In this document: positions 1 through 64,000 of the stretch, one piece after another
Numbering within the stretch: the stretch's first letter is position 1
Layout of the letters: the number at the start of each line of letters is the position of its first letter
NCBI RefSeq assembly: GCF_900102925.1
Contig: NZ_FNKI01000001.1
Location: forward strand, 558,001-622,000
DNA: 64,000 bases
DNA from: Flagellimonas zhangzhouensis
Lineage (GTDB): Bacteria; Bacteroidota; Bacteroidia; Flavobacteriales; Flavobacteriaceae
Reading direction: 5' to 3'
Translations under genes and position numbers: made by a program
The notes under the pieces: model-generated
What the model saw: only the letters and a program-made list of their open reading frames with translations
What the model was told of the DNA's origin: nothing
Database searches by the model: none

Positions 1-1
1 T

Positions 2-511
2 ATTGGAATGCTGGATGCTTTTGATGAGGGCGAGTACCATTTTTTAGAGGATTCCGTGCACAATCTGAAAGAAAAGCACCGCTCAAATTTGTACAAAGAA
101 TACATCGGGTTTGTGTTTCAGCAATACCATTTATTGGATGATTTGACTGTTCAGGAAAATTTGGAAATGCCCTTGATCTACAAAAAATTTAAAGGCTCCG
201 AACGCAAAGCCATGGTGGCCGATATGTTGGACCGATTCAATATCGTAGGAAAAAAAGACCTTTTTCCAGCCCAGCTAAGTGGTGGTCAACAGCAATTGGT
301 GGGCATAGCCCGTGCCTTGATTTCCAATCCTAAACTCATTTTAGCAGATGAACCTACAGGAAACCTCAACTCCAAACAAGGGGAAGAAATCATGGACTTG
401 TTCAAACAATTGAATGAAGAGGGAGTAACCATTATTCAAGTAACACATTCAGAAAAAAATGCGGAATATGGTTCAAGAATTATCAATTTGTTGGATGGAA
501 GAATGATCTAA
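2..511 (+). CDS. ABC transporter ATP-binding protein, LolD/MacB type (5' end outside window)
   Basis: This is the C-terminal three quarters of an ABC ATPase; the frame is open at the left edge, so the Walker A loop lies upstream of the window. Visible are a Q-loop region (GFVFQQYHLLDDLTVQEN), the ABC signature LSGGQQQLVGIARAL, Walker B with its catalytic glutamate (LILADEPTGNL) and the H-loop histidine in VTHSEKNAEYG. The PTGNLNSKQGEEIM stretch after Walker B and the short C-terminus are typical of the LolD/MacB/FtsE-like family, which powers FtsX-type permeases in lipoprotein export, peptide efflux or envelope signalling. Its permease is presumably upstream and not seen. The signature reads LSGGQQQ rather than the more usual LSGGQQQR, with the following residues LVGIARAL instead of VAIARAL. 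The family assignment is sure; the substrate is unknown. Confidence 0.9.
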   Translation: MGMLDAFDEGEYHFLEDSVHNLKEKHRSNLYKEYIGFVFQQYHLLDDLTVQENLEMPLIYKKFKGSERKAMVADMLDRFNIVGKKDLFPAQLSGGQQQLVGIARALISNPKLILADEPTGNLNSKQGEEIMDLFKQLNEEGVTIIQVTHSEKNAEYGSRIINLLDGRMI

Positions 512-534
512 TCTTTAAGCACAAGATAAAAACT

Positions 535-579
535 CAAGTTCAAACTCAATGGAAAGGAAATTGTTGATTTTTGAACTTG
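535..579. terminator. Inverted repeat between convergent genes, possible weak bidirectional terminator
   Basis: Ten-base arms CAAGTTCAAA (535-544) and TTTGAACTTG (570-579) are perfectly complementary around a 25-base spacer. They sit in the gap between the ABC ATPase, which ends at 511, and the convergent oxidoreductase, which ends at 597. There is no clean T-run, so terminator function is only a guess from position. Confidence 0.35.
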
Positions 580-596
580 ACACTTGCGCTTGAATT

Positions 597-1718
597 TTAT
601 AGGTCTGCCAAATCGGCCAATTCTTTGCCGACCAAACTGCCTAGTGCAACACCCATTCCACCTAAACGAACCCCACAAAATATGGAATTGGAAATGGGTT
701 TTACAATGGGTGATTTTTGATTGCCAACGCCCATAATGCCACTCCAACGGCGCTCTATTTTTACGTTTTGATGGGGCAAAATCGTTTGGTTCAGCAATGC
801 TTCCAATTTGTTTTGTATGATTTCTGTGTGACCAAATTCAGTGGTTTCTTCCGTATCAAAATCTAGATTTCGACCACCGCCGAATAGAATTCGGTTATCG
901 ATGTTTCGGAAGTAATAATAGCCCTCATCAAAATGAAAAGTGCCTTTGATATGAAGATTTTTGATGGGTTCTGTAATCAAAACTTGAGCCCTTGCTGGCT
1001 TAATGGATTCTGATTTCAAAAGTTTAGAGGCAAATCCGTTGGTCGCAACAAAAACTTGTTTGGAATCAAATTCAAAGTTTTTGGTTTTAACCACAGCTTT
1101 TGTTTCCGCTTCCAATAACGCTTCTACTTCTACGCCATATAAAATGGGAATTCCATTGGACAAACACTTTTGAATAAGCGATCTCATCATCTTACCCGTG
1201 TCCAATTGCCCTTCAAAAACATGGGTAATGTATTGCTCCTGAATGTTTTCAAACCCAAATAGATTTCTATTGGGCAAAAACGGTTTCTCCCCAAAAACAG
1301 ACTCCATCAAATCATTCAAATAGGAAATGGAATCCATACACTTTTCAAAAAAAGCGGGTTTTTCCAAAGGAAAAAGTTCATGGCTACCGTGCAATTCAAA
1401 CCCAATGGCTGAATCTCCCAACAGATTGCGCAATCGTTGAATCCCGTTCCATCGCTTTTGAACGAGTTCTGCGACTTCTTGTTCTGTGTGATGCTCAAGA
1501 TCTGCCAACAACTCAGAAACACTCCCAAAACAAGCAAAACCCGCGTTTTTGGTGCTTGCTCCTTGGGGCAAACTTCCTCTTTCCAAGACCAAAATGTTGC
1601 TCTTGGGATACTTTTCTTTGAGGCTAAGGGCACAATTCAACCCAACAATACCACTTCCAATAATGGTAAAATCCACATTGGAAAACCAACTTTTATGCTC
1701 CCAATAACTTAATTCCAT
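597..1718 (-). CDS. FAD-dependent oxidoreductase, DAO (D-amino-acid oxidase/glycine oxidase-like) family
   Basis: A 373-residue cytoplasmic flavoprotein. The dinucleotide-binding fold begins near residue 16 with FTIIGSGIVGLNCALSL (GxGxxG) and ends in the acidic residue of ILVLERG that binds the FAD ribose. A second FAD contact region (KQVFVATNGFAS) lies near residue 220, and a C-terminal FAD-binding loop reads RLGGMGVALGS. The family oxidises amines or amino acids (glycine oxidase, sarcosine oxidase, MnmC C-domain); the substrate cannot be read from sequence. No signal peptide is seen. The ATG at 1718 lies only about ten bases after the hairpin that ends the accB-accC transcript, so the gene is either read through from accC or starts within that hairpin leader. 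It converges with the ABC ATPase. Confidence 0.85.
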   Translation of the reverse strand: MELSYWEHKSWFSNVDFTIIGSGIVGLNCALSLKEKYPKSNILVLERGSLPQGASTKNAGFACFGSVSELLADLEHHTEQEVAELVQKRWNGIQRLRNLLGDSAIGFELHGSHELFPLEKPAFFEKCMDSISYLNDLMESVFGEKPFLPNRNLFGFENIQEQYITHVFEGQLDTGKMMRSLIQKCLSNGIPILYGVEVEALLEAETKAVVKTKNFEFDSKQVFVATNGFASKLLKSESIKPARAQVLITEPIKNLHIKGTFHFDEGYYYFRNIDNRILFGGGRNLDFDTEETTEFGHTEIIQNKLEALLNQTILPHQNVKIERRWSGIMGVGNQKSPIVKPISNSIFCGVRLGGMGVALGSLVGKELADLADL

Positions 1719-1721
1719 AAA

Positions 1722-1746
1722 ACAAAAACCCCGATAAAATCGGGGC
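1722..1746 (-). terminator. Rho-independent terminator after accC
   Basis: On the minus strand, stem CCCCGAT/ATCGGGG (1729-1735 with 1739-1745) closes a three-base loop and is followed by TTTTTGTTTT. It stands 6 bases after the accC stop codon. Its T-run almost touches the ATG of the next gene at 1718. Confidence 0.9.
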
Positions 1747-1751
1747 TCTTT

Positions 1752-3110
1752 TTAATGATGCTCTAAATATTTTGGATCCATTTTAAAATCCTCCATAAAT
1801 TTGGTGGTATAATTACCCGCCAAATAATCTGGATGATCCATCAATTGACGATGGAATGGAATGGTAGTTTTAATCCCTTCAATTACAAACTCGTCCAAAG
1901 CCCTACGCATTTTGTTAATAGCCTCTTCCCTGGTTTGTGCCGTTGTGATCAACTTGGCAATCATGGAATCGTAGTTCGGTGGAATCATGTATCCGCTATA
2001 AACGTGCGTGTCCAAACGAACTCCGTGCCCTCCTGGGGTATGCAAGGTGGTAATTTTTCCTGGTGATGGTCTAAAGTCGTTATAAGGATCCTCCGCGTTG
2101 ATTCGGCACTCGATGGAATGTAATTTTGGGTAGTAGTTTTTACCAGAAATCGGAACACCACCAGCTACCAAAATTTGCTCACGAATCAAATCGTAGTCCA
2201 CAACTTGCTCGGTAATCGGGTGCTCTACTTGAATTCGGGTGTTCATTTCCATAAAGTAGAAGTTTCTGTGTTTGTCCACCAAAAACTCGATGGTACCCGC
2301 ACCTTCATACTTAATGTACTCAGCAGCTTTTACGGCCGCTTTACCCATATCTTCACGAAGTTTATCCGTCATAAATGGCGATGGAGTCTCTTCTGTCAAT
2401 TTTTGGTGTCTACGCTGAACGGAACAATCCCTCTCTGAAAGGTGACATGCTTTCCCGTATTGGTCACCTACTACCTGAATTTCAATATGGCGTGGCTCTT
2501 CAATCAGTTTTTCCATGTACATTCCACCATTGCCAAATGCAGCGGTTGCTTCGTTCACGGCACTATTGAAGCTTTTTTCCATTTCTTCCTCAGCCCAAAT
2601 GGCACGCATACCCTTACCTCCACCACCTGCGGTAGCTTTGATCATTACTGGATAGCCCATTTTTTTTGCTTCAGCTTTGGCGTGGGCAACATCTTTCAAA
2701 AGTCCTTCTGAACCTGGAACGGTCGGAACTCCAGCCTTACGCATAGTTTCTTTGGCCGTCGCCTTATCTCCCATTCGGTCAATCTGATCCCCTGAAGCTC
2801 CGATAAACTTGATATCGTGCTCAGCACAGATCTTTGAAAATTTGGCGTTTTCAGATAAGAATCCGTAGCCAGGGTGAATACCGTCGGCATTGGTAATTTC
2901 TGCCGCGGCTATAATATTTGGAATCTTCAAGTATGATTCACTACTGGGAGCAGGGCCAATACAAACAGCTTCGTCGGCAAAGCGGACGTGCAAACTTTCC
3001 TCGTCTGCCTTGGAGTACACCGCCACTGTTTTGATTCCCATTTCTTTACAGGTCCTGATTATCCTTAAGGCAATCTCTCCCCTATTTGCAATCAATATTT
3101 TTTTAAACAT
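1752..3110 (-). CDS. accC: Acetyl-CoA carboxylase, biotin carboxylase subunit
   Basis: The 452-residue biotin carboxylase uses ATP and bicarbonate to carboxylate the biotin on AccB, the first half of the acetyl-CoA carboxylase reaction that makes malonyl-CoA for fatty acid synthesis. It opens with [17 protein letters not shown], the typical N-terminus. The ATP-grasp glycine loop [15 protein letters not shown] lies near residue 160, and the catalytic/metal stretch [14 protein letters not shown] near residue 285. Length matches the family (about 450). An in-frame TTG nine bases upstream is ignored because the ATG at 3110 gives the canonical start. accB lies upstream on the same strand, separated by a strong hairpin. 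The product could also serve a propionyl-CoA-type carboxylase, but pairing with accB and fabH argues for fatty acid synthesis. Confidence 0.97.
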
Positions 3111-3137
3111 AGAACACAATCTTAAATTCTGAATTCT

Positions 3138-3197
3138 AAATTTTAAATGGCTTTAATCCTCCTTATCAAGGGGATTAAAATTTAGCATTTAAAATTC
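3138..3197 (-). other. Imperfect palindrome in the accB-accC intergenic region
   Basis: An inner stem TTTAATCC (3152-3159)/GGATTAAA (3172-3179) continues inward as CCTT/AAGG around a three-base loop. Outer arms AATTTTAAATG (from 3139) and GCATTTAAAATT (3185-3196) are also complementary. The transcript of accB-accC could fold into a long hairpin here. No T-run follows, so it looks more like an mRNA stability or processing element, or an intergenic repeat, than a terminator. Confidence 0.6.
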
Positions 3198-3198
3198 A

Positions 3199-3690
3199 CT
3201 ACGATGGGTCTACCAAGAACAATGGTTGATCAAACTCAACTGGTGAGGAGTCGTCTACCAAAATCTTAACAATCTTACCTGAAACTTCTGATTCGATATC
3301 GTTGAAAAGTTTCATTGCCTCAATCACGCACAGCACATCGCCTTGGCTGATAGAGCTTCCAACCTCAACAAATGCTGGTTTGTCGGGGGATGGTTTTCTA
3401 TAGAAAGTACCAATGATAGGGGATTTAATGGTAATGTATTTTGAATCTTCAGCTTTTGAAGATTCAGCTGCTGGAGCTGCAGCTTCGGTGGCAACTGGCG
3501 CTGCTGCAACAGGTTGTGCCGCAGGAGCCTGAGCCATTGGAATTTGCTGAACAATTGTGGTTTCGGGAGAGCTTGAGCCCACTGCACCAGTACGGATGGT
3601 AATTTTGATGTCTTCCATCTCCAATTTCACCTCGCTAGCACCCGACTTGGCTACAAACTTGATTAAACTTTGAATTTCCTTAATGTCCAT
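3199..3690 (-). CDS. accB: Acetyl-CoA carboxylase, biotin carboxyl carrier protein (BCCP)
   Basis: A 163-residue carrier that holds the biotin shuttling carboxyl groups from AccC to the carboxyltransferase. The N-terminal helix ([20 protein letters not shown]) is followed by an Ala/Pro-rich flexible linker at about residues 50-85 and a biotinyl domain at about 90-163. Biotin is attached to the Lys of [12 protein letters not shown] near residue 127; bacterial BCCPs usually read EAMKMMN, and the MKLFN form is common in Bacteroidota. The C-terminal [10 protein letters not shown] is the closing strand. It lies 27 bases downstream of fabH and 88 bases upstream of accC, giving a fabH-accB-accC unit. 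Confidence 0.97.
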
Positions 3691-3717
3691 GGAATATAAA
3701 TTTGTTAGTTGTATGAT

Positions 3718-4713
3718 TTAAGAATTATAGGCCCATTTTAAATAAATAGATCCCCAAGTGAAACCTCCACCAAATGCGGCAAAGATTAAGTTGTCTCCTT
3801 TTTTTAATTGCTTTTCGTAATCCCAAAGCAACAAAGGTAAAGTTGCCGAAGTGGTATTGCCATAACGGTCAATGTTGATCATCACCTTTTCTGGTTCAAC
3901 TCCCATTCGGTTTGCGGTTGCATCTATAATACGTTTATTAGCCTGGTGTGGCACCAACCATTGCACGTCATCCTTGGTAAGGTTGTTGCGCTCCATGATC
4001 AATGCTGAAACATCTGCCATATTGGAAACGGCGAATTTAAACACCGATTTCCCATCTTGATAAACGTAATGTTGTTTGTTTTTTACAGTTTCTTCCGAAG
4101 CTGGTAAAATGGAACCTCCTGCATCAATCTTTAAAAATTGACGCCCAATACCATCTGAACGTAAATATTCATCTTGAAGTCCCAAACCTTCTTCATTGGG
4201 TTCAAAAAGAACCGCTCCTGCTCCATCACCAAAAATGATACATGTAGTTCTATCGGTATAATCCAATATCGAAGACATTTTATCTGCCCCGATGACCAAT
4301 ACCTTTTTATATCTACCTGATTCAATATAGCTCGCTGCGGTGGACATTCCATATAAGAAACTGGAACATGCAGCCTGTAAATCATAAGCAAAAGCATTTA
4401 CAGCACCGATTTCCGATGCCACATAAGCTGCTGTAGAAGCTACAGGTAAGTCGGGAGTGGCGGTAGCAACCAAAACAAAATCTATTTCGGATGGGTCTAC
4501 TCCCTTTTTTTGAATTAAATCTTCTGCAGCCTTAATGGCCATAAAAGATGTGCCTGCGTTCTCTTCTTTTAAGATTCTTCGCTCTTTGATTCCTGTTCTG
4601 GTGGTAATCCATTCGTCGTTGGTATCCACCATGGTTTCCAATAGTTTATTGGAAAGAACGAATTCGGGAACATACCCTCCTACAGCCGTAATTGCTGCCG
4701 TTGTTTTTTTCAT
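3718..4713 (-). CDS. fabH: 3-oxoacyl-ACP synthase III (beta-ketoacyl-ACP synthase III)
   Basis: A 331-residue condensing enzyme that starts fatty acid synthesis by joining an acyl-CoA primer to malonyl-ACP. The catalytic triad is visible: Cys116 in DLQAACSSFLYG, His256 in WLVPHQANKR and Asn286 in DRYGNTTSA. The N-terminal NDEWITTRTGIKERR motif is characteristic of FabH, as is the C-terminal FGGGFTWGS. Family length is about 320-335. In this family FabH accepts branched-chain primers, which fits the iso-fatty acids of Flavobacteriaceae, but that is inference. plsX, which often sits just upstream of fabH in other bacteria, is absent here: the preceding gene is rpmF, separated by a terminator. 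Confidence 0.97.
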   Translation of the reverse strand: MKKTTAAITAVGGYVPEFVLSNKLLETMVDTNDEWITTRTGIKERRILKEENAGTSFMAIKAAEDLIQKKGVDPSEIDFVLVATATPDLPVASTAAYVASEIGAVNAFAYDLQAACSSFLYGMSTAASYIESGRYKKVLVIGADKMSSILDYTDRTTCIIFGDGAGAVLFEPNEEGLGLQDEYLRSDGIGRQFLKIDAGGSILPASEETVKNKQHYVYQDGKSVFKFAVSNMADVSALIMERNNLTKDDVQWLVPHQANKRIIDATANRMGVEPEKVMINIDRYGNTTSATLPLLLWDYEKQLKKGDNLIFAAFGGGFTWGSIYLKWAYNS

Positions 4714-4836
4714 TTTAGCCTCTCTTTATTGTCAAAAACATTCAAATTTGACCCAAAAGCGGTGAAAATTAGTCATTTTATATGACTTTTCCCTCTAAAT
4801 CACCTCGTTTTTAAAATTAACGTTGGGCCATAAAAA

Positions 4837-4864
4837 AACTCCCGCTTGTTTTAAAACGGGAGTT
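4837..4864 (-). terminator. Rho-independent terminator after rpmF
   Basis: Stem AACTCCCG/CGGGAGTT (4837-4844 with 4857-4864) on the minus strand is followed by a run of seven T residues. It lies 23 bases past the rpmF stop and separates the yceD-rpmF transcript from fabH-accB-accC. Confidence 0.9.
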
Positions 4865-4887
4865 GCTTTATTTTAAGGAGTTTGCAA

Positions 4888-5088
4888 TTAAGCTGCAGTT
4901 TCTTCCTCAGTTTTGTCGATCAAAACCTGACCACGGTAGTACAATTTACCTTCATGCCAGTGTGCTCTGTGGTACAAGTGCATTTCACCTGTAACTGAAT
5001 CTTTGGCAATGGTAGGGGCTACCGCTTTGTAATGGGTTCTTCTTTTGTCCCTTCTGGTTTTCGATGTTTTTCTTTTAGGATGTGCCAT
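4888..5088 (-). CDS. rpmF: 50S ribosomal protein L32
   Basis: A 66-residue basic ribosomal protein. The start [20 protein letters not shown] is the standard L32 N-terminus, and the C-terminal half [20 protein letters not shown] matches the Bacteroidota form. It has no cysteines, so it is the zinc-independent type. It follows the YceD-family gene by 7 bases, the yceD-rpmF pairing found across bacteria, and is closed by its own terminator. Confidence 0.98.
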
Positions 5089-5095
5089 TATAAAC

Positions 5096-5632
5096 CTATT
5101 TGTCCGTTAATAACTTTTTTAAATCGTCCCATCTGGGATCTGTTTTATCGTCTGATGATTCTTTTGTTTCCTTGGGTTGGAGTTCTTCCAACTTATCCAA
5201 GATTTCCGATTGCAACGTTCCGTCTTCTACACCAGGATGAATTCGTTTTTGTGGAACGGCCAACACCAACATTTCGTACACATATTGTGCAATATTAATT
5301 TGATGTTCCCCGTGTGGTATGATCAAAATCTCATCATCCTCGTCGTTGTATTCCTCGCCAAACTTAATGACAAGGTGCAAATCCGATTCGATGGATTGAT
5401 CAAAAGGCTCCCCCGTGAGGTCGCAATCCACATTAACAGTTCCCTCGGCTTCAATTTGTAATTCCATCATGGTGCTCATCTTTTCCAGAATGGCTTTTAC
5501 TCGGATTGAAGCTCCGTTAAACTCTTGGTATTCAAAAGACTCAAAGAACGCATTGTCAATCTCGTACACAAAATCATGTTTTCCCAGCTTCAGACCTGAA
5601 AAAGGGATAAAAAACTCTTTCAGCTTCATCAT
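5096..5632 (-). CDS. YceD/DUF177 family protein
   Basis: A 178-residue acidic protein of the DUF177 (YceD) family, which is found beside rpmF in most bacteria. In plants and cyanobacteria relatives bind 23S rRNA and assist its maturation; in this organism the role is inferred only from family and neighbour. Visible family features are the central [18 protein letters not shown] segment (usually CxRCL in family members with a zinc ribbon; here only one Cys is kept) and an acidic stretch [14 protein letters not shown] near residue 100. I start it at the ATG pair at 5632/5629 ([11 protein letters not shown]), not at the in-frame codon 45 bases further upstream, because [14 protein letters not shown] is the conserved N-terminus. 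It lies 7 bases before rpmF. Confidence 0.88.
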
Positions 5633-5727
5633 TTCTACACTTAAGGTTTGTGTACCAGCCTTTAAAGGCGGGTGCAAAGATACTACTTATCTACAAAACT
5701 GCAATTTTATCAACAATAAATATCAGA

Positions 5728-6795
5728 TTATGAGTCAACTTTTTGTCCGCCCTTCCGTATTTTTTGCTTTTGCAGTGGATTTTTGGTCAATTCCAAGTAC
5801 TCCATTCGGTTCTTAAATACCTGAAGCGCCATAAATACCGCTTCTTTAAAAGAGCCCTCATCCGCCTTGCCTTTTCCAGCAATTTCATAAGCTGTACCGT
5901 GATCTGGCGAGGTTCGAACCCTGTTTAGGCCAGCGGTGTAATTCACGCCTTTTCCAAAGCTAAGGGTTTTAAATGGAATCAACCCTTGATCATGATAGGC
6001 CGCAAGGACCGCATCAAAATTTTCATGGGTTCCCGACCCAAAAAAGCTGTCTGCGGAATAAGGACCGTATACTAAAGTGCCTTTGGCGAACAATTCTTGG
6101 ATGGTCGGCTTCATTATTTTATCATCTTCCTCCCCGATAGTGCCGTTATCTCCGCTATGCGGATTGATACCTAACAGGGCAATTTTTGGTTTGCGGATGC
6201 CGAAATCCATTTTCAGGGATTTTTCCATAGTGGTCACTTTGTTCCGAATCAATTTTGGGGTAATAGCCTTGGCTACATCCTTTACTGCAATATGATCGGT
6301 TAGCAACCCAACGCGCAAATTGTTGGTCACCATAAACATCAAACTTTCCCCTTGCAATTCTTGGGCAAAGAAATCGGTGTGCCCTGGGAATTTAAAGTCT
6401 TCGGACTGAATATTGTTTTTGTTGATGGGCGCTGTGACCAAAACATCAATCTTGTTTTCTTTTAAAGCGGAAACTGCGGCACGCAACGAACGGATTGCAA
6501 AATCACCCCCTTCTTTGGTTGCTTGGCCATATTCGATTCTTGGATTTTCTTTCCAAACGTTCACGATATTGATTTTACCCTCAACCACCTGTGAAGCATC
6601 GCGCACCCCATGAAAGTTGATGTCAATGCTCAAATCGTTCTTTTGTTGGGAAATTATCTTGTTCGATGCAAATATGACAGGCGTGCAAAAATCCAACATT
6701 CTTGCGTCCTCAAAGGTTTTTAATGCCACTTCACACCCAATGCCGTTGAAATCCCCAATGGAAATCCCCAGCTTTATTTTTTGCGTTTCCTCCAT
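5728..6795 (-). CDS. pdxA: 4-hydroxythreonine-4-phosphate dehydrogenase
   Basis: A 355-residue NAD-dependent dehydrogenase of the DXP-dependent pyridoxal phosphate pathway; it oxidises 4-phosphohydroxy-L-threonine to the amino ketone used by PdxJ. The motifs are clear: GISIGDFNGIGCEVALKT at the N-terminus, the metal/substrate region FPGHTDFFAQEL near residue 140, INPHSGDNGTIGEED near 213, and YHDQGLIPFKTLSFGKGVNYT near 270 with the metal-binding His and Asp. PdxA usually has GDPAGIG; here it reads GDFNGIG, a form seen in Bacteroidota. It is divergent from riboflavin synthase across 58 bases and lies upstream of yceD-rpmF, a common flavobacterial order. The C-terminal tail KNPLQKQKIRKGGQKVDS is basic. 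Confidence 0.95.
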   Translation of the reverse strand: MEETQKIKLGISIGDFNGIGCEVALKTFEDARMLDFCTPVIFASNKIISQQKNDLSIDINFHGVRDASQVVEGKINIVNVWKENPRIEYGQATKEGGDFAIRSLRAAVSALKENKIDVLVTAPINKNNIQSEDFKFPGHTDFFAQELQGESLMFMVTNNLRVGLLTDHIAVKDVAKAITPKLIRNKVTTMEKSLKMDFGIRKPKIALLGINPHSGDNGTIGEEDDKIMKPTIQELFAKGTLVYGPYSADSFFGSGTHENFDAVLAAYHDQGLIPFKTLSFGKGVNYTAGLNRVRTSPDHGTAYEIAGKGKADEGSFKEAVFMALQVFKNRMEYLELTKNPLQKQKIRKGGQKVDS

Positions 6796-6815
6796 AAAAT
6801 CAATGCCGATATGGC

Positions 6816-6823
6816 TACTTTTG
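6816..6823 (+). promoter_or_regulatory. -7 promoter box (TACTTTTG) for riboflavin synthase
   Basis: TACTTTTG matches the Bacteroidota -7 consensus TAnnTTTG and lies 30 bases before the ATG of ribE. On the opposite strand TAGCTTTG (6829-6836) is similarly placed for pdxA, so the divergent promoters overlap. No convincing -33 TTG at the usual distance is seen. Confidence 0.5.
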
Positions 6824-6853
6824 CATTACAAAGCTAGTTAAATAATAACACAC

Positions 6854-7444
6854 ATGTTCACTGGTATCATCGAGACTTTGGGTAAAGTTGAAAATCTTGA
6901 AAAAGAGGGGGGCAATCTTCATATTACAGTTGCTTCGGATATAACTTCTGAATTGAAAATTGACCAAAGTGTGGCCCACAATGGGGTTTGCCTTACCGTT
7001 GTCTCATTAACAGATAAGAGTTATACCGTTACGGCGATTGAAGAAACCCTCAATAAAACCAATTTGGATGATCTTTCGATTGGTGATGTGGTGAACTTGG
7101 AACGCGCCATGGTGCTTGGTGCCCGATTGGACGGTCATATTGTACAAGGACATGTGGACCAAACTGCCCAATGTATTTCCATTGAAGAAAAAGATGGAAG
7201 CTGGGCCTACACTTTTCAATACGATTCTACATTGAACAACGTAACCATTGAAAAAGGTTCCATTACCGTTGATGGGGTTAGTTTGACCGTTGTTGATTCC
7301 CATAAAGACCAGTTCAGCGTGGCCATAATTCCATACACGCACGAGCACACCCGATTCCATACCTATAAAATAGGTACAGTGGTTAACTTGGAGTTTGATG
7401 TGGTCGGGAAATATGTTGCCCGATTATTGGAACTCCGTGATTAG
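6854..7444 (+). CDS. ribE: Riboflavin synthase, alpha chain
   Basis: A 196-residue enzyme that dismutates two 6,7-dimethyl-8-ribityllumazine molecules into riboflavin. It begins with the family hallmark MFTGIIETLG and consists of two similar lumazine-binding barrels, about residues 1-90 and 98-190. Repeat one contains SVAHNGVCLTVV; repeat two contains GSITVDGVSLTVVD, the paired NGxxLTV segments of the family. ARLDGHIVQGHVDQT links the halves. The end overlaps the convergent symporter gene by 4 bases. The symbol ribE is used for this enzyme in many genomes; ribC is the alternative. Confidence 0.97.
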   Translation: MFTGIIETLGKVENLEKEGGNLHITVASDITSELKIDQSVAHNGVCLTVVSLTDKSYTVTAIEETLNKTNLDDLSIGDVVNLERAMVLGARLDGHIVQGHVDQTAQCISIEEKDGSWAYTFQYDSTLNNVTIEKGSITVDGVSLTVVDSHKDQFSVAIIPYTHEHTRFHTYKIGTVVNLEFDVVGKYVARLLELRD

Positions 7445-9249
7445 AATACGTTTTTCATTCCACGCCATACCTTTAATAGTATAAGTGCGGATAAAACAAC
7501 CAAGGCTGTAAGTACCGAGGCCAATTGGTATTCCCCATAGATCCAATATCCTGTGGCGAACATAATGGAGTAGATCAACACAACCCCTGAAATCATGGCC
7601 TTGATGCCTGATGGCACACTCCACTTTTCATTGGTCTTCACGATTTCCACATTATCAGCAGCTGCTTCATCCACAATTTTGGCCCAACCTGGACCTCCTG
7701 GCTGAATTTTCAAATAGAAGCTTCGCAATACTTCTTTGCTTTCTGGCTGCGTCACAAATGTTGCGGTCAACCATATAATGGAAGTCACTACCATAATAAA
7801 AGGTAGGTCGGCCCATTCAGGGAAAATTCCAGTTTCGGGAGCAAACAAATATTCTCTTAAAGATGTTGTTTCCAAAAGCACCGCTAAAATTCCTGAGGAA
7901 AACATGGCCGTGATTTCGCTCCACGCATTGATGCGCCACCAAAACCATCTTAATATAAAGATGAGCCCTGTTCCTGCACCGAATGATAATAATAGGTTGA
8001 ACACACCCATGGCATTTTGTAAGGCCAAGGCCAAAAAGGCACTCAATACCATTAATAGTACGGTGGAAATACGTCCCACGTTCACCATTTGCTTTTCGGT
8101 AGCGTCTGGGTTTATCTGTTGCTTGTAGAAATCATATACTATATAGGAAGAACCCCAGTTCAACTGGGTAGAAATGGTGGACATGTATGCGGCCACTAAA
8201 GAAGCCAGAACAACACCCAAAAGCCCTGTGGGCAATTTGGTCATCATGGCGGAATACGCCAAATCGTGACCCAATTTATCCTCGGTCACATTCGGAAATG
8301 CTTCATGGATACTAGCTATATCTGGATACACCACCAAAGAAGCCAAAGCCACCAAAATCCATGGCCAAGGTCTTAGCGCGTAGTGCATAATATTAAAGAA
8401 GAATGTGGCGCCAATGGCGTGGTTTTCATTTTTTGCCGCCAACATACGCTGGGCAATATACCCTCCACCCCCTGGCTCCCCTCCAGGATACCAAGAACTC
8501 CACCATTGCACCGCTAACGGAATGATCAAGGCAGTAATCAATGCTTTTTTATCATCAAAATCAGGAAGAATGCTCAACTTGTCCTTAACATTCTCATTTT
8601 CCAAAACAGCTTGCAGTCCACCTACTTCGGGCAGGTTCACCAAATAAATGGCCGCACCAATGGCCCCCGCCATAGCCATAAAAAAGAGGAAGAAGTCACT
8701 ATAAACCACTCCTTTAAATCCACCAAGGGCACTAAAAATTACAGTAATAAGTCCAGCACTCACCACGGTTACCCAAGGGTCCAATCCAAGCATAACTCCA
8801 CCAATTTTAATGGCGGCCAAGGTTACCGAAGCCATAGTGATTACATTAAAAAGCACCCCTAAATAAACGGCCCTGAACTTTCTTAAAAAGCTGGCCGCTT
8901 TTCCTCCATATCTTAACTCGTAAAATTCCAAGTCGGTTTTTACGTTCGACTTTCTCCAAAGCTTTGCATACACAAAAACCGTCAACATTCCCGTGAGCAA
9001 AAAGCACCACCAGCCCCAGTTTCCTGAGACCCCGTTCGAGCGTACCAAATCGGTTACCAAATTGGGCGTGTCGGTAGAAAATGTGGTAGCCACCATAGAT
9101 AATCCCAAAAGCCACCAAGGCATGCTACGGCCTGATAAAAAGTATTCCGTTGAGCTTTGTCCTGATTTTTTTGAAACGTAAATTCCGATGAAAAGGACGA
9201 GGGCGAAGAACCCAAAAATGATAAGGTAATCTAAAAGTTGTAGTTCCAT
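7441..9249 (-). CDS. Sodium:solute symporter (SSS family)
   Basis: A 602-residue integral membrane transporter with about 13-14 hydrophobic segments from residue 7 to the C-terminus. Family features include the N-terminal YFLSGRSMPWWLLGLSMVATTFSTDTP region, with residues contributing to the sodium site, and a GGFKGVVYSDFFLFFMAM segment near residue 185. TLAAIKIGGVMLG and the long C-terminal extension resemble Bacteroidota members annotated as Na+/solute symporters for sugars, amino acids or acyl compounds. The substrate cannot be assigned. It converges with ribE and is divergent from the TauE/SafE gene. A soluble loop of about 60 residues (around 505-560) precedes two final membrane segments. 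Confidence 0.9.
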   Translation of the reverse strand: MELQLLDYLIIFGFFALVLFIGIYVSKKSGQSSTEYFLSGRSMPWWLLGLSMVATTFSTDTPNLVTDLVRSNGVSGNWGWWCFLLTGMLTVFVYAKLWRKSNVKTDLEFYELRYGGKAASFLRKFRAVYLGVLFNVITMASVTLAAIKIGGVMLGLDPWVTVVSAGLITVIFSALGGFKGVVYSDFFLFFMAMAGAIGAAIYLVNLPEVGGLQAVLENENVKDKLSILPDFDDKKALITALIIPLAVQWWSSWYPGGEPGGGGYIAQRMLAAKNENHAIGATFFFNIMHYALRPWPWILVALASLVVYPDIASIHEAFPNVTEDKLGHDLAYSAMMTKLPTGLLGVVLASLVAAYMSTISTQLNWGSSYIVYDFYKQQINPDATEKQMVNVGRISTVLLMVLSAFLALALQNAMGVFNLLLSFGAGTGLIFILRWFWWRINAWSEITAMFSSGILAVLLETTSLREYLFAPETGIFPEWADLPFIMVVTSIIWLTATFVTQPESKEVLRSFYLKIQPGGPGWAKIVDEAAADNVEIVKTNEKWSVPSGIKAMISGVVLIYSIMFATGYWIYGEYQLASVLTALVVLSALILLKVWRGMKNVF

Positions 9250-9289
9250 TTGTTTAGTTTGGCTGGCGCTAAAGATAGCTTTTTTGGGT

Positions 9290-9297
9290 TACTTTTG
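9290..9297 (+). promoter_or_regulatory. -7 promoter box (TACTTTTG) for the TauE/SafE gene
   Basis: TACTTTTG fits the TAnnTTTG consensus and ends 20 bases before the ATG at 9318. The symporter is transcribed away from the same 68-base gap. Confidence 0.5.
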
Positions 9298-9317
9298 TTA
9301 TCCATCAAAAACTTTGC

Positions 9318-10073
9318 ATGTTTCTTTCTTCCCTCTCCGAAATTTCGATTGCAGCATGGACCATGGCGGCCACCGCAGTATTCTTGATGGGAGTCTCCAA
9401 AGCGGGCCTAAAAGGCATGTCCATTTTTAATGTAACGCTCATGGCGCTAGCATTTGGTTCGCGAGCCAGTACTGGACTTTTTATTCCTTTATTATTGGTG
9501 GGTGATGTTTTTGCCGTAGTGTATTACAATCGCCATACACAATGGAAGTATATTTTAAAGTTTCTGCCTTGGATGATTTTGGGGATTCTGGTCGGGGTTT
9601 TGATCGGAAAAGATTTGCCCGAAACCGAGTTTAAATGGGGCATGGTCATCGTAATATTTTTGAGCTTGGGACTTTTGTTGTTTTGGGAGCGAAGAAAATC
9701 GGAAAGTGTGCCTTCGCATTGGTTATTTTCTGGTTCGATGGGAATTTTGGCAGGGATTTGCACTATGATCGGAAACTTGGCTGGGGCTTTCACCAATATT
9801 TTCTTTTTAGCGATGCGATTGCCCAAAAATGAATTTGTGGGCACTGCGGCTTGGCTCTTTTTGATTACCAACTTTTTTAAGTTGCCCTTTCATATTTGGG
9901 TATGGAAAACGGTTACTCCTGAAACCTTGGCCATCAACCTAAAATTATTGCCTGCAATTTTTTTGGGTCTGACCTTGGGTGTTTTCTTGGTAAAGAAAAT
10001 CAATGAGAAAAACTACAAACGCTTTATTTTGATCGTAACGGCTATTGGAGCGGTTGCGATTTTGTTTAGATAA
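9318..10073 (+). CDS. Sulfite exporter TauE/SafE family permease
   Basis: A 251-residue membrane protein with about eight hydrophobic helices. The N-terminal GVSKAGLKGMSIFNVTLMAL and the matching second-half segment GNLAGAFTNIFFLAMRLPKNEF are the two repeated motifs of the TauE/SafE (DUF81) fold, in which two half-repeats of four helices pack together. Members export sulfite, sulfoacetate or other organic anions; which one here is unknown. No sulfur-metabolism gene lies nearby. A strong hairpin follows the stop codon, so it is probably a single-gene transcript. Confidence 0.88.
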   Translation: MFLSSLSEISIAAWTMAATAVFLMGVSKAGLKGMSIFNVTLMALAFGSRASTGLFIPLLLVGDVFAVVYYNRHTQWKYILKFLPWMILGILVGVLIGKDLPETEFKWGMVIVIFLSLGLLLFWERRKSESVPSHWLFSGSMGILAGICTMIGNLAGAFTNIFFLAMRLPKNEFVGTAAWLFLITNFFKLPFHIWVWKTVTPETLAINLKLLPAIFLGLTLGVFLVKKINEKNYKRFILIVTAIGAVAILFR

Positions 10074-10080
10074 AATAAAA

Positions 10081-10104
10081 AAGGTCCGACAATAGTCGGA
10101 CCTT
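10081..10104. terminator. Bidirectional terminator between the TauE/SafE gene and the M14 peptidase
   Basis: AAGGTCCGAC (10081-10090) pairs perfectly with GTCGGACCTT (10095-10104) around a four-base loop. A-rich sequence precedes and TTCTTTT follows, so it can stop transcripts from both converging genes. Confidence 0.92.
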
Positions 10105-10130
10105 TCTTTTACACTAATATATTTTAAGCA

Positions 10131-12746
10131 CTATTCCGAAGCAGCTTCGTAAATGGCATTAAAAATCAATTTGTAAGTACCTCTTGGTTGCGCACGGAAC
10201 TGAGGTCTGAACGCAAACAAAACAGCTGAACCTTTTCCGTATTTTGCTTTAACCAAAGCAGGCTTTTTAGCGATGTAACGCTCTTCGCCCATGGCCCATC
10301 CACTCATCAACAATCCTTTAGCGGCATAGGTGGCAATTACCTCAACTTCTGGAGCAGGGGCATCTTTAATATCTTCTGTTCCACCTTCACCACTTTTACG
10401 TTGCTTATCGATTACGAATGCTCTAGATCTGTTAAAAGAAACAGAAACGGTATCCTTCATACCAAATGCAATCGGGTTGGTGGTGTCGATTCCTGTTTTT
10501 ATCAGAGATCCAGGAATAAAGAAATCCTTACTGTCCGCTCTTTCGGTAGCATCACTTAATGGAAGTCCAAATTGCTCGATCACATAGTTACTAGCTTCAT
10601 CAAAAGCGATCAAAGTTCCTCCTTCTTTCACATAGTTGCTCAATGCCAAAGAACCATCCAAACCAACTCCACCAGTGAACTGCTCAGGCATGCTCAAAGT
10701 GTTGTTTCCGTGCAAAATAGAGCCCGGTCTTTGTGATGGAATAATGATCGCATCGTATTTGGACAAATCTTTGGTTTTAATGTCAGCATCGTGAAGCGTA
10801 TCCATATCGAATTCGTACTCATCCATTACAAAACGAGTCCATCCTTCATCCATATTGGCTTGCCAAGACTTATATAATCCAACTTTTGGCAAGTGGATTT
10901 TGGTCAACTGTACTTCTGGTTTCGCTGCCAATCCAGTGAATTCCAATCCGTATTCATCAGCCAATGACTCCATCAATTCCTTATCGCCAGAAACTACATA
11001 CGAACCTGCTGGGAACGTAGTTTTTCCAGCTTTAAATTCGGTCATGGCTTTGTAGGCTGTTCCGCCAGCTTTCAATACTTTGTTGGTGGCTGCCACAGAT
11101 GCATTGGTGTTTACGCTAAGTGCATATCCGAAAGAACCGCTTTTGTTTACACTTCCTTCGTAATAATCCACCAATCCAGATACTTTTTCAGTTGGTGCTT
11201 TAAAAGAATCAGCGATTCTATCCACGTCGATTCCCATTTGCAAAGGCAATGTCCATCCTGCCAAATCGTACGGGGTGTCTGGAGGTCCACCTGGATATTG
11301 GAAACGGGTTGGATAGTTTTGCTTCTCCATCAAGTCAATCAAGTACGGTCTAAAAGCTTGACCCGTATAGATCACGTAAGAACCTTTCTCGTATTTTTTG
11401 TCTCCAACGGTAAAATCTTTAGTGGCTTGCTCCACTTCAATTCCTCCACGAAGCAATACATTGATCAAGTTTACCGCTTCAAAAGAATCCCATTGGTTTT
11501 TGTCAATCACGTAGGCAAATAATCCTTCGGTGTCTCCTTTTTTAATGGCGTCCTTACCCATTCTGTAAATGTTATACAGGTAATCACTTTTTCTATCAGC
11601 GGCTAAATCCAAAGTGGCCCAAGTTGCGGTCAACATATAATCCACCGCATCTCTAAAGTGTGATTCCCCACCTTTCCAAACATCGGCATACATAATGTCG
11701 GTTCCATCGGTTGGAGTGGTTCCCGCAACCAATTTTGGCAATTTTTTAGGGTCGTAAAATCTTGGGGTTGGCGTAGTGTGACCAGTTTCGGTCAAAATAC
11801 CGATCATGTTGTGGTAGTAAGGTACAGTTCTACCTCCACCGTTCCAGAACATGGTATAGTTGTTATCGGCAATAGCCCCTGGCATGTTTTCCAAAGAAAA
11901 TCTTTTGGACATGGCAGAACCTACTTCACTCACCGCAGCGGTGATGGCTGGGTTAATGTTTGGGTTAACTGGATCCGCATAAGGCGGTAGCGAAATTTTT
12001 GTCCAAGCTGGGGATGATTGGTGGTGGTTATACACAATCTGAGGATACCACTCGTTGTACAAAATCTTGGTTACGTTGTAGGTTTCTGGTTGGGTGTTCA
12101 TGAACCAGTCTCTGTTATTGTCATGTCCCATATAGTAATGGTACAAAACTGGAGGACGTGAAGTTTCATAGGCTGTACCCAAGTTTTGACGGTACCAGTC
12201 CACTACAATATCCAATCCATCTGGGTTCATTACAGGCATAAGGATGGTAATTACATTTTCCCTGATGTCCTTCATTTCTTTGGTTTCTGAAGTTGCCAAA
12301 GTGTAGGCCAACTCAGAGGTCATTTGTCCGTGGGCCAACTCTGTGGAGTGCATCCCGCCGTCAATCCAAACGATGGCTTTTCCTTCTTCAGATAATTTTT
12401 GGGCTTCGGCATCGGTTACTGTGGCGCGGGCCATTTTGGTGCTGATGTCTTTCCATTTGTCCAATTGGGCCAAATTCTCTTTGGTTGAAATGAACAAAAC
12501 GTACATTTTACGACCAAGAACGGTTTCCCCAATTTCAATTTTTTGAACCCTGTCGGAAGCAGCGTCCAACTTGGTTAGGTAATCTTCAATTTGTGAGTAG
12601 TCGGCTAATTTGTAGTCCGCACCCACTTCAAATCCATAAACGTCTTTTGGTGAGGGAACTTTTTGCGCAACCAAGGCAGTGGCGCATGTCAAAGACATCG
12701 CGGTAGAAAACAGCAATGTTTTGAGGTTTACAATTTTAGAAATCAT
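10131..12746 (-). CDS. Secreted M14-family zinc carboxypeptidase
   Basis: An 871-residue exported peptidase. A signal peptide covers about residues 1-27 (hydrophobic LLFSTAMSLTCATALVA, cleavage near AQK). The M14 catalytic domain runs from about 45 to 400: zinc ligands His133 and Glu136 in GMHSTELAHG and a third histidine at 241/242 in YNHHQSSPAW, with the substrate-binding MNPDG (173-177) and NNRDW (210-214) motifs. The remaining 450 residues hold a ThuA/GATase-like region (IIIPSQRPGSILHG near 650) often found behind this subfamily's catalytic domain. The protein probably degrades peptides in the periplasm or outside. No type IX C-terminal domain is apparent. It converges with the TauE/SafE gene and shares its terminator. 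Confidence 0.92.
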   Translation of the reverse strand: MISKIVNLKTLLFSTAMSLTCATALVAQKVPSPKDVYGFEVGADYKLADYSQIEDYLTKLDAASDRVQKIEIGETVLGRKMYVLFISTKENLAQLDKWKDISTKMARATVTDAEAQKLSEEGKAIVWIDGGMHSTELAHGQMTSELAYTLATSETKEMKDIRENVITILMPVMNPDGLDIVVDWYRQNLGTAYETSRPPVLYHYYMGHDNNRDWFMNTQPETYNVTKILYNEWYPQIVYNHHQSSPAWTKISLPPYADPVNPNINPAITAAVSEVGSAMSKRFSLENMPGAIADNNYTMFWNGGGRTVPYYHNMIGILTETGHTTPTPRFYDPKKLPKLVAGTTPTDGTDIMYADVWKGGESHFRDAVDYMLTATWATLDLAADRKSDYLYNIYRMGKDAIKKGDTEGLFAYVIDKNQWDSFEAVNLINVLLRGGIEVEQATKDFTVGDKKYEKGSYVIYTGQAFRPYLIDLMEKQNYPTRFQYPGGPPDTPYDLAGWTLPLQMGIDVDRIADSFKAPTEKVSGLVDYYEGSVNKSGSFGYALSVNTNASVAATNKVLKAGGTAYKAMTEFKAGKTTFPAGSYVVSGDKELMESLADEYGLEFTGLAAKPEVQLTKIHLPKVGLYKSWQANMDEGWTRFVMDEYEFDMDTLHDADIKTKDLSKYDAIIIPSQRPGSILHGNNTLSMPEQFTGGVGLDGSLALSNYVKEGGTLIAFDEASNYVIEQFGLPLSDATERADSKDFFIPGSLIKTGIDTTNPIAFGMKDTVSVSFNRSRAFVIDKQRKSGEGGTEDIKDAPAPEVEVIATYAAKGLLMSGWAMGEERYIAKKPALVKAKYGKGSAVLFAFRPQFRAQPRGTYKLIFNAIYEAASE

Positions 12747-12945
12747 TTTTTTGAGTTAGTTATAATTGGACTGAAAATTAAGCAATTGTAGGGAGCTAAT
12801 TAAATTGTAGTCCATCGAATTGTTGTTGGCGCATCTATTTTTATTAGTTTGATGACGATGTTTGTCCAAAATCATGAAAATGTCAGCAATTTATAATTGC
12901 TTTAACATTTAAAAACAAGGCTTTTGGGAAAAGTCAAAACATCTT

Positions 12946-14325
12946 TTAAATCCTACAACCCAATTCTTTCATGGTTTTTTGAAAACGCTCGTAAATAGAA
13001 TCGTAATTCATGTGTCTGCCGTTTTGAGACACCCATTTGCCCTGAATTATTGTTCCCAAAATATTGGATGCTTCACTGGAATACACAAAGGTGTTGCACA
13101 AATTTTTGGTTGCCGTGCTAGCCAACAATGGGGCTTTTGCATCTATCACCACTGCATCAAAAGAATGACCGATTTCGAAAAAGTCGTTTCGGTTTTCTCC
13201 CATAGCTTTTTTACCTGTTTTCCAAGCCATTTCTATCGCATTAAAACCACTATCACCTTTTAAGGGTTGGTAGAATGTGTTTCGTTTGTGTGAAGTGAGT
13301 CGTTGACCATAATCCAAAATGCGAAGCTCTTCAAATGGGTTTAATCCAACATGGCTATCGGTACCTATGCTCCAATTTCCATTCTGGCTTTTAAATTGTT
13401 CAAAGGCAAATATACCATCCCCCAAATTTCCTTCGGTGGATGGACAGAGGACCACATTTGCCTTAGATTGGGCTATTTCTTTCACCTCATCTTCATTTAA
13501 ATGGGTGGCATGTACCAAATGAAAATTCTCGGTCACCTGACAATTATCCAACAACCATTCCACAGGTCTTTTTCCATAAAATTTCAAGCAATCTTCCACC
13601 TCTTTTTTTTGTTCTGAAATGTGAATGTGAAAGGGAATGTTGTTTTTAAAACTATTGCAAACCGAAAGAATGTCCTCTTCTTGAACAGCCCTCAAGGAAT
13701 GAAGCCCCATGCCGTAATTTGCATTTTCGTACTGCTTTGTGACCTCGGCCGTACTATCCAATAAACTATAATAATCTTCTACAGTTTCGGAAATAAATCG
13801 TCTTTGTTTGCTTTCTGCAGCAAGCCCAAATCCACCTTGCTGGTAAAACATAGGTACTAAAGTGATGTGGATTCCAGCCTTGGTGGCGGCAGCAATCAAA
13901 CGCTCCCCGTGTTCCGCCAAATTGGAATACGGTTTACCATTGACATCATGGTGTAAATAATGGAATTCGGCCACTGCCGTGTAGCCGTGTCGTGCCATTT
14001 CTGCATAGAGCATGCTGGCGATATCCTCCAAATGTTCAGGAGAAACGGTTAAAGCCAAATTGTACATGGCATTTCTCCAACTCCAAAAGTCGTCGGGTGT
14101 TCCCGTGCCTTCATGAAGCTCTGCCAAACCCGCCATAGCATATTGAAAAGCGTGGGAATGCGCATTTTGAAAGCCTGGCAACGCATACCCATCAACATAT
14201 TCTTCAGCGGCGGTTTGATCCTTAACAATGGACACCAATTTTCCATTTTCATCTATCTCTGCTACGGCATTTTCCAACCAGCCCTTAACAGTAAGTATGC
14301 TCTTAAATTGTAGTTTTTTGTTCAT
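12946..14325 (-). CDS. hutF: Formimidoylglutamate deiminase
   Basis: A 459-residue amidohydrolase-superfamily enzyme that converts N-formimino-L-glutamate to N-formyl-L-glutamate and ammonia in histidine breakdown. The metal-binding start of the barrel reads LPGFQNAHSHAFQYAMAGLAE, the HutF-specific form of HxH. Further metal or catalytic histidines occur in IPFHIHISEQKKEVEDC and LVHATHLNEDE, and the final metal Asp in SIGTDSHVGLNPFEELR. Length and the FWSWRNAMY segment fit HutF rather than guanine or cytosine deaminases. Its ATG overlaps the hutG stop by four bases (ATGA), so the two are translationally coupled and act in sequence. hutH, hutU and hutI are not in the window. Confidence 0.93.
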   Translation of the reverse strand: MNKKLQFKSILTVKGWLENAVAEIDENGKLVSIVKDQTAAEEYVDGYALPGFQNAHSHAFQYAMAGLAELHEGTGTPDDFWSWRNAMYNLALTVSPEHLEDIASMLYAEMARHGYTAVAEFHYLHHDVNGKPYSNLAEHGERLIAAATKAGIHITLVPMFYQQGGFGLAAESKQRRFISETVEDYYSLLDSTAEVTKQYENANYGMGLHSLRAVQEEDILSVCNSFKNNIPFHIHISEQKKEVEDCLKFYGKRPVEWLLDNCQVTENFHLVHATHLNEDEVKEIAQSKANVVLCPSTEGNLGDGIFAFEQFKSQNGNWSIGTDSHVGLNPFEELRILDYGQRLTSHKRNTFYQPLKGDSGFNAIEMAWKTGKKAMGENRNDFFEIGHSFDAVVIDAKAPLLASTATKNLCNTFVYSSEASNILGTIIQGKWVSQNGRHMNYDSIYERFQKTMKELGCRI

Positions 14326-15116
14326 TTTAAAATGGTTATCAACTCTTGAAACAGCTGTTTTAAATTCTCCCTTGTTTCCTCTGCCCTCTCATTGTGGTAT
14401 TGGGTTTCAGAATTGTCCATATAATTGGTTTTGGCCATTTCAAGCTGTAAAGCATGAATGTTTTCTGTAGGATTTCCGAACGATCTTGTGATGTATCCTC
14501 CCTTAAAAGGATGATTGTGTTCGACTGTTTTTTTTGATTTATTTAGAACGCCCAAAGTTGCATTGATAAGTGCCTCGGAAGCCGTTGCGCCATCATTATC
14601 ACCCAAAATTAAATCTGGAAACGGATCTTTTTGAATCCCTGGCACCACTTTTCGAATGGAATGTGCATCGAACAACAATGCTTTACCCAATTGCTGTTTG
14701 GTTTCTTCTAAAAGCTCTCCAATTTTATCATGGTAGGGCCTGTACCAATTTTTAATTCTGAAATCAATTTCCGCTTCATCTGGAGTTTCATTTCGGTACA
14801 AAGGGTCTCCATTAAAATTGGTGGTCGGGCACAATCCTGTAATCACCCTACCATCATCGTACAGCGGTTTGCTTGCGGGGTCGCGATTTAAATCTATCAC
14901 CCAACGGCTGTAATTGGCGGAAATCATGGTGATACCCAAATCAGAGGCAAAATCATACAATTTGTCTATAAACCAGTCTGTATCGTCTGGTTTTTCAATC
15001 ATTTCTGGTCGGAACTTTTCAGCAATTGATTCAGGAAAATAGGTTCCCGAATGTGGGGAACTTATAATGATCGGAACTTTTACTGCCTTAGGTTTTATAA
15101 TGTTAAAAAGCTTCAT
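14322..15116 (-). CDS. hutG: N-formylglutamate amidohydrolase (N-formylglutamate deformylase)
   Basis: A 264-residue hydrolase that releases formate and glutamate from N-formylglutamate, the step after HutF in the five-step histidine route. The family begins with IIISSPHSGTYFP (His and Ser near the metal site), followed by DDTDWFIDKLYDFA, SRWVIDLNRDP and LLFDAHSIRKVVPG, the central metal-binding block. GGYITRSFGNPTENIHALQLEM forms the C-terminal part. I start at the ATG at 15116 (MKLFNIIKPK); an in-frame TTG 24 bases upstream is less likely. A -7-like box TAAGTTTG lies 31 bases upstream on this strand. It is translationally coupled to hutF. Confidence 0.93.
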   Translation of the reverse strand: MKLFNIIKPKAVKVPIIISSPHSGTYFPESIAEKFRPEMIEKPDDTDWFIDKLYDFASDLGITMISANYSRWVIDLNRDPASKPLYDDGRVITGLCPTTNFNGDPLYRNETPDEAEIDFRIKNWYRPYHDKIGELLEETKQQLGKALLFDAHSIRKVVPGIQKDPFPDLILGDNDGATASEALINATLGVLNKSKKTVEHNHPFKGGYITRSFGNPTENIHALQLEMAKTNYMDNSETQYHNERAEETRENLKQLFQELITILK

Positions 15117-15146
15117 GCAATGATTGATTTCGGAATTCAAACCCTA

Positions 15147-15154
15147 CAAACTTA
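15147..15154 (-). promoter_or_regulatory. -7 promoter box (TAAGTTTG) for hutG-hutF
   Basis: On the minus strand TAAGTTTG matches TAnnTTTG exactly, 30 bases upstream of the hutG ATG. No -33 TTG at standard distance is seen. Confidence 0.45.
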
Positions 15155-15208
15155 CAAGTAAAAGTTGTGTTCAGTGAATTAAATGGAATTGAAATTCTGG
15201 GCAGAAAA

Positions 15209-15241
15209 AAACCCTTTCAAATCATCAACTTGAAAGGGTTT
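15209..15241 (-). terminator. Rho-independent terminator after the esterase gene
   Basis: AAACCCTTTCAA (15209-15220) pairs with TTGAAAGGGTTT (15230-15241). Read on the minus strand it is followed by a T-run (TTTTTTT) and lies 40 bases after the esterase stop. A very similar hairpin stands upstream of the esterase, after the tRNA. Confidence 0.88.
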
Positions 15242-15280
15242 TTAATTTTATAGAAGATTCAAACAATATGAATCCATTCA

Positions 15281-16495
15281 TTATTTAAATAACATCGGCG
15301 CGAATTCCGATAGGTAGATTCTCCAGTTAGACCATGTGTGTCCACCAGTGCTTTCGCGATAGGTGTATTCAAAATCGTGTTTGTCCAGCTCATTTCTCAT
15401 GTCAACCACGCTTTGATATAGGAAATCATCCGTGCCACAAGCAATCCAATACAATTCAGGGTCTGCAGCTTTTAAAGCATCTATCTGTTTCCCTCTTTTA
15501 GAGTGATCCACCTCGATTCCAAAGCGGCTCAAATCCGCAAAGCCCATACTCATCACCCCAATGTAATCGAACAGCTCAGGATTCTCAAATGAGGTATTGA
15601 GAGTCTGTAAGCCTCCCATGCTCAAACCTGTCAACGCACGGTTTTCTTTATTGGCCTTCACTTGAAAGTGTGATTCAACGTAAGGAATCACATCATTTAC
15701 CAAACTCTTTTCAAACAACATATTGGCCATTCCACCAGCAGGTTGGTCGGAGGGCTTTATTTTAGGGCTAACCGTAATTGCAGCTGCTTGGGTTGGATTG
15801 CCATTGGTCATCACCACAATCATGGGTTCGGCTTTGCCTGAGTTAATTAGGTTATCCAAAATATGGTTAGCAACACCAAGGGTCGACCAAGCTTCCTCGT
15901 CTCCACCCCCACCGTGCAATAGATATAAAACAGGGTAGTTTTCATTGCTATCTTCATAGCCAGGTGGGGTATACACAAACATTCTACGGGTTAATTCCAG
16001 TGTTGGTGACTCATACCAAATTTTGTGCACTGTTCCTTTTGGTCCAGTTTTGGCCCAATACAATTCGGAGGCTGCACCAGGTATGTATAGTACATTTTCC
16101 GTTCTGAATGTACCATCTCGGGCAACCATTAAATTAGCTGTGTCCAAAGTATTCACATCATCAACCACAAATGTGTAGCCATAAAGTTCGGGCTCCAATG
16201 GCCCAACGGTTATAGACCAAACGCCATTTTCATCTTTGGTCAGCTCCACAGTCTGGCGGGTCATACCCATGCCTCCCTCGATTGGTACGGATGGCATCCA
16301 ATTGCCAGAAAGCACAACCTTTTCTGCTTTTGGTGCCTTAATTCTAAAAGTTACAGTGTTGTCATCGGCAATCTCGGGGGAGACCAATCGCTCCATTGAA
16401 CCTACTTCTTGACCGATTGACATTAAGGGTAGACATAAAACCAATAGCAATAATTGCAAACGGCATATGCCTACTTTGTTAGATAGTTTTTTCAT
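15281..16495 (-). CDS. Secreted esterase of the XynZ/feruloyl-esterase-like alpha/beta-hydrolase family
   Basis: A 404-residue exported protein. The signal peptide (RLQLLLLVLCLPLMSIGQ) ends near residue 29. An early-set carbohydrate-binding (CBM48-like) beta-sandwich spans about 38-135 (TFRIKAPKAEKVVLSGNWM). The alpha/beta-hydrolase domain begins near 150 with the oxyanion region YPVLYLLHGGGGDEEAW; the nucleophile Ser is in GLSMGG near residue 293, and the catalytic His is probably in STGGHTWSNWR near 388. Relatives deacetylate or deferuloylate plant and algal polysaccharides, or act on enterobactin-like esters; the substrate here is unknown. No glycan-utilisation (susCD) genes are nearby, so it stands alone between two terminators. 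Confidence 0.88.
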   Translation of the reverse strand: MKKLSNKVGICRLQLLLLVLCLPLMSIGQEVGSMERLVSPEIADDNTVTFRIKAPKAEKVVLSGNWMPSVPIEGGMGMTRQTVELTKDENGVWSITVGPLEPELYGYTFVVDDVNTLDTANLMVARDGTFRTENVLYIPGAASELYWAKTGPKGTVHKIWYESPTLELTRRMFVYTPPGYEDSNENYPVLYLLHGGGGDEEAWSTLGVANHILDNLINSGKAEPMIVVMTNGNPTQAAAITVSPKIKPSDQPAGGMANMLFEKSLVNDVIPYVESHFQVKANKENRALTGLSMGGLQTLNTSFENPELFDYIGVMSMGFADLSRFGIEVDHSKRGKQIDALKAADPELYWIACGTDDFLYQSVVDMRNELDKHDFEYTYRESTGGHTWSNWRIYLSEFAPMLFK

Positions 16496-16693
16496 TTTTA
16501 ATTCTGTTTAGTTCTTATTTATGTGGTGTAGGCTGTCCTTTTATAAGTAAGCTTTTATTACTTCTGAAAATCCTGCCATTATCACAATGGATGTTATCAC
16601 CAAGATAAGGTGTTTTTTTCTAATGTCTCAAAATGAGATAATATAAAATGGTGGTTTTGAGATGGTCGAGGTTAAGAAGATGTCCTGAAAAAC

Positions 16694-16730
16694 AAAAACC
16701 CTTTCAAATCACTGATTTGAAAAGGTTTTA
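16694..16730 (-). terminator. Rho-independent terminator after the CAT-anticodon tRNA
   Basis: On the minus strand AAAACCTTTTCAAATCA pairs with TGATTTGAAAGGGTTTT with few mismatches and is followed by TTTTTGTTTTT. It lies a few bases past the tRNA 3' end and resembles the hairpin at 15209-15241. Confidence 0.82.
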
Positions 16731-16732
16731 AG

Positions 16733-16806
16733 TGGTCCCACCTGGGCTCGAACCAGGGACCACCTGATTATGAGTCAGGTGCTCTAACCAACTGAGCTAT
16801 AGGACC
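16733..16806 (-). tRNA. tRNA with CAT anticodon (elongator Met, or lysidine-modified Ile2)
   Basis: A 74-base cloverleaf on the minus strand. Acceptor GGTCCTA pairs with TGGGACC, with A as discriminator. The D arm contains AGCTCAGTTGGTTAGAGC, the anticodon loop CTCATAA sits in the stem CCTGA/TCAGG, and the T arm reads CCTGGTTCGAGCCCAGG. The anticodon is CAT, so it reads AUG, or AUA if the C is converted to lysidine by TilS. The pairing G1-C72 excludes the initiator type, which has an unpaired first base. Sequence alone does not separate Met from Ile2. CCA is not encoded. Confidence 0.95.
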
Positions 16807-16865
16807 GCATTTTTGCGGATGCAATATTAGTGTTTATTTTTCACCACCGCAAGGTTTTAACGCTG

Positions 16866-17273
16866 CTACTCCGCTTTTATTTCTTGGCAAAGCTCTACCA
16901 AAACCCCGTTTGTGCCCTTCGGATGCAAAAACGCAACCAGTTTATTATCAGCACCTTTCTTTGGGGTTTCGTTTAAAACGATAAATCCTTCGTCTTTTAA
17001 TCTTTCTATTTCTGAAACAATATCCTCCACGGCAAAGGCCACATGATGAATGCCTTCGCCTTTCTTCTCCAAAAATTTAGCGATGGGACTTTCTGGATTG
17101 GTCGCTTCCAATAGTTCAATCTTGTTGGGGCCTGATTGAAAGAAAGAAGTCTTCACTCCTTCAGAGGCTACATCTTCAATTTTATAGTTGGGTACGCCCA
17201 ATAATTTGGCAAACAAGCTATTTGATGCCTCCAAATCTTTCACGGCGATGCCAATATGTTCTATTTTATCCAT
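16866..17273 (-). CDS. mce: Methylmalonyl-CoA epimerase
   Basis: A 135-residue VOC-superfamily (glyoxalase fold) protein made of two beta-alpha-beta-beta-beta modules. It interconverts (R)- and (S)-methylmalonyl-CoA in propionate metabolism. The first metal ligand is His in DKIEHIGIAVKDLEAS, then the glutamine/glutamate region NKIELLEATNPESPIAKFLEKK, His in GEGIHHVAFAVEDI, and the last Glu in GVLVELCQE, the arrangement of this family. Length fits (about 134-140). The partner methylmalonyl-CoA mutase is not in the window. The gene is divergent from rbfA. Confidence 0.95.
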   Translation of the reverse strand: MDKIEHIGIAVKDLEASNSLFAKLLGVPNYKIEDVASEGVKTSFFQSGPNKIELLEATNPESPIAKFLEKKGEGIHHVAFAVEDIVSEIERLKDEGFIVLNETPKKGADNKLVAFLHPKGTNGVLVELCQEIKAE

Positions 17274-17365
17274 GGATTTCCGATATTTAATTCAAATTAA
17301 AGGTGCTTTTCCCAAAATTACGCACTGTAATTGGTTCAGAAAGTGAGGATAGTCAGTAATTCGCT

Positions 17366-17373
17366 TATTTTTG
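17366..17373 (+). promoter_or_regulatory. -7 promoter box (TATTTTTG) for rbfA
   Basis: TATTTTTG matches TAnnTTTG but ends only 4 bases before the rbfA ATG at 17378, implying a very short or absent leader if it is used. The match may be chance. Confidence 0.3.
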
Positions 17374-17377
17374 CACT

Positions 17378-17773
17378 ATGGAAGAAACACAAAGACAGAA
17401 AAAAATAGGGGGAATCATCCAAAAAGACCTCGCAGATATTTTGCAACGGGCCGCTACCGATGGTGGGCTCAAGGGCACTTTAATCTCTGTTTCGAAGGTT
17501 TCCGTAACCGTGGATTTGTCTTTGGCCAAAGTGTATGTAAGTATTTTTCCGAACAAAGATGCCAAAGGGTTATTAGAAGGCATCAAGGAAAACCAAGTGG
17601 CCATTCGTTATGAATTGGCGCAGCGTACCAAAAACCAATTGCGTCGTGTTCCTGAACTGAACTTTTATTTGGACGACTCCTTGGAGTACATCGACAACAT
17701 AGAAAAATCCTTGAAAGGAGAAGAAAACCCAATTATAAACAGAGATTTACTGGACAAAAGAAAGAAATCCTGA
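17378..17773 (+). CDS. rbfA: Ribosome-binding factor A
   Basis: A 131-residue 30S maturation factor with a single KH-like domain. The N-terminus METQRQKKIGGIIQKDLADIL is preceded by ME, the core DLSLAKVYVSIFPNKDAKGLLEGI carries the conserved strand-helix, and RVPELNFYLDDSLEYIDNIEKSL is the family C-terminus. It is needed for 16S 5'-end processing and cold growth in other bacteria. The stop codon is one base before the TTG start of the next gene, so rbfA and the permease are co-transcribed. Confidence 0.95.
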   Translation: MEETQRQKKIGGIIQKDLADILQRAATDGGLKGTLISVSKVSVTVDLSLAKVYVSIFPNKDAKGLLEGIKENQVAIRYELAQRTKNQLRRVPELNFYLDDSLEYIDNIEKSLKGEENPIINRDLLDKRKKS

Positions 17774-17774
17774 T

Positions 17775-18983
17775 TTGAATTTTCCCCTCTACATCGCAAA
17801 GCGTTACCTACGGTCCAAGAGCAGCCAAAATGCGGTGAACATAATTAATTTTATTACGTTTTTGGTCATTGTCATTGGCTCCGCGGCACTTTTTGTAGTG
17901 CTTTCGGCCTTTGCGGGTCTAAAAACATTCAGCCTTTCTTTTTCCAATACTTTTGATCCCGATTTAAAGGCTTCTCCAACAACTGGAAAACATTTTACCC
18001 TTTCGCCAAAAGAGGAAGGAGCACTCCAAAAAATTCCAGGATTAGCGCAATATGCCAAAGAATTAGAAGAGCGTGCCTATCTGACTTATAAGGAAAAAAG
18101 CACTATTGCCTATATCAAAGGGATAGATGAAAACTACAGGTCCGTTACTGGTTTGGATAGCAATTTATACGCTGGAAACTGGGGAAATTTAGAGCAAAAT
18201 GGTGTTATTGGCATGGGAATTTTCAATTTGCTCGGGGTACCCATGAATAACCGAACCCCCATGGAGGTTTTGGTTCCTAAACCTGGAAAAGGTTCTTTTT
18301 CGCAACAGGGATTGATGGGTTCCAAACCGTATAACGAACTTCCTTTGGTGGTGAGCGGGATGTATGCAGTGGAAGATAATCTGGACAAAAAATATGTTTT
18401 CACCCACCTTCCTTTAGTGCAAGCACTATTGCAAAAAGACAGTACTGAAATTTCTGGAATCAATTTTAAATTGGAAGATGGAGCTTCTGATGAGGAAGTT
18501 AGAACAGGAATCAATCAAGTTTTGGGGGATAAAGTATCTATTTTAACTCGTAGAGAGCAAAACAGCACGCTCTATCGGATGTTGAATACTGAAAACCTCG
18601 CCACCTATTTGATTTTTACATTGGTGTTGATCATTGCGCTTTTTAATGTAGTAGGCGCCATTATCATGATGATTCTGGACAAGCAACAAAACTCCAAAAC
18701 CCTGTTCAGTTTGGGTACAACCATTAAGGAATTGCGCAGAATCTATTTTATTCAAGGGCTGTTGGTCACTTCTTTTGGTGGACTTATTGGAGTGCTGCTC
18801 GGATCTTTGTTGATTGCTTCGCAATTGTTGTTCGGGTGGGTAAAAATCACACCTACTTTGGCCTATCCCGTGGAATACAATCCCATAAATGTTTTGATTG
18901 TGATGGGTACTATTTTGGTTTTGGGCATTATTTCATCCAAAATTGCCAGCAGTCGAATCAACAAAAGGTTGATTGCTATTTAA
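17775..18983 (+). CDS. ABC transporter permease, LolC/LolE (FtsX) type
   Basis: A 402-residue inner-membrane protein with one N-terminal membrane helix (about residues 25-50), a periplasmic domain (about 55-265) and three C-terminal helices forming an FtsX domain (about 270-395). The N-terminus FPLYIAKRYLRSKSSQNAVNIIN is typical of LolC/LolE permeases, which extract lipoproteins from the inner membrane with the ATPase LolD. The start is TTG at 17775, the only sensible one: the stop of rbfA is directly upstream in another frame. The same rbfA-permease pair is common in Flavobacteriaceae. It overlaps the convergent dus gene by 4 bases. Confidence 0.88.
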   Translation: MNFPLYIAKRYLRSKSSQNAVNIINFITFLVIVIGSAALFVVLSAFAGLKTFSLSFSNTFDPDLKASPTTGKHFTLSPKEEGALQKIPGLAQYAKELEERAYLTYKEKSTIAYIKGIDENYRSVTGLDSNLYAGNWGNLEQNGVIGMGIFNLLGVPMNNRTPMEVLVPKPGKGSFSQQGLMGSKPYNELPLVVSGMYAVEDNLDKKYVFTHLPLVQALLQKDSTEISGINFKLEDGASDEEVRTGINQVLGDKVSILTRREQNSTLYRMLNTENLATYLIFTLVLIIALFNVVGAIIMMILDKQQNSKTLFSLGTTIKELRRIYFIQGLLVTSFGGLIGVLLGSLLIASQLLFGWVKITPTLAYPVEYNPINVLIVMGTILVLGIISSKIASSRINKRLIAI

Positions 18984-19972
18984 GCAAACTGATAATCCCC
19001 AAACTTTTCCAAAACCTCGTCAAAAGCGGCAAAAACATCGGCGGCATCATCACTGGTCACCATTTTCATGCGATATTCTTTAAAATGGGGAATGCCCTTA
19101 AAGTAGTTGGTATAATGTCTTCGGGTTTCAAAAACACCTAATTTTTCGCCCTTCCAATCAATGGACATTTGTAAATGTCTTCTTGCGGCATCCACTCGCT
19201 CGGTCATAGATGGTGGCGCCAAATGCTCCCCTGTTTTAAAAAAGTGCTTCACCTCTTTAAAAAACCAAGGGTAACCAATGCTAGCTCGGCCTATCATCGC
19301 CCCATCCAAACCAAATTCGTCGCGCATTTTTACAGCAGCTTCGGGAGTATCTACATCACCATTACCAAAAACGGGGATGTGCATACGTTGGTTGTTTTTC
19401 ACCTCAGCAATAGGTTTCCAATCAGCTTCCCCCTTGTACATCTGCACTCTGGTTCTACCGTGAATGGAAATAGCCTCAATCCCCACATCTTGCAAACGTT
19501 CGGCTACTTCAACAATTTTAATGGAATTGGCATCCCAACCCAATCTTGTTTTTACTGTAACGGGGAGTTTGGTACGCTTTACAATTTCTTCGGTCAATTT
19601 TACCATTAAAGGTATATCACGAAGAATACCTGCCCCTGCATTTTTGCAGACTACTTTTTTTACGGGACAACCAAAGTTGATGTCGATGATATCAGGGTTG
19701 GATTGTTCTACGATGTCCACCGCCTGCAACATGGAATCCAATTCAGCACCAAAAATCTGAATGCCCACGGGACGCTCCTTTTCATAAATATCCAGTTTGA
19801 TGACACTTTTAGCGGCATCGCGAATCAACCCTTCTGAAGAAATAAACTCAGTATAGACCACATCGGCACCTTGTTCTTTACAAAGTGCACGGAATGGTGG
19901 GTCGCTTACATCTTCCATCGGAGCTAGAAGAAGCGGGAAATCAGGGAGTTCTATGTTTCGAATTTTTGGCAA
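18980..19972 (-). CDS. dusB: tRNA-dihydrouridine synthase, DusB family
   Basis: A 330-residue flavoenzyme that reduces specific uridines in tRNA D loops. The TIM-barrel begins with LLLAPMEDVSDPPFRALCKEQG; the catalytic Cys is in NFGCPVKKVVCKNAGAGIL (second Cys, about residue 109), followed by VTVKTRLGWD, the GRTRVQMYKG segment with SIHGR, and FGNGDVDTPEAA for FMN phosphate binding. The helical tRNA-binding domain covers about 245-330. The start is TTG at 19972 (TTG CCA AAA ATT), supported by an AAAGGA stretch just upstream and by alignment with the usual N-terminus. Length fits the family. Confidence 0.92.
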   Translation of the reverse strand: MPKIRNIELPDFPLLLAPMEDVSDPPFRALCKEQGADVVYTEFISSEGLIRDAAKSVIKLDIYEKERPVGIQIFGAELDSMLQAVDIVEQSNPDIIDINFGCPVKKVVCKNAGAGILRDIPLMVKLTEEIVKRTKLPVTVKTRLGWDANSIKIVEVAERLQDVGIEAISIHGRTRVQMYKGEADWKPIAEVKNNQRMHIPVFGNGDVDTPEAAVKMRDEFGLDGAMIGRASIGYPWFFKEVKHFFKTGEHLAPPSMTERVDAARRHLQMSIDWKGEKLGVFETRRHYTNYFKGIPHFKEYRMKMVTSDDAADVFAAFDEVLEKFGDYQFA

Positions 19973-20023
19973 ATCCTTTGTTTTTTGGTCTGCAAAAGTA
20001 CAAAATCACTTAAAATGAACGCA

Positions 20024-22444
20024 CTAATCTTGGGGTTGAAGTCTTTCGCGCTCTTTTTTGTCGATGGCTCGCTGATTGTCTTCCAACCTAAAATTCCCGA
20101 AATTATAGGTGAATCCGAACCTGATAAATTGAGTTTCTGGACGTCTACGGTAAAAGTTATCCTGATTTAAATACTGCGAGCGATAGGTGGGCACATACTT
20201 TTCCAAAATATCCTCTGCAGCAAGCGAAAGCGTGATTTTGTTATCGAAAAGTGTTTTTCGAAGCCCTACCGTGAGGTTAAATTGCTCATCGGAAACGTAA
20301 GACCCGAACAAGAATTTTGAAATGTAAGTGGCGGCCACTTCACCCGTAAATGTTCCGTCTTTTGACAGGGTTAAATAGTTCCCCAAATCGGCATAAACCC
20401 CATTGACCTTGTTCGTAAACGCCACATTTCCGCTTTGTTCAGCCAAAAAAGTCTCCTCTTCGTGGAAAATTGAGGTGTATGCCACCACAGACCATGCTGG
20501 AACAATGGCCTTGCTCAATGTGAAATCCAAACCATACGATTTACTGTCGAGCACGTTTTGCTTGTACTCGACCAAGGTTTGGTTGTTGTTGTCCTGAAAC
20601 ACCAAATACGCAATATTGCTCCCATTATCTTTGTAGTACACATCAAAAAAGTATTCGCTGTTAAGGGTATAATTAAAGTTGAAATTGTTGCTGAAACTAG
20701 GTTTTAATGATGGGTTGCCCTGCTCATAATCGTTTTCGTTATAAAAGAATCGAAATGGATTAAGATCATCATATTTTGGCCTATTTACGTTTCTCCCAAA
20801 ATCGAAAGAAAAGCTATGCTTGTCCGATGGAGTGTACAACAAATAAAAAGAGGGAAACGGCTCAAAAAAGTCTTGGGTGTTAACTTGGTTCAATGTCAGC
20901 GACGTTCCTTCTGCTTCAGTCAATTCGCCTCGAACACCCAGCTTCATAGACCATTTTTCCCAGTTTTTTACAAAGCTGAAATAGGCTGCATATACTTTTT
21001 CATCATACAAAAAGCGGTCAGATTGAGAAGCATCCACATTATCATCTGACCCAGTAAAATTGAAAAAACGAACACTGCTTTCTGAATCGATCACAGAAAT
21101 TTTGGCGCCAGATTCAAACGAAGCGTTTCCAATTGGAGTGGAATAATCCAATTGCCCCGTATAAATCTGAATATCTTGTTTGGAATCGGAATCAAAACCA
21201 AAATCCCTCAAAAATACACCTCCAGCATCAAAATAATTGGTGTTCAGGTTTTGAAAATAGTCCCCATTAAAATAGGTATAGTGGCCATTGGCGCTAATTT
21301 GTGCACCTTCTTTTTTTAGTTTGTGCACATAGCTTAAATCAAAAGCCAAATTCGTATTATCCATGTCGGCATTGTTCTGAGTGGTAAATGTGGAATCCAA
21401 TTGACCCAGATTATTGCTCATCACGGTTTCAAGATTGGTCTGCTGCTCTTGGTTGAGGTTAAAAAGTACATTGGATGTAAGATTAAGACTGTTTCGATCA
21501 TTGAAATCATAGTCCAATACAAAACTTCCGTTGTGCGACTGCGTTCTTTCAAGCTGGTTGTAATCCGTATCCCATTGCGAAAAAAAGGCATTCGAACCGT
21601 CCATGAAATTGATGCCCTTTTTGGTTTTCACCAAGTCCTTTTTAGGATTGATGCTATAATTCGCAAACAGGTTCAGTTTATCCGTTTTATAATAATGACT
21701 TGTACCCAAACTATATTTAGAAAAAACAGCCTGTGTATAATTGCCGTTTATACTTCCCTTGTAGCCTGGCACAATGTTCTTACTGGTCACAATATTTAAA
21801 ACTGGGCCACCCTCTGCATCATAACTTGCGGGTGGATTGGCAATGACCTCAACCGATTTAATATTCGCGCCCGCAAGCCCCTGCAATAGGTCTTGCACTT
21901 CTTGTCCAGAAAGCTGAACTTTTCTGTCGTTGAGGTAAACTGTTGCATTCTGCCCTCGAATCAACAATTCATCTTGATTTACTATAACCCCAGGAGTGCT
22001 TTTTAAAATATCCCATGAATTTCCTTGTGAAACTACCGTGTTTTCAACCGAAAAAACCAGTCTGTCTGGGAGTCTTTGAAGCTTGGGACGCTGCGCGGTG
22101 ACCACAACTTCATCCAATTCATTACTTCCCATAGGAATAATTAACGCGCCTAAGGCAATGTCACTTGAAATGTCCAAAGCTCTTGGTTCTGAGCCCCTGC
22201 CCACATAACTTGCTTGTAATAAATAGAGGTCGGGGTCTATTCCCGTTAACTCAAAAAAGCCATTATCATCTGAGGAAGTACCTTTTACAAAGGTAGAATC
22301 CATAGCCTGCAAAAGAAGAATGTTCGCGTAGGGAATGGTTTCATTTTGCTCATCCACCACCTTTCCCGTAACTGTATATTTTTGGGCACAAAGTCCGTGC
22401 ATCACAAAAAATACCAATACAAAGGTTGAGGTGGTTAGCTTCAT
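20024..22444 (-). CDS. TonB-dependent receptor-like outer-membrane beta-barrel protein
   Basis: An 806-residue outer-membrane protein. A signal peptide (about 1-20, ending HGLCAQ) precedes a carboxypeptidase-regulatory-like beta-sandwich (about 22-105, KYTVTGKVVDEQNETIPYAN), a plug domain (about 110-225, with DELLIRGQNATVYLNDRKV) and a 22-strand barrel of the outer-membrane-family-3 type. The C-terminus is unusual in extending past the last strand (RFGFTYNFGNFRLEDNQ) with about 18 charged residues (IDKKERERLQ). A clear TonB box is not seen, as is common in this subfamily, whose substrates (peptides, metals or glycans) are generally unknown. No SusD partner lies next to it. Confidence 0.92.
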   Translation of the reverse strand: MKLTTSTFVLVFFVMHGLCAQKYTVTGKVVDEQNETIPYANILLLQAMDSTFVKGTSSDDNGFFELTGIDPDLYLLQASYVGRGSEPRALDISSDIALGALIIPMGSNELDEVVVTAQRPKLQRLPDRLVFSVENTVVSQGNSWDILKSTPGVIVNQDELLIRGQNATVYLNDRKVQLSGQEVQDLLQGLAGANIKSVEVIANPPASYDAEGGPVLNIVTSKNIVPGYKGSINGNYTQAVFSKYSLGTSHYYKTDKLNLFANYSINPKKDLVKTKKGINFMDGSNAFFSQWDTDYNQLERTQSHNGSFVLDYDFNDRNSLNLTSNVLFNLNQEQQTNLETVMSNNLGQLDSTFTTQNNADMDNTNLAFDLSYVHKLKKEGAQISANGHYTYFNGDYFQNLNTNYFDAGGVFLRDFGFDSDSKQDIQIYTGQLDYSTPIGNASFESGAKISVIDSESSVRFFNFTGSDDNVDASQSDRFLYDEKVYAAYFSFVKNWEKWSMKLGVRGELTEAEGTSLTLNQVNTQDFFEPFPSFYLLYTPSDKHSFSFDFGRNVNRPKYDDLNPFRFFYNENDYEQGNPSLKPSFSNNFNFNYTLNSEYFFDVYYKDNGSNIAYLVFQDNNNQTLVEYKQNVLDSKSYGLDFTLSKAIVPAWSVVAYTSIFHEEETFLAEQSGNVAFTNKVNGVYADLGNYLTLSKDGTFTGEVAATYISKFLFGSYVSDEQFNLTVGLRKTLFDNKITLSLAAEDILEKYVPTYRSQYLNQDNFYRRRPETQFIRFGFTYNFGNFRLEDNQRAIDKKERERLQPQD

Positions 22445-22547
22445 GTAGAGTTAGGGTTGAACCTCAAATCTAATAAATTATTTTTGAGCGAAATAGCTTA
22501 CCTCTTTTCTTATTTTGAAAAATACATCTACGGGCCACTAAAACAAT

Positions 22548-22555
22548 TATATTTG
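22548..22555 (+). promoter_or_regulatory. -7 promoter box (TATATTTG) for lepA
   Basis: TATATTTG is an exact TAnnTTTG match, 41 bases upstream of the chosen lepA ATG, in the gap shared with the divergent outer-membrane receptor. Confidence 0.5.
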
Positions 22556-22596
22556 CAGTTGATCATGTGCCCTTTTGGGGAGGTGTTAATGTTGAT

Positions 22597-24393
22597 ATGA
22601 AAAAGATTCGAAATTTTTGCATAATTGCACATATAGACCACGGTAAAAGTACCTTGGCAGACCGTTTGTTGGACTTTACGGGTTCTGTTACCGAACGCGA
22701 AAAACAAGACCAGTTGTTAGACAATATGGACTTGGAGCGCGAACGCGGAATCACAATTAAAAGTCACGCCATTCAAATGGAATATGTGCACGAGGGTGAA
22801 ACTTATGTTCTGAACCTTATCGACACTCCTGGTCACGTGGATTTCTCTTATGAAGTTTCCCGTTCTATCGCAGCTTGTGAGGGAGCGCTTTTGGTAGTCG
22901 ATGCTGCACAAAGCATTCAGGCACAGACCATTTCCAATCTTTATTTGGCTCTTGAGAACGATTTGGAAATAATTCCAGTCCTTAATAAAGTGGATTTGCC
23001 AAGTGCCAATCCAGAGGAAGTTACCGACGATATTGTTGATCTTTTGGGTTGTAAACCTGAAGAGGTGATTCCTGCCAGTGCTAAAACTGGTATTGGAATT
23101 GAAGAAATTTTAACCGCCATTATTGAGCGTATCCCTGCGCCAAGTGGTAATGCCGATGAGCCTTTGCAGGCCTTGGTTTTTGATTCTGTTTACAATCCTT
23201 TTAGAGGTGTTGAAACTTATTTTAGGGTAGTAAATGGGGAAATCAAAAAAGGGCAAAAAATCAAATTTGTCGCAACGGGCAAGTCCTACGATGCTGATGA
23301 AATTGGCACCTTGAAATTGAAGCAAATGCCCAAACAAAAAATTTCCGCTGGGGATGTGGGCTATTTGATCACGGGTATTAAAGACGCTCGCGAAGTAAAA
23401 GTTGGGGATACCATTACTGATGCCGTTAACCCGACCAAAAATGCCATTTCTGGTTTTGAAGACGTAAAACCCATGGTTTTTGCAGGAATTTATCCAGTAG
23501 ACACTGAGGATTTTGAAGAATTGCGTTCTTCCATGGAAAAGTTGCAGTTGAATGATGCTTCTTTAGTGTTCACCCCAGAAAGTAGTGCCGCACTAGGATT
23601 TGGATTCCGTTGTGGGTTCTTGGGAATGTTGCATATGGAAATCATCCAAGAGCGTTTGGAGCGTGAGTTCGATATGACCGTAATCACCACGGTTCCCAAC
23701 GTAAGCTACCATGCCTTTACTACAAAAGACAGGGAAACCCCATTAATTGTAAACAATCCTTCCGATTTACCAGACCCGAGTACGGTAGATCGTGTTGAGG
23801 AACCTTATATTAAAGCGACCATCATCACAAAATCCGATTTTGTGGGGAATGTGATGTCACTTTGTATTGAAAAACGAGGTCAAATTGTGAATCAAACCTA
23901 TTTGACCACGGAACGGGTAGAGCTTATTTTTGATATGCCCTTGGCCGAAATCGTGTTTGACTTTTATGACCGATTGAAAACCGTTTCAAAAGGTTATGCC
24001 TCTTTCGATTATACACCAATAGGGATGCGAGTATCCAAACTGGTCCGAGTGGATATCCTTTTGAACGCGCAACCTGTTGACGCTTTATCTGCATTGGTCC
24101 ATTTTGATAATGCACACACTATTGGTAAAAAAATGTGCGAAAAGTTAAAAGAGCTTATCCCAAGACAGCAATTCGATATTCCTATCCAAGCTGCGATTGG
24201 CTCCAAGATTATTTCTAGGGAAACCATAAAAGCTTTGCGAAAAGATGTTACCGCCAAATGCTATGGTGGTGATATTTCCCGTAAACGTAAACTGCTTGAA
24301 AAACAGAAAAAGGGTAAAAAGCGAATGCGCCAAGTTGGAAATGTAGAAATTCCACAACAAGCTTTTATGGCCGTTTTAAAGTTGAATGATTAA
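22597..24393 (+). CDS. lepA: Elongation factor 4 (LepA), translational GTPase
   Basis: A 598-residue GTPase that acts on stalled or mistranslocated ribosomes and helps initiation and 30S assembly. G1 [15 protein letters not shown], switch [17 protein letters not shown]3 [13 protein letters not shown]4 NKVDLP and G5 [10 protein letters not shown] are all intact. The EF-G-like domains II, III and V follow, and the LepA-specific C-terminal domain ends with [22 protein letters not shown] use the ATG at 22597 ([17 protein letters not shown]), which gives the family length of 598; an in-frame GTG 30 bases upstream adds a non-conserved leader. It is a single-gene unit that converges with the lipoprotein cluster. 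Confidence 0.97.
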
Positions 24394-24431
24394 GACACCC
24401 CCACTTAACGCAATCCTGTAAATTCAAAGAT

Positions 24432-24686
24432 TTAGAAATCACCTTCAGAATCATCGGCACAAGCCTCATCCACGACTTGCTGAGGAGTACTCCCTTCTAA
24501 ATCTTCTTCGGTCATAGTTCCTTTGATACCATATGCTGTGGCGTCATAAGTTCCATTGCCATTGTCGCAAAGCTCAAATTTATTACCTAGTTCGGAAGTA
24601 CATGAATAGCACTTTTTGTCATCGTCCTTTGAGCAGCTTACTGAAATTAAACTAAGTGTCATCAAGGCAAGTACAATTTTTCTCAT
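24432..24686 (-). CDS. Small cysteine-rich lipoprotein, paralogue A (unknown function)
   Basis: An 84-residue predicted lipoprotein, the leftmost of four tandem paralogues. The signal (MRKIVLALMTLSLISVSC) ends at Cys18, which would be lipidated; SKDDD after it resembles the Bacteroidota lipoprotein surface-export signal (Lys followed by acidic residues), suggesting an outer-face location. The mature domain has CYSC near 26-29, LCDNGNGTYD near 39-48, an acidic helix (TEEDLEGSTPQQVVDEAC) near 59-76 and an acidic tail. The four Cys outside the lipobox are conserved across the cluster and could form two disulfides. I do not recognise the domain. It is preceded by its own copy of the shared promoter/operator and converges with lepA. 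Confidence 0.85.
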   Translation of the reverse strand: MRKIVLALMTLSLISVSCSKDDDKKCYSCTSELGNKFELCDNGNGTYDATAYGIKGTMTEEDLEGSTPQQVVDEACADDSEGDF

Positions 24687-24785
24687 TTTTAAAGGTTTTT
24701 GGTTATTGAATGAGATAAATGTACTTGTGAAGCTTGTCCTTTATGGGGCACAATTGACGAATGCCCCTTTTGGGTTGATGGATTG
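24687..24785 (-). promoter_or_regulatory. Cluster promoter/operator, copy A
   Basis: On the minus strand a -7-like box TACATTTA (24716-24723) lies 29 bases before the ATG. Exactly 29 bases upstream of it is half-site ATTGAC (24753-24758, given as on the plus strand) and a second half-site GTTGAT (24774-24779) starts 21 bases further. GGGGCA (24745-24750) and TGCCCC (24762-24767) form a perfect six-base inverted repeat around the first half-site. The same layout recurs in copies B, C and D. There is no -33 TTG, so an activator is inferred. Confidence 0.7.
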
Positions 24786-24799
24786 GTCATAAAAAAGGA

Positions 24800-24819
24800 A
24801 ATGCGCTAAAAAGCACATT
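24800..24819 (-). terminator. Terminator after lipoprotein paralogue B
   Basis: AATGCGCT (24800-24807) pairs with AGCACATT (24812-24819), with one G-T wobble, around an AAAA loop. On the minus strand it is followed by CCTTTTTT. It lies about 18 bases beyond the stop of the gene ending at 24838. Confidence 0.7.
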
Positions 24820-24837
24820 ACATCTTTCATAAATTAA

Positions 24838-25086
24838 TTAAAGGCTATTACAAACTTCTTGAGCATATTCTTCTGGACTCATGTTCCCAAGTTGCTCAGC
24901 TGTCAATTCTTGAGTTGCCACTCCACCAAGTGTAAGTTCATATTTTCCATTTCCTAAATCACAAATTTCAACCTTTGTGCCTTCACTGCTATCGCATGTG
25001 TCACATTTTTTGCTTGGTTCATCATCCTTTGAACAGCTCACTGTAATCAAACCCAAAGCCATCAATGCAAGTACAACTTTTCTCAT
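24838..25086 (-). CDS. Small cysteine-rich lipoprotein, paralogue B (unknown function)
   Basis: An 82-residue predicted lipoprotein. Signal MRKVVLALMALGLITVSC ends at Cys18, followed by SKDDEPSKK, again a surface-export-like acidic stretch. The mature domain keeps the cluster pattern: CDTC (about 28-31), VEICDLGNGKYEL (about 39-51), and LTAEQLGNMSPEEYAQEVC ending near residue 80. Compared with paralogue A the acidic C-terminal tail is missing. It has its own promoter copy, lying exactly 400 bases from that of A, and its own terminator, so each gene of the cluster is a separate transcription unit. Confidence 0.85.
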   Translation of the reverse strand: MRKVVLALMALGLITVSCSKDDEPSKKCDTCDSSEGTKVEICDLGNGKYELTLGGVATQELTAEQLGNMSPEEYAQEVCNSL

Positions 25087-25190
25087 TTTTAAAGATTTTT
25101 GGTTATTGAATGAGATAAATGTACTTGTGAAGCCTGTCCTTTATAGGGCACAATTGACGAATGCCCCTTTTGAGTTGATGGATGCGTGGT
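25087..25190 (-). promoter_or_regulatory. Cluster promoter/operator, copy B
   Basis: TACATTTA on the minus strand (25116-25123), half-site ATTGAC (25153-25158) after a gap of 29 bases, and GTTGAT (25174-25179) 21 bases further. The inverted repeat around the first half-site has one mismatch (AGGGCA versus TGCCCC). Apart from a few substitutions the 100 bases equal copy A. Confidence 0.7.
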
Positions 25191-25277
25191 TTTAAAAGAA
25201 ATCTTTTAACTATTACACTTGTTTAATTTTAAATTACGGCTCATTGCCGGAGCTAATTAAAAAAGTGAAGGTTGAAA

Positions 25278-25706
25278 TCAAAATTTTAATTCAGGGGCAT
25301 CACTACACAAAAAATATAAGAGCTCATCAGGGGCATAGCCCTCTAATTCTGCTTCCGAAAATGTATGGCTTTCTTCTCCATTAATAGTTATAAGATATGT
25401 TCCATCACCATTATCACAAATCTCGTATTCATTTTCCAAATTAGAAATACATGATTCACAACCGTCATCATCATCACAGGCTTCCTGAACAAACTCTTGA
25501 GGTGTTTGCCCCTTTAAATCTCCTTTATCTAAAGTCCATATTACACCAAATTCAGTAAATTTAAATATATCATTTCCGATATTACAAATTTCAAATTCAT
25601 TACCCAATTCTGAAGTACATGACACACATTTGGGGGCATCATCATTTTTGGAACAATTAACAGAAATTAAACCAAGAGCCATAAAGGCAAGTACCCTTTT
25701 TCTCAT
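25278..25706 (-). CDS. Cysteine-rich lipoprotein with two tandem domains, paralogue C (unknown function)
   Basis: A 142-residue predicted lipoprotein, the only member with the four-Cys unit twice. The signal MRKRVLAFMALGLISVNC ends at Cys18, followed by SKNDDAPK. Unit one runs from CVSC (about 27-30) through FEICNIGND to TPQEFVQEAC (about 76). After an acidic linker DDDDG, unit two runs from CESC (about 82-85) through YEICDNGDGTY to APDELLYFLC (about 133). The units align with each other and with A, B and D, so this looks like an internal duplication, or a fusion of two neighbours that lost the second signal peptide. Its promoter copy is the most diverged of the four. Confidence 0.83.
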   Translation of the reverse strand: MRKRVLAFMALGLISVNCSKNDDAPKCVSCTSELGNEFEICNIGNDIFKFTEFGVIWTLDKGDLKGQTPQEFVQEACDDDDGCESCISNLENEYEICDNGDGTYLITINGEESHTFSEAELEGYAPDELLYFLCSDAPELKF

Positions 25707-25805
25707 TTTTAAAGATGTTTGGTTATGAATAAGCTAAATGTACTCGTGTGGTGTTTTCCTTAGGGGTTACAATTGACCGATACCCCGATTGAGTTGATGG
25801 ATGGG
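25707..25805 (-). promoter_or_regulatory. Cluster promoter/operator, copy C (diverged)
   Basis: TACATTTA on the minus strand (25735-25742), half-site ATTGAC (25772-25777) again 29 bases away, and GTTGAT (25793-25798) again 21 bases on. The flanking inverted repeat has changed from GGGGC/GCCCC to GGGGT/ACCCC, both arms changing together. Bases between these elements are largely different from the other copies, which marks the kept ones as functional. Confidence 0.7.
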
Positions 25806-25910
25806 TGTTTTAATATTGAATTAGTCAACGCAGAGCAACTTCTTCTTTCAAAGGGAAAATGGAAATCCGAGTACAAGCATTTATGTCTGATTTAACGTTG
25901 AAGATATACC

Positions 25911-26192
25911 CTATTGATTTAAATTCTCCAAATCACATAAGCTTTGTACATATTGTTTTGGCGTGGCGCCCAAATCGTCCAATTGGGTTTGGGTTACTGT
26001 TTTTACTAATGTCCCTCCCGAAGTTATTGTGTAGGTTTTCTCTAATGACCCACTCTTTCCTGGACAGATTTCCAATTTTTCTCCCTGAGCTGTGCAATTT
26101 TCACATTCAGATTCTGGAGCTTCATCTTTATCCTTAGAGCAGCTTACAGAAATTAAACCCAAAGCCATAAAGACAAGTACAATTTTTCTCAT
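25911..26192 (-). CDS. Small cysteine-rich lipoprotein, paralogue D (unknown function)
   Basis: A 93-residue predicted lipoprotein. The start is the ATG at 26192, which aligns with the MRK start of the other three; longer in-frame starts run through the shared promoter element. The signal MRKIVLVFMALGLISVSC ends at Cys18, followed by SKDKDEAPESE. The mature part has CENC (about 30-33), LEICPGKSGS (about 40-49), a Thr-rich strand region and LGATPKQYVQSLC ending near 86. It is the most diverged mature domain although its promoter is nearly identical to A and B. It lies downstream of the antiporter on the same strand but has its own promoter. Confidence 0.83.
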   Translation of the reverse strand: MRKIVLVFMALGLISVSCSKDKDEAPESECENCTAQGEKLEICPGKSGSLEKTYTITSGGTLVKTVTQTQLDDLGATPKQYVQSLCDLENLNQ

Positions 26193-26290
26193 TTTAAACA
26201 TTTTTAGTTGTTGAATGAGATAAATGTACTTGTGAAGCCTGTCCTTTATGGGGCGCAATTGACGAATGCCCCTTTTGAGTTGATGGATAA
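26193..26290 (-). promoter_or_regulatory. Cluster promoter/operator, copy D
   Basis: TACATTTA on the minus strand (26221-26228), half-site ATTGAC (26258-26263) after 29 bases and GTTGAT (26279-26284) 21 bases further. The inverted repeat is GGGGCG/TGCCCC. Upstream the similarity ends near 26290, just short of the antiporter stop at 26329. Confidence 0.7.
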
Positions 26291-26328
26291 AAGGTTTCTA
26301 AAGAGTTTTGGTTGTAAAGAACTGTTAT

Positions 26329-28164
26329 TTACTCTTCTTGGTCTTCATCGATCAATTTACCTAGATATACCAATTTGTAACCGTCACCTTTGGGCACAAA
26401 ATCCTTGCTGTTGGCCGGCATAATATCTATACTTCCGCTTGGGGCTTTGGTAAACAGTGGTACAATATCGGTCTCCTTTTGGGTAAGGTCGATGAGATTA
26501 TCGTAGTGTTCCTTATCCCTTAGGTCTATTTCATGAATGGTCGGGTGGGTTCGCACCGTATCCATTAACTGTATAAAGTCATCCGTATGTGAAAACAGAC
26601 CTTCTTTTGGGTTATTTTCTGGGTCGTTTACTTCTTCTGTATTTACCAATCGAAAGGCTCCGTTTTCTCCAAATTGCTTTTGGAACTTTTTAATGGCGAA
26701 CTTGTTAATGTCTGAGTTGCCTGTTAAAGCCATCAAATATCCCATATCGTTCAGTTCGATATTGTCGGTAAGATTGTCAGAAAAAATATTGGCTGTAATA
26801 GCTTCCAATCCCAACTTTTTAGCTTTATCCACATTAGTTTGGTTGTTGTCAATCAACACCACATGCCTGTTGTTCTTTTTCAAATAATTGGCAATTAAAC
26901 GGGATAGTTTGGATGCGCCAATGATTAAAATACCTTCGGACTTCTTTAAGAAAACACCCACTATTTTGGCAAAGAAACGAGCTGTGGTAGCATTCAACAA
27001 TACAGTTCCCAATACGATCATAAACACCAAGGGGGTAATGTATTCTGCTCCAGGTTCTCCCTTGGCCATCAATTTGGAACCAAAAAGCGAAGCGATACCA
27101 GCGGCAACAATACCACGTGGACCCACCCATCCTATAAATAGCTTTTCCTTAAATTTTAAATTGGAACCTTGGGCACTTAAAAACACCCCTAGCGGTCTTA
27201 TTAAGAAAACAATAATGGCAAAAAGCGCTACCGTGTTCCAGTTTAGAATCAACTCCATATCTGTAATGTTGATGTTGGCCGCCAACAGGATGAACAGAAT
27301 TGAAATCAACAAAACACTCAACGATTCTTTAAAATAGAGTAGTTCTTTAATGTTAGGCAAATTCATGTTGCCGAGCACCATTCCCATCACAACGACCGCC
27401 AAAAGTCCAGATTCATGAGCAAAAACATCCGATTCCACATACACCAACAACACCGTGGAAAGTGAAACCACATTCAACAAATAATGGGGTATGAAGTCTT
27501 TTTTTATGGCAAAACCGAGTGCATGGGCAAACGTGAAGCCGAAGGTGGTTCCAAAAAGTATGATTTTTCCAAATTCAACCAAGGCTGTTTGGGTAAATTC
27601 GCTGCCCTCTCCAACACTTATAAATTCAAATACCAATACTGCAACCAAGGCTCCGATTGGGTCAATCAAAATCCCCTCCCATTTTAATACCGCCGACACA
27701 TCCTTTTTTAACGGAATATTTCGCAAAATCGGGGTAATTACTGTTGGTCCAGTAACTATAATCAATGCCGAAAACAAAAAGGAAATTTGCCAGGTAAGCC
27801 CAAAAAAATAGTGTGCGGAAACACCTGCTCCGAAAAAGGTAACAACAGTGCCAATGGTGATAAGTTTAGTGATTACAGGCCCCACATTGGAAATTTCGGC
27901 CCTTTTTAAGGTTAATCCACCCTCAAAAAGAATTACACTTATGGCCAAGGACACAAAATTGTACAGTCCTTCTCCAGGAAAAAGACCTTTGGTCCCATTC
28001 CAAATGGGTTCTATTAATTTAGAGCCATCCTCAGTGTATAAGGTCGCAATAGGCCCTACTAATAATCCAATCAATATTAAGGGTAAAATGGCAGGTAATT
28101 TAAACCGCCAAGCCACCCACTGAGCAATAATGCCAAGAATAATAATTCCAGCAAGTTCAAGCAT
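26329..28164 (-). CDS. Cation:proton antiporter (CPA1/NhaP type) with C-terminal TrkA-N domain
   Basis: A 611-residue inner-membrane antiporter. About 12 hydrophobic helices occupy residues 1-390, including the opening LAGIIILGIIAQWVAWRFKLPAILPLILIG region and the ion-binding helix EGILIDPIGALVAVLVFEF with the paired acidic and Asp-Pro residues typical of CPA1. A cytoplasmic TrkA-N (RCK) domain begins near residue 400 (GILIIGASKLSRLIANYL, GxGxxx/A-type nucleotide loop; VVLIDNNQ ends the second strand) and would sense NAD(H) or nucleotide. A C-terminal acidic segment follows. It exchanges Na+ or K+ for H+ in pH and salt control. The ion cannot be fixed from sequence. It lies upstream of the lipoprotein cluster. 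Confidence 0.9.
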   Translation of the reverse strand: MLELAGIIILGIIAQWVAWRFKLPAILPLILIGLLVGPIATLYTEDGSKLIEPIWNGTKGLFPGEGLYNFVSLAISVILFEGGLTLKRAEISNVGPVITKLITIGTVVTFFGAGVSAHYFFGLTWQISFLFSALIIVTGPTVITPILRNIPLKKDVSAVLKWEGILIDPIGALVAVLVFEFISVGEGSEFTQTALVEFGKIILFGTTFGFTFAHALGFAIKKDFIPHYLLNVVSLSTVLLVYVESDVFAHESGLLAVVVMGMVLGNMNLPNIKELLYFKESLSVLLISILFILLAANINITDMELILNWNTVALFAIIVFLIRPLGVFLSAQGSNLKFKEKLFIGWVGPRGIVAAGIASLFGSKLMAKGEPGAEYITPLVFMIVLGTVLLNATTARFFAKIVGVFLKKSEGILIIGASKLSRLIANYLKKNNRHVVLIDNNQTNVDKAKKLGLEAITANIFSDNLTDNIELNDMGYLMALTGNSDINKFAIKKFQKQFGENGAFRLVNTEEVNDPENNPKEGLFSHTDDFIQLMDTVRTHPTIHEIDLRDKEHYDNLIDLTQKETDIVPLFTKAPSGSIDIMPANSKDFVPKGDGYKLVYLGKLIDEDQEE

Positions 28165-28348
28165 TCTTTAAGTTTTCGGAAATTTACTGCTTTTCTTTTA
28201 GATTACCTCTAGGTGCAATTCTTGGGAGATATTTTTGAGCTCAAACGGTTCAACTTGACCTCTTTTTGTTAAAATACGGCTAATAAATCCTTATTTTTCA
28301 CGCATTTGGATTGCTCTTTTCTTATTTTGCAGGCCTTTTGCTTTCTAA

Positions 28349-29215
28349 ATGACGATTTACCCCATTGAAACTGGAAATTTTAAGTTAGACGGAGGCGCCA
28401 TGTTCGGTGTGGTGCCAAAATCAATCTGGAATAAAACCAACCCTGCCGACAGCAATAACATGATTGATATTGCTGCCCGATGCCTTTTGATCGAAGACGG
28501 AGAAAGACTTATTTTGGTGGATAATGGACTAGGCAACAAACAATCGGAAAAGTTTTTTAACTATTACTTTTTGTGGGGAGATCATACCTTGGACGGTTCG
28601 CTAAAAAAAGCAGGATTTCACCGAGATGATATTACCGATGTGTTTTTGACGCATTTGCATTTTGATCACTGTGGGGGAAGCATTCAATGGAACTCCGACA
28701 GAACAGGTTACGAACCAGCGTTTAAAAATGCCAAGTTTTGGACCAATGAGGCGCATTGGAAATGGGCCACTCAACCCAACGTTCGAGAAAAAGCATCTTT
28801 TTTAAAAGAAAATCTTTTGCCCATGCAAGAAAGTGGGCAACTTCATTTTATTGATAGAAAAAACTCCTCTTTTCTTGAACAATCTGAACTAGGATTTGGT
28901 ATTCATTTTATGGATGGGCATACCGATAAACAAATGTTACCCCATTTACATTATAAAGGACAAACCGTAGTGTTTGTTGCTGACCTAATTCCAACTGTTG
29001 GCCATATTCCATTGCCTTATGTGATGGGCTATGATACACGACCCTTGTTGACCATGGAAGAAAAAGCTGCATTTTTAAATGCTGCTGTCGAAAATAATTG
29101 GTTGCTTCTTTTTGAGCATGACGCACACAATCAACTTTGTTCCCTTAAGCAAACCGAAAGAGGTGTTCGATTGGACGAACGCTATTCTTTCGATGAACTA
29201 TTCAAAACACAATAA
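28349..29215 (+). CDS. Metallo-beta-lactamase-fold hydrolase
   Basis: A 288-residue cytoplasmic MBL-fold protein. The metal motif HxHxDH is in FLTHLHFDHCGGSIQW (about residues 97-110); further ligands are the Asp/His in HFMDGHTDKQMLPH (about 190-200), the Asp of VFVADLIPTVGHIPLP, and the His of LLFEHDAH near 258. The early strand LILVDNGLG is the fold's first signature. Relatives are annotated as quorum-quenching lactonases or general hydrolases; the length and the FAKSIWNK-like N-terminus fit the broad family without picking a substrate. It starts a run of plus-strand genes and lies 23 bases before the S8 peptidase. Confidence 0.87.
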   Translation: MTIYPIETGNFKLDGGAMFGVVPKSIWNKTNPADSNNMIDIAARCLLIEDGERLILVDNGLGNKQSEKFFNYYFLWGDHTLDGSLKKAGFHRDDITDVFLTHLHFDHCGGSIQWNSDRTGYEPAFKNAKFWTNEAHWKWATQPNVREKASFLKENLLPMQESGQLHFIDRKNSSFLEQSELGFGIHFMDGHTDKQMLPHLHYKGQTVVFVADLIPTVGHIPLPYVMGYDTRPLLTMEEKAAFLNAAVENNWLLLFEHDAHNQLCSLKQTERGVRLDERYSFDELFKTQ

Positions 29216-29238
29216 ACTCAGTTAGACAAATACCTTAT

Positions 29239-30885
29239 ATGAATCGCACATACAAACAAACTATTTTATCCATTTCTGCTACCGTTTTGTTGGCAGGATG
29301 TGGATCTACTGCACTGGTTTCAACCCCCGTTGAAAACATTGATACGGTTCCTCTAAAAATTTCAGAACTCACCGATGCCGAGAAAAAGCATTGGGGTCAT
29401 TTAGACTTGATCAACGATACAATCCCTGGAATGAGTGTGGATAAAGCCTATGCTGAGGTCATCAAAAACAAAAAAGGACAAACCGTTGTGGTTGCCGTTC
29501 TGGATTCTGGGATGGATTTAGAGCACGAAGATTTAAAAAATGTGCTTTGGACCAACAAAGATGAAATCCCAAATAATGGAAAAGATGACGACGGAAACGG
29601 ATATGTTGATGACGTTCACGGTTACAACTTTTTGGGAGACTCTTACAATGAGCAATTGGAATATGTAAGGATGCTTCGTTTAAATATTGGTGATGCTTCT
29701 GAAAGAGCTGAGGCTAGATTGTTGTTGGATAAAGAATACCCTGAAGCACTTCAGAACAAACAGCAATACGAGCAAATTTACCAAGTGGTGCAAGGTGCCG
29801 ATATGGCCGTTAAAAAAGAACTTGGAAAAGAAACCTATACACAAGAAGATTTAAAAACCCTGAAAGCCACTTCTCCCATTATGGAGCAAAGTGTTGCTGT
29901 ATTGAACCAAATGTTCAGCTATGGAGAAAGCATTCCAGTGGTGTTGGAAGAGCTTAAAGAAGGTATTAACTACTTCTCTGATCAGGCCAACTATAATCTC
30001 AACAAAGATTTTAATGGAAGAACCCCTGTTGGTGACGACCCATACGACATTACCGATGTTCCTTATGGAAATGGGAACCCAAAAAATATGGTGGATACCG
30101 AAAGTCATGGTACGCACGTAGCTGGAATTATTGCCGCTGAGCGCAACAATGGAAAAGGAATGAACGGTGTTGCCCAAAATGTAGAAATCATGAGTGTACG
30201 CGCCGTTCCAAATGGCGACGAATACGATAAGGATATTGCTCTGGGAATTCGTTACGCAGTAGACAATGGAGCATCTATCATCAATTGTAGTTTTGGAAAA
30301 GCATTTTCGCCAAAAGCTGAGTGGGTATACGATGCGATTGAATATGCGGCCTCTAAAGATGTGTTGATTGTGCATGCTGCAGGAAACGACGGCAACGATC
30401 TTGAAGACCCCGACAACACCAATTATCCAAACGATCACAAACTTGGAAAAATAGAATTTGTAGACAACATGATTACCGTTGGAGCGCTTTCAAGCAAATA
30501 CGGATCGGAAATGGTTGCTACTTTTTCCAATTATGGTGGTAAAAATGTAGATGTTTTTGCTCCTGGAGATGAAATCTATTCGACCATGCCAGAAAGTTCA
30601 TACGAATTTCAAGGCGGAACTTCTATGGCCGCACCTGCTGTGGCGGGCGTTGCTGCGCTTATTCGCTCATACTATCCCGACTTAACGGCTTCCGAAGTAA
30701 AAAATATCATCATGCAATCTGGATTAAAATCAAAGACTTCGGTAATCGTAGCTGGGGATGCAACCAAAGCTTTTGCTTTTGATAAAATTTCGAAATCGGG
30801 CAAAATGGTTAATGCCTATAATGCCTTAATTTTAGCAGACCAAATTGCAAAAGGTAAAACCACTCTAGAAAGTAACTCAAAATAA
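29239..30885 (+). CDS. S8-family serine peptidase (subtilisin-like), lipoprotein
   Basis: A 548-residue exported subtilase. A lipobox at LLAGCGS places the lipidated Cys at 21, so the protein is anchored in the envelope. The catalytic triad is Asp89 (VVAVLDSGMDLEHEDL), His290 (ESHGTHVAGII) and Ser462 (GGTSMAAPAVAGVAAL), with the oxyanion Asn in VHAAGNDGND. About 200 residues separate Asp and His, far more than in ordinary subtilisins; this insertion (about 105-285) is mostly helical and charged. It ends 3 bases before the M1 peptidase, so both are co-transcribed and probably share peptide turnover outside the inner membrane. Confidence 0.93.
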   Translation: MNRTYKQTILSISATVLLAGCGSTALVSTPVENIDTVPLKISELTDAEKKHWGHLDLINDTIPGMSVDKAYAEVIKNKKGQTVVVAVLDSGMDLEHEDLKNVLWTNKDEIPNNGKDDDGNGYVDDVHGYNFLGDSYNEQLEYVRMLRLNIGDASERAEARLLLDKEYPEALQNKQQYEQIYQVVQGADMAVKKELGKETYTQEDLKTLKATSPIMEQSVAVLNQMFSYGESIPVVLEELKEGINYFSDQANYNLNKDFNGRTPVGDDPYDITDVPYGNGNPKNMVDTESHGTHVAGIIAAERNNGKGMNGVAQNVEIMSVRAVPNGDEYDKDIALGIRYAVDNGASIINCSFGKAFSPKAEWVYDAIEYAASKDVLIVHAAGNDGNDLEDPDNTNYPNDHKLGKIEFVDNMITVGALSSKYGSEMVATFSNYGGKNVDVFAPGDEIYSTMPESSYEFQGGTSMAAPAVAGVAALIRSYYPDLTASEVKNIIMQSGLKSKTSVIVAGDATKAFAFDKISKSGKMVNAYNALILADQIAKGKTTLESNSK

Positions 30886-30888
30886 CAT

Positions 30889-32739
30889 ATGAAAAGATTA
30901 ATGCCCCTATTTTTAGTGGCCTTATTGGCCTCTTCTTTACTGAATGCACAAAGCACAACCTACTGGCAACAACATGTAGACTACACCATGGAGGTGGATA
31001 TGGATGTAAAAACCTTCCAATACACCGGAACCCAAAAATTGGTCTATACCAATAACTCTCCCGATGAATTGAGTCGAGTATTTTATCACCTGTACTTCAA
31101 TGCTTTTCAACCAGGGAGCGAAATGGATATTAGGTTGCAAAACATTAAAGATCCTGATAAACGAATGATGGATGGCGATCAGAGTAGAATCGCTTCCCTA
31201 TCAGAAAGTGAAATGGGTTATTTACATGCCGAAGCCTTGACCCAGGACGGCACAGCAGTTTCTTTTGAAGAAAACGGAACCATTTTAGTAGTTGATTTGG
31301 ACAAACCAATTCCAGCTGGTGGAAAAACCACTTTGGAAATGACCTTTAAAGGTCAGGTTCCACTTCAAATTAGACGTTCAGGAAGAAACAGTAGGGAAGG
31401 TGTGGCGTTGAGCATGAGTCAATGGTACCCTAAACTTTCAGAATACGATTTTGAGGGATGGCATCCTAATCCATACATTGCTCGTGAGTTTCACGGGGTA
31501 TGGGGTGATTTTGATGTAAAAATTACTTTGGATAAAGATTATACCGTTGGCGGTTCAGGATATCTTCAAAATCCCAACGAAATAGGTCATGGATACGAAA
31601 CACCTGGCACCAAAGTAAAAACAAAAGGGAAAACACTTACATGGCACTTTAAAGCGCCAAATGTGCATGATTTTATGTGGGCGGCCGACCCTGAATATAT
31701 CCATGATACCCTTAAAATGGAAAATGGGCCAACCTTGCACTTCTTCTATAAAGACAACCCAGAATTTAATGAGAACTGGCAAAAACTTCAGCCCAAAACA
31801 GCTGAGGCCATGGAGTTTTTCAGCACTAATGTTGGGAAATACCCATACGAACAATATTCAGTAGTTCAAGGTGGTGATGGTGGAATGGAATATGCCATGA
31901 GTACTTTGGTTACAGGAAATCGTTCCTATGGAAGTCTTGTGGGCGTAATGGTTCACGAAATGGCCCACTCTTGGTTTCAACACGTATTGGCCACCAACGA
32001 ATCCGAGCACGAATGGATGGACGAAGGTTTTACGTCTTTCATCAGCAGTTTGTGCATGAATCAAATCATGGAACAAGGCAAACAAAACCCTTTTGAAGGG
32101 TCTTATAAAAGTTACTACGCTTTGGTGAATTCTGGTTTAGAAATGCCGCAGGCCACCCATGCCGACCGCTACACTACGAATTTTGCATACGGAATTGCAG
32201 CCTATAGCAAAGGATCCATCTTTTTGTCTCAATTGGGATATGTAATTGGACAAGATAAATTGATGGAAACCATTAAAAAGTATTTTGCTGATTTCAAATT
32301 CAAACACCCAACGCCGAACGATATTAAAAGAACGGCTGAAAAAGTTTCTGGAATGGAATTGAACTGGTATTTGACCGATTGGACACAAACGACAAACACC
32401 ATTGATTATGGAATTAAAACTGTTGAGGCAGATGGTGACAAGACAAAAGTTACTTTAGAGCGTATTGGTGAAATGCCTATGCCTTTGGACATTTTGGTTG
32501 TTGGTGCCGATGGTACACAAGAAACTTACTATGTGCCATTGCGCATGATGTATGGTGAAAAAGACAATCCATATCCAAGTTTAAAAAGAACAGTTTTGGA
32601 GGATTGGCCGTGGGCTTATCCAACCTACGAATTTACCTTGGACATGCCATTGGAAAACGTTACCGCCATCATGATCGACCCATCTCAATTAATGGCAGAT
32701 GTGAACGGGGAAAACAACGTATATCAAGCCCAGGAGTAA
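30889..32739 (+). CDS. M1-family metallopeptidase (aminopeptidase-like), secreted
   Basis: A 616-residue exported zinc peptidase. A signal peptide (MPLFLVALLASSLLNAQS) covers about 1-21. A beta-rich N-terminal domain (about 25-270) precedes the catalytic domain, where His356, Glu357 and His360 of VHEMAHSWFQH and Glu379 of WMDEGF form the standard HExxH-18-E zinc site. The substrate N-terminus-binding motif, GxMEN in classical members, reads GGMEYA near residue 327, as in other Bacteroidota M1 enzymes; this makes strict aminopeptidase activity less sure. It follows the S8 gene by 3 bases and is closed by a strong terminator. Confidence 0.93.
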   Translation: MKRLMPLFLVALLASSLLNAQSTTYWQQHVDYTMEVDMDVKTFQYTGTQKLVYTNNSPDELSRVFYHLYFNAFQPGSEMDIRLQNIKDPDKRMMDGDQSRIASLSESEMGYLHAEALTQDGTAVSFEENGTILVVDLDKPIPAGGKTTLEMTFKGQVPLQIRRSGRNSREGVALSMSQWYPKLSEYDFEGWHPNPYIAREFHGVWGDFDVKITLDKDYTVGGSGYLQNPNEIGHGYETPGTKVKTKGKTLTWHFKAPNVHDFMWAADPEYIHDTLKMENGPTLHFFYKDNPEFNENWQKLQPKTAEAMEFFSTNVGKYPYEQYSVVQGGDGGMEYAMSTLVTGNRSYGSLVGVMVHEMAHSWFQHVLATNESEHEWMDEGFTSFISSLCMNQIMEQGKQNPFEGSYKSYYALVNSGLEMPQATHADRYTTNFAYGIAAYSKGSIFLSQLGYVIGQDKLMETIKKYFADFKFKHPTPNDIKRTAEKVSGMELNWYLTDWTQTTNTIDYGIKTVEADGDKTKVTLERIGEMPMPLDILVVGADGTQETYYVPLRMMYGEKDNPYPSLKRTVLEDWPWAYPTYEFTLDMPLENVTAIMIDPSQLMADVNGENNVYQAQE

Positions 32740-32760
32740 AATCCAATTCAAAAAAGAATC

Positions 32761-32789
32761 AATAGGGCGGCCGTTTGTGTCGCCCTATT
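32761..32789 (+). terminator. Rho-independent terminator after the M1 peptidase
   Basis: AATAGGGCG (32761-32769) pairs with CGCCCTATT (32781-32789), followed by TTATTT. It separates the S8-M1 unit from rnpA. Confidence 0.88.
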
Positions 32790-32846
32790 TTATTTCAGCT
32801 TAATTTTATTTAAGTAATTTAACGCCCAAATGGATTTGCCCATCAA

Positions 32847-33293
32847 ATGGTAGAAGAAAACACGAATCCCAATCTGAAAGAAAGCAGCCCAAAGTCCCCT
32901 CAAGGGGACAGTTTTTCATTTCCTAAAAAGGAAAAACTGAAAAATAAAAAGGTGATAGAGGCTTTATTTACCGAGGGCAAAAACCTGAAGCAAAATCCGA
33001 TAAAGCTTATCTACCTCAACACCAATTTTTCAGATGAATCCAAAATAAAAGTTGCTGTAGTTGCACCAAAAAAAAAGTTCAAAAAAGCAGTTGACCGCAT
33101 TCACGTCAAGCGGTTGATGCGTGAGGCATATCGATTGAATAAACCCCTTATTTTTAACAACATTGAGGGAAATTTTGCGTTCATATTTTTATACCTTGGC
33201 AATACAATGCCTAGCTTTAATGAGGTTGACAAGGCCATGAAATTACTTTTAGAGGCCTTTCTTAAAAAGGAACTCCATGAAACGAAAGATTAA
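32847..33293 (+). CDS. rnpA: Ribonuclease P protein component
   Basis: A 148-residue basic protein that binds the RNase P RNA and helps process tRNA 5' leaders. The core is typical: KKEKLKNKKVIEALFTEGK at about 26-44, VAVVAPKKKFKKAVDRIHVK and RLMREAYRLNK (the RNR-like basic helix) at about 70-100. The first 25 residues (Asn, Ser, Pro, Lys-rich) are an extra extension whose DNA contains a GTCCCCT-CA-AGGGGAC palindrome at 32894-32909. rpmH, the usual neighbour in other phyla, is absent. The last 17 bases overlap the start of the S41 peptidase gene, so the two are coupled, an order common in Flavobacteriaceae. Confidence 0.93.
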   Translation: MVEENTNPNLKESSPKSPQGDSFSFPKKEKLKNKKVIEALFTEGKNLKQNPIKLIYLNTNFSDESKIKVAVVAPKKKFKKAVDRIHVKRLMREAYRLNKPLIFNNIEGNFAFIFLYLGNTMPSFNEVDKAMKLLLEAFLKKELHETKD

Positions 33294-34902
33294 AAAGCAG
33301 ATTGTTATCCCCATTTTGGCCCTAACTGTTTTGGTTGTGGCCAGTGGATTTAAAAGCGATTTCTTCGAAATTGCCAAACAGATAGAAATCTTTACCACCC
33401 TTTTTAAGGAGCTCAACATGAACTACGTGGATGAAACAAATCCTGCAGAACTTATGAATTCGGCCATTAAAAGCATGTTGGATGATCTTGACCCCTATAC
33501 CCAATTTTTGAATGAACAGGATGTGGAATCTTATAAAATCAATAATACGGGGGAATACTCTGGAATTGGTGCATTGGTCCGTTCTTTTGAAAGCAAATTG
33601 TTGATTGTAGAGCCGTATGAGGGCTATGCAGCAGACAAAGCAGGTTTAAAAGCGGGTGACGAAATCATAAAAATTGGCGAGACCAAAGTGGCCGATTTTG
33701 ATGATAACGCCAGTGAATTGCTCAAAGGGGCCAATAATTCTTCTGTTGAGGTCACTTTTGTGCGTCAGGGGGAAACCAAAACCACAACCATAACACGAGA
33801 GGCCATTGAAGTTGATGCGGTTCCTTATTACGATATGGTAGATGATAAAACTGGGTACATTGTTTTGTCTCGTTTTAATAGAAAAGCATCCCAACAAACC
33901 AAATCTGCGATGCAGGACCTTAAAGGCAGGGGTGCGGAAAAATTGATTCTAGATCTTCGCGGTAATCCTGGTGGTTTACTTTCGGAAGCCATCAACGTGA
34001 CCAATTTATTTGTAGACAAAGGGGAGTTGATTGTGACCACTAAATCGAAGGTTAAAAAATTCAATCAAGAATACAGAACCAAAAACAAAGCAGAGGATTT
34101 GGAAATTCCTTTGGTGGTGCTCATAAATGGCCGTAGTGCTTCCGCCAGTGAAATTGTTTCAGGTGGATTGCAAGACTTGGACCGTGCGGTTGTTATAGGT
34201 GCACGAAGCTTTGGCAAAGGCTTGGTGCAACGTCCGCTTAAATTAACTTATGGCACCCAATTAAAAGTAACCATTTCACGCTATTACACGCCGTCTGGGC
34301 GTTGTATTCAATCTTTGGATTATTGGAACCGTGATAATGAAGGAAATGCCGTAAGAAATACAAATTTTACAGAATTCAAAACCAGAAATGGTCGCAAAGT
34401 TTGGGATGGCGGAGGTGTAATGCCCGATATCGAAATCAACACACTCCAAACCAATACGCTAATCGATGCCTTGGAAAGCAATCAAATTGTGTTCGATTTT
34501 GCAACGGACTATTATTACGATCACACATTTTCATCTGTGAATGATTTTTCATTTTCCAATGCTGATTATGCTGCCTTTAAAAAATACGTTCAGGAGCAAA
34601 ATTTCACGTTTCAAACCAAAACTGAAACGCTTTTGGAACAATCCATTAATGCAGATGAATCCCTTTTGGGCAACGATGTTCAGGACAAGTACAAAGACCT
34701 GTTATTGGCTGTAAATCGTTCCAAATTTGCTGCGTTGGATTCTTTTCAACCAGAAATTCAAAAGAACTTGGAAGACGAAATCATTGTAAGGTATTTTTAT
34801 CGTGATGGATTGTACAAATACTATCTAAGCCACGATGATGCCATTTTAACCGCAAAAGAACTATTAGCAAATTCTTCCAAATACGAGAGTATTTTAAATT
34901 AG
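33277..34902 (+). CDS. S41-family C-terminal processing peptidase (CtpA/Prc-like)
   Basis: A 541-residue periplasmic serine protease with an N-terminal membrane anchor (about residues 6-24). A helical N-terminal part (about 25-85), a PDZ domain (about 85-165, GEYSGIGALVRSFE and GLKAGDEIIKIGE) and the S41 catalytic domain follow. Ser289 in GRSASASEIVSGG and Lys314 in RSFGKGLVQ form the catalytic dyad, 25 residues apart as in E. coli Prc. The C-terminal 150 residues are helical. It trims the C-termini of exported or membrane proteins. It overlaps rnpA by 17 bases. Confidence 0.93.
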   Translation: MKRKIKKQIVIPILALTVLVVASGFKSDFFEIAKQIEIFTTLFKELNMNYVDETNPAELMNSAIKSMLDDLDPYTQFLNEQDVESYKINNTGEYSGIGALVRSFESKLLIVEPYEGYAADKAGLKAGDEIIKIGETKVADFDDNASELLKGANNSSVEVTFVRQGETKTTTITREAIEVDAVPYYDMVDDKTGYIVLSRFNRKASQQTKSAMQDLKGRGAEKLILDLRGNPGGLLSEAINVTNLFVDKGELIVTTKSKVKKFNQEYRTKNKAEDLEIPLVVLINGRSASASEIVSGGLQDLDRAVVIGARSFGKGLVQRPLKLTYGTQLKVTISRYYTPSGRCIQSLDYWNRDNEGNAVRNTNFTEFKTRNGRKVWDGGGVMPDIEINTLQTNTLIDALESNQIVFDFATDYYYDHTFSSVNDFSFSNADYAAFKKYVQEQNFTFQTKTETLLEQSINADESLLGNDVQDKYKDLLLAVNRSKFAALDSFQPEIQKNLEDEIIVRYFYRDGLYKYYLSHDDAILTAKELLANSSKYESILN

Positions 34903-35034
34903 TTTTTGTCGCAACACTTCATTTTGAGGTTGAATCAAACTGGTGCTGACCAATCCAAAGGTGTGTTCCGTCAATTCATATAAGGCAACCGTCAAATAGC
35001 CCAACTGTTTTCTTGGTTCAATCACTATTTTCAT
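34894..35034 (-). CDS. Possible small protein of 46 residues (unknown)
   Basis: An ATG-started reading frame of 47 codons on the minus strand. It fills the 146-base gap between the S41 gene (overlapped by 9 bases at its end) and the membrane-protein ATG at 35049. The product (MKIVIEPRKQLGYLTVALYE through VLRQKLI) has a natural amino-acid composition and codon use like its neighbours, with no signal peptide. No family is recognised. It could be a genuine small gene, the remnant of a larger one, or chance. Confidence 0.4.
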   Translation of the reverse strand: MKIVIEPRKQLGYLTVALYELTEHTFGLVSTSLIQPQNEVLRQKLI

Positions 35035-35048
35035 TGGAAAAATTGCGT

Positions 35049-36011
35049 ATGACCTATACTGTCATTTCCCTTTTTCTTGTGGGGGTAGTCGTCGTTTTCT
35101 GGTTACAAAACCTACTACGCAACTGCTTTTGTCGCTCATTTTGTATTTTAAAAAATCGCAAAAACAACAATGTAGCCCAAAAAGAGGCGTCCATTCTTTC
35201 TGTAAAAACCATTAAGGATAAAGAAAAACCACTTTTAGAGCTTTTAGTCTTGTTTCAAAACTTTTCAGGGTATCACATTCAAAGAAAAATACGCGTATGG
35301 GATAGTCAACCCAATTTACAGCGATTTGTCCCTGAAAACACCCTTTTGATTGGGTTAAACGAAGCCAGAAAACCTAAAGATCCTGTTTTTTTATCTCAAG
35401 GAGTGTGTAGGTTTTCATTTGCCTTTACGTTGTTGTGCATTGTAAAAATTGTGGTTTTTATTTCTGTCTGCTTTATTTTTATTGGGGATGCCATTGAAAA
35501 AATAATGGCTGATCCTTCTTATTTTGAAACGGCTTTTCAAGATTCTATATTCTGGCAGTTTGGCACATTGATTTTAGCCTTTTGTGTTTTTCTTTATTTT
35601 TTGCTGGAAAAAATCGGTCTGCTTGTTAATGGAAAAACTAAGAAAGAAAATTGGGACTTGCTGTATCACGGAGTCGCGAACAAGGCAAAAGTGAAATCTT
35701 ATAAAGATACAGGCGCGTTAATAAATGACAATCCTGTAGTTGAGTTTGTGTATTCTTTTACAGATGAAGATGGTAGAACCTTTGAGGGAAGCGATAAAAA
35801 AGTGATTGAAAAACTGGAGGTTGGCGCTCTTACAGATATTGAGAAATTGGAAATAATGTATTTGGCAGGAAACCCTGAAATATCGCGACTAACCGAAAAT
35901 CTGGACGACCATAATTTTGGCCGATTTGTACATCTACTTTTTATGGTTTGTGCTTTTATTTTCTCATTGATACTTGTATTCCTGTTTTTCAGAATCATGT
36001 TCCTCTATTAA
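35049..36011 (+). CDS. Membrane protein with DUF3592-like domain (unknown function)
   Basis: A 320-residue integral membrane protein. Hydrophobic helices lie at about residues 4-22, 130-155, 173-195 and 293-318. Between the third and fourth is a soluble stretch (about 205-285) reading AKVKSYKDTGALINDNPVVEF and LEIMYLAGNPEISRL, which has the small beta-barrel look of DUF3592 domains. The function is not known. I start at the ATG at 35049 (MTYTVISLFLVGVVVVFW); a TTG start 36 bases earlier is possible. The gene ends 37 bases before the methyltransferase ATG. Confidence 0.72.
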   Translation: MTYTVISLFLVGVVVVFWLQNLLRNCFCRSFCILKNRKNNNVAQKEASILSVKTIKDKEKPLLELLVLFQNFSGYHIQRKIRVWDSQPNLQRFVPENTLLIGLNEARKPKDPVFLSQGVCRFSFAFTLLCIVKIVVFISVCFIFIGDAIEKIMADPSYFETAFQDSIFWQFGTLILAFCVFLYFLLEKIGLLVNGKTKKENWDLLYHGVANKAKVKSYKDTGALINDNPVVEFVYSFTDEDGRTFEGSDKKVIEKLEVGALTDIEKLEIMYLAGNPEISRLTENLDDHNFGRFVHLLFMVCAFIFSLILVFLFFRIMFLY

Positions 36012-36048
36012 TTGCTCCAAAAAAGATGGATTAATCCTATTTTTGAGC

Positions 36049-37284
36049 ATGCAAAAGCTACGGGTTTGTGAACTTTTTGCCGGTGTTGGCGGTTTTCGAT
36101 TGGGATTGGAAAACACAAATCATTTTGAAGTGGTTTGGAGCAATCAATGGGAACCCAGCACAAAAACACAGCATGCTTCCATGGTTTATGAAGCCCGTTT
36201 CGGAGCGGAAAATCATTCCAATTGCAATATTGAAGAGGTACCAACAAACGAAATTCCGGACCATGATATATTGGTTGGTGGATTTCCTTGTCAAGATTAT
36301 TCTGTGGCCACTTCTTTAAATAATTCCAAAGGACTTTTAGGCAAAAAAGGGGTGCTTTGGTGGTCCATTCACCGTATTCTTTCAGAAAAAAAGCACAAAC
36401 CGAAATATCTTTTTTTAGAAAATGTCGACCGTCTTTTAAAATCCCCCTCTAATCAACGTGGACGAGATTTTGCTGTAATGTTGCGTAGTTTATCGGATTT
36501 GGGCTATGCGGTGGAATGGCGCGTAATTAATGCTGCCGAGTACGGAATGCCTCAGCGCCGAAGGCGCGTTTTTTTTCTGGCGTATTTTAAGGATTCCCCC
36601 ATCTATGAACAACTGCAAAATACGATTGCAAAAGACTGGATCTTAAGAAAAAGTACATTTTCAGAAGCTTTTCCTTTAAGCCAAAATGTTCAAAAACCTG
36701 TTACTTTTAATTTAGAAGAAAATATTGTTTCGGTATCTGATAATTTCAACAAAGAACAAGGCCTATCTTCTTTTTTAAATGCTGGAATTTGTGTTGATGG
36801 TAAGGTTACAACCCTAAAAGCGTCTCCCAAATACGATGGAAAAAGAACGGTTTTGGCTGATATTTTGGAGCAATCGAATGTGTCTTCGGATTATTTTATC
36901 GCCGAATCCGAATACCCAAAATGGGAATATTTAAAGGGAGCAAAAAAAGAAACCCGCAAGTCAAAATCTGGTTTTGAGTACCATTATAGTGAGGGGAGCA
37001 TGGTTTTCCCCGATGCCTTAGATCAACCTTCACGAACCATTATAACTGGTGAGGGTGGCAAAACTGCATCCCGATTTAAACATGTGGTTCAAACATCCGA
37101 CGGTCTTCGAAGACTTTTACCTGTTGAATTGGAACGGTTGAATATGTTTCCAGATAATCACACCAAATTGGAAGGTATTTCGGATGCTAAACGTGCTTTT
37201 TTTATGGGAAATGCTCTTGTAGTTGGAATCGTAGAAAAAGTTGGAGCAAGCCTGATCAAGAAAATAACTGAATTAGAAAAGTAA
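36049..37284 (+). CDS. DNA (cytosine-5-)-methyltransferase, solitary
   Basis: A 411-residue C5 methyltransferase. Motif I is CELFAGVGGFRLGLE (residues 7-21), motif IV with the catalytic Cys81 is GGFPCQDYSVA, motif VI ENVDRLLKSP (about 124), motif VIII QRRRRVFFLAY (about 165), and motifs IX-X (PSRTIITGEGG, then FFMGNALVVGIVEKVG) close the protein. The target-recognition region (about 190-330) gives no clue to its site. No restriction endonuclease, vsr or second subunit lies beside it, so it is either regulatory or what remains of a restriction-modification pair. I choose the ATG at 36049 because MQKLRVCELFAGVGG is the family start. Confidence 0.93.
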   Translation: MQKLRVCELFAGVGGFRLGLENTNHFEVVWSNQWEPSTKTQHASMVYEARFGAENHSNCNIEEVPTNEIPDHDILVGGFPCQDYSVATSLNNSKGLLGKKGVLWWSIHRILSEKKHKPKYLFLENVDRLLKSPSNQRGRDFAVMLRSLSDLGYAVEWRVINAAEYGMPQRRRRVFFLAYFKDSPIYEQLQNTIAKDWILRKSTFSEAFPLSQNVQKPVTFNLEENIVSVSDNFNKEQGLSSFLNAGICVDGKVTTLKASPKYDGKRTVLADILEQSNVSSDYFIAESEYPKWEYLKGAKKETRKSKSGFEYHYSEGSMVFPDALDQPSRTIITGEGGKTASRFKHVVQTSDGLRRLLPVELERLNMFPDNHTKLEGISDAKRAFFMGNALVVGIVEKVGASLIKKITELEK

Positions 37285-37287
37285 GCT

Positions 37288-37306
37288 CAAGCTAAATTTT
37301 AGCTTT
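37288..37306. terminator. Possible short bidirectional hairpin between methyltransferase and acetyltransferase genes
   Basis: AAGCTAAA and TTTAGCTT form a near-perfect palindrome (about 37290-37306) just after the methyltransferase stop and overlapping the end of the convergent gene. The loop is very small, so terminator function is uncertain. Confidence 0.3.
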
Positions 37307-37739
37307 TCAACATTCGTTTGTGTGGAATACCATCCTCTAAATATTCATCCCCAAAGGCTTTAAAGCCAAGTTCCGTGTAAAATTTAAGTAGATAGGATTG
37401 GGCTGAGATTTCAATAGGTTGATTGGGAAATTTTTCTTCAATTGCAGTTAAAGAAGCTTGCATTATTTGCTTTCCCAAGCCATATTTTCGTTGATCCGCA
37501 GCTACTACTACCCTGCCAATACTTGCATTTTTGAAATAATCACCTGGCTTAAATATTCGAGTATATGCTGCCAACTCACCATTTTTTGTTCCCAAAACAT
37601 GTAAAGCTTTTTGGTCCTTGTTGTCCACATCTTGGTATACACAATCTTGTTCCACCACAAAAACTTCACTTCTTAAGCGTAATAGCTCGTAAAGTTCCGA
37701 AGTGGTTAATTCATCAAAGGTTTTTACAGCAATTTGCAT
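37299..37739 (-). CDS. GNAT-family N-acetyltransferase (ElaA-like)
   Basis: A 146-residue acetyltransferase. The N-terminal FDELTTSELYELLRLRSEVFVVEQDCVYQDVDN pattern is that of ElaA, and the acetyl-CoA-binding P-loop (Q/RxxGxG/A) reads RKYGLGKQIM near residue 82. The C-terminal SAQSYLLKFYTELGFKAFG strand completes the fold. The substrate is unknown. Its ATG overlaps the stop of the cation diffusion facilitator by one base (TAATG), so translation is coupled. The start is set by that overlap and by family alignment; a GTG 33 bases upstream lies inside the preceding gene. Confidence 0.88.
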   Translation of the reverse strand: MQIAVKTFDELTTSELYELLRLRSEVFVVEQDCVYQDVDNKDQKALHVLGTKNGELAAYTRIFKPGDYFKNASIGRVVVAADQRKYGLGKQIMQASLTAIEEKFPNQPIEISAQSYLLKFYTELGFKAFGDEYLEDGIPHKRMLKS

Positions 37740-38659
37740 TAATCTTGAACTATTACACTTTTGGAATCGCACTTATCAAACTCAGGTTGGATATTCACAT
37801 GGTTAATGCCATGTTTGTGGTATACGTGCTCCTCTATTTCCTCTAAAATCTCATCGAACTGTGATAGTTTAATATCCTCTGTAAAATCGATGTGCGCCTC
37901 CATGTGAACTTCTTCTTCATTAAGCTGCCAAATATGAACATGATGCACATTTTTTACCATATTTATAGTACATATGGACTCCACTATATCTTCGATTTCA
38001 ATAGTTCTGGGTGTAAAAAGCATCAACACTTTAGTGGATTCTTTTAAAAGATCATAGCCCATATAAATCAAGTAAATACCAATGAGCATCGTCAGCGCAG
38101 CATCTACCCAATATATTTGATAATACTTCATTAAAACACCACCTATCAATACTGCAACAGATGCCATCATATCTGTTAATAAATGCAGATAGGCCGATTT
38201 CATGTTCATGTTGTGTTCGGAATCCTTTTTCAACAGGAGTACACTAAAACCGTTTCCTGCAATAGCTATCAAGGCCAACCAAATCACCAAATTTGATTTG
38301 ATTTCTTGAGGTTCCACCAATCTTTCAATGGCTTCCTTCATTAAAATAATGGCTACAATAACCAAGGTCGAGGCATTGATAAAAGCCGCTAATATTTCAG
38401 CTCTTTTATATCCGAAAGTTCGGTGTTTTGATGCTTGTTTCTTGCCCATTTTCTGTGCGACATAGCTAATGACCAATGAAAGAACATCACTAAAATTATG
38501 TAGTGCATCCGATAGCAGGGCCAAACTTCCTGAAAGAATTCCACCAATAACCTGCGATAGTGTTATCGCAATGTTTAAAACTATGGATATTAGTAAGTTT
38601 CTCCCTTTTAGATCATTGTGGGAATGGGAGTGTCCATGATGGTGATGGTGGTGCCCCAT
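37739..38659 (-). CDS. Cation diffusion facilitator (CzcD-like) zinc/cadmium/cobalt exporter
   Basis: A 306-residue membrane protein with six helices (about residues 20-215) and a cytoplasmic beta-alpha-beta domain (about 215-290). Helix II contains LLSDALHNFSDVLSLVISY (transport-site residues His and Asp), and helix V LHLLTDMMASVAVLIGG completes the HD-HD-like metal site. The N-terminus MGHHHHHHGHSHSHND is an unbroken run of histidines, a metal-binding tail. The start is the ATG at 38659, which lies 4 bases after the rpiB stop; an in-frame upstream codon at 38713 lies inside rpiB. The protein pumps divalent metal out against H+. Regulation by the metal is not visible. Confidence 0.93.
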   Translation of the reverse strand: MGHHHHHHGHSHSHNDLKGRNLLISIVLNIAITLSQVIGGILSGSLALLSDALHNFSDVLSLVISYVAQKMGKKQASKHRTFGYKRAEILAAFINASTLVIVAIILMKEAIERLVEPQEIKSNLVIWLALIAIAGNGFSVLLLKKDSEHNMNMKSAYLHLLTDMMASVAVLIGGVLMKYYQIYWVDAALTMLIGIYLIYMGYDLLKESTKVLMLFTPRTIEIEDIVESICTINMVKNVHHVHIWQLNEEEVHMEAHIDFTEDIKLSQFDEILEEIEEHVYHKHGINHVNIQPEFDKCDSKSVIVQD

Positions 38660-38663
38660 AAAA

Positions 38664-39095
38664 TTATCTACACGGGATTTTTTCAATTCTACGCTCGTGT
38701 CTACCACCTTCAAACTTGGTGTTTAAAAAGGTATCGACCATATCCAAAGCTTGTGGTAAAGAAATAAAGCGAGCAGGTAAACTTAAAATGTTGGCATCGT
38801 TGTGCTCACGTGCCAATTGTGTAATTTCTTTGTTCCAACAAAGAGCACCTCTTATATTTTGGTGTTTGTTAATGGTCATTGTGGCTCCATTACCGCTACC
38901 ACAAATAACAATTCCAAAATCAACCTTACCTTCTTCAACATCGGATGCAACGGGGTGTGTAAAATCTGGATAATCAACGCTATCGGTACTGTCGGTACCG
39001 TAATTAACAACATCAATTCCCTTAGATTTTAGCATTCCTATTATAGCTAGTTTATAATCGGTGCCGGCGTGGTCATTTCCTATGGCAATCTTCAT
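38664..39095 (-). CDS. rpiB: Ribose-5-phosphate isomerase B
   Basis: A 143-residue RpiB/LacAB-family isomerase that interconverts ribose 5-phosphate and ribulose 5-phosphate in the pentose phosphate pathway. It begins MKIAIGNDHAGTDYKL with the catalytic-site DHAG, and contains FGIVICGSGNGATMTINKH (catalytic Cys and GxGNG phosphate-binding motif) near residues 63-82, and RGALCWNKEITQLAREHNDAN with the conserved HNDAN-L. The start is the ATG at 39095. It leads the rpiB-CDF-elaA operon, with a TACCTTTG -7 box 26 bases upstream. Confidence 0.94.
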   Translation of the reverse strand: MKIAIGNDHAGTDYKLAIIGMLKSKGIDVVNYGTDSTDSVDYPDFTHPVASDVEEGKVDFGIVICGSGNGATMTINKHQNIRGALCWNKEITQLAREHNDANILSLPARFISLPQALDMVDTFLNTKFEGGRHERRIEKIPCR

Positions 39096-39120
39096 GGTTA
39101 TAGTATTTTGAGGATTACAA

Positions 39121-39128
39121 CAAAGGTA
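39121..39128 (-). promoter_or_regulatory. -7 promoter box (TACCTTTG) for rpiB
   Basis: TACCTTTG on the minus strand matches TAnnTTTG, 25 bases before the rpiB ATG. Confidence 0.5.
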
Positions 39129-39690
39129 CAACATCTTTTATTTGGGCGATGTTTATAAAAACCACCAAATTTTCACATATCCTTTACCTACAGCGGATTA
39201 TAAATATGCACCAATTGTTAATTTATTTAAGAAAAGTTGTAGTAACCAAATTTTGATATTTCGGAAAAATGAAGCAATAGGAATAATTACTTAACGAAGC
39301 CCTTGGATTCAATTAAAAATTAATCAACGACTATTAAATAATTATTGACAGTAATTAACATTAAAAATACATTTACTTTTCAATAAATTGATGTTGATAA
39401 CGGTTATTAAAAAGTGTGAATAAAGAATCTAATGGATTGATTTTTAAAATAAAATTTATCTAACAGATCGTGAACAAAGTAATTCAAATGTTGAAAGCAA
39501 CTTTTTGAAGAAAATTTTATTCCACATATCAACGATCTATCATAATCATCATTTTTATAAATTTTAAAAAAGAAGAAAAAAGATAATATGTATTAATGTT
39601 GATAAATGTTGTTTTATCTGACATTGCTTATCTATACATTAACGCTCAAGAATTATAATTCGTACTTTTCAGGAAAATAAGAAGACGTTA
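39129..39690. other. AT-rich gap with DnaA-box-like sites, candidate replication origin
   Basis: The longest gene-free stretch in the window lies between the divergent rpiB and rnr. It is markedly AT-rich and contains TGTGAATAA (39415-39423, the exact reverse of DnaA box TTATTCACA), two copies of TGTTGATAA (39392-39400 and 39597-39605, reverse of TTATCAACA) and TTATTCCACA (39517-39526, a box with one extra base), followed directly by TATCAACG. The 39510-39600 part is a nearly pure A/T run. This mix is what many bacterial origins look like, but no search for genome-wide skew is possible here. The rnr promoter must also lie at its right end (TACTTTTC at 39663-39670 is close to a -7 box). Confidence 0.5.
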
Positions 39691-41874
39691 ATGTCAAAGA
39701 AAAAAAAGAGAGCTGGTAGCCAAAGAAAGAATGAGATAACGAAGGGCATTTTCACGGTTCTGGAAAAAGAGCCATCACAAAGCTTTAATTATAAACAAAT
39801 AGCTGCTAAGCTAGGAATAACCGACACTCAAGATAGAAATCTATTAATCAAACGTTTAGGACAACTTAGGGCTACAGATCGTATTGTTGAAGAAGAACGG
39901 GGCAAGTACAAAAAGAAGCCATCTTTGCACACCTATTTTACGGGTAAAGTTGATTTGACCAGTAGTGGTAACGCTTATATAATTGTTGATGAATTAAATG
40001 ATGATATTTTTGTTTCCAACAACCGATTGAACAGGGCGTTTCATGGAGATACGGTTGAAGTATTCCTGAAACCTAAAAGAAAAGGAAAGAAATTGGAAGG
40101 GGAAGTTTCCAAAGTTTTGGAACGTAAAAAGACTTCTTATGTGGGCATTGTTGATAAGCAAAAACGTTTTGCTTTTGTTCGACCTACGGATTCCAGAATG
40201 TACACCGATATTTTTATTCCACCAGAAAAGCTGAAGAAAGCCAATAATGGTGATAAGGTTTTAGTGAACCTTGGAGATTGGCCCGATGATGCCGATTCAC
40301 CTTATGGAGAAATTGTGGAAGTTTTGGGAAAACCTGGGGAACACAATACCGAAATCCATGCGATTTTGGCTGAATATGGACTTCCTTATGAGTTTCCATA
40401 TGAAGTAGAACAGTTTGCCAAAACATTGGATACCAGTATAAAAGAATCTGAAATTGCCAAGCGTAGGGATATGCGTGATGTGTTAACCTTCACTATTGAT
40501 CCCAAAGATGCAAAGGATTTTGATGATGCACTTTCGTTTCAAAAATTGGAAAATGGTAACTATGAAATTGGGATCCACATTGCAGATGTTTCGCATTATG
40601 TGCAACCCGATTCCATTTTGGAAGACGAAGCTTATGATCGCGCCACTTCGGTGTATTTGGTAGATCGTGTGGTTCCAATGCTTCCTGAAGTTTTATCGAA
40701 CCTAGCTTGTTCCTTACGACCAAACGAAGAGAAATATACCTTTTCCGCCATTTTTGAAATGGATGACAAAGCTAAAGTAGTGAACCAATGGTTTGGAAGA
40801 ACGGCTATCAATTCCAATGAGCGTTTTGCTTATGAAGAAGCACAACATGTTATTGAAACGGAACAAAATACCATTCCAAAGGAAATTTCAATAAGAGATG
40901 GTGCTTATGCTGTTTCGGATGAGATAGTGGATGCCATTCTCACGTTTGATCGATTGGCAAAAATAATGCGAACGGCTCGAATGGATGCTGGAGCCATTTC
41001 TTTTGATAAAATTGAGGTGAAGTTCAACCTTTCAGAAAATAACGAGCCTATTGGTGTATTTTTTAAAGAAGCCAAGGATGCCAATAAATTGATTGAAGAA
41101 TTTATGTTGTTGGCCAATCGTAAAGTAGCAGAGTTTATCGGAAAACAGAAGAAAACATTTGTATACCGTGTGCACGATAAGCCCGATGAGGATAAATTAA
41201 TGGCCTTGAATGGGGTAATTTCCAGATTTGGACATAGTCTTAACCTAAAGGATAGTAAGTCCATTAATAAGTCTTTAAATCAGTTATTGGAAGATGTAAA
41301 AGGGAAGAAAGAACAGAACCTAGTGGACACTTTGGCAATTCGGAGTATGAATAAGGCTACTTATACCACAGAAAACATTGGGCATTATGGTTTGGGTTTT
41401 GAATATTACACCCATTTTACCTCTCCAATTCGAAGATATCCCGATGTAATGGTGCATAGATTGCTCCAACATTATTTGGATAAAGAGAAAATGCCAAAGC
41501 CAGCTCCTTATGAGGAAAAGTGTAAACATTCTTCCGATATGGAAGTATTGGCGGCCAATGCAGAACGCGATTCCATAAAATACATGCAGATCAAGTTTAT
41601 GGAAGATCATAAAGACCAGGAGTTCTTGGGTGTTATTTCTGGCGTAACCGAATGGGGCATTTATGTTGAGATTGTTGAGAACAAATGTGAGGGGATGATC
41701 CGAATTCGAGATATTAAGGATGATTATTACATTTTTGATGAACGCCAATATGCGATTATTGGGGAGCGTAGAAAACGTATGTATCAACTGGGGGATGAAG
41801 TATATGTAATGGTGAAAAGCACCGATTTAGTGAAACGTCATTTGGACTTTTCGTTGATTGGTAAAAAGGAATAA
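39691..41874 (+). CDS. rnr: Ribonuclease R (VacB/RNase II family)
   Basis: A 727-residue 3'-5' exoribonuclease. It has a basic N-terminus (MSKKKKRAGSQRKNE) and winged-helix-like region (about 10-65), two cold-shock/OB domains (about 80-220), the RNB catalytic domain (about 250-575) with the metal-binding stretch DPKDAKDFDDALSF near 270-283, GRTAINSNERFAYEEA, YTHFTSPIRRYPDVMVHRLL, and a C-terminal S1 domain (about 645-725). It degrades structured RNA and takes part in rRNA and tmRNA-linked quality control. It lies downstream of the AT-rich gap and is not linked to smpB here. Confidence 0.95.
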   Translation: MSKKKKRAGSQRKNEITKGIFTVLEKEPSQSFNYKQIAAKLGITDTQDRNLLIKRLGQLRATDRIVEEERGKYKKKPSLHTYFTGKVDLTSSGNAYIIVDELNDDIFVSNNRLNRAFHGDTVEVFLKPKRKGKKLEGEVSKVLERKKTSYVGIVDKQKRFAFVRPTDSRMYTDIFIPPEKLKKANNGDKVLVNLGDWPDDADSPYGEIVEVLGKPGEHNTEIHAILAEYGLPYEFPYEVEQFAKTLDTSIKESEIAKRRDMRDVLTFTIDPKDAKDFDDALSFQKLENGNYEIGIHIADVSHYVQPDSILEDEAYDRATSVYLVDRVVPMLPEVLSNLACSLRPNEEKYTFSAIFEMDDKAKVVNQWFGRTAINSNERFAYEEAQHVIETEQNTIPKEISIRDGAYAVSDEIVDAILTFDRLAKIMRTARMDAGAISFDKIEVKFNLSENNEPIGVFFKEAKDANKLIEEFMLLANRKVAEFIGKQKKTFVYRVHDKPDEDKLMALNGVISRFGHSLNLKDSKSINKSLNQLLEDVKGKKEQNLVDTLAIRSMNKATYTTENIGHYGLGFEYYTHFTSPIRRYPDVMVHRLLQHYLDKEKMPKPAPYEEKCKHSSDMEVLAANAERDSIKYMQIKFMEDHKDQEFLGVISGVTEWGIYVEIVENKCEGMIRIRDIKDDYYIFDERQYAIIGERRKRMYQLGDEVYVMVKSTDLVKRHLDFSLIGKKE

Positions 41875-41926
41875 TACTTTTTTGGAACAAAGTTTGTTAT
41901 TCTATTGAGAACCAAATTTTTATAAC

Positions 41927-42607
41927 ATGAAAAAAATTACGATTGTTATAGTGTTTTTGAGTTTGCAATGCATTGTTGCTCAAGAGAATACAATTACCCA
42001 AAACCTACAAAAGTTCACAGAAATCAAAGGTTTTGATGGGATTTCCATCAATTTGATCAAATCCAGTGAAAACAAAGCTGTTATTTCTGGAGCCAATACG
42101 GATAATGTGGCCATTGTAAATAACGATGGTGTATTAAAGATCCGAATGGAAATTGTAAAGATTTTCAGTGGTTACAGAACTTATGTTGATTTGTACCACA
42201 CGGAAGAATTGGTTGTGATCGATGTTAACGAAGATGCTAGAATATCTTCTGATGACACCTATAAGCAAGACATTTTGGAGCTAAAAGCGCAAGAGGGTGG
42301 TGAGTTGGAAATCAATTGCGAAGTTGACCAGTTATTGATAAAAGCAGTTTCAGGTGGAAAGATATTTTCAGGTGGATTTTCGAATACGCAAGATGTGATC
42401 ATAAATACTGGAGGTGCTTATAATGGGAGGACTTTCCAAACAAAATTTACTACGATTAGCGTAAATGCCGGTGGAAATGCGGAAATTTATGCTTCCAAAT
42501 ATGTTAAGGCCAATGTAAAGGCAGGTGGAGAGGTTTTGGTCTATGGCGACCCCGAAAAAATGGATGAACACACTTTGTTCGGCGGAAAAATAAAAAGAGT
42601 GAATTAA
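41927..42607 (+). CDS. Secreted GIN-domain (DUF2807) protein
   Basis: A 226-residue exported protein with a signal peptide (MKKITIVIVFLSLQCIVAQ, about 1-19). The rest is a repetitive beta-strand pattern with many Gly and Asn, such as INLIKSSENKAVISG, AVSGGKIFSGGF and VNAGGNAEIYASKYVKANV, as in head-GIN/DUF2807 proteins, which probably form a right-handed beta-helix. The role in the envelope is unknown, though relatives are frequent in Bacteroidota beside transporters or regulators. It lies 2 bases before the LysE gene, so they are co-transcribed. Confidence 0.82.
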   Translation: MKKITIVIVFLSLQCIVAQENTITQNLQKFTEIKGFDGISINLIKSSENKAVISGANTDNVAIVNNDGVLKIRMEIVKIFSGYRTYVDLYHTEELVVIDVNEDARISSDDTYKQDILELKAQEGGELEINCEVDQLLIKAVSGGKIFSGGFSNTQDVIINTGGAYNGRTFQTKFTTISVNAGGNAEIYASKYVKANVKAGGEVLVYGDPEKMDEHTLFGGKIKRVN

Positions 42608-42609
42608 TA

Positions 42610-43272
42610 ATGATTGACGACATTCAGGCAGCAATACCATTGGGCTTTTTATTGAGCTTTATGATAGGTCCTGTGTTTTTTGTTTTACTGGAAACTAGTG
42701 CAACAAAAGGATTTAGGGCAGGTGTTAGCTTGGATATCGGGGTTATTTTTGCAGATATTGTCTTCTTATTGATTGCGTACTTCAGTAGTTTTCAATTATT
42801 GGAAAATTTAAGCAATCAACCAGGGTTGTTTGTTTTTGGAGGAATGATATTGCTGGTGTATGGGATTCTCCTTTTTGTGAAAAAAGCAAAGAATAAATCA
42901 AACGTAAAGGCCTCCAAAGGGACTTATCTGGGATTGATGGTAAAGGGATTCTTATTGAATTTCATCAATATCGGGGTTCTTGCATTTTGGTTGGGTTTGA
43001 TCATTGTTGTTGGACCAAGTTTGGACAACGATTCCAATAGGATGATGGTATTTTTTGGAACTGTGCTCATGGTCTATTTTGGGACTGATTTGCTTAAAAT
43101 TTTATTGGCAAAACAACTAAAACGATACTTAACCCAAGAGCGTATTGTACTTATTAAAAAAGGGTTGGGGATAGTTCTGGTTCTGTGTGGAATTGTACTT
43201 ATCGTAAAAGGCTTTCTTCCGAAAGAAAAGTTCGACCTACAAGAAAAAATTGAAAATATAGAGAAGCTTTAA
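42610..43272 (+). CDS. LysE/RhtB-family translocator
   Basis: A 220-residue inner-membrane protein with six hydrophobic helices. The N-terminal IPLGFLLSFMIGPVFFVLLETSATKGFRAGVSLDIGV region contains the family's GP-x-F and GxxxG-like patterns. LysE/RhtB proteins export amino acids such as lysine, homoserine or threonine; the substrate is not predictable here. The start follows the stop of the GIN-domain gene by 2 bases (TAATAATG). A hairpin follows the stop. Confidence 0.88.
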   Translation: MIDDIQAAIPLGFLLSFMIGPVFFVLLETSATKGFRAGVSLDIGVIFADIVFLLIAYFSSFQLLENLSNQPGLFVFGGMILLVYGILLFVKKAKNKSNVKASKGTYLGLMVKGFLLNFINIGVLAFWLGLIIVVGPSLDNDSNRMMVFFGTVLMVYFGTDLLKILLAKQLKRYLTQERIVLIKKGLGIVLVLCGIVLIVKGFLPKEKFDLQEKIENIEKL

Positions 43273-43277
43273 AATAA

Positions 43278-43305
43278 AAAACCCAGCACTAAGTACTGGG
43301 TTTTT
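43278..43305. terminator. Bidirectional terminator between the LysE gene and tRNA-Cys
   Basis: ACCCAG (43281-43286) and CTGGGT (43296-43301) pair, with A-T and C-G pairs inside apart from one mismatch. An A-run precedes and a T-run follows, so both the LysE transcript and the convergent tRNA can end here. Confidence 0.85.
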
Positions 43306-43306
43306 G

Positions 43307-43377
43307 AGGCATCGAGCGGATTCGAACCGCTGTACAAGCTTTTGCAGAGCTCTGCCTAGCCACTCGGCCACGATGCC
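43307..43377 (-). tRNA. tRNA-Cys (GCA anticodon)
   Basis: A 71-base cloverleaf on the minus strand: acceptor GGCATCG pairs with CGATGCC, the D arm contains GCCGAGTGGCTAGGC, the anticodon loop CTGCAAA gives GCA, and the T arm reads GCGGTTCGAATCCGC. The discriminator is T, the identity base of tRNA-Cys. CCA is not encoded. Confidence 0.97.
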
Positions 43378-43427
43378 ATTTTGGTGTGCAAATGTACTAC
43401 TTTTTTAGCTTTAGCAAAGTAATAATA

Positions 43428-43784
43428 TCACCTTTGATTCTTAAGTATTACTGCAACACTTTCAACGTCTCCACCAATTGGTGGATTTATTTTCGCTACC
43501 TCCACTTCCACTTCAATAACTTGAGGAATTTCCTCAAAAATACGATCGCTTATTCTTTTGGCCACATGTTCCAAAAGGTTGGAACGAACGCTCATTTCTT
43601 CTTTTATGATATTGTTCAGTTGAACATAATCAACAGTTTCACTTAAATTATCAGAAATTGCAGGTTGAGAAAGATCGGCAGTAATTTCTAGGTCTACCCT
43701 ATAATCACTTCCAATTAGCATTTCTTCTTTTAAACACCCATGGTTGGAGTGTATTCGAACGTTCTTTAGCCTAATTTTTCCCAC
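43428..43784 (-). CDS. folB: Dihydroneopterin aldolase
   Basis: A 118-residue FolB-fold enzyme that cleaves 7,8-dihydroneopterin to 6-hydroxymethyl-dihydropterin and glycolaldehyde in folate synthesis. IRLKNVRIHSNHGCLKEEMLIG carries the conserved N-terminal NHGC-like segment (catalytic region HG and E), and ISDNLSETVDYVQLNNIIKEEM and LLEHVAKRISDRIF are the family core, with VEVEVAKINPPIGGDVESVAV at the C-terminus. The start is the GTG at 43784, giving the usual length (about 120); an upstream TTG would put the promoter box inside the gene. Confidence 0.9.
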   Translation of the reverse strand: MGKIRLKNVRIHSNHGCLKEEMLIGSDYRVDLEITADLSQPAISDNLSETVDYVQLNNIIKEEMSVRSNLLEHVAKRISDRIFEEIPQVIEVEVEVAKINPPIGGDVESVAVILKNQR

Positions 43785-43804
43785 GCTTTCTTTGTATGAA
43801 AGGG

Positions 43805-43812
43805 CAAAAGTA
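43805..43812 (-). promoter_or_regulatory. -7 promoter box (TACTTTTG) for folB
   Basis: TACTTTTG on the minus strand matches TAnnTTTG and lies 20 bases before the GTG start of folB at 43784. This supports the downstream start and a separate transcript from the adhesin operon. Confidence 0.55.
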
Positions 43813-43829
43813 GCATAAAACCAGAACAA

Positions 43830-44789
43830 TTAATACATACACCTACAATTGCTCAAGCCTTGGAATAGGTCCATACCCACAGTAAGAACATGGGTACCTG
43901 TACTGTATCCCAATATTTCATTGGTGATTATCTGATAGGAGTAGCCAAAATAGAAGTTACTTTTTTTGAATCCAGCAATTGGAGCTATGTACAATGGTGA
44001 TCCAAATTGGTCATTCAAAAAACGATAGGTAACCCCTACGTAATAGTAATCCTCAAAATCGTGAAAACGGAATTTGGTATTCAAATCGGTTACGGAACGG
44101 CCATCACTTTCAAACCATTGGAAGAAAACAGAGGGTTCTACTTCCAATTTACTGTTTTTGTTTTTTGAAAAGCTATATCCAGTATACAGGTAATAGTTTC
44201 TTAGTTTGTTAGGTTCTATTTGAACAATATCGGTATTGAATTTGGACAAATCCTTGTTCAAGATATTGGCAGCATTTAAACTTAAATAGAACTTTTTATT
44301 TCGGTACAAAACGCCCAAATCAAAATTGTGATTTGTTGTTGCTTTGTCATCGGTTGGCAATTGACCATTATTGGCTTCAAACTCCTCAACATCTACCCTA
44401 AACTGGTTAAAATTGTACGATAATCCGAATGAAAGGAATATATCGTCGTAATAATCCAAGGTTAAATGGTGAGCAAATGATACCCTCGCACCCCGTTGGC
44501 GGGTATATCCATTACTATCATTATACAAAAGCATACCCAATCCAGAACGGTTCCCAATTCTGGCATCTGCTGCCAAGGTTTGCGTATCTGGTGCATCTTC
44601 TATCCCTACCCATTGTGTTAAGCCGTTTAAACGCACTTTTATATGATCTCCGATACCTGCATAGGTTGGAGACATTAAAAATGGATTATCAGCTATGTAT
44701 TGCGATAATTGGGGTACTGTCAACTCTTGTCCCCTGGCACAAAGTGCCAAGGAAACAAGGAGGATAGTTGAGTATATCTTTTTTAACAT
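43830..44789 (-). CDS. PorP/SprF-family type IX secretion protein, partner of the giant adhesin
   Basis: A 319-residue outer-membrane beta-barrel protein. A signal peptide (MLKKIYSTILLVSLALCARGQ) is followed by the family start YIADNPFLMSPTYAGIGDHIKVRLNGLTQWVG and a series of amphipathic strands (FLSFGLSYNFNQFRV, FYFGYSYQI). In F. johnsoniae SprF, of the same family and placed directly after sprB, is needed to get SprB to the cell surface. By position (21 bases after the 4727-residue protein) this is the cognate SprF here. It ends the four-gene operon. Confidence 0.9.
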   Translation of the reverse strand: MLKKIYSTILLVSLALCARGQELTVPQLSQYIADNPFLMSPTYAGIGDHIKVRLNGLTQWVGIEDAPDTQTLAADARIGNRSGLGMLLYNDSNGYTRQRGARVSFAHHLTLDYYDDIFLSFGLSYNFNQFRVDVEEFEANNGQLPTDDKATTNHNFDLGVLYRNKKFYLSLNAANILNKDLSKFNTDIVQIEPNKLRNYYLYTGYSFSKNKNSKLEVEPSVFFQWFESDGRSVTDLNTKFRFHDFEDYYYVGVTYRFLNDQFGSPLYIAPIAGFKKSNFYFGYSYQIITNEILGYSTGTHVLTVGMDLFQGLSNCRCMY

Positions 44790-44810
44790 GAGGTTAAAGT
44801 AGGTTAATCA

Positions 44811-47800
44811 TTAATTGCGGTAGAGTGTAAAGTGGCCCACAAACTCTCTGTCATCACGATCACCATTTAGGCGAACTACATACCAGTAATCTCCAGTAGG
44901 TAATGGTTTACCATCGTAATTACCATCCCACCCTTTGATTTCGCGGGTCATTTCTTCCACTACTCTACCATAACGATCATAAATTTTAATTAGTACGTCA
45001 GGGAAGCCCTCAACATTGTCAGGAAGCCAAAAATCGTTAAGACCATCACCATCTGGGGTAAAGAAGTCTGGGAAGTCCACATCCATGAATTCCACATAGA
45101 TTTCAGCAGTAGCCTCACATCCATTCTGATCAATAACAGTTACCGTGTAAGTATCTGTATAGTTGATGTAGAATATGTTGTCCGATCCATTGTTGATATC
45201 GTTGAAATAGAAGGTATAATCCTCTACACCACCTTCAGCGATAGCAGTGATTTGGTTAAAGCTGTTGTTCTCCAATACCAAGGTCAATGGTTCATAACCT
45301 TCAATGGTGAAATCATAAGTGGTCATACAACCATTGGCATGAGCAATAGTAACAAAGTGATCACCTGGGGTAAGGTTTGAAAAATCTGCAGTCAATTGCA
45401 TATCTGCAGGATCAGTTGAATCCACTGCATACATTACATCGTCTATTATTGACTCGTTTTCAAAAACAATATCCAAGTAATTGTTCGGAATATTTCCTGT
45501 ACACTCATACATTGGAGTTACCGTAGCCGCAAGATTTACACCTGGCTCGATTTCCACAATCACATTGGTTTCACAACCTTGTGCATCTCTAATAAATACT
45601 ACGTGAGTTCCTGCTGCAAGATTTTGGAACAAGAACTGATCTTGTACAAAGTTTGCATCTTGGCTAGAGTTCAAGCTGGTCATATATGGTGCTGTACCTC
45701 CAGTAACTTGAATTTCAAACTCACCATCTGCGCTATCGAAACATACTTCGTGCATAATGTTGATAGCTTCTGCAGCGATTGGTTCTGGTTGAACAATTTC
45801 AAATTGGAAGGTCAAGAAACAACCGTTCACATCTTGAGCGATTACATCGTAAATACCAGGTGCCAAATCGGTAAAGGTATTTTCGGTATCGAACTGATCA
45901 AGGTTTGGTGAAATTGCGTAAAGAATTTCTCCTGTACCACCAGATACTTCAACAGTGATTGTACCGTCGTCCATTCCTGCACATGTAATATCGGTAGACT
46001 CTTCTCTTTCAATTACCAATGGAGCTGGATCAACAATGATGATTTCAGGAGACACCTCAACACAATCCTCACTGATAACTCTTACGTAGTAGCTACCTGC
46101 TGGCAACGTATTGAATGTTCCACTGGTCTGTGGTCCAGCCAATAGGTTGGTCAAAGCAGCATCACTGAACAATTCGTAATAGTAATTACCCAATCCACCA
46201 GTTGCTTGAGCAGTGATTGTTGCAGATGCTTCACCCATACAGTTGATGAATGCTGCAGAATCGTCAATGGTCAATATTAATTCTGGTATAGGATCAATGG
46301 TTACTTGGTTAGAGATTTCAGCCTCACAACCATTTGTATCACGAACATAATATTGGTATACTCCCTCTCCTACGGCTAGCGTAATTGAATTACCTGCCAT
46401 TGGAGTAAAGTTGATGTTATCGGTACTGTACAAGTAAGAACCGTTTCCACCTGAAGCGGTCAATAAAATTTCTGCATCAGTGGTACAAGTCATTTCGGTA
46501 ACCTGAACTAAAGAAGCAAATACTTCAGTTGGCTCGTTGATAGTTACTTGTGGAGTTTCCACACCACAGTTCCAACCATCAGTTACGGTAATGCTATAGA
46601 TACCAGCACCCAATCCTGTAAAGGTATTGTTGGTTTGTTCACCTGTTGTGAATTCAATGGTAGTACCAGTTGCATCATAATAGTTCAACTGATATGCATA
46701 TGAACCTTCTCCACCAGTTACGTTGATGGCCCAAACAGCAGCACTGTCATCTCCATAACAAGCCAAATCAATCGGAGCAGCATCAATATCTGCGGTGATA
46801 GGATCTGGTTCTGTTAAGGTCAATGTTCTATCTTCAAAACAACCACCATTATCGGTAACTCTTACCGTATAATCTCCAGCAGACAATCCTGTGAACACGA
46901 AACTTTGAACATCGTTCATGGTGTAAACTTCTGAAGTAGTGGTATTCGTCAATACAATATCGTATGGTGCATATCCTCCTGTTGGTGCTACCATTATTTC
47001 ACCTAAATCGTTAGTACAAGTTACATTGGCGACTTCCAAAGGAGCAGCATCCAATGCTGAACTTGGCGAAATGATGGTAACTGTACCAGATGTAGATGTG
47101 CAGAAAGGAGCTTCTGTGGCCTCTACTTCAACATAATAATTGCCACCAACCAAATCAGGATGGGATATGGCCAAGGAACCAGCTGAAGCATTTCCACTTC
47201 CAGATACGATAAGCGTACCATCGGTTCTGTAAACATCATAATCATATAATCCTGGGTAACCAGAAACATCTATTGTAATTTCTCCTGCATCACCAAAACA
47301 CATAGCTGGTGAAGTAGCCGTAGCAACAACATCAATGGTATCGTAGGGTGCAATGGTGTATGAAGTTATAACGTAACATCCCGTTGCATCATTAGTAGCC
47401 CTAAAGGTGTATGTTCCTGGAGCATTCAAGTCAAATGTTGCAGTGGTACCTGTAGAAGCCGTCATTGTTCCATAAGTGTTTCCAACAGGCAACAAGGCAA
47501 ATGTATAGGTGTCACCAGGAATATATTCTGTAACCGTTAGGGTTACCGTTTCTGGATTCACACAAGATATAGCAACATCTTGGTTGGTAGCTACGGTGAA
47601 CGTATTCAATGGTTGAATATCAATACTATTTGGATATTCACATCCATTGGCATCTCTTACAATATAGTTGATGGTTTGAACACTTCCATTATCCACAACA
47701 TCAAATGTTGTAGATGAAGTAAAGGCATTTCCATTGAAGCTATAGACAAATGGAGCGGTTCCACCAGTTGGAACAACAGTCACAGTTGCTTCATTAACTG

Positions 47801-50800
47801 AATTACTTGGGCTACAAGAGAAATCAGTAGCAGTAGCAGTGGCCGCTAATACTGGAGGTTCTCCAATTGTAGCATCAAAGGTATCTTCACAAGCTCTGGA
47901 AGAAATTACTCTTACTCGGTAATCACCAGCTGGTAGATTATCGAATACAGGGCTCGATTGCGCAAATCGGTAAGGAGTTACCAAGTTGGACATTTGATAT
48001 AATTCGTAAGTGTAAACAGGGTCAACAACGGTTGCTGGGTCAAGAACCACAGTCAAACTACCATCTGAACCGCCATTACAGCTTACATCTTCTTCAATTA
48101 CATTATCGATAACAGGATCTACTTTATCATCCAATTCTTGTGTTACCACATAAGTACATGGAGTAGTAGTATCATTATCGGTTACGGTAATGGTATAAAC
48201 GCCTGGTTGAACAAGTCCTGTGAATACTCCCGTAGCATTGCTATCGGTTGTAGTTCCATCAGGATAAACCAAATCAAATGTTAGGTTAGATGAACCACCA
48301 GATACATTCACGGTAATTTGTCCTCCTGGATCAACAGTACAGTCAATTGGCTTAACCACGGTTGTATTGGCAGTCATTGCATCAGAAAGAACTACTGGAC
48401 CAACAGTTGTGGTACATGTCCACTGATCAGCTATCAATACCTCATAAGAACCAGCACCCAATCCTGAGAAAATGGTACTTGTTTTAGGCGAACCAACGTT
48501 CACTCCGTTTCTGATCAATTGATAAGTGTAGTTGCTTCCTTGACCACCAGTGGTTCCAACAACTTCGATTTCTCCTTGAAGGTTGGTACAGTTTTCAACA
48601 TTTACTTGCAGTGAAGCTGTAATTGGCAGAGGATCGGTCAACGTAACTGTATCCACCAATTGCTCACATCCGCTTGAATCGATTACCCAAGCTTCATAAG
48701 TTCCTACGGACAATCCTGTAAAGTTAGGACTAGCCACATAGTCACCAGGGCCTGTTGGAGAAGTAGTTCCCACATAGTAGGAGTATCCACCCCATCCACC
48801 AGCTACGCCAGTAATTTGGATAATACCATCGTTACCCACACAAGTGATATCGGTTACCACAGTAGAACCTGTAATCGGTGCGGCAGGACCAGCAATATTG
48901 AATGATTCGCTGTACACACAAGCAGCACCTGGAGGGTTGGTATCAGTAACTTCGATATAATAAGTACCCGCCGCAAGACCTGAAATGGTAAAGTTTCCAT
49001 CTGTGTCAGATCCTGTTGAGGTTACATCATCGGCCAAGTTGGTTGGGGTATTGTTGATATCGTAGTATAAGGTATATGTTATTGCACTTGCATAGGTAAT
49101 GCTAGAAGCATCTACCAAGTTCAGTTCAACAGCGCCATTGGTATCACCATAACAAGTGATATCTGTTGTGCTGACTACCATTAAATCCAACACTTCTGGA
49201 TCAGCTACTTCGTGTGAAACGGTAATGATACATCCTGTTACTGTATTTCTCACTTCAAAATTGTGAATACCAACAGACAGTCCAGTAAAACTTCCTGAAG
49301 CTTGGAAAGTTCCAGAAGGCAACTCTCTAAACTCATAGTTTGCTGGGTCTGTAACAGATGTTGTTATAGATCCAATAGCAGTAATAGTAATATCTTCACC
49401 TGTTACACAAGTGGCTACAGCATCAACTGCTACGGTTGCAGAATCCAAACTATCGAATGGTGCAATAACAGCAGTTGTAGTTCCTAAACATCCATTACTA
49501 TCGTATACATTAATGGTATAATTGCCACCTGCTGTATTGGTTTCAGTGTAAACAGGGTTGCTACCTGACTGAACCACTACAGAACCAGCATCATTGATAA
49601 ATTCATAGATAACATAGTTTCCGCTACCTCCTGTAATGGAAGCAGTGTCCACGGTAATTGTTGCATTGTTGGTATTGTTACCAGCAGTACAACCAAATTC
49701 AACCACTGTTGGTGCAGCAACAGCAATGGCTGCTGGCTCTCCAATAATGATATCAAAGATGTCAACAAAACAGCTGTTAGAACCAACTCCTCTTACACTA
49801 TATGTACCAGCAGGAAGGTTTTCAAATGTGTTACCATTCAATACAGCACCAGCTGGCATTGGAGATAAAGTATAGGTTAATGGGTTGATACCATTATCTA
49901 TTTCTGTAAGTGTAATGGTTCCATCGCTGGCACCAAAACAAGTTACATCCGTATGCGTTTCAGTGAAGCTTGGAAGCGGTGCGTCTGGCACCTCAACTGT
50001 TATGGTACGTGAACAGTTTGGTGGGGCTGTTCCCATATCAAATACAATCACATCATAACTGCCAGCAGCAGCAGCACCTGTCCAAGTAAATGGATTGGAA
50101 GGTAGCACAGCTCTAGCTTGGTCGTTAGTACCAGGCCCATCGATCATGTACTCGTAATTTCCAGATCCAGCAAAAACTTCGATTTCAATTTCTGCATTGG
50201 CCAAGGCTCCTGGCTCACAATCCAAAGCAACAGTTTGAATTGCAGTGAACTCCAATGGAGGATGTACCTCAATCACATCCGTATCAGTACAACCATTGCT
50301 GTCAATAATCGAAACATTATAGGTTCCTGGAGCTACATTGGTAAATATGCCTCCGTTGTTTTCATAGGTCGCACCTCCATCCAAAGAATAGAAAATTTGA
50401 GGCGCAGTACTTGTTGCGTTAATGGTAACAGTTATTGGTAGGGCACAGCTATCGATTACAATGCTGTCAATGGTTGGATTTGGAGTTAGTGTCAAAGGAA
50501 CTGACCCAAGATTCACACCACAACCATATTGATCCTCCATAGTTACATCGTAGTTACCTGCAGGTGAGTTTGCAGGAATCTCAATAGGGTTATCAGATGT
50601 TGAAGTTATAGTCGTGAATCCAACAGGTCCAGTTACAGTGTAGGTGTACGTTCCACCTCCACCCAATGGGTTTTGAACTTGGATCAAACCAGGCTCACTA
50701 CAGCTAATATCTTGTAGTACATTCAACGTACCAGAAAGAGGGTTCAATTCTGGTAAAAAGACATTTTCCGTTGCACCCACACAACTATCGTTGTTGGAAC

Positions 50801-53800
50801 CATCTACTTCGGTAACTTCAATGTAATAATTTCCTTCAGGTAAATTGTTAACTGTAACATCTTGTTGAGGAGATGAAAATGGCACAATTCCACCACTGGT
50901 AGCCACAGATACAGGCGAACCAGAAGACATGTCATAAACAGTCCATCTCATCTGAGTTTCAAATGGAGCTTGGTTGTCGGTGATTGTATATGTGATACTA
51001 CCAGTGCTTAATCCATCACAAGTTGGAGTTACTACAGAAGTAATTTCCAAAGGAACGGTAATCAAATCGTTCACGTTTACATTACTCTGACGCACACAAC
51101 CACTCGTATCCCTTACATAGAAAACATAGGTTCTACCAGGAACCAAACCTGTCCATTGGTACATTCCATGACCAGCTGGCACAGTGTTTCCTAGGTTATC
51201 TGTTGTTCCACCAACTTGCCATGTTGCAGCAGTTGGATCAAAATTAGCTGGATCATCAGAGTATGCATATTCGTATGGAGCCACACCTTCGGAACCTTGA
51301 ACGGTAACCTGCAATTCATTACAGTTTACAATCAAAGCTGAAATGGTAATATCCAAATCATCCAATGGGTAAGGAATAATGAAAGGCTCTAAATCTGTTT
51401 GACAAACCGTGTTGCTTGATCCATCCACAGTTCTCAATGAAGGATAAACCGTATCTCCAGGATTATATCCACGGAATTGATCAGATGACTGCCAAGTTGT
51501 ACCGCCATCATCACTAAATTCGATGGTTCCAATGGTCGATGGGTAGCCTGAGAAATCAAATCCAAAATCGTTTGGTCCTACACTAGCGTCACAATTTAAT
51601 GGTACTACACCTGTAACAATACCTGTTAATTCATCAGGGTTGTTGATGGTTTGTGTATCTGTAATGGTACAACCTGTTGCATCGGTTACATTAATTGTGT
51701 AATCCCCAGGCATTAGGTTGTAGTAAGTACGGCTAGAGGCCAATACGTTTGTATCGGTTTGGTTGGAAGCACCTCCATTGTCCAAATCCACAATTTCTAT
51801 GGTATATGGGGCAATTCCAGAGGTAATATCCACCAAAATATTTCCAGTTCCATCATGACAGTATGGATCAGTAGGCGTTGCAACCATTGTTAATGGTACA
51901 GCAGGATTTACGGTAACTGTTTCAACATATTCACAATAAGGAGCAGTTGCCGAATTATCTCTTACGTACACATCAAAAGTACCTTCGTTACCAGCACTCA
52001 CAGTGTAAACATTGGTAGTTGAGAAGGATCCAGTTGGGTCAGTCGTAGTTGGAACAAAAGCATATTGCAGAACTGGACTTCCGCCAGAAGCTGTTACGGT
52101 AATACTTCCATCAGCACAAGAAGAAACATCCACAACTTCTACGTTCGCCACCAAATCATCAACAATGGTTACGGTATCTTGAATAGAACATCCATATTGA
52201 TCACGAACATCAATGGTATAGGTTCCTGCTGTTAAGCTTGAGAATGTATAGGTAGTAGCTGAGGTAGGCGTTGGGGTAATCCAAGCACCACCGTTAATAC
52301 TGAACTGATAGTTTCCGTTTCCAGAAGTTACATCAACCTGAATAGTTCCGTCGTTGTTTCCACTATAACAAGCTGTTGGTGTTAAGGTGAAAGCAATGGT
52401 TGCTGGTGGAGCGATGGTAATAGGAGTTGTATCCTCGCAAAGATTTGTGTCTCTTGATCGAATCACATAATCTCCAGCAGCCAATCCAGTAAATACATTA
52501 GAAGATTGGTAAGTCGTGATTACACCACCTACAGTATCTTCCAATTGGTATTGGTATGCAGGAGTACCACCTGTTGTGGTTGCTGTTACAGTAGCACCAC
52601 CGTTGGTACAAGTAAGTTCGTTGGTCACCACTGCAGTTACATCCAATACATCAGGTTGTGCTAATGTTTGGTTCAACACTACCGAACAAGCAGGGTCTCT
52701 TAGGTCTACAATGTTGATCGTATGTGCACCAGCTGCTAATCCTGAAACAGTGATAGGACTTGCAAATTGAGCCGCAGAAACAACGCCACCATCTACTTGG
52801 TAGGTATAACCTGTTGCTGGGTCAAAGTTTTCAACTTCAAAGGTGATGGTTCCATCGTTAGCACTGTTACACGTTAAATCTGTGTAAGAAGTGATGGCTC
52901 CATCAAAGGCATTTCCATCCTCAACGTTTACATTGATAGTCAAAGATTCTGTACAAACCTCAGGAGTTTGGTAGGCTTCAATATCATCAATCGCGATATC
53001 ATTTCCGCCAGTAACAGCTGAATTTGTTCTAATAACAATATCTAAGTTGGTATTTGCTCCTGGATTTAGGGTTACAGAGTAGTTTTGCCAATCGTTAACA
53101 CCATTGTTTTTAGGAACATTTCCTGTAGTTGTGCTCGCAATTACAGTTCCAACTCCATCAACTAATTGAATGTCGATATCTGGATCAGCTCCGCCAGTTC
53201 CATTTCTTAGCAAGTTAAATGCCCAAAGGGAAATGGTAATATCTCTGTTTGGAACTACTTCGATGCCTCTTTTGGCATAAATAATGCCATTGGCACCAAC
53301 TGCGCCACCAACATTCATGGCAAGGAATCTACCATTGGCCACACCTGTATGATCATTAGGACTTAACCATGATGGGTATGGATTTACAATGGTTTGGGTC
53401 ACTGAGTATTCCCCGTCTTGTATTTCAGTATTTATTGACCATCCACAAGAGTTTGCAGACCCATTTTGAGGTTCATAGCAATACGCTGGGTCTACCTCTG
53501 GAATACTGGTATTTGGTCCTGTTCCAAAGTTTTCAGAAAGAAGAATACTCGGAGAAGGAGCAATATTACTTGTATAATTTACCGTAATTGTATGGTTTCC
53601 AACAGCAACATCCGTAAACACATTGGAGGTGTTTGGAGTATTTGGTGAACCATCAATTTCATAAGTATAATCAAAATCTGTGCTACTTGGAGTTACAGTA
53701 ATTGTACCCTCACCATCACACTCGTAATCTATTGAAGTAGTAGCTGTAGGAGCTTCAGGTTCTGGATCAATAGTTACAGACATTGGGAAGGTACAAAGGT

Positions 53801-56800
53801 TGGCATCCCTAATATAAAGGGTGTGCGTTCCTGGCAATAAATAACCAATTGAACTAGCACCGTAGGTTGAACCTCCATCAAAACTATATTCGTAAGGAGC
53901 GGTTCCTCCAATGGCATTGGTAATACGCACCTCTGCTCCCATTCCTGGATAACATTCTGCCAATGCAGTCACTGCTGCTGATGCAGAAAGCGTTAAAGGT
54001 TCAGTAATGGTATAAATTTCGGTTACCTGACAGTTGTTGGCATCTCTTACACGTACATTGTAGCTTCCTGCAGGAAGATTTACAAAAGTGTTTGAAGTTT
54101 GGTAATTGGCACCATTGTCAATACTGTACAAATATGGTCCTTCACCACCCGAAGCAGCAATGGTAATTTGAGCTTGTGATTCACCACTACAAAGAATATC
54201 AGTATTTGTAACTGAAATAACCAATGGATCATCTTGTGTGATTGTAATGTCGTAAGTAGCCTCACAATATCCAGCTGCACCGTTGTTGTCTCTTACATAC
54301 ACATCGTAATCCCCAGCAGAAGTAACGGTAATAGGATTTGTAGTTGAGAAGTCTCCAGCATTTGGGGTTGCTCCATTGGCCACAACTGCATACACATAAT
54401 TTCCATCTCCACCAGCGGCAGTAATGGTAATATCTGTATCTGTTGCACAGGCTGTAATATTTGGAGCCGAAGCAACAACACTAAGTTCAGGGTCAATTGT
54501 GATAGAAGCTGTATCGGTACAATCATTACCATCTCTAACATCAACGGTATAGGTGCCTGGGCCTAAGTTGGTAAATACATTGTTGGTTCCGAAAGGACCT
54601 CCATTTAGACTGTATTCGTAATTTCCGTCACCACCTGATGTGATGTTTGCTGTAAGGGTCAAACCTGTAGCATCATCGTAACAAATATCGTTGGGAACAA
54701 TTTCCAAAACAGGCGCAACGGCCTCATTTAAAATGAAGGTATCGGTAAACACACAACCGTTAGCATCGGTTACTGTATAAGTATAGGTTCCTCCAATGGC
54801 CAATCCACTGAATAATCCGCTAGATTGGGGTCCAGACAAAACATATCCAGCTGGGCCAGACGTAATTTCATAGGTATAACTTCCCCATCCACCATTAGCA
54901 ACTATGTTCGCAGAACCATCGGCAACACAAGTAGGCTGTGCCAAGGTTACAGGAGCGGTAATGGCTGCTGGTGGAGCAGCAATGGTTACATCTGTGGTAT
55001 CGGTACAGTTGGTAAGGTTATCAGTTACTGTAATGGTGTAAGTTCCTTCGGCCAAACCAGTCAAAGAAATAGTTCCGTTGGTTTCTCCTGTTCCAGAGAA
55101 AGAAGCTGGTCCTGTTACCGTATAATCGTAATCAGTATTGAAGTTGGAAACAGTGTATGCAATTTCACCATCAGTGTCACCATAACAGGTGACGTTGCTT
55201 ACAACTTGACCAATCACTGAAATCTCTGTTACTGGAGCAATAGTGTAACTTTCATCATAGAAACACCCGTCACTGTCTGTTACACGGAACATATATGTTC
55301 CTGGCAACAAGTCAGCGAAAGTGGCATTGTTTCCATTGTTCACCGCACTAGCAGCTGGAGAAATAATTTCATAAGTTAAACTTGGTGAACCACCTGTTAC
55401 TGTTAATGTAATGTCTGATTCGAAAGTAGGACACAAAGGATTTGTTGCCGCAAAATCGATATCGGTTGGTGGTACAAGAGGGTCAATGGTGATAGGGTTG
55501 GTATCGAATGTACATCCGTTGGCATCTCTAATCACAGCAGAGTAGGTACCATCTGTAAGACCATTAAAAGTTGGAGAGCTTACAAAGTTTACACCATCAA
55601 TACTATATTCATATGGAGCAGTTCCTCCAGTTACATTTTGAATTTCAACAACACCATCTGATAAACAGCTATAGTCTTGGACTAAAACTGCACTACCATC
55701 AATTGTGGCGCCAGGAGCGGAAACGGTGTGGTACTCGAAGTAATCACAAGAGGCACTTCCTTTTCTTTGGTTGATGACCACTACATAATCGCCATCTCCC
55801 AAAGCAGGAAAATTTCCTGAAGCATTAGTGCTCAAAGCATCTGCGTAATCGTAGTTATCCTCATCAAAACCTGTAGCATCGAACAAATAATAGGTTAACT
55901 GATATCCATTACTGTTCACAAGGTTAAAAGTGATAGATCCTGTAGCATCACCATTACACAATACATCTAAAACCGTAGTTGCATTAAAATCTGCAGCAGG
56001 TCTAAACTCAATGGTCACTGTGTTGGATATATCATAACAGTCATATCTATCCACAACTACAAAGGTGTACTGTCCTGGATCGTAGATATCGAAAATTTGA
56101 CTTGTCTGAAATTCAGAAGCAGGAACATCGGTAACGGATGGATAGGAAATTTGGGTGATTCCGTCTTCATCTACAAATGACCAAATAGCATACAGGTGGG
56201 GAGTTTTTCCTCCTGTTGATTCCATTTGAATATTTCCTTCACGACAGGTAATGTGTTGTGATATTCTTGCAGTCAATTCAAGATCAGCTTCATCTAAAAT
56301 GGTTACTTGTTCGTTGTAAGTACAACCATCGTCGGTTGTAACCGCTACATCATAAACTCCACTATTTAGGTTTTGGAATGTATAGTTGTTGTCAGCAGAA
56401 GGCCCAAAAGTATCAACCACTGTTCCACCTGTGGAAATTTCGTAATAATATTGAGGTTCTACATCCAAAACAGAAATGGAAATCTCTCCCAATCCTGTAC
56501 AGTTGGTATTTTGGGTTGTAATATCTACTTGGAAATCTCTTTGAAGAATACCGATGTTATCCAACAAAAAAACACAACCACCAGTAACACCAGCTTGTCT
56601 CATTTCTACCATGTAAGCTCCATTGGTAGAAATATCAAAACTTGGACTAGATTGGTAAGGAGTAATGATTGCTCCAGTTGATTGGTTCACCAATTGGAAC
56701 TCATAGCTCAAAGGCATATTGGTAACGGTAATGTTTCCGTCTGTGTTACAAATAATGTCTCTTGAGGTGTATTGTGGATCAAGAGGGTTTTTGTAAACAT

Positions 56801-58994
56801 TAAAATAGAACCTGGTAAAACAACCGTTTTGGTAGTTAAGGGTGATTCTGTATTGACCTGAGTCGGTAGCCAAGAAATCATTTCCTGTATCTACGGTGTC
56901 CCAAGTACATGACCCATCTGTGTTGGCACAACCATCTACCGCAGCTCCACAACTAGCCTCATCCAATTGTTCCCAAACAATGCTCAATGCATCAGGCACA
57001 TTGATCTGAATCAATTCCGTATCGTTAAGACCACACAAAAAGATTTCAGGAGTTTCGCTACCATCATTTGGACATACAATGATATCTCCGTCTATGGTGT
57101 TGGATGTGTCGTTGATTAAGGCTGTAATTGGGTTGGACTGAACCGAACCGAACAATTCAACCGTAATGATTTCCATGAAATCCTTACATGGGTCAGCAAC
57201 TTGTTTGTCAACTAAATAAGTTCCTGTTTCAGTTACTAAAAGGGTACTAGGGTCGTTGTCAGAATCGGTATCGGTAACCACAGTATCTGTCCCAACATCA
57301 ATTTGATTGTTGCCGTTAACATCCAAATACCAAGTATAACTGTCAAAGTTATCACCAGCATCCAAAAGCACATTATCACCACACAATTGTACAGTACGGT
57401 CAAAGTTACAGGCGCTCAAGTCGTCCAACAAAAAGTTGGTGGCACCAGGTGTACCAAATCCACAACCATCAAATTCAGACACACTGGGGTCATCTGTGAT
57501 TTGTGCCGAGTTTATGGCTCCTTGATAAGTGGAATAGGCCACATTTTGTATAATATCTGTACAAGCATCAATAAAATCATAACAGTTTTCTGCTACTTGA
57601 ACACGCATGCGAATGGTGGCCGCTGGATCATTTTCTTCTATAATCCCATTTGGAACAGTGAATAAAACAGTTCGTGTACTTGGGTCGTAAGTATAGGTAA
57701 CACCTGCAGGCATACTTATACTTGACTCATCTAAAGTAACATTGATGGGAAGGATATCCCTAATTGTATAATTGATGGCGTCATCATTACCCACGTTTTG
57801 GAACGTAAGCACATAATCCAAGTATTGACCTAGATTTACACCTTGTCCCGTAATATCGTTACCTCCAATGTCCTCAACCGTTTTGGCCAAGTTCATATGA
57901 GGTTCAATAATTTCTACATCTAAAGATGTAAAGAAGATGTCGTATTTATCTTGTGATGAAGAAGCGCGTAAAGTGGCTCCAGTTTCACTGTTTGGAATTA
58001 CTGATCTACTAGGGTTTGGAATGGTAAACAAATCAACATCCCACCCTAAAGTGTTAATGCTGTTTGGGTTCCGATTGGTTTGAATCACCCCTTCATCAGT
58101 AATGTTACTGTTAAAGAAGTTGGTAGCTGGATTGGCAGCATTGGACAATGAAGTAAATGTACTATTACTATCAGCTCTAATGGACAAGCCATCACCACTA
58201 ATTCTATTATCTCCTTCAAGCGCAGCTACCCCCAATTTTGCATTTACTGGGAATGGAGCAGGAAGTGTTGTAAAACCACTGAATGGAATATCAACGGTTT
58301 GACCTGATTTGATACCAGCATAACCATCAAACGTTGTGATATATTTTCCAGGATAAGTTGGGTTTTCATAAACAATAACCAAGGTCCAACCACCAGATAC
58401 TCCTCCTTGAACATTATCACCAGAACTTGCCCGAACATTGGCTACAGTATATTCACCATCTGGATTGGCAAGGCCAGTAAGTATTGAGGTAACATCTTTA
58501 TAACAAGCATATGGAGCATAATTACCAAAGTCTGAATCTCCCTGTCCATCGAACAAAATTTCATCAGCAGTTAAGTCTACATAGGATGCACCGGGTACTT
58601 GGAATTTAATTTGATTAAAATCTGTACTCCTATTGCTGTCGCTATAAACTGCAGACCAATATAAACCTGCATATCTGATCAAAGAACATCCTGTATCGGG
58701 TATTGCAAGGGTTGCACTACTGGAGCTGAACGTTGAAGGATCACTGTCAACATCAATGTATTGCATGTTCAACCTGTCGTTGTACTCCGAACTTGACCCC
58801 GTTAGGTTATAAGGATCCTCTGGGTCGTCTCCGCCCTCATCCCTATTCACAATATTGTTTGCTATAAATGTAAGGTCACCTCTGAGTTCATTTTCATAGC
58901 GAACATCAAAACTGTTCTTAACCTGGGAATAACCAGTATATGAAAATAGAATCGCACAAAGGGCAATACACCATTTAAGTAGTTGTTTTCTCAT
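44811..58994 (-). CDS. Giant SprB-like surface adhesin with type IX (type B) sorting domain, 4727 residues
   Basis: One unbroken 14.2-kb gene. A signal peptide (about 1-24, IALCAILFSYTGYSQ) precedes an N-terminal beta-rich domain (about 30-365, LRGDLTFIANNIVNR), a DUF11-like domain (about 370-480, MNLAKTVEDIGG, VLTFQNVGNDD) and Ig-like modules. From about residue 830 to 4620 there are about 40 SprB-type repeats of 70-100 residues; each has a Cys near its first strand (as in DVTCFGASDGTI), a Gly-Thr-Tyr turn and a closing DxNGC motif. A jelly-roll-like domain interrupts one repeat at about 1810-2010. The last 85 residues (FFTPDGDGLNDFW to GHFTLYRN) are a type IX type-B C-terminal domain. SprB is the mobile gliding adhesin of F. 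johnsoniae; the family is established, the ligand is not. Flanked by PorP/SprF genes in one operon. Confidence 0.93.
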   Translation of the reverse strand: MRKQLLKWCIALCAILFSYTGYSQVKNSFDVRYENELRGDLTFIANNIVNRDEGGDDPEDPYNLTGSSSEYNDRLNMQYIDVDSDPSTFSSSSATLAIPDTGCSLIRYAGLYWSAVYSDSNRSTDFNQIKFQVPGASYVDLTADEILFDGQGDSDFGNYAPYACYKDVTSILTGLANPDGEYTVANVRASSGDNVQGGVSGGWTLVIVYENPTYPGKYITTFDGYAGIKSGQTVDIPFSGFTTLPAPFPVNAKLGVAALEGDNRISGDGLSIRADSNSTFTSLSNAANPATNFFNSNITDEGVIQTNRNPNSINTLGWDVDLFTIPNPSRSVIPNSETGATLRASSSQDKYDIFFTSLDVEIIEPHMNLAKTVEDIGGNDITGQGVNLGQYLDYVLTFQNVGNDDAINYTIRDILPINVTLDESSISMPAGVTYTYDPSTRTVLFTVPNGIIEENDPAATIRMRVQVAENCYDFIDACTDIIQNVAYSTYQGAINSAQITDDPSVSEFDGCGFGTPGATNFLLDDLSACNFDRTVQLCGDNVLLDAGDNFDSYTWYLDVNGNNQIDVGTDTVVTDTDSDNDPSTLLVTETGTYLVDKQVADPCKDFMEIITVELFGSVQSNPITALINDTSNTIDGDIIVCPNDGSETPEIFLCGLNDTELIQINVPDALSIVWEQLDEASCGAAVDGCANTDGSCTWDTVDTGNDFLATDSGQYRITLNYQNGCFTRFYFNVYKNPLDPQYTSRDIICNTDGNITVTNMPLSYEFQLVNQSTGAIITPYQSSPSFDISTNGAYMVEMRQAGVTGGCVFLLDNIGILQRDFQVDITTQNTNCTGLGEISISVLDVEPQYYYEISTGGTVVDTFGPSADNNYTFQNLNSGVYDVAVTTDDGCTYNEQVTILDEADLELTARISQHITCREGNIQMESTGGKTPHLYAIWSFVDEDGITQISYPSVTDVPASEFQTSQIFDIYDPGQYTFVVVDRYDCYDISNTVTIEFRPAADFNATTVLDVLCNGDATGSITFNLVNSNGYQLTYYLFDATGFDEDNYDYADALSTNASGNFPALGDGDYVVVINQRKGSASCDYFEYHTVSAPGATIDGSAVLVQDYSCLSDGVVEIQNVTGGTAPYEYSIDGVNFVSSPTFNGLTDGTYSAVIRDANGCTFDTNPITIDPLVPPTDIDFAATNPLCPTFESDITLTVTGGSPSLTYEIISPAASAVNNGNNATFADLLPGTYMFRVTDSDGCFYDESYTIAPVTEISVIGQVVSNVTCYGDTDGEIAYTVSNFNTDYDYTVTGPASFSGTGETNGTISLTGLAEGTYTITVTDNLTNCTDTTDVTIAAPPAAITAPVTLAQPTCVADGSANIVANGGWGSYTYEITSGPAGYVLSGPQSSGLFSGLAIGGTYTYTVTDANGCVFTDTFILNEAVAPVLEIVPNDICYDDATGLTLTANITSGGDGNYEYSLNGGPFGTNNVFTNLGPGTYTVDVRDGNDCTDTASITIDPELSVVASAPNITACATDTDITITAAGGDGNYVYAVVANGATPNAGDFSTTNPITVTSAGDYDVYVRDNNGAAGYCEATYDITITQDDPLVISVTNTDILCSGESQAQITIAASGGEGPYLYSIDNGANYQTSNTFVNLPAGSYNVRVRDANNCQVTEIYTITEPLTLSASAAVTALAECYPGMGAEVRITNAIGGTAPYEYSFDGGSTYGASSIGYLLPGTHTLYIRDANLCTFPMSVTIDPEPEAPTATTSIDYECDGEGTITVTPSSTDFDYTYEIDGSPNTPNTSNVFTDVAVGNHTITVNYTSNIAPSPSILLSENFGTGPNTSIPEVDPAYCYEPQNGSANSCGWSINTEIQDGEYSVTQTIVNPYPSWLSPNDHTGVANGRFLAMNVGGAVGANGIIYAKRGIEVVPNRDITISLWAFNLLRNGTGGADPDIDIQLVDGVGTVIASTTTGNVPKNNGVNDWQNYSVTLNPGANTNLDIVIRTNSAVTGGNDIAIDDIEAYQTPEVCTESLTINVNVEDGNAFDGAITSYTDLTCNSANDGTITFEVENFDPATGYTYQVDGGVVSAAQFASPITVSGLAAGAHTINIVDLRDPACSVVLNQTLAQPDVLDVTAVVTNELTCTNGGATVTATTTGGTPAYQYQLEDTVGGVITTYQSSNVFTGLAAGDYVIRSRDTNLCEDTTPITIAPPATIAFTLTPTACYSGNNDGTIQVDVTSGNGNYQFSINGGAWITPTPTSATTYTFSSLTAGTYTIDVRDQYGCSIQDTVTIVDDLVANVEVVDVSSCADGSITVTASGGSPVLQYAFVPTTTDPTGSFSTTNVYTVSAGNEGTFDVYVRDNSATAPYCEYVETVTVNPAVPLTMVATPTDPYCHDGTGNILVDITSGIAPYTIEIVDLDNGGASNQTDTNVLASSRTYYNLMPGDYTINVTDATGCTITDTQTINNPDELTGIVTGVVPLNCDASVGPNDFGFDFSGYPSTIGTIEFSDDGGTTWQSSDQFRGYNPGDTVYPSLRTVDGSSNTVCQTDLEPFIIPYPLDDLDITISALIVNCNELQVTVQGSEGVAPYEYAYSDDPANFDPTAATWQVGGTTDNLGNTVPAGHGMYQWTGLVPGRTYVFYVRDTSGCVRQSNVNVNDLITVPLEITSVVTPTCDGLSTGSITYTITDNQAPFETQMRWTVYDMSSGSPVSVATSGGIVPFSSPQQDVTVNNLPEGNYYIEVTEVDGSNNDSCVGATENVFLPELNPLSGTLNVLQDISCSEPGLIQVQNPLGGGGTYTYTVTGPVGFTTITSTSDNPIEIPANSPAGNYDVTMEDQYGCGVNLGSVPLTLTPNPTIDSIVIDSCALPITVTINATSTAPQIFYSLDGGATYENNGGIFTNVAPGTYNVSIIDSNGCTDTDVIEVHPPLEFTAIQTVALDCEPGALANAEIEIEVFAGSGNYEYMIDGPGTNDQARAVLPSNPFTWTGAAAAGSYDVIVFDMGTAPPNCSRTITVEVPDAPLPSFTETHTDVTCFGASDGTITLTEIDNGINPLTYTLSPMPAGAVLNGNTFENLPAGTYSVRGVGSNSCFVDIFDIIIGEPAAIAVAAPTVVEFGCTAGNNTNNATITVDTASITGGSGNYVIYEFINDAGSVVVQSGSNPVYTETNTAGGNYTINVYDSNGCLGTTTAVIAPFDSLDSATVAVDAVATCVTGEDITITAIGSITTSVTDPANYEFRELPSGTFQASGSFTGLSVGIHNFEVRNTVTGCIITVSHEVADPEVLDLMVVSTTDITCYGDTNGAVELNLVDASSITYASAITYTLYYDINNTPTNLADDVTSTGSDTDGNFTISGLAAGTYYIEVTDTNPPGAACVYSESFNIAGPAAPITGSTVVTDITCVGNDGIIQITGVAGGWGGYSYYVGTTSPTGPGDYVASPNFTGLSVGTYEAWVIDSSGCEQLVDTVTLTDPLPITASLQVNVENCTNLQGEIEVVGTTGGQGSNYTYQLIRNGVNVGSPKTSTIFSGLGAGSYEVLIADQWTCTTTVGPVVLSDAMTANTTVVKPIDCTVDPGGQITVNVSGGSSNLTFDLVYPDGTTTDSNATGVFTGLVQPGVYTITVTDNDTTTPCTYVVTQELDDKVDPVIDNVIEEDVSCNGGSDGSLTVVLDPATVVDPVYTYELYQMSNLVTPYRFAQSSPVFDNLPAGDYRVRVISSRACEDTFDATIGEPPVLAATATATDFSCSPSNSVNEATVTVVPTGGTAPFVYSFNGNAFTSSTTFDVVDNGSVQTINYIVRDANGCEYPNSIDIQPLNTFTVATNQDVAISCVNPETVTLTVTEYIPGDTYTFALLPVGNTYGTMTASTGTTATFDLNAPGTYTFRATNDATGCYVITSYTIAPYDTIDVVATATSPAMCFGDAGEITIDVSGYPGLYDYDVYRTDGTLIVSGSGNASAGSLAISHPDLVGGNYYVEVEATEAPFCTSTSGTVTIISPSSALDAAPLEVANVTCTNDLGEIMVAPTGGYAPYDIVLTNTTTSEVYTMNDVQSFVFTGLSAGDYTVRVTDNGGCFEDRTLTLTEPDPITADIDAAPIDLACYGDDSAAVWAINVTGGEGSYAYQLNYYDATGTTIEFTTGEQTNNTFTGLGAGIYSITVTDGWNCGVETPQVTINEPTEVFASLVQVTEMTCTTDAEILLTASGGNGSYLYSTDNINFTPMAGNSITLAVGEGVYQYYVRDTNGCEAEISNQVTIDPIPELILTIDDSAAFINCMGEASATITAQATGGLGNYYYELFSDAALTNLLAGPQTSGTFNTLPAGSYYVRVISEDCVEVSPEIIIVDPAPLVIEREESTDITCAGMDDGTITVEVSGGTGEILYAISPNLDQFDTENTFTDLAPGIYDVIAQDVNGCFLTFQFEIVQPEPIAAEAINIMHEVCFDSADGEFEIQVTGGTAPYMTSLNSSQDANFVQDQFLFQNLAAGTHVVFIRDAQGCETNVIVEIEPGVNLAATVTPMYECTGNIPNNYLDIVFENESIIDDVMYAVDSTDPADMQLTADFSNLTPGDHFVTIAHANGCMTTYDFTIEGYEPLTLVLENNSFNQITAIAEGGVEDYTFYFNDINNGSDNIFYINYTDTYTVTVIDQNGCEATAEIYVEFMDVDFPDFFTPDGDGLNDFWLPDNVEGFPDVLIKIYDRYGRVVEEMTREIKGWDGNYDGKPLPTGDYWYVVRLNGDRDDREFVGHFTLYRN
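44814..45085 (-). other. Type IX secretion type-B C-terminal domain (gliding-associated) of the giant adhesin
   Basis: Encodes about the last 90 residues: the opening PDGDGLNDFWLP motif, IKIYDRYGRVV, GWDGNYDGKPLPTGDYWYVV and the terminal strand. This is the CHU_C/gliding-motility-associated domain that directs export by the type IX system together with a SprF-like partner. Confidence 0.88.
45095..56510 (-). repeat. About 40 in-frame SprB-type repeats
   Basis: Protein-level tandem repeats of roughly 210-300 bases each, diverged at the DNA level. The repeated pattern is a Cys-Gly/Asp-rich first strand, a GGT-x-PY-x-YS/Y strand, an F-x-x-L-x-x-GTY turn and DxNGC. Nucleotide divergence means homologous recombination between units should be limited. 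Confidence 0.85.
52960..53565 (-). other. Jelly-roll-like domain nested inside a SprB repeat
   Basis: About 200 residues (roughly 1810-2010 of the adhesin) that break the repeat pattern. They begin LLSENFGTGPNTSIPEVD, contain GRFLAMNVGG, RDITISLWAFNL and DIDIQLVDGVG, and end NDIAIDDIEAY, a layout seen in MAM/carbohydrate-binding or concanavalin-like jelly-rolls. The repeat strand before it (AVGNHTITVNYTS) and the strand after it (CTESLTINVNVED) read as the two halves of one interrupted repeat. Confidence 0.6.
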
Positions 58995-59006
58995 CGGTTA
59001 GTTGGT

Positions 59007-61064
59007 CTAGACTGTGGTATTAGACTTCACGCGCATGATCCACATGGAATCTTCGTATGAAGCATTGAGTTTGTTATAGTAAGAGGTCAAGGCATTTACC
59101 CAAGTTTCATGCTTCTTCAGGTACACGTACCTTAGCTTGTCATTTGGGTTAAGGAAATAGCTGGCGTTCAATCCTCTGGCATTCAATTCTTTTACAAAAT
59201 TTCTTGCATTGGATGCATTATCAAACACACTTGCAATAATGTAATAGCCTTCTGGCAAACCATCTACCGCTTGTGTTTTGATCATCATTTTGTTTCCAGA
59301 ACCAGCTACATTTTTAGTAAGCACACTATTGCTGTACTTGCTATTGGAGGTTGTTGGTGGGGTATATCCCGCAATTGGAGAACTGCTCCCGCTAACATTC
59401 ATTACCCAGGCATCACCTTGGTATTTACCATCCATTTTATTGTGATAGGCTTTTAATGCCTCTTGTTTATTATTGAAGTCACCCAAATACACGTAGTTGA
59501 GTCCATTTTTAGGATTCACGAAGTAATCGGCGTCAATTCCTTGTGCTTTTAATTCTTCGATAAAGGCATCAACATTGTCAGGATTTCTGAAAACATTGGC
59601 AATCAAGTAGTGTCCACTTTCTACATTAGGAACAACATTGGCTTTAAATCGAGTTTTATTTCTTTTTGGAGCACTATAGGTTACATCTCTTTTAACTGGA
59701 GTTGTATTGGTGCTAGCAATAGCTTTGTCTTCTTTGGTTTCGTTAATTCTGATAACCTTTTTTGTGGCCGTAGTGTTGGACAGTCCGTGATTGGCCAATG
59801 GTTGTTTTCTTTCGGAAACCAAATCGGCAGTATCGGCGTTGGCGAAATAGAGTTGTTTTGCTTTTTCTTCCAAAGCAGGGTTTTCACCTTTGGTTTCACG
59901 TTTTACCATTTTCATTACGGTCTCAAAACGTCTTTCCAAATCTTCTCTTCTGTTTGTTTCAATGGAATCTTGACGCATTAAGAGCTCATCCAAAATGGCA
60001 TCGTTTTCGGCCAATTTGTCTTTTAATTGAGAAATTTCTAGGTCTTTATCTGTAATGTTTAGGCTGTCTTGAGGAACTTCTTCTTCGTTGTATACCAAGT
60101 CTTCGTTATCTTTTTCAAGCATAACTCTGTCCTCGGTAAGGTTAGGTGTAAAGGAGTAGGCCAAAGAGATTTCGTGGGTAACCCCGAAGTTGTCGAATTC
60201 AGTGGTCAAACCTTTTTCTACGGTATATCCTAAAGAAATGTTTTTGGTAAGGTTAAAACCTAAACCTGCAGATGCGCCGTAGTAATCATCGTAACCCGCT
60301 TGAACCCACCCTAATTTTGGAAGGTCAAGAATCAAGTTTCCACCTAAAACTAGGTTGTCCTCCCCTATTCTTTTTACTCTGGCAAGCGGCATTAAACGTG
60401 CTTGCTCAAAGATGCCCACACCGTTTTCAAACTGATGGGTATATTGTAAGTGACCAGAGTAGGTTTTCTCGTTAATATCTGTAACCGATTCACTGGTTTT
60501 TAGGTTATAATCGAATAAGTTTTCTGCATAACCCCCGATATCAAAATTCCCGAACGAAAAGTTGAAACCAGGCTGAAAGCTCACCAAAGAGCTGCTTTCC
60601 AAAGTATTAAGGTATGGGTCTACCTCAACGGAATTTACACGATCTTGATTAAAGGCACTTTGGTAGTAACTAACATTGGCACCGAACGTAAAGGTGCTGT
60701 TTTCGCTCAATCGAACTCCGTAAGCGTAGTTGGCATGTACACCAAAGTTGTTAAAAAGCCCCTCTCTGTTGGTAAACAAACTAACACCAACACCGCTTCT
60801 ATCACTAACTCTACCACTATAACTCAAGAAATACACCTGGTTGTTGTCATCAAAAGATACCGACTGGTTTCTATGAAACAAATTGATGTATGACTTGTCT
60901 TCCCTAACCGTTGAAAATGTTGGGTTCAACAAGAATCTGTTGAACTTCAACAAGTTTTGGGAGGGCACGTTATAGGCCACAAAGGGTTCCTCTTCCTGTC
61001 CTCTCATTCCAGAGAAGGCAAGTAGCAAGATAGTTAGTAGTAAAAGAGGTTTTTTAGTTTGCAT
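59007..61064 (-). CDS. PorP/SprF-like outer-membrane protein with two C-terminal SPOR domains
   Basis: A 685-residue protein. After a signal peptide (about 1-22, LLTILLLAFSGMRGQ) comes a PorP/SprF-like beta-barrel (about 30-315, with NLLKFNRFLLNPTFSTV and repeated FSFGNFDIGGY-type strands). A charged coiled region (about 335-410, DLEISQLKDKLAENDAILDELL) and a linker follow, then two SPOR domains at about 485-560 (GHYLIANVFRNPDNVDAFIE) and about 605-680 (GYYIIASVFDNASNARNFVK). SPOR domains bind denuded peptidoglycan, so this protein could tie an export barrel to the cell wall. It follows the 752-residue type IX substrate by 6 bases and precedes the adhesin by 12, acting as partner of the first. 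Confidence 0.88.
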   Translation of the reverse strand: MQTKKPLLLLTILLLAFSGMRGQEEEPFVAYNVPSQNLLKFNRFLLNPTFSTVREDKSYINLFHRNQSVSFDDNNQVYFLSYSGRVSDRSGVGVSLFTNREGLFNNFGVHANYAYGVRLSENSTFTFGANVSYYQSAFNQDRVNSVEVDPYLNTLESSSLVSFQPGFNFSFGNFDIGGYAENLFDYNLKTSESVTDINEKTYSGHLQYTHQFENGVGIFEQARLMPLARVKRIGEDNLVLGGNLILDLPKLGWVQAGYDDYYGASAGLGFNLTKNISLGYTVEKGLTTEFDNFGVTHEISLAYSFTPNLTEDRVMLEKDNEDLVYNEEEVPQDSLNITDKDLEISQLKDKLAENDAILDELLMRQDSIETNRREDLERRFETVMKMVKRETKGENPALEEKAKQLYFANADTADLVSERKQPLANHGLSNTTATKKVIRINETKEDKAIASTNTTPVKRDVTYSAPKRNKTRFKANVVPNVESGHYLIANVFRNPDNVDAFIEELKAQGIDADYFVNPKNGLNYVYLGDFNNKQEALKAYHNKMDGKYQGDAWVMNVSGSSSPIAGYTPPTTSNSKYSNSVLTKNVAGSGNKMMIKTQAVDGLPEGYYIIASVFDNASNARNFVKELNARGLNASYFLNPNDKLRYVYLKKHETWVNALTSYYNKLNASYEDSMWIMRVKSNTTV

Positions 61065-61070
61065 CGCTGT

Positions 61071-63329
61071 TTATTTGATAACCGTAATGGTACCTTGTTT
61101 AAGGCTTCTACCACCCCGCGTGATCTTGTAATAGAAAATCATGCTTTGTTTGTTAAACGCAGTGGTGGATTGAGGCCAATTGTTTTCATAACCTGATTGG
61201 CTAAAAATTTGTTCTCCCCTCTCATTAAAAATGGTGACGAGAACATTAGGGTCTCTGGAATAGGTGTTGGGCAATACCCATAAATCGTTAATACCGTCGC
61301 CATTCGCGGTAATAACATTGGGAATTGCAAACATATCCCTGTAGGTTACAGTGATTATCTTGCTAATGGTACAAGTACCGAAGCTTGCAATCAACAAATA
61401 CTCTCCCTCTTCTTGGAAGTCGTATGCGTTAGAATTTGAGATAAGATTGTTGCCAGCATCGTACCACTCATAAGAGTCAGCACCATTGGCGGTTAAGGTT
61501 TGGGAATCTCCTTCAACAAGGATGATATTTTCTGAGTTATCCAAGACCAATAAGGAATCGTCAAAGGCTTGGATTGTAATTTCGTTTGATACAACTGGAC
61601 ATTCGTTGGTGTCTATAACCAATTGGTAAACGCCTGGTTCACCAACAGTCAAAGCTTCTGAAGTGGAAGCAAGAGCAACCCCATCTTTTTTCCAGCTAAA
61701 TGATTCATTTGTAAGGTCTTTTGTAGTACTTAACACAATGGCATCTCCCCCTTCACAGTACACCGTTCCGTTGGATGAAATGGTCAATGTTTCGTTGGAA
61801 GCCAACTTGATTTGAAGGTTGTTGGAAGTAGCATTAAAGGAATCAATAGTACCTTTTAATATATATCCCCCATTTTCTTCTTGGCTTGAAACTGTAATGG
61901 TTTTTGAGGTTTCACCTGCTAAAGGAGCCCCATCAAATTGCCATTGGTATGCGAAGGAATTTTGTAGTTCTGAGGTTACATCAGTTTTAGAACCATTGCT
62001 ACCTACTGCATTGATAATAGACAGGCTCAAGGTGGCATCGGTATTTTCACAAGTGGCGTAAGAACCAATAATTTCAATAACAAATTCGAATGATTCTGGA
62101 GCAACTACGGTAGTGGTTTCAGAGCTTAGTGGGGCAGCTTCACAAGCACCACCATTATCGGTAACCTCTACATGGTACTCTCCTACACTATTGATTACCA
62201 AAGAGCTGCTGGTTGCCTCCGCAATTGCACTTCCGTTTTTAAACCATTGATAAGCTGGAGTAGTAGCTGTTGTAGCTACAGACAATGTTTTGGTCTGTGA
62301 AGGCAACAACACTATATTTTGTTCATTATTCTGTGTTACGTCAAAAGAACCTGGACTGGAAACAGTCACGGCTTCGGATAATTCTTTACACGTATTGGCA
62401 CCATCTATTTCTACAGCATATGAACCTTCAAAACCATTGATACTGGCGTCAACGGTATAAGTACTGGCATCTACGGTAGGTCCGCTAACAACAGTACCAT
62501 CTTTGTACCACGTATAGGTAAGTCCTAAACCAGAAACATTTGCCTCAAGTTGGTGCGTTTCACCAGGGCAAACTTCGATATTTGAGGCTCCATTGATTGC
62601 CAATCCAGAACTAGTTCCTGTACTGATTTCTATGGTATTGGATAAAGTGTTGGCCGAACCTGAGCAATCTCCATAATCCAATTCTACGTAATACATGCCT
62701 GGCTCAGAAACTGTGATGCTTTCTGATTTTTCAGCCAAAAGGGTACCACTACGGTACCAGTTGTATATGTACGTATTTGCATTTGGAATGTTATGAGGCT
62801 TAAGAGTTACTGAACCTCCACCACACAATTGAATCAAACCACCCGATGGAATGCTTCCGCTACCATTTTCACTGATCAACAACGGATAGTTGTAATCAAT
62901 AAAATACATGGAAAATGGCTCAGACGCTGGACTTGTCTTGGCTGGAGAGGTGCTTCTCACTCTAAATTTGAAGTTTTCGCCACGAGTATCCGTTGGCAAT
63001 GAAAACTCAAATTCAAAATCGAAAGTTCCATTTTTATCGCTTACTCGAGCCAATTCGGTTGGTGAAGCAAAGTATCCGTTCGCATCGGAAAGCTCTAAAA
63101 TGAACTCATTATCGGAGCCGACCATTGGTGGATCCCATCTAAAGTTCACAAAGTATTCGTTAAAACTGCTGGAGGCACAAGCCGCTGTCCATGCAGAGTT
63201 ACCTGCAAGGTTAGGGTTGTCAGCGGGAACAGGTTGATAAAGCACCTGTGCTTGAGCGCTAAAAGAACCAACAAGCACAAAGGCGATGGCCAGTACCAGA
63301 ATGCTATATGTTGAACAAAGTTTTTTCAT
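61071..63329 (-). CDS. Secreted protein with Ig/PKD-like modules and gliding-associated C-terminal (type IX) domain
   Basis: A 752-residue exported protein that leads the operon. The signal peptide (about 1-28, LVLAIAFVLVGSFSAQAQ) is followed by an N-terminal module (about 30-150, YFVNFRWDPPMVGSDNEF) and about five Ig/PKD-like modules of 75-90 residues, each with a conserved Trp and a Cys pair (TYTWYKDGTVVSG, AYQWFKNGSAIAE, SFSWKKDGVALAS, SYEWYDAGNN). The last 85 residues (ITANGDGINDLWVLP to GTITVIK) are the type-B C-terminal domain. Order and features recall sprC/sprD, which precede sprB in F. johnsoniae, but sequence orthology is not shown. The ATG at 63329 is used; the GTG three bases earlier is the alternative. 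Confidence 0.88.
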   Translation of the reverse strand: MKKLCSTYSILVLAIAFVLVGSFSAQAQVLYQPVPADNPNLAGNSAWTAACASSSFNEYFVNFRWDPPMVGSDNEFILELSDANGYFASPTELARVSDKNGTFDFEFEFSLPTDTRGENFKFRVRSTSPAKTSPASEPFSMYFIDYNYPLLISENGSGSIPSGGLIQLCGGGSVTLKPHNIPNANTYIYNWYRSGTLLAEKSESITVSEPGMYYVELDYGDCSGSANTLSNTIEISTGTSSGLAINGASNIEVCPGETHQLEANVSGLGLTYTWYKDGTVVSGPTVDASTYTVDASINGFEGSYAVEIDGANTCKELSEAVTVSSPGSFDVTQNNEQNIVLLPSQTKTLSVATTATTPAYQWFKNGSAIAEATSSSLVINSVGEYHVEVTDNGGACEAAPLSSETTTVVAPESFEFVIEIIGSYATCENTDATLSLSIINAVGSNGSKTDVTSELQNSFAYQWQFDGAPLAGETSKTITVSSQEENGGYILKGTIDSFNATSNNLQIKLASNETLTISSNGTVYCEGGDAIVLSTTKDLTNESFSWKKDGVALASTSEALTVGEPGVYQLVIDTNECPVVSNEITIQAFDDSLLVLDNSENIILVEGDSQTLTANGADSYEWYDAGNNLISNSNAYDFQEEGEYLLIASFGTCTISKIITVTYRDMFAIPNVITANGDGINDLWVLPNTYSRDPNVLVTIFNERGEQIFSQSGYENNWPQSTTAFNKQSMIFYYKITRGGRSLKQGTITVIK

Positions 63330-63415
63330 CACAGTTAGTTTTTAAGAGGTTATGGGCCAAATAGCCCTGTTAGTTTTGTGCCCCTTAATTGTAATTAGTT
63401 CAGTGAGACCCTTTT

Positions 63416-63425
63416 GAGGCGCCTC
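63416..63425. other. Perfect 10-base palindrome upstream of the adhesin operon
   Basis: GAGGCGCCTC lies about 87 bases upstream of the first operon gene and is flanked by TTTT on both sides. It is the only G/C-rich patch in the 263-base intergenic region between the operon and glnS; it could be an operator or a leader hairpin. No function is shown. Confidence 0.35.
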
Positions 63426-63570
63426 TTTTTCATATAGTATTCAATAACAAATATGTCTTTATTTTAGGCCAAGGGAAAGATATTGTTGTAGCCTAACCCA
63501 AAAGTGTTGTGAAATGCACTAGTTTGTATACGCGATATCGTGAAAAGTAGCTAGGAACGCGGTATTTTAC

Positions 63571-63578
63571 TACATTTG
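63571..63578 (+). promoter_or_regulatory. -7 promoter box (TACATTTG) for glnS
   Basis: TACATTTG is an exact TAnnTTTG match ending 17 bases before the glnS ATG. The rest of the 63330-63595 gap shows no further gene. Confidence 0.55.
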
Positions 63579-63595
63579 CGCATCAAATTTTAGGT

Positions 63596-64000
63596 ATGTC
63601 GGAAGAAGTTAAATCGTTGAATTTTATAGAGCACATCATTGAGGAGGACCTAACAAAAGGGTACAAAAAGGATGAACTTAGGTTTCGTTTTCCTCCTGAA
63701 CCAAATGGCTATTTGCACATTGGTCATGCGAGTTCTATTTGCTTGAATTTTGGTTTGGGATTGCGTTACGATGCCCCTGTTAATCTAAGATTCGATGATA
63801 CCAATCCTGCAAAGGAAGAAAAGGAATATGTTGATGCCATTAAGCGCGATGTTGAATGGCTTGGATTTCAATGGGATACAGAATGTTATGCATCCGACTA
63901 CTTTCAACAGCTTTACGATTGGGCCGTTCAATTGATCAAGGATGGAAAAGCCTATGTAGATAGTCAAACTTCCGAGCAAATAGCCTCACAAAAAGGTACA
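63596..64000 (+). CDS. glnS: Glutamine-tRNA ligase (3' end outside window)
   Basis: The first 135 codons of a class I aminoacyl-tRNA synthetase; the frame is open to the right edge. [20 protein letters not shown] contains the HIGH signature in the GlnRS-specific context [12 protein letters not shown], and [20 protein letters not shown] is the next conserved block of the Rossmann fold, followed by [20 protein letters not shown]. The PEPNG form separates it from glutamyl-tRNA synthetases, which read PSPTG. The gene is divergent from the adhesin operon. Only the N-terminal catalytic part is visible, so the KMSKS loop cannot be checked. Confidence 0.93.

Follow-up and report, generated by a model that had tools for sequence, protein, structure and literature searches.

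Sites recognized by LytTR-type response regulators have a distinctive layout. In the available text of the reports describing HdrR and YpdB, such a site consists of two repeats of 9-11 nt with a spacer of 11-13 nt, and the repeat recognized by YpdB of Escherichia coli reads GGCATTTCAT (PMC6193735, PMC4847170). For surface lipoproteins of Bacteroidota, the accessible part of the work on the lipoprotein export signal (LES) in Capnocytophaga gives C-X-K-(D/E)2-X as the optimal signal (PMC5080379).

The locus analyzed here, four tandem genes (A-D) of the marine bacterium Flagellimonas zhangzhouensis, shares features with both systems. Like the LytTR targets of the HdrR and YpdB type, as far as these are covered in the cited text, the genes of the array have upstream direct repeats in LytTR spacing, and the array half-site, GGCATTCRTC, resembles the sequence bound by YpdB; unlike those targets, the array repeat has many dispersed sites per genome, some of them triple, and the LytTR regulator is putative. 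Proteins A and B share with the described LES lipoproteins a lipobox followed by C-X-K-(D/E)2, and C and D share a polar or acidic start. Unlike the LES lipoproteins described in that source, A-D consist of tiny four-Cys domains without a named family, and their surface location is predicted.

We consider it somewhat better than an even bet that A-D are LytTR-controlled, disulfide-braced, lipid-anchored surface binding modules of an undescribed family, with specificities that differ among the four proteins. If correct, this explanation would give a name to a new domain of surface proteins that occurs in many Flavobacteriaceae genera and would reveal, throughout the genus, a LytTR-type regulon whose binding site can be read, making a surface program under a LytTR two-component system directly testable in Flagellimonas/Allomuricauda.

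A tandem lipoprotein array between lepA and an antiporter gene

The array lies in a 64,000-nt stretch of the F. zhangzhouensis genome (the window), in the gap between two genes that we take to be lepA (EF4) and a CPA/NhaP-type cation:proton antiporter gene (CPA) (Table 1). A sequence-only reading of the window had reported four adjacent paralogous genes, and the open reading frames are found at these positions; the genes are on the minus strand, and hence the coordinates given in that reading are gene ends. When A was used as the query against the complete 3.74-Mb genome, five of seven scored candidates reached E<=10, all within the A-D cluster and covering all its genes: A itself and four others, with E values of 1.3e-25 for the first domain of C, 2.2e-18 for B, 2.2e-11 for D and 6.8e-11 for the second domain of C. 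By these scores, the paralogy of A-D is far beyond chance. One domain per gene, as initially described, holds for A, B and D and fails for C, a double-domain protein, so that the four genes encode five domains. The start of D is most likely the MRK ATG at 26192, rather than the TTG at 26258, because this is the start that aligns with the other three genes.

Table 1. Genes and predicted regulatory repeats at the locus (positions within the window)
Feature	Position	Strand	Description
lepA (EF4), presumed	22567..24393	+	ORF; conserved flank; present at 29/29 genus loci inspected
Gene A	24432..24686	-	84-aa lipoprotein (predicted); mature N-terminus CSKDDD; one 4-Cys domain
LytTR-type 21-bp-period direct repeat before A	24753..24780	-	0 mismatches
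Gene B	24838..25086	-	82-aa lipoprotein (predicted); mature N-terminus CSKDDE; one 4-Cys domain
LytTR-type direct repeat before B	25153..25180	-	0 mismatches
Gene C	25278..25706	-	142-aa lipoprotein (predicted); mature N-terminus CSKNDD; two tandem 4-Cys domains
LytTR-type direct repeat before C	25772..25799	-	2 mismatches
Gene D	25911..26192	-	93-aa lipoprotein (predicted); mature N-terminus CSKDKD; one 4-Cys domain, longer turn
LytTR-type direct repeat before D	26258..26285	-	0 mismatches
CPA/NhaP-type cation:proton antiporter, presumed	26329..28164	-	ORF; conserved flank; present at 22/29 genus loci
Further putative repeat site, outside the array	34969..34996	+	2 mismatches; 52 bp before the ATG of a membrane-protein-like ORF

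Distribution and conservation

In the genus of the window, Flagellimonas/Allomuricauda, the domain profile has matches at E<=0.01 in 40 of 71 genomes, including one (G016) with two weak, probably spurious matches in long open reading frames. The window genome has the most domain matches (five), and the other matching genomes of the genus have 1-3. In the Flavobacteriaceae sample, 30 of 397 genomes match, spread over 26 of 237 genera, some of the weak matches probably not being true members (in G492, for example, the matching repeats lie in a frame of 4406 residues). The named relatives, from 27 loci, belong to Flagellimonas, [Muricauda]/Allomuricauda, Maribacter, Eudoraea, Robiginitalea and Hyunsoonleella. 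Protein A matched 37 other genomes, of which 29, all of the same genus, yielded loci; lepA is present at every one of these and CPA at 22, the remainder possibly being cut by short flanks. Outside the genus, lepA and/or CPA were found at 15 of 28 loci, and in Eudoraea and Robiginitalea the gene is located away from the lepA/CPA locus. The count of copies and of gene order in related genomes, which the sequence-only reading had proposed, reveals a conserved lepA/CPA setting with a variable copy number.

The family protein is dispensable because 31 of the 71 genomes of the genus have no profile match. For 30 of these, the lepA locus was recovered: in 16, CPA is within 250 bp of lepA, which leaves no space for a lipoprotein gene, and in one it follows after 885 bp; three of the loci carry a variant with two cysteines, and in ten CPA was not within the examined DNA. 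Given that the same locus is occupied in other genera and that clear orthologs evolve under purifying selection, as estimated from substitution rates, the family is real. Among six pairs of Maribacter orthologs, one is identical, and in the other five the mature dN is 0.019-0.079 and dS is 0.35-2.5 (in one pair, for example, 0.019 against 0.74). A lack of homologs and of constraint on the amino acid sequence, which together would have undermined the initial proposal, is contradicted by the homologs in many genera and the purifying selection in orthologs.

A LytTR-type repeat in front of each gene

Each gene is preceded by a leader of ~97 bp that is 76-96% identical among the four (73-94% in the between-genome comparison given below), compared to just 34-53% over the ~50 bp further upstream. 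The leader contains a direct repeat with a 21-bp period, CRTCAAY-N10-CATN-CRTCAAY, ~65 bp before the ATG. This leader, with one repeat element, precedes each of A-D, which supports the suggested separate promoters of the four genes. With repeats of 7-9 nt at a 21-bp period, these predicted sites conform to the LytTR architecture as given in the portions of the reports cited above.

At <=3 mismatches, the pattern was detected in 29 of the 30 leaders of the genus, mostly ~65 bp from the ATG (the exception, L013, has 4 mismatches), a score that is partly circular, the pattern having been derived from these very leaders. By the same threshold, it is found in none of the 17 leaders of lipoprotein genes in other genera, where the lipoprotein is kept without the repeat, and in 6 of 1500 shuffled leaders. 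Because the pattern was written from the genus leaders, counts across whole genomes provide an independent test. The F. zhangzhouensis genome contains 68 sites at <=2 mismatches, versus 7 for a reversed-pattern control. At <=1 mismatch, sites are present in all 60 genomes of the genus examined, 1-70 in each and 1001 in total, where the control gives 41; the totals in 39 genomes from other families are 36 sites and 22 control sites. A few of the genome-wide matches are simple CATCAAC repeats.

In the F. zhangzhouensis genome, 24 of the 25 sites with <=1 mismatch precede an open reading frame of at least 75 aa within 180 bp, at a median distance of 73.5 bp; one of these 24, L082, is a simple repeat. 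A crude lipobox test, which errs both ways (L091 is an apparent false positive and L071 an apparent false negative), is passed by 14 of the 24 downstream frames, including A, B and D and with L083 and L084 representing one gene, versus 3 of 38 window frames of at least 100 aa. Some sites consist of three repeats instead of two (L016, L020).

As the repeat recurs throughout the genome with a LytTR-type architecture, A-D look like part of a lipoprotein-rich LytTR-type regulon. Under the explanation that we favor, each gene would have a separate promoter, governed by a LytTR-type response regulator through binding to the 21-bp-period repeat, and the same regulator would control many other lipoprotein and envelope genes; we regard these promoter steps as probable. 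There are 15 LytTR matches in the genome, and a search for the repeat upstream of these 15 genes tied no regulator to it, yielding just two weak leads, namely, a 2-mismatch site starting 129 bp before the first ATG of L103 and a pair of overlapping sites, likewise with 2 mismatches, that begin 641 and 662 bp before the ATG of L114. A scan for sigma-70 promoters did not exceed chance (4 found versus 5.8 expected), an outcome to be expected of promoters of the Bacteroidota type.

Lipobox and predicted surface export

All four proteins start with the lipobox signal peptide MRKxVLxxMxLxLIxVxCSK, in which the lipobox Cys and the next Ser are invariant in 28 members, and by this criterion A-D are predicted lipoproteins. 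The signal peptides of A-D are indeed alike, at 71-82% identity over 17 residues, and calling them almost identical was slightly too strong. The mature N-termini of A (CSKDDD) and B (CSKDDE) fit the C-X-K-(D/E)2-X signal as quoted above from the Capnocytophaga work, and those of C (CSKNDD) and D (CSKDKD) depart from it by one residue. All four proteins are probably surface-exposed; in A and B at the minimum, the residues that follow the lipid-bearing Cys (CSKDD) would, with good probability, direct export across the outer membrane to its external face.

Uniform leaders and divergent mature domains

The leaders of A, B and D are the most similar within the genome (A-B 94%, B-D 92%, A-D 90%). 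The next closest are in G034 (80-85%), the nearest relative encountered as judged by CPA (95.8% identical); other genomes reach 78%, and the maximum for shuffled sequences is 77%. The leader of C stands further off, at 73-79% identity to those of A, B and D and 76% to G034. The mature domains, in contrast, are only 35-54% identical within the genome. The mature domain of A is 67% identical to that of G048, versus 38% to B, 54% to C and 36% to D; B and D are closest to domains from other genomes (44% and 51%, respectively, versus at most 38% and 36% within their own genome), and C is closest to A, by virtue of its first domain. In a tree of 35 domains, built from just 62 usable columns and with many forks open, A and the first domain of C group with G048, G002, G012 and others (support 96/96), D groups with G029b and G032 (95/88), and B is placed elsewhere. 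Compared to the copy in G034, which is possibly not an ortholog, the array genes have a mature dN of 0.50-0.77; the dN values of the flanking genes are 0.027 for CPA (dS 1.66) and 0.010 for lepA (dS 0.60). An origin of the leader similarity in gene conversion alone was considered and is not proven because the G034 leader likewise shows 76-85% identity despite these dS values, a likeness to which purifying selection on the leader may contribute.

The sequence-only reading had offered selection for dosage or for different ligands. Because the leaders and signal peptides are alike and the mature domains far apart, those of A, B and D being closer to copies in other species, the comparison favors different ligands, and dosage is less likely. 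In the explanation proposed here, the proteins might act as binding modules that recognize a ligand, a polymer or a partner, or serve as decoys; the four might differ in specificity and would be switched on together with the rest of the surface regulon. Plain copy-number expansion, whereby a single surface lipoprotein was amplified for dosage, with the copies drifting and the differences among the mature domains having no functional meaning, appears unlikely. It is compatible with the similar promoter and leader of all copies, with the closeness of A to the first domain of C, and with the tandem duplication seen at this locus in the form of duplicated 3' pieces of lepA (L011, L019, L024), but all five array domains retain every Cys, and A, B and D are nearer to the copies of other species than to each other and therefore look like old subtypes rather than recent extra doses. 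About as doubtful is the possibility that the gap between lepA and the antiporter gene serves as a standing site for cassettes, in which a uniform module of LytTR promoter, leader and signal peptide would be kept alike by recombination within the genome and old mature domains would be swapped between species, such that one regulator would display a varying repertoire of small surface proteins braced by disulfides.

The further suggestion of a diversifying surface-protein system is upheld in part. The mature domains vary between genomes far more than the flanking genes, and copy number varies as well; however, a search for dN>dS by the Nei-Gojobori method detected none among the well-diverged pairs, and synonymous sites among the array paralogs are saturated (mature pS 0.71-0.98). 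In the near-identical pair G019a/G024a, mature pN is 0.012 and pS is 0, too few differences to be meaningful. Retention of old subtypes appears to account for much of the diversity of the mature domains, and diversification is plausible, if unproven. Unequal divergence of neighboring copies in two pairs of close genomes hints at exchange: the mature dS of G019a/G024a is 0 while that of lepA is 0.36, and the dS of G029b/G030b is 0.50 while those of the adjoining copy and CPA are 0.02 and 0.03, the latter hint being weak because G029 is fragmented and 71% complete.

Cysteine pattern, predicted fold and searches for a known family

The pattern recognized in the array, CxxC followed by [FVLY]E[IL]C, a turn and a C-terminal helix ending in Cys, extends to the relatives: the four cysteines are invariant in all 27 aligned domains (array and relatives), and S5 and G22 are nearly invariant. 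Variants with two cysteines were found in three genomes of the genus and in L011; in the alignment, their two cysteines occupy the C2 and C4 positions, and C1 and C3 are missing. We treat these as relatives because one of them, when used as the query, matches A in the F. zhangzhouensis genome (E 1.1e-5). The joint loss of C1 and C3 suggests that the cysteines pair as C1-C3 and C2-C4, and in the model of A, residues 3 and 17 would face each other from strands 2-7 and 13-18 (DSSP). The four variants may form one clade, in which case the loss of the cysteines may represent a single event. The AlphaFold models of A (61 residues, pLDDT 87.9) and D (66 residues, pLDDT 89.2) are concordant, with four strands followed by two helices. 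In the binding-module explanation, the two disulfides may brace the four-strand sheet with a helix.

The profile searches and structure prediction suggested in the sequence-only reading yielded no confident match to a characterized family, in agreement with its view that the family is unrecognized. All matches of the four array proteins to Pfam and NCBIfam are below the cut-offs; for the 28 members of the family alignment (A2), the best E values are 0.00076 (Pfam) and 0.00021 (NCBIfam), and PADLOC matched none of the 28 (E<=0.1). Among ten further relatives, the only Pfam or NCBIfam matches above the cut-off are those of L064 and L068 to DUF6252 (PF19765), which lies elsewhere in these proteins. 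The NCBIfam matches mostly cover the signal peptide, and the strongest one besides L064 and L068 is that of L117 to PG1828_fam_lipo (E 2.3e-6, 28.2 bits versus a cut-off of 50, residues 1-33). Pfam matches are weak and scattered, the commonest being the collagen-flanked surface repeat (CFSR), in 4 of the 28 members (best E 0.00084). The best hit of a profile search against PDB sequences was filamin (E 0.068, over 17 positions), and Foldseek with the model of A found nothing at E<=0.001 in the PDB (best E 0.15) or among viral models (best E 0.022). Weak local similarity to this model, over 34-41 columns, was noted for Treponema pallidum TP0435 (4u3q, E 0.65) and the type VII chaperone LcpA (9mno, E 0.15); neither is significant, and neither appeared in the PDB sequence search. 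Among the records listed for the open-licence PMC literature, we recognized no publication on the family or on a LytTR regulon in Flagellimonas, Muricauda or Flavobacteriaceae. By these searches, A-D represent an undescribed family of Flavobacteriaceae with a new domain.

The invariant CxxC could point to periplasmic metal-binding or thiol-redox lipoproteins, in which this motif and the two other cysteines would hold Zn or Fe or form a redox pair. We rate this as quite unlikely: the sole zinc-ribbon match, in protein C, is far under the cut-off (14.3 versus 27.6 bits), the natural variants that lack C1 and C3 and are kept at the same locus are awkward for a four-ligand metal site, and the model of A has no significant fold match of any kind. 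A CxxC zinc ribbon or a thioredoxin-type redox protein was rejected on the same matches.

We give little credence to a role of A-D as lipoproteins that confer immunity to bacteriocins, contact toxins or phages or act as receptor decoys for them, where an arms race would maintain diversity, because the variable presence and copy number, the high mature dN next to a slowly changing CPA and the hints of exchange, all of which fit such a role, are set against immediate neighbors that are lepA and an antiporter gene, the lack of PADLOC matches among the 28 members, the slow evolution of the Maribacter copy and the restriction of a weak BSAP-5i match to the signal peptide. This match to the immunity lipoprotein BSAP-5i, a candidate that we rejected, covers residues 5-31 and scores 16.2 bits versus a cut-off of 150.

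Fusion with another domain occurs in the family: in L064 and L068, the profile-matching domain is located C-terminal to DUF6252, unlike the array genes A-D, which encode the four-Cys domains without DUF6252.

Possible duplication footprints and leader elements

Three same-genus loci (L011, L019 and L024) carry additional pieces of the lepA 3' end, listed below, which resemble traces left by tandem duplication at the lipoprotein site.

Coordinates of the additional lepA 3'-end pieces and of a large ORF in the window
Feature	Location	Strand	Remark
Additional lepA 3'-end piece	L011 1377-1495		adjoins lipoprotein genes
Additional lepA 3'-end piece	L024 1385-1489		adjoins lipoprotein genes
Additional lepA 3'-end pieces (two)	L019 1805-2074 and 2971-3240		adjoin lipoprotein genes
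Single ORF, 4727 residues	window 44811-58994	-	

The second half-site before gene A lies inside an inverted repeat, GGGGCA..TGCCCC (window 24745-24767), which is likewise perfect at the same-genus locus L015, carries one mismatch before genes B and D, and has the arms GGGGT..ACCCC upstream of gene C. The leaders of L016 and L020 contain three repeats before the lipoprotein gene, rather than two, in the 21-bp register.

Elsewhere in the window's own genome, a repeat site precedes each of three consecutive genes (L073-L075; G000:C9:211739, 212724 and 213581); these 28-base sites are identical in sequence to that of gene A, and the encoded proteins are dissimilar to one another. Repeat sites also precede two genes for collagen-like (GxxGxx) lipoproteins (L093 and L094).
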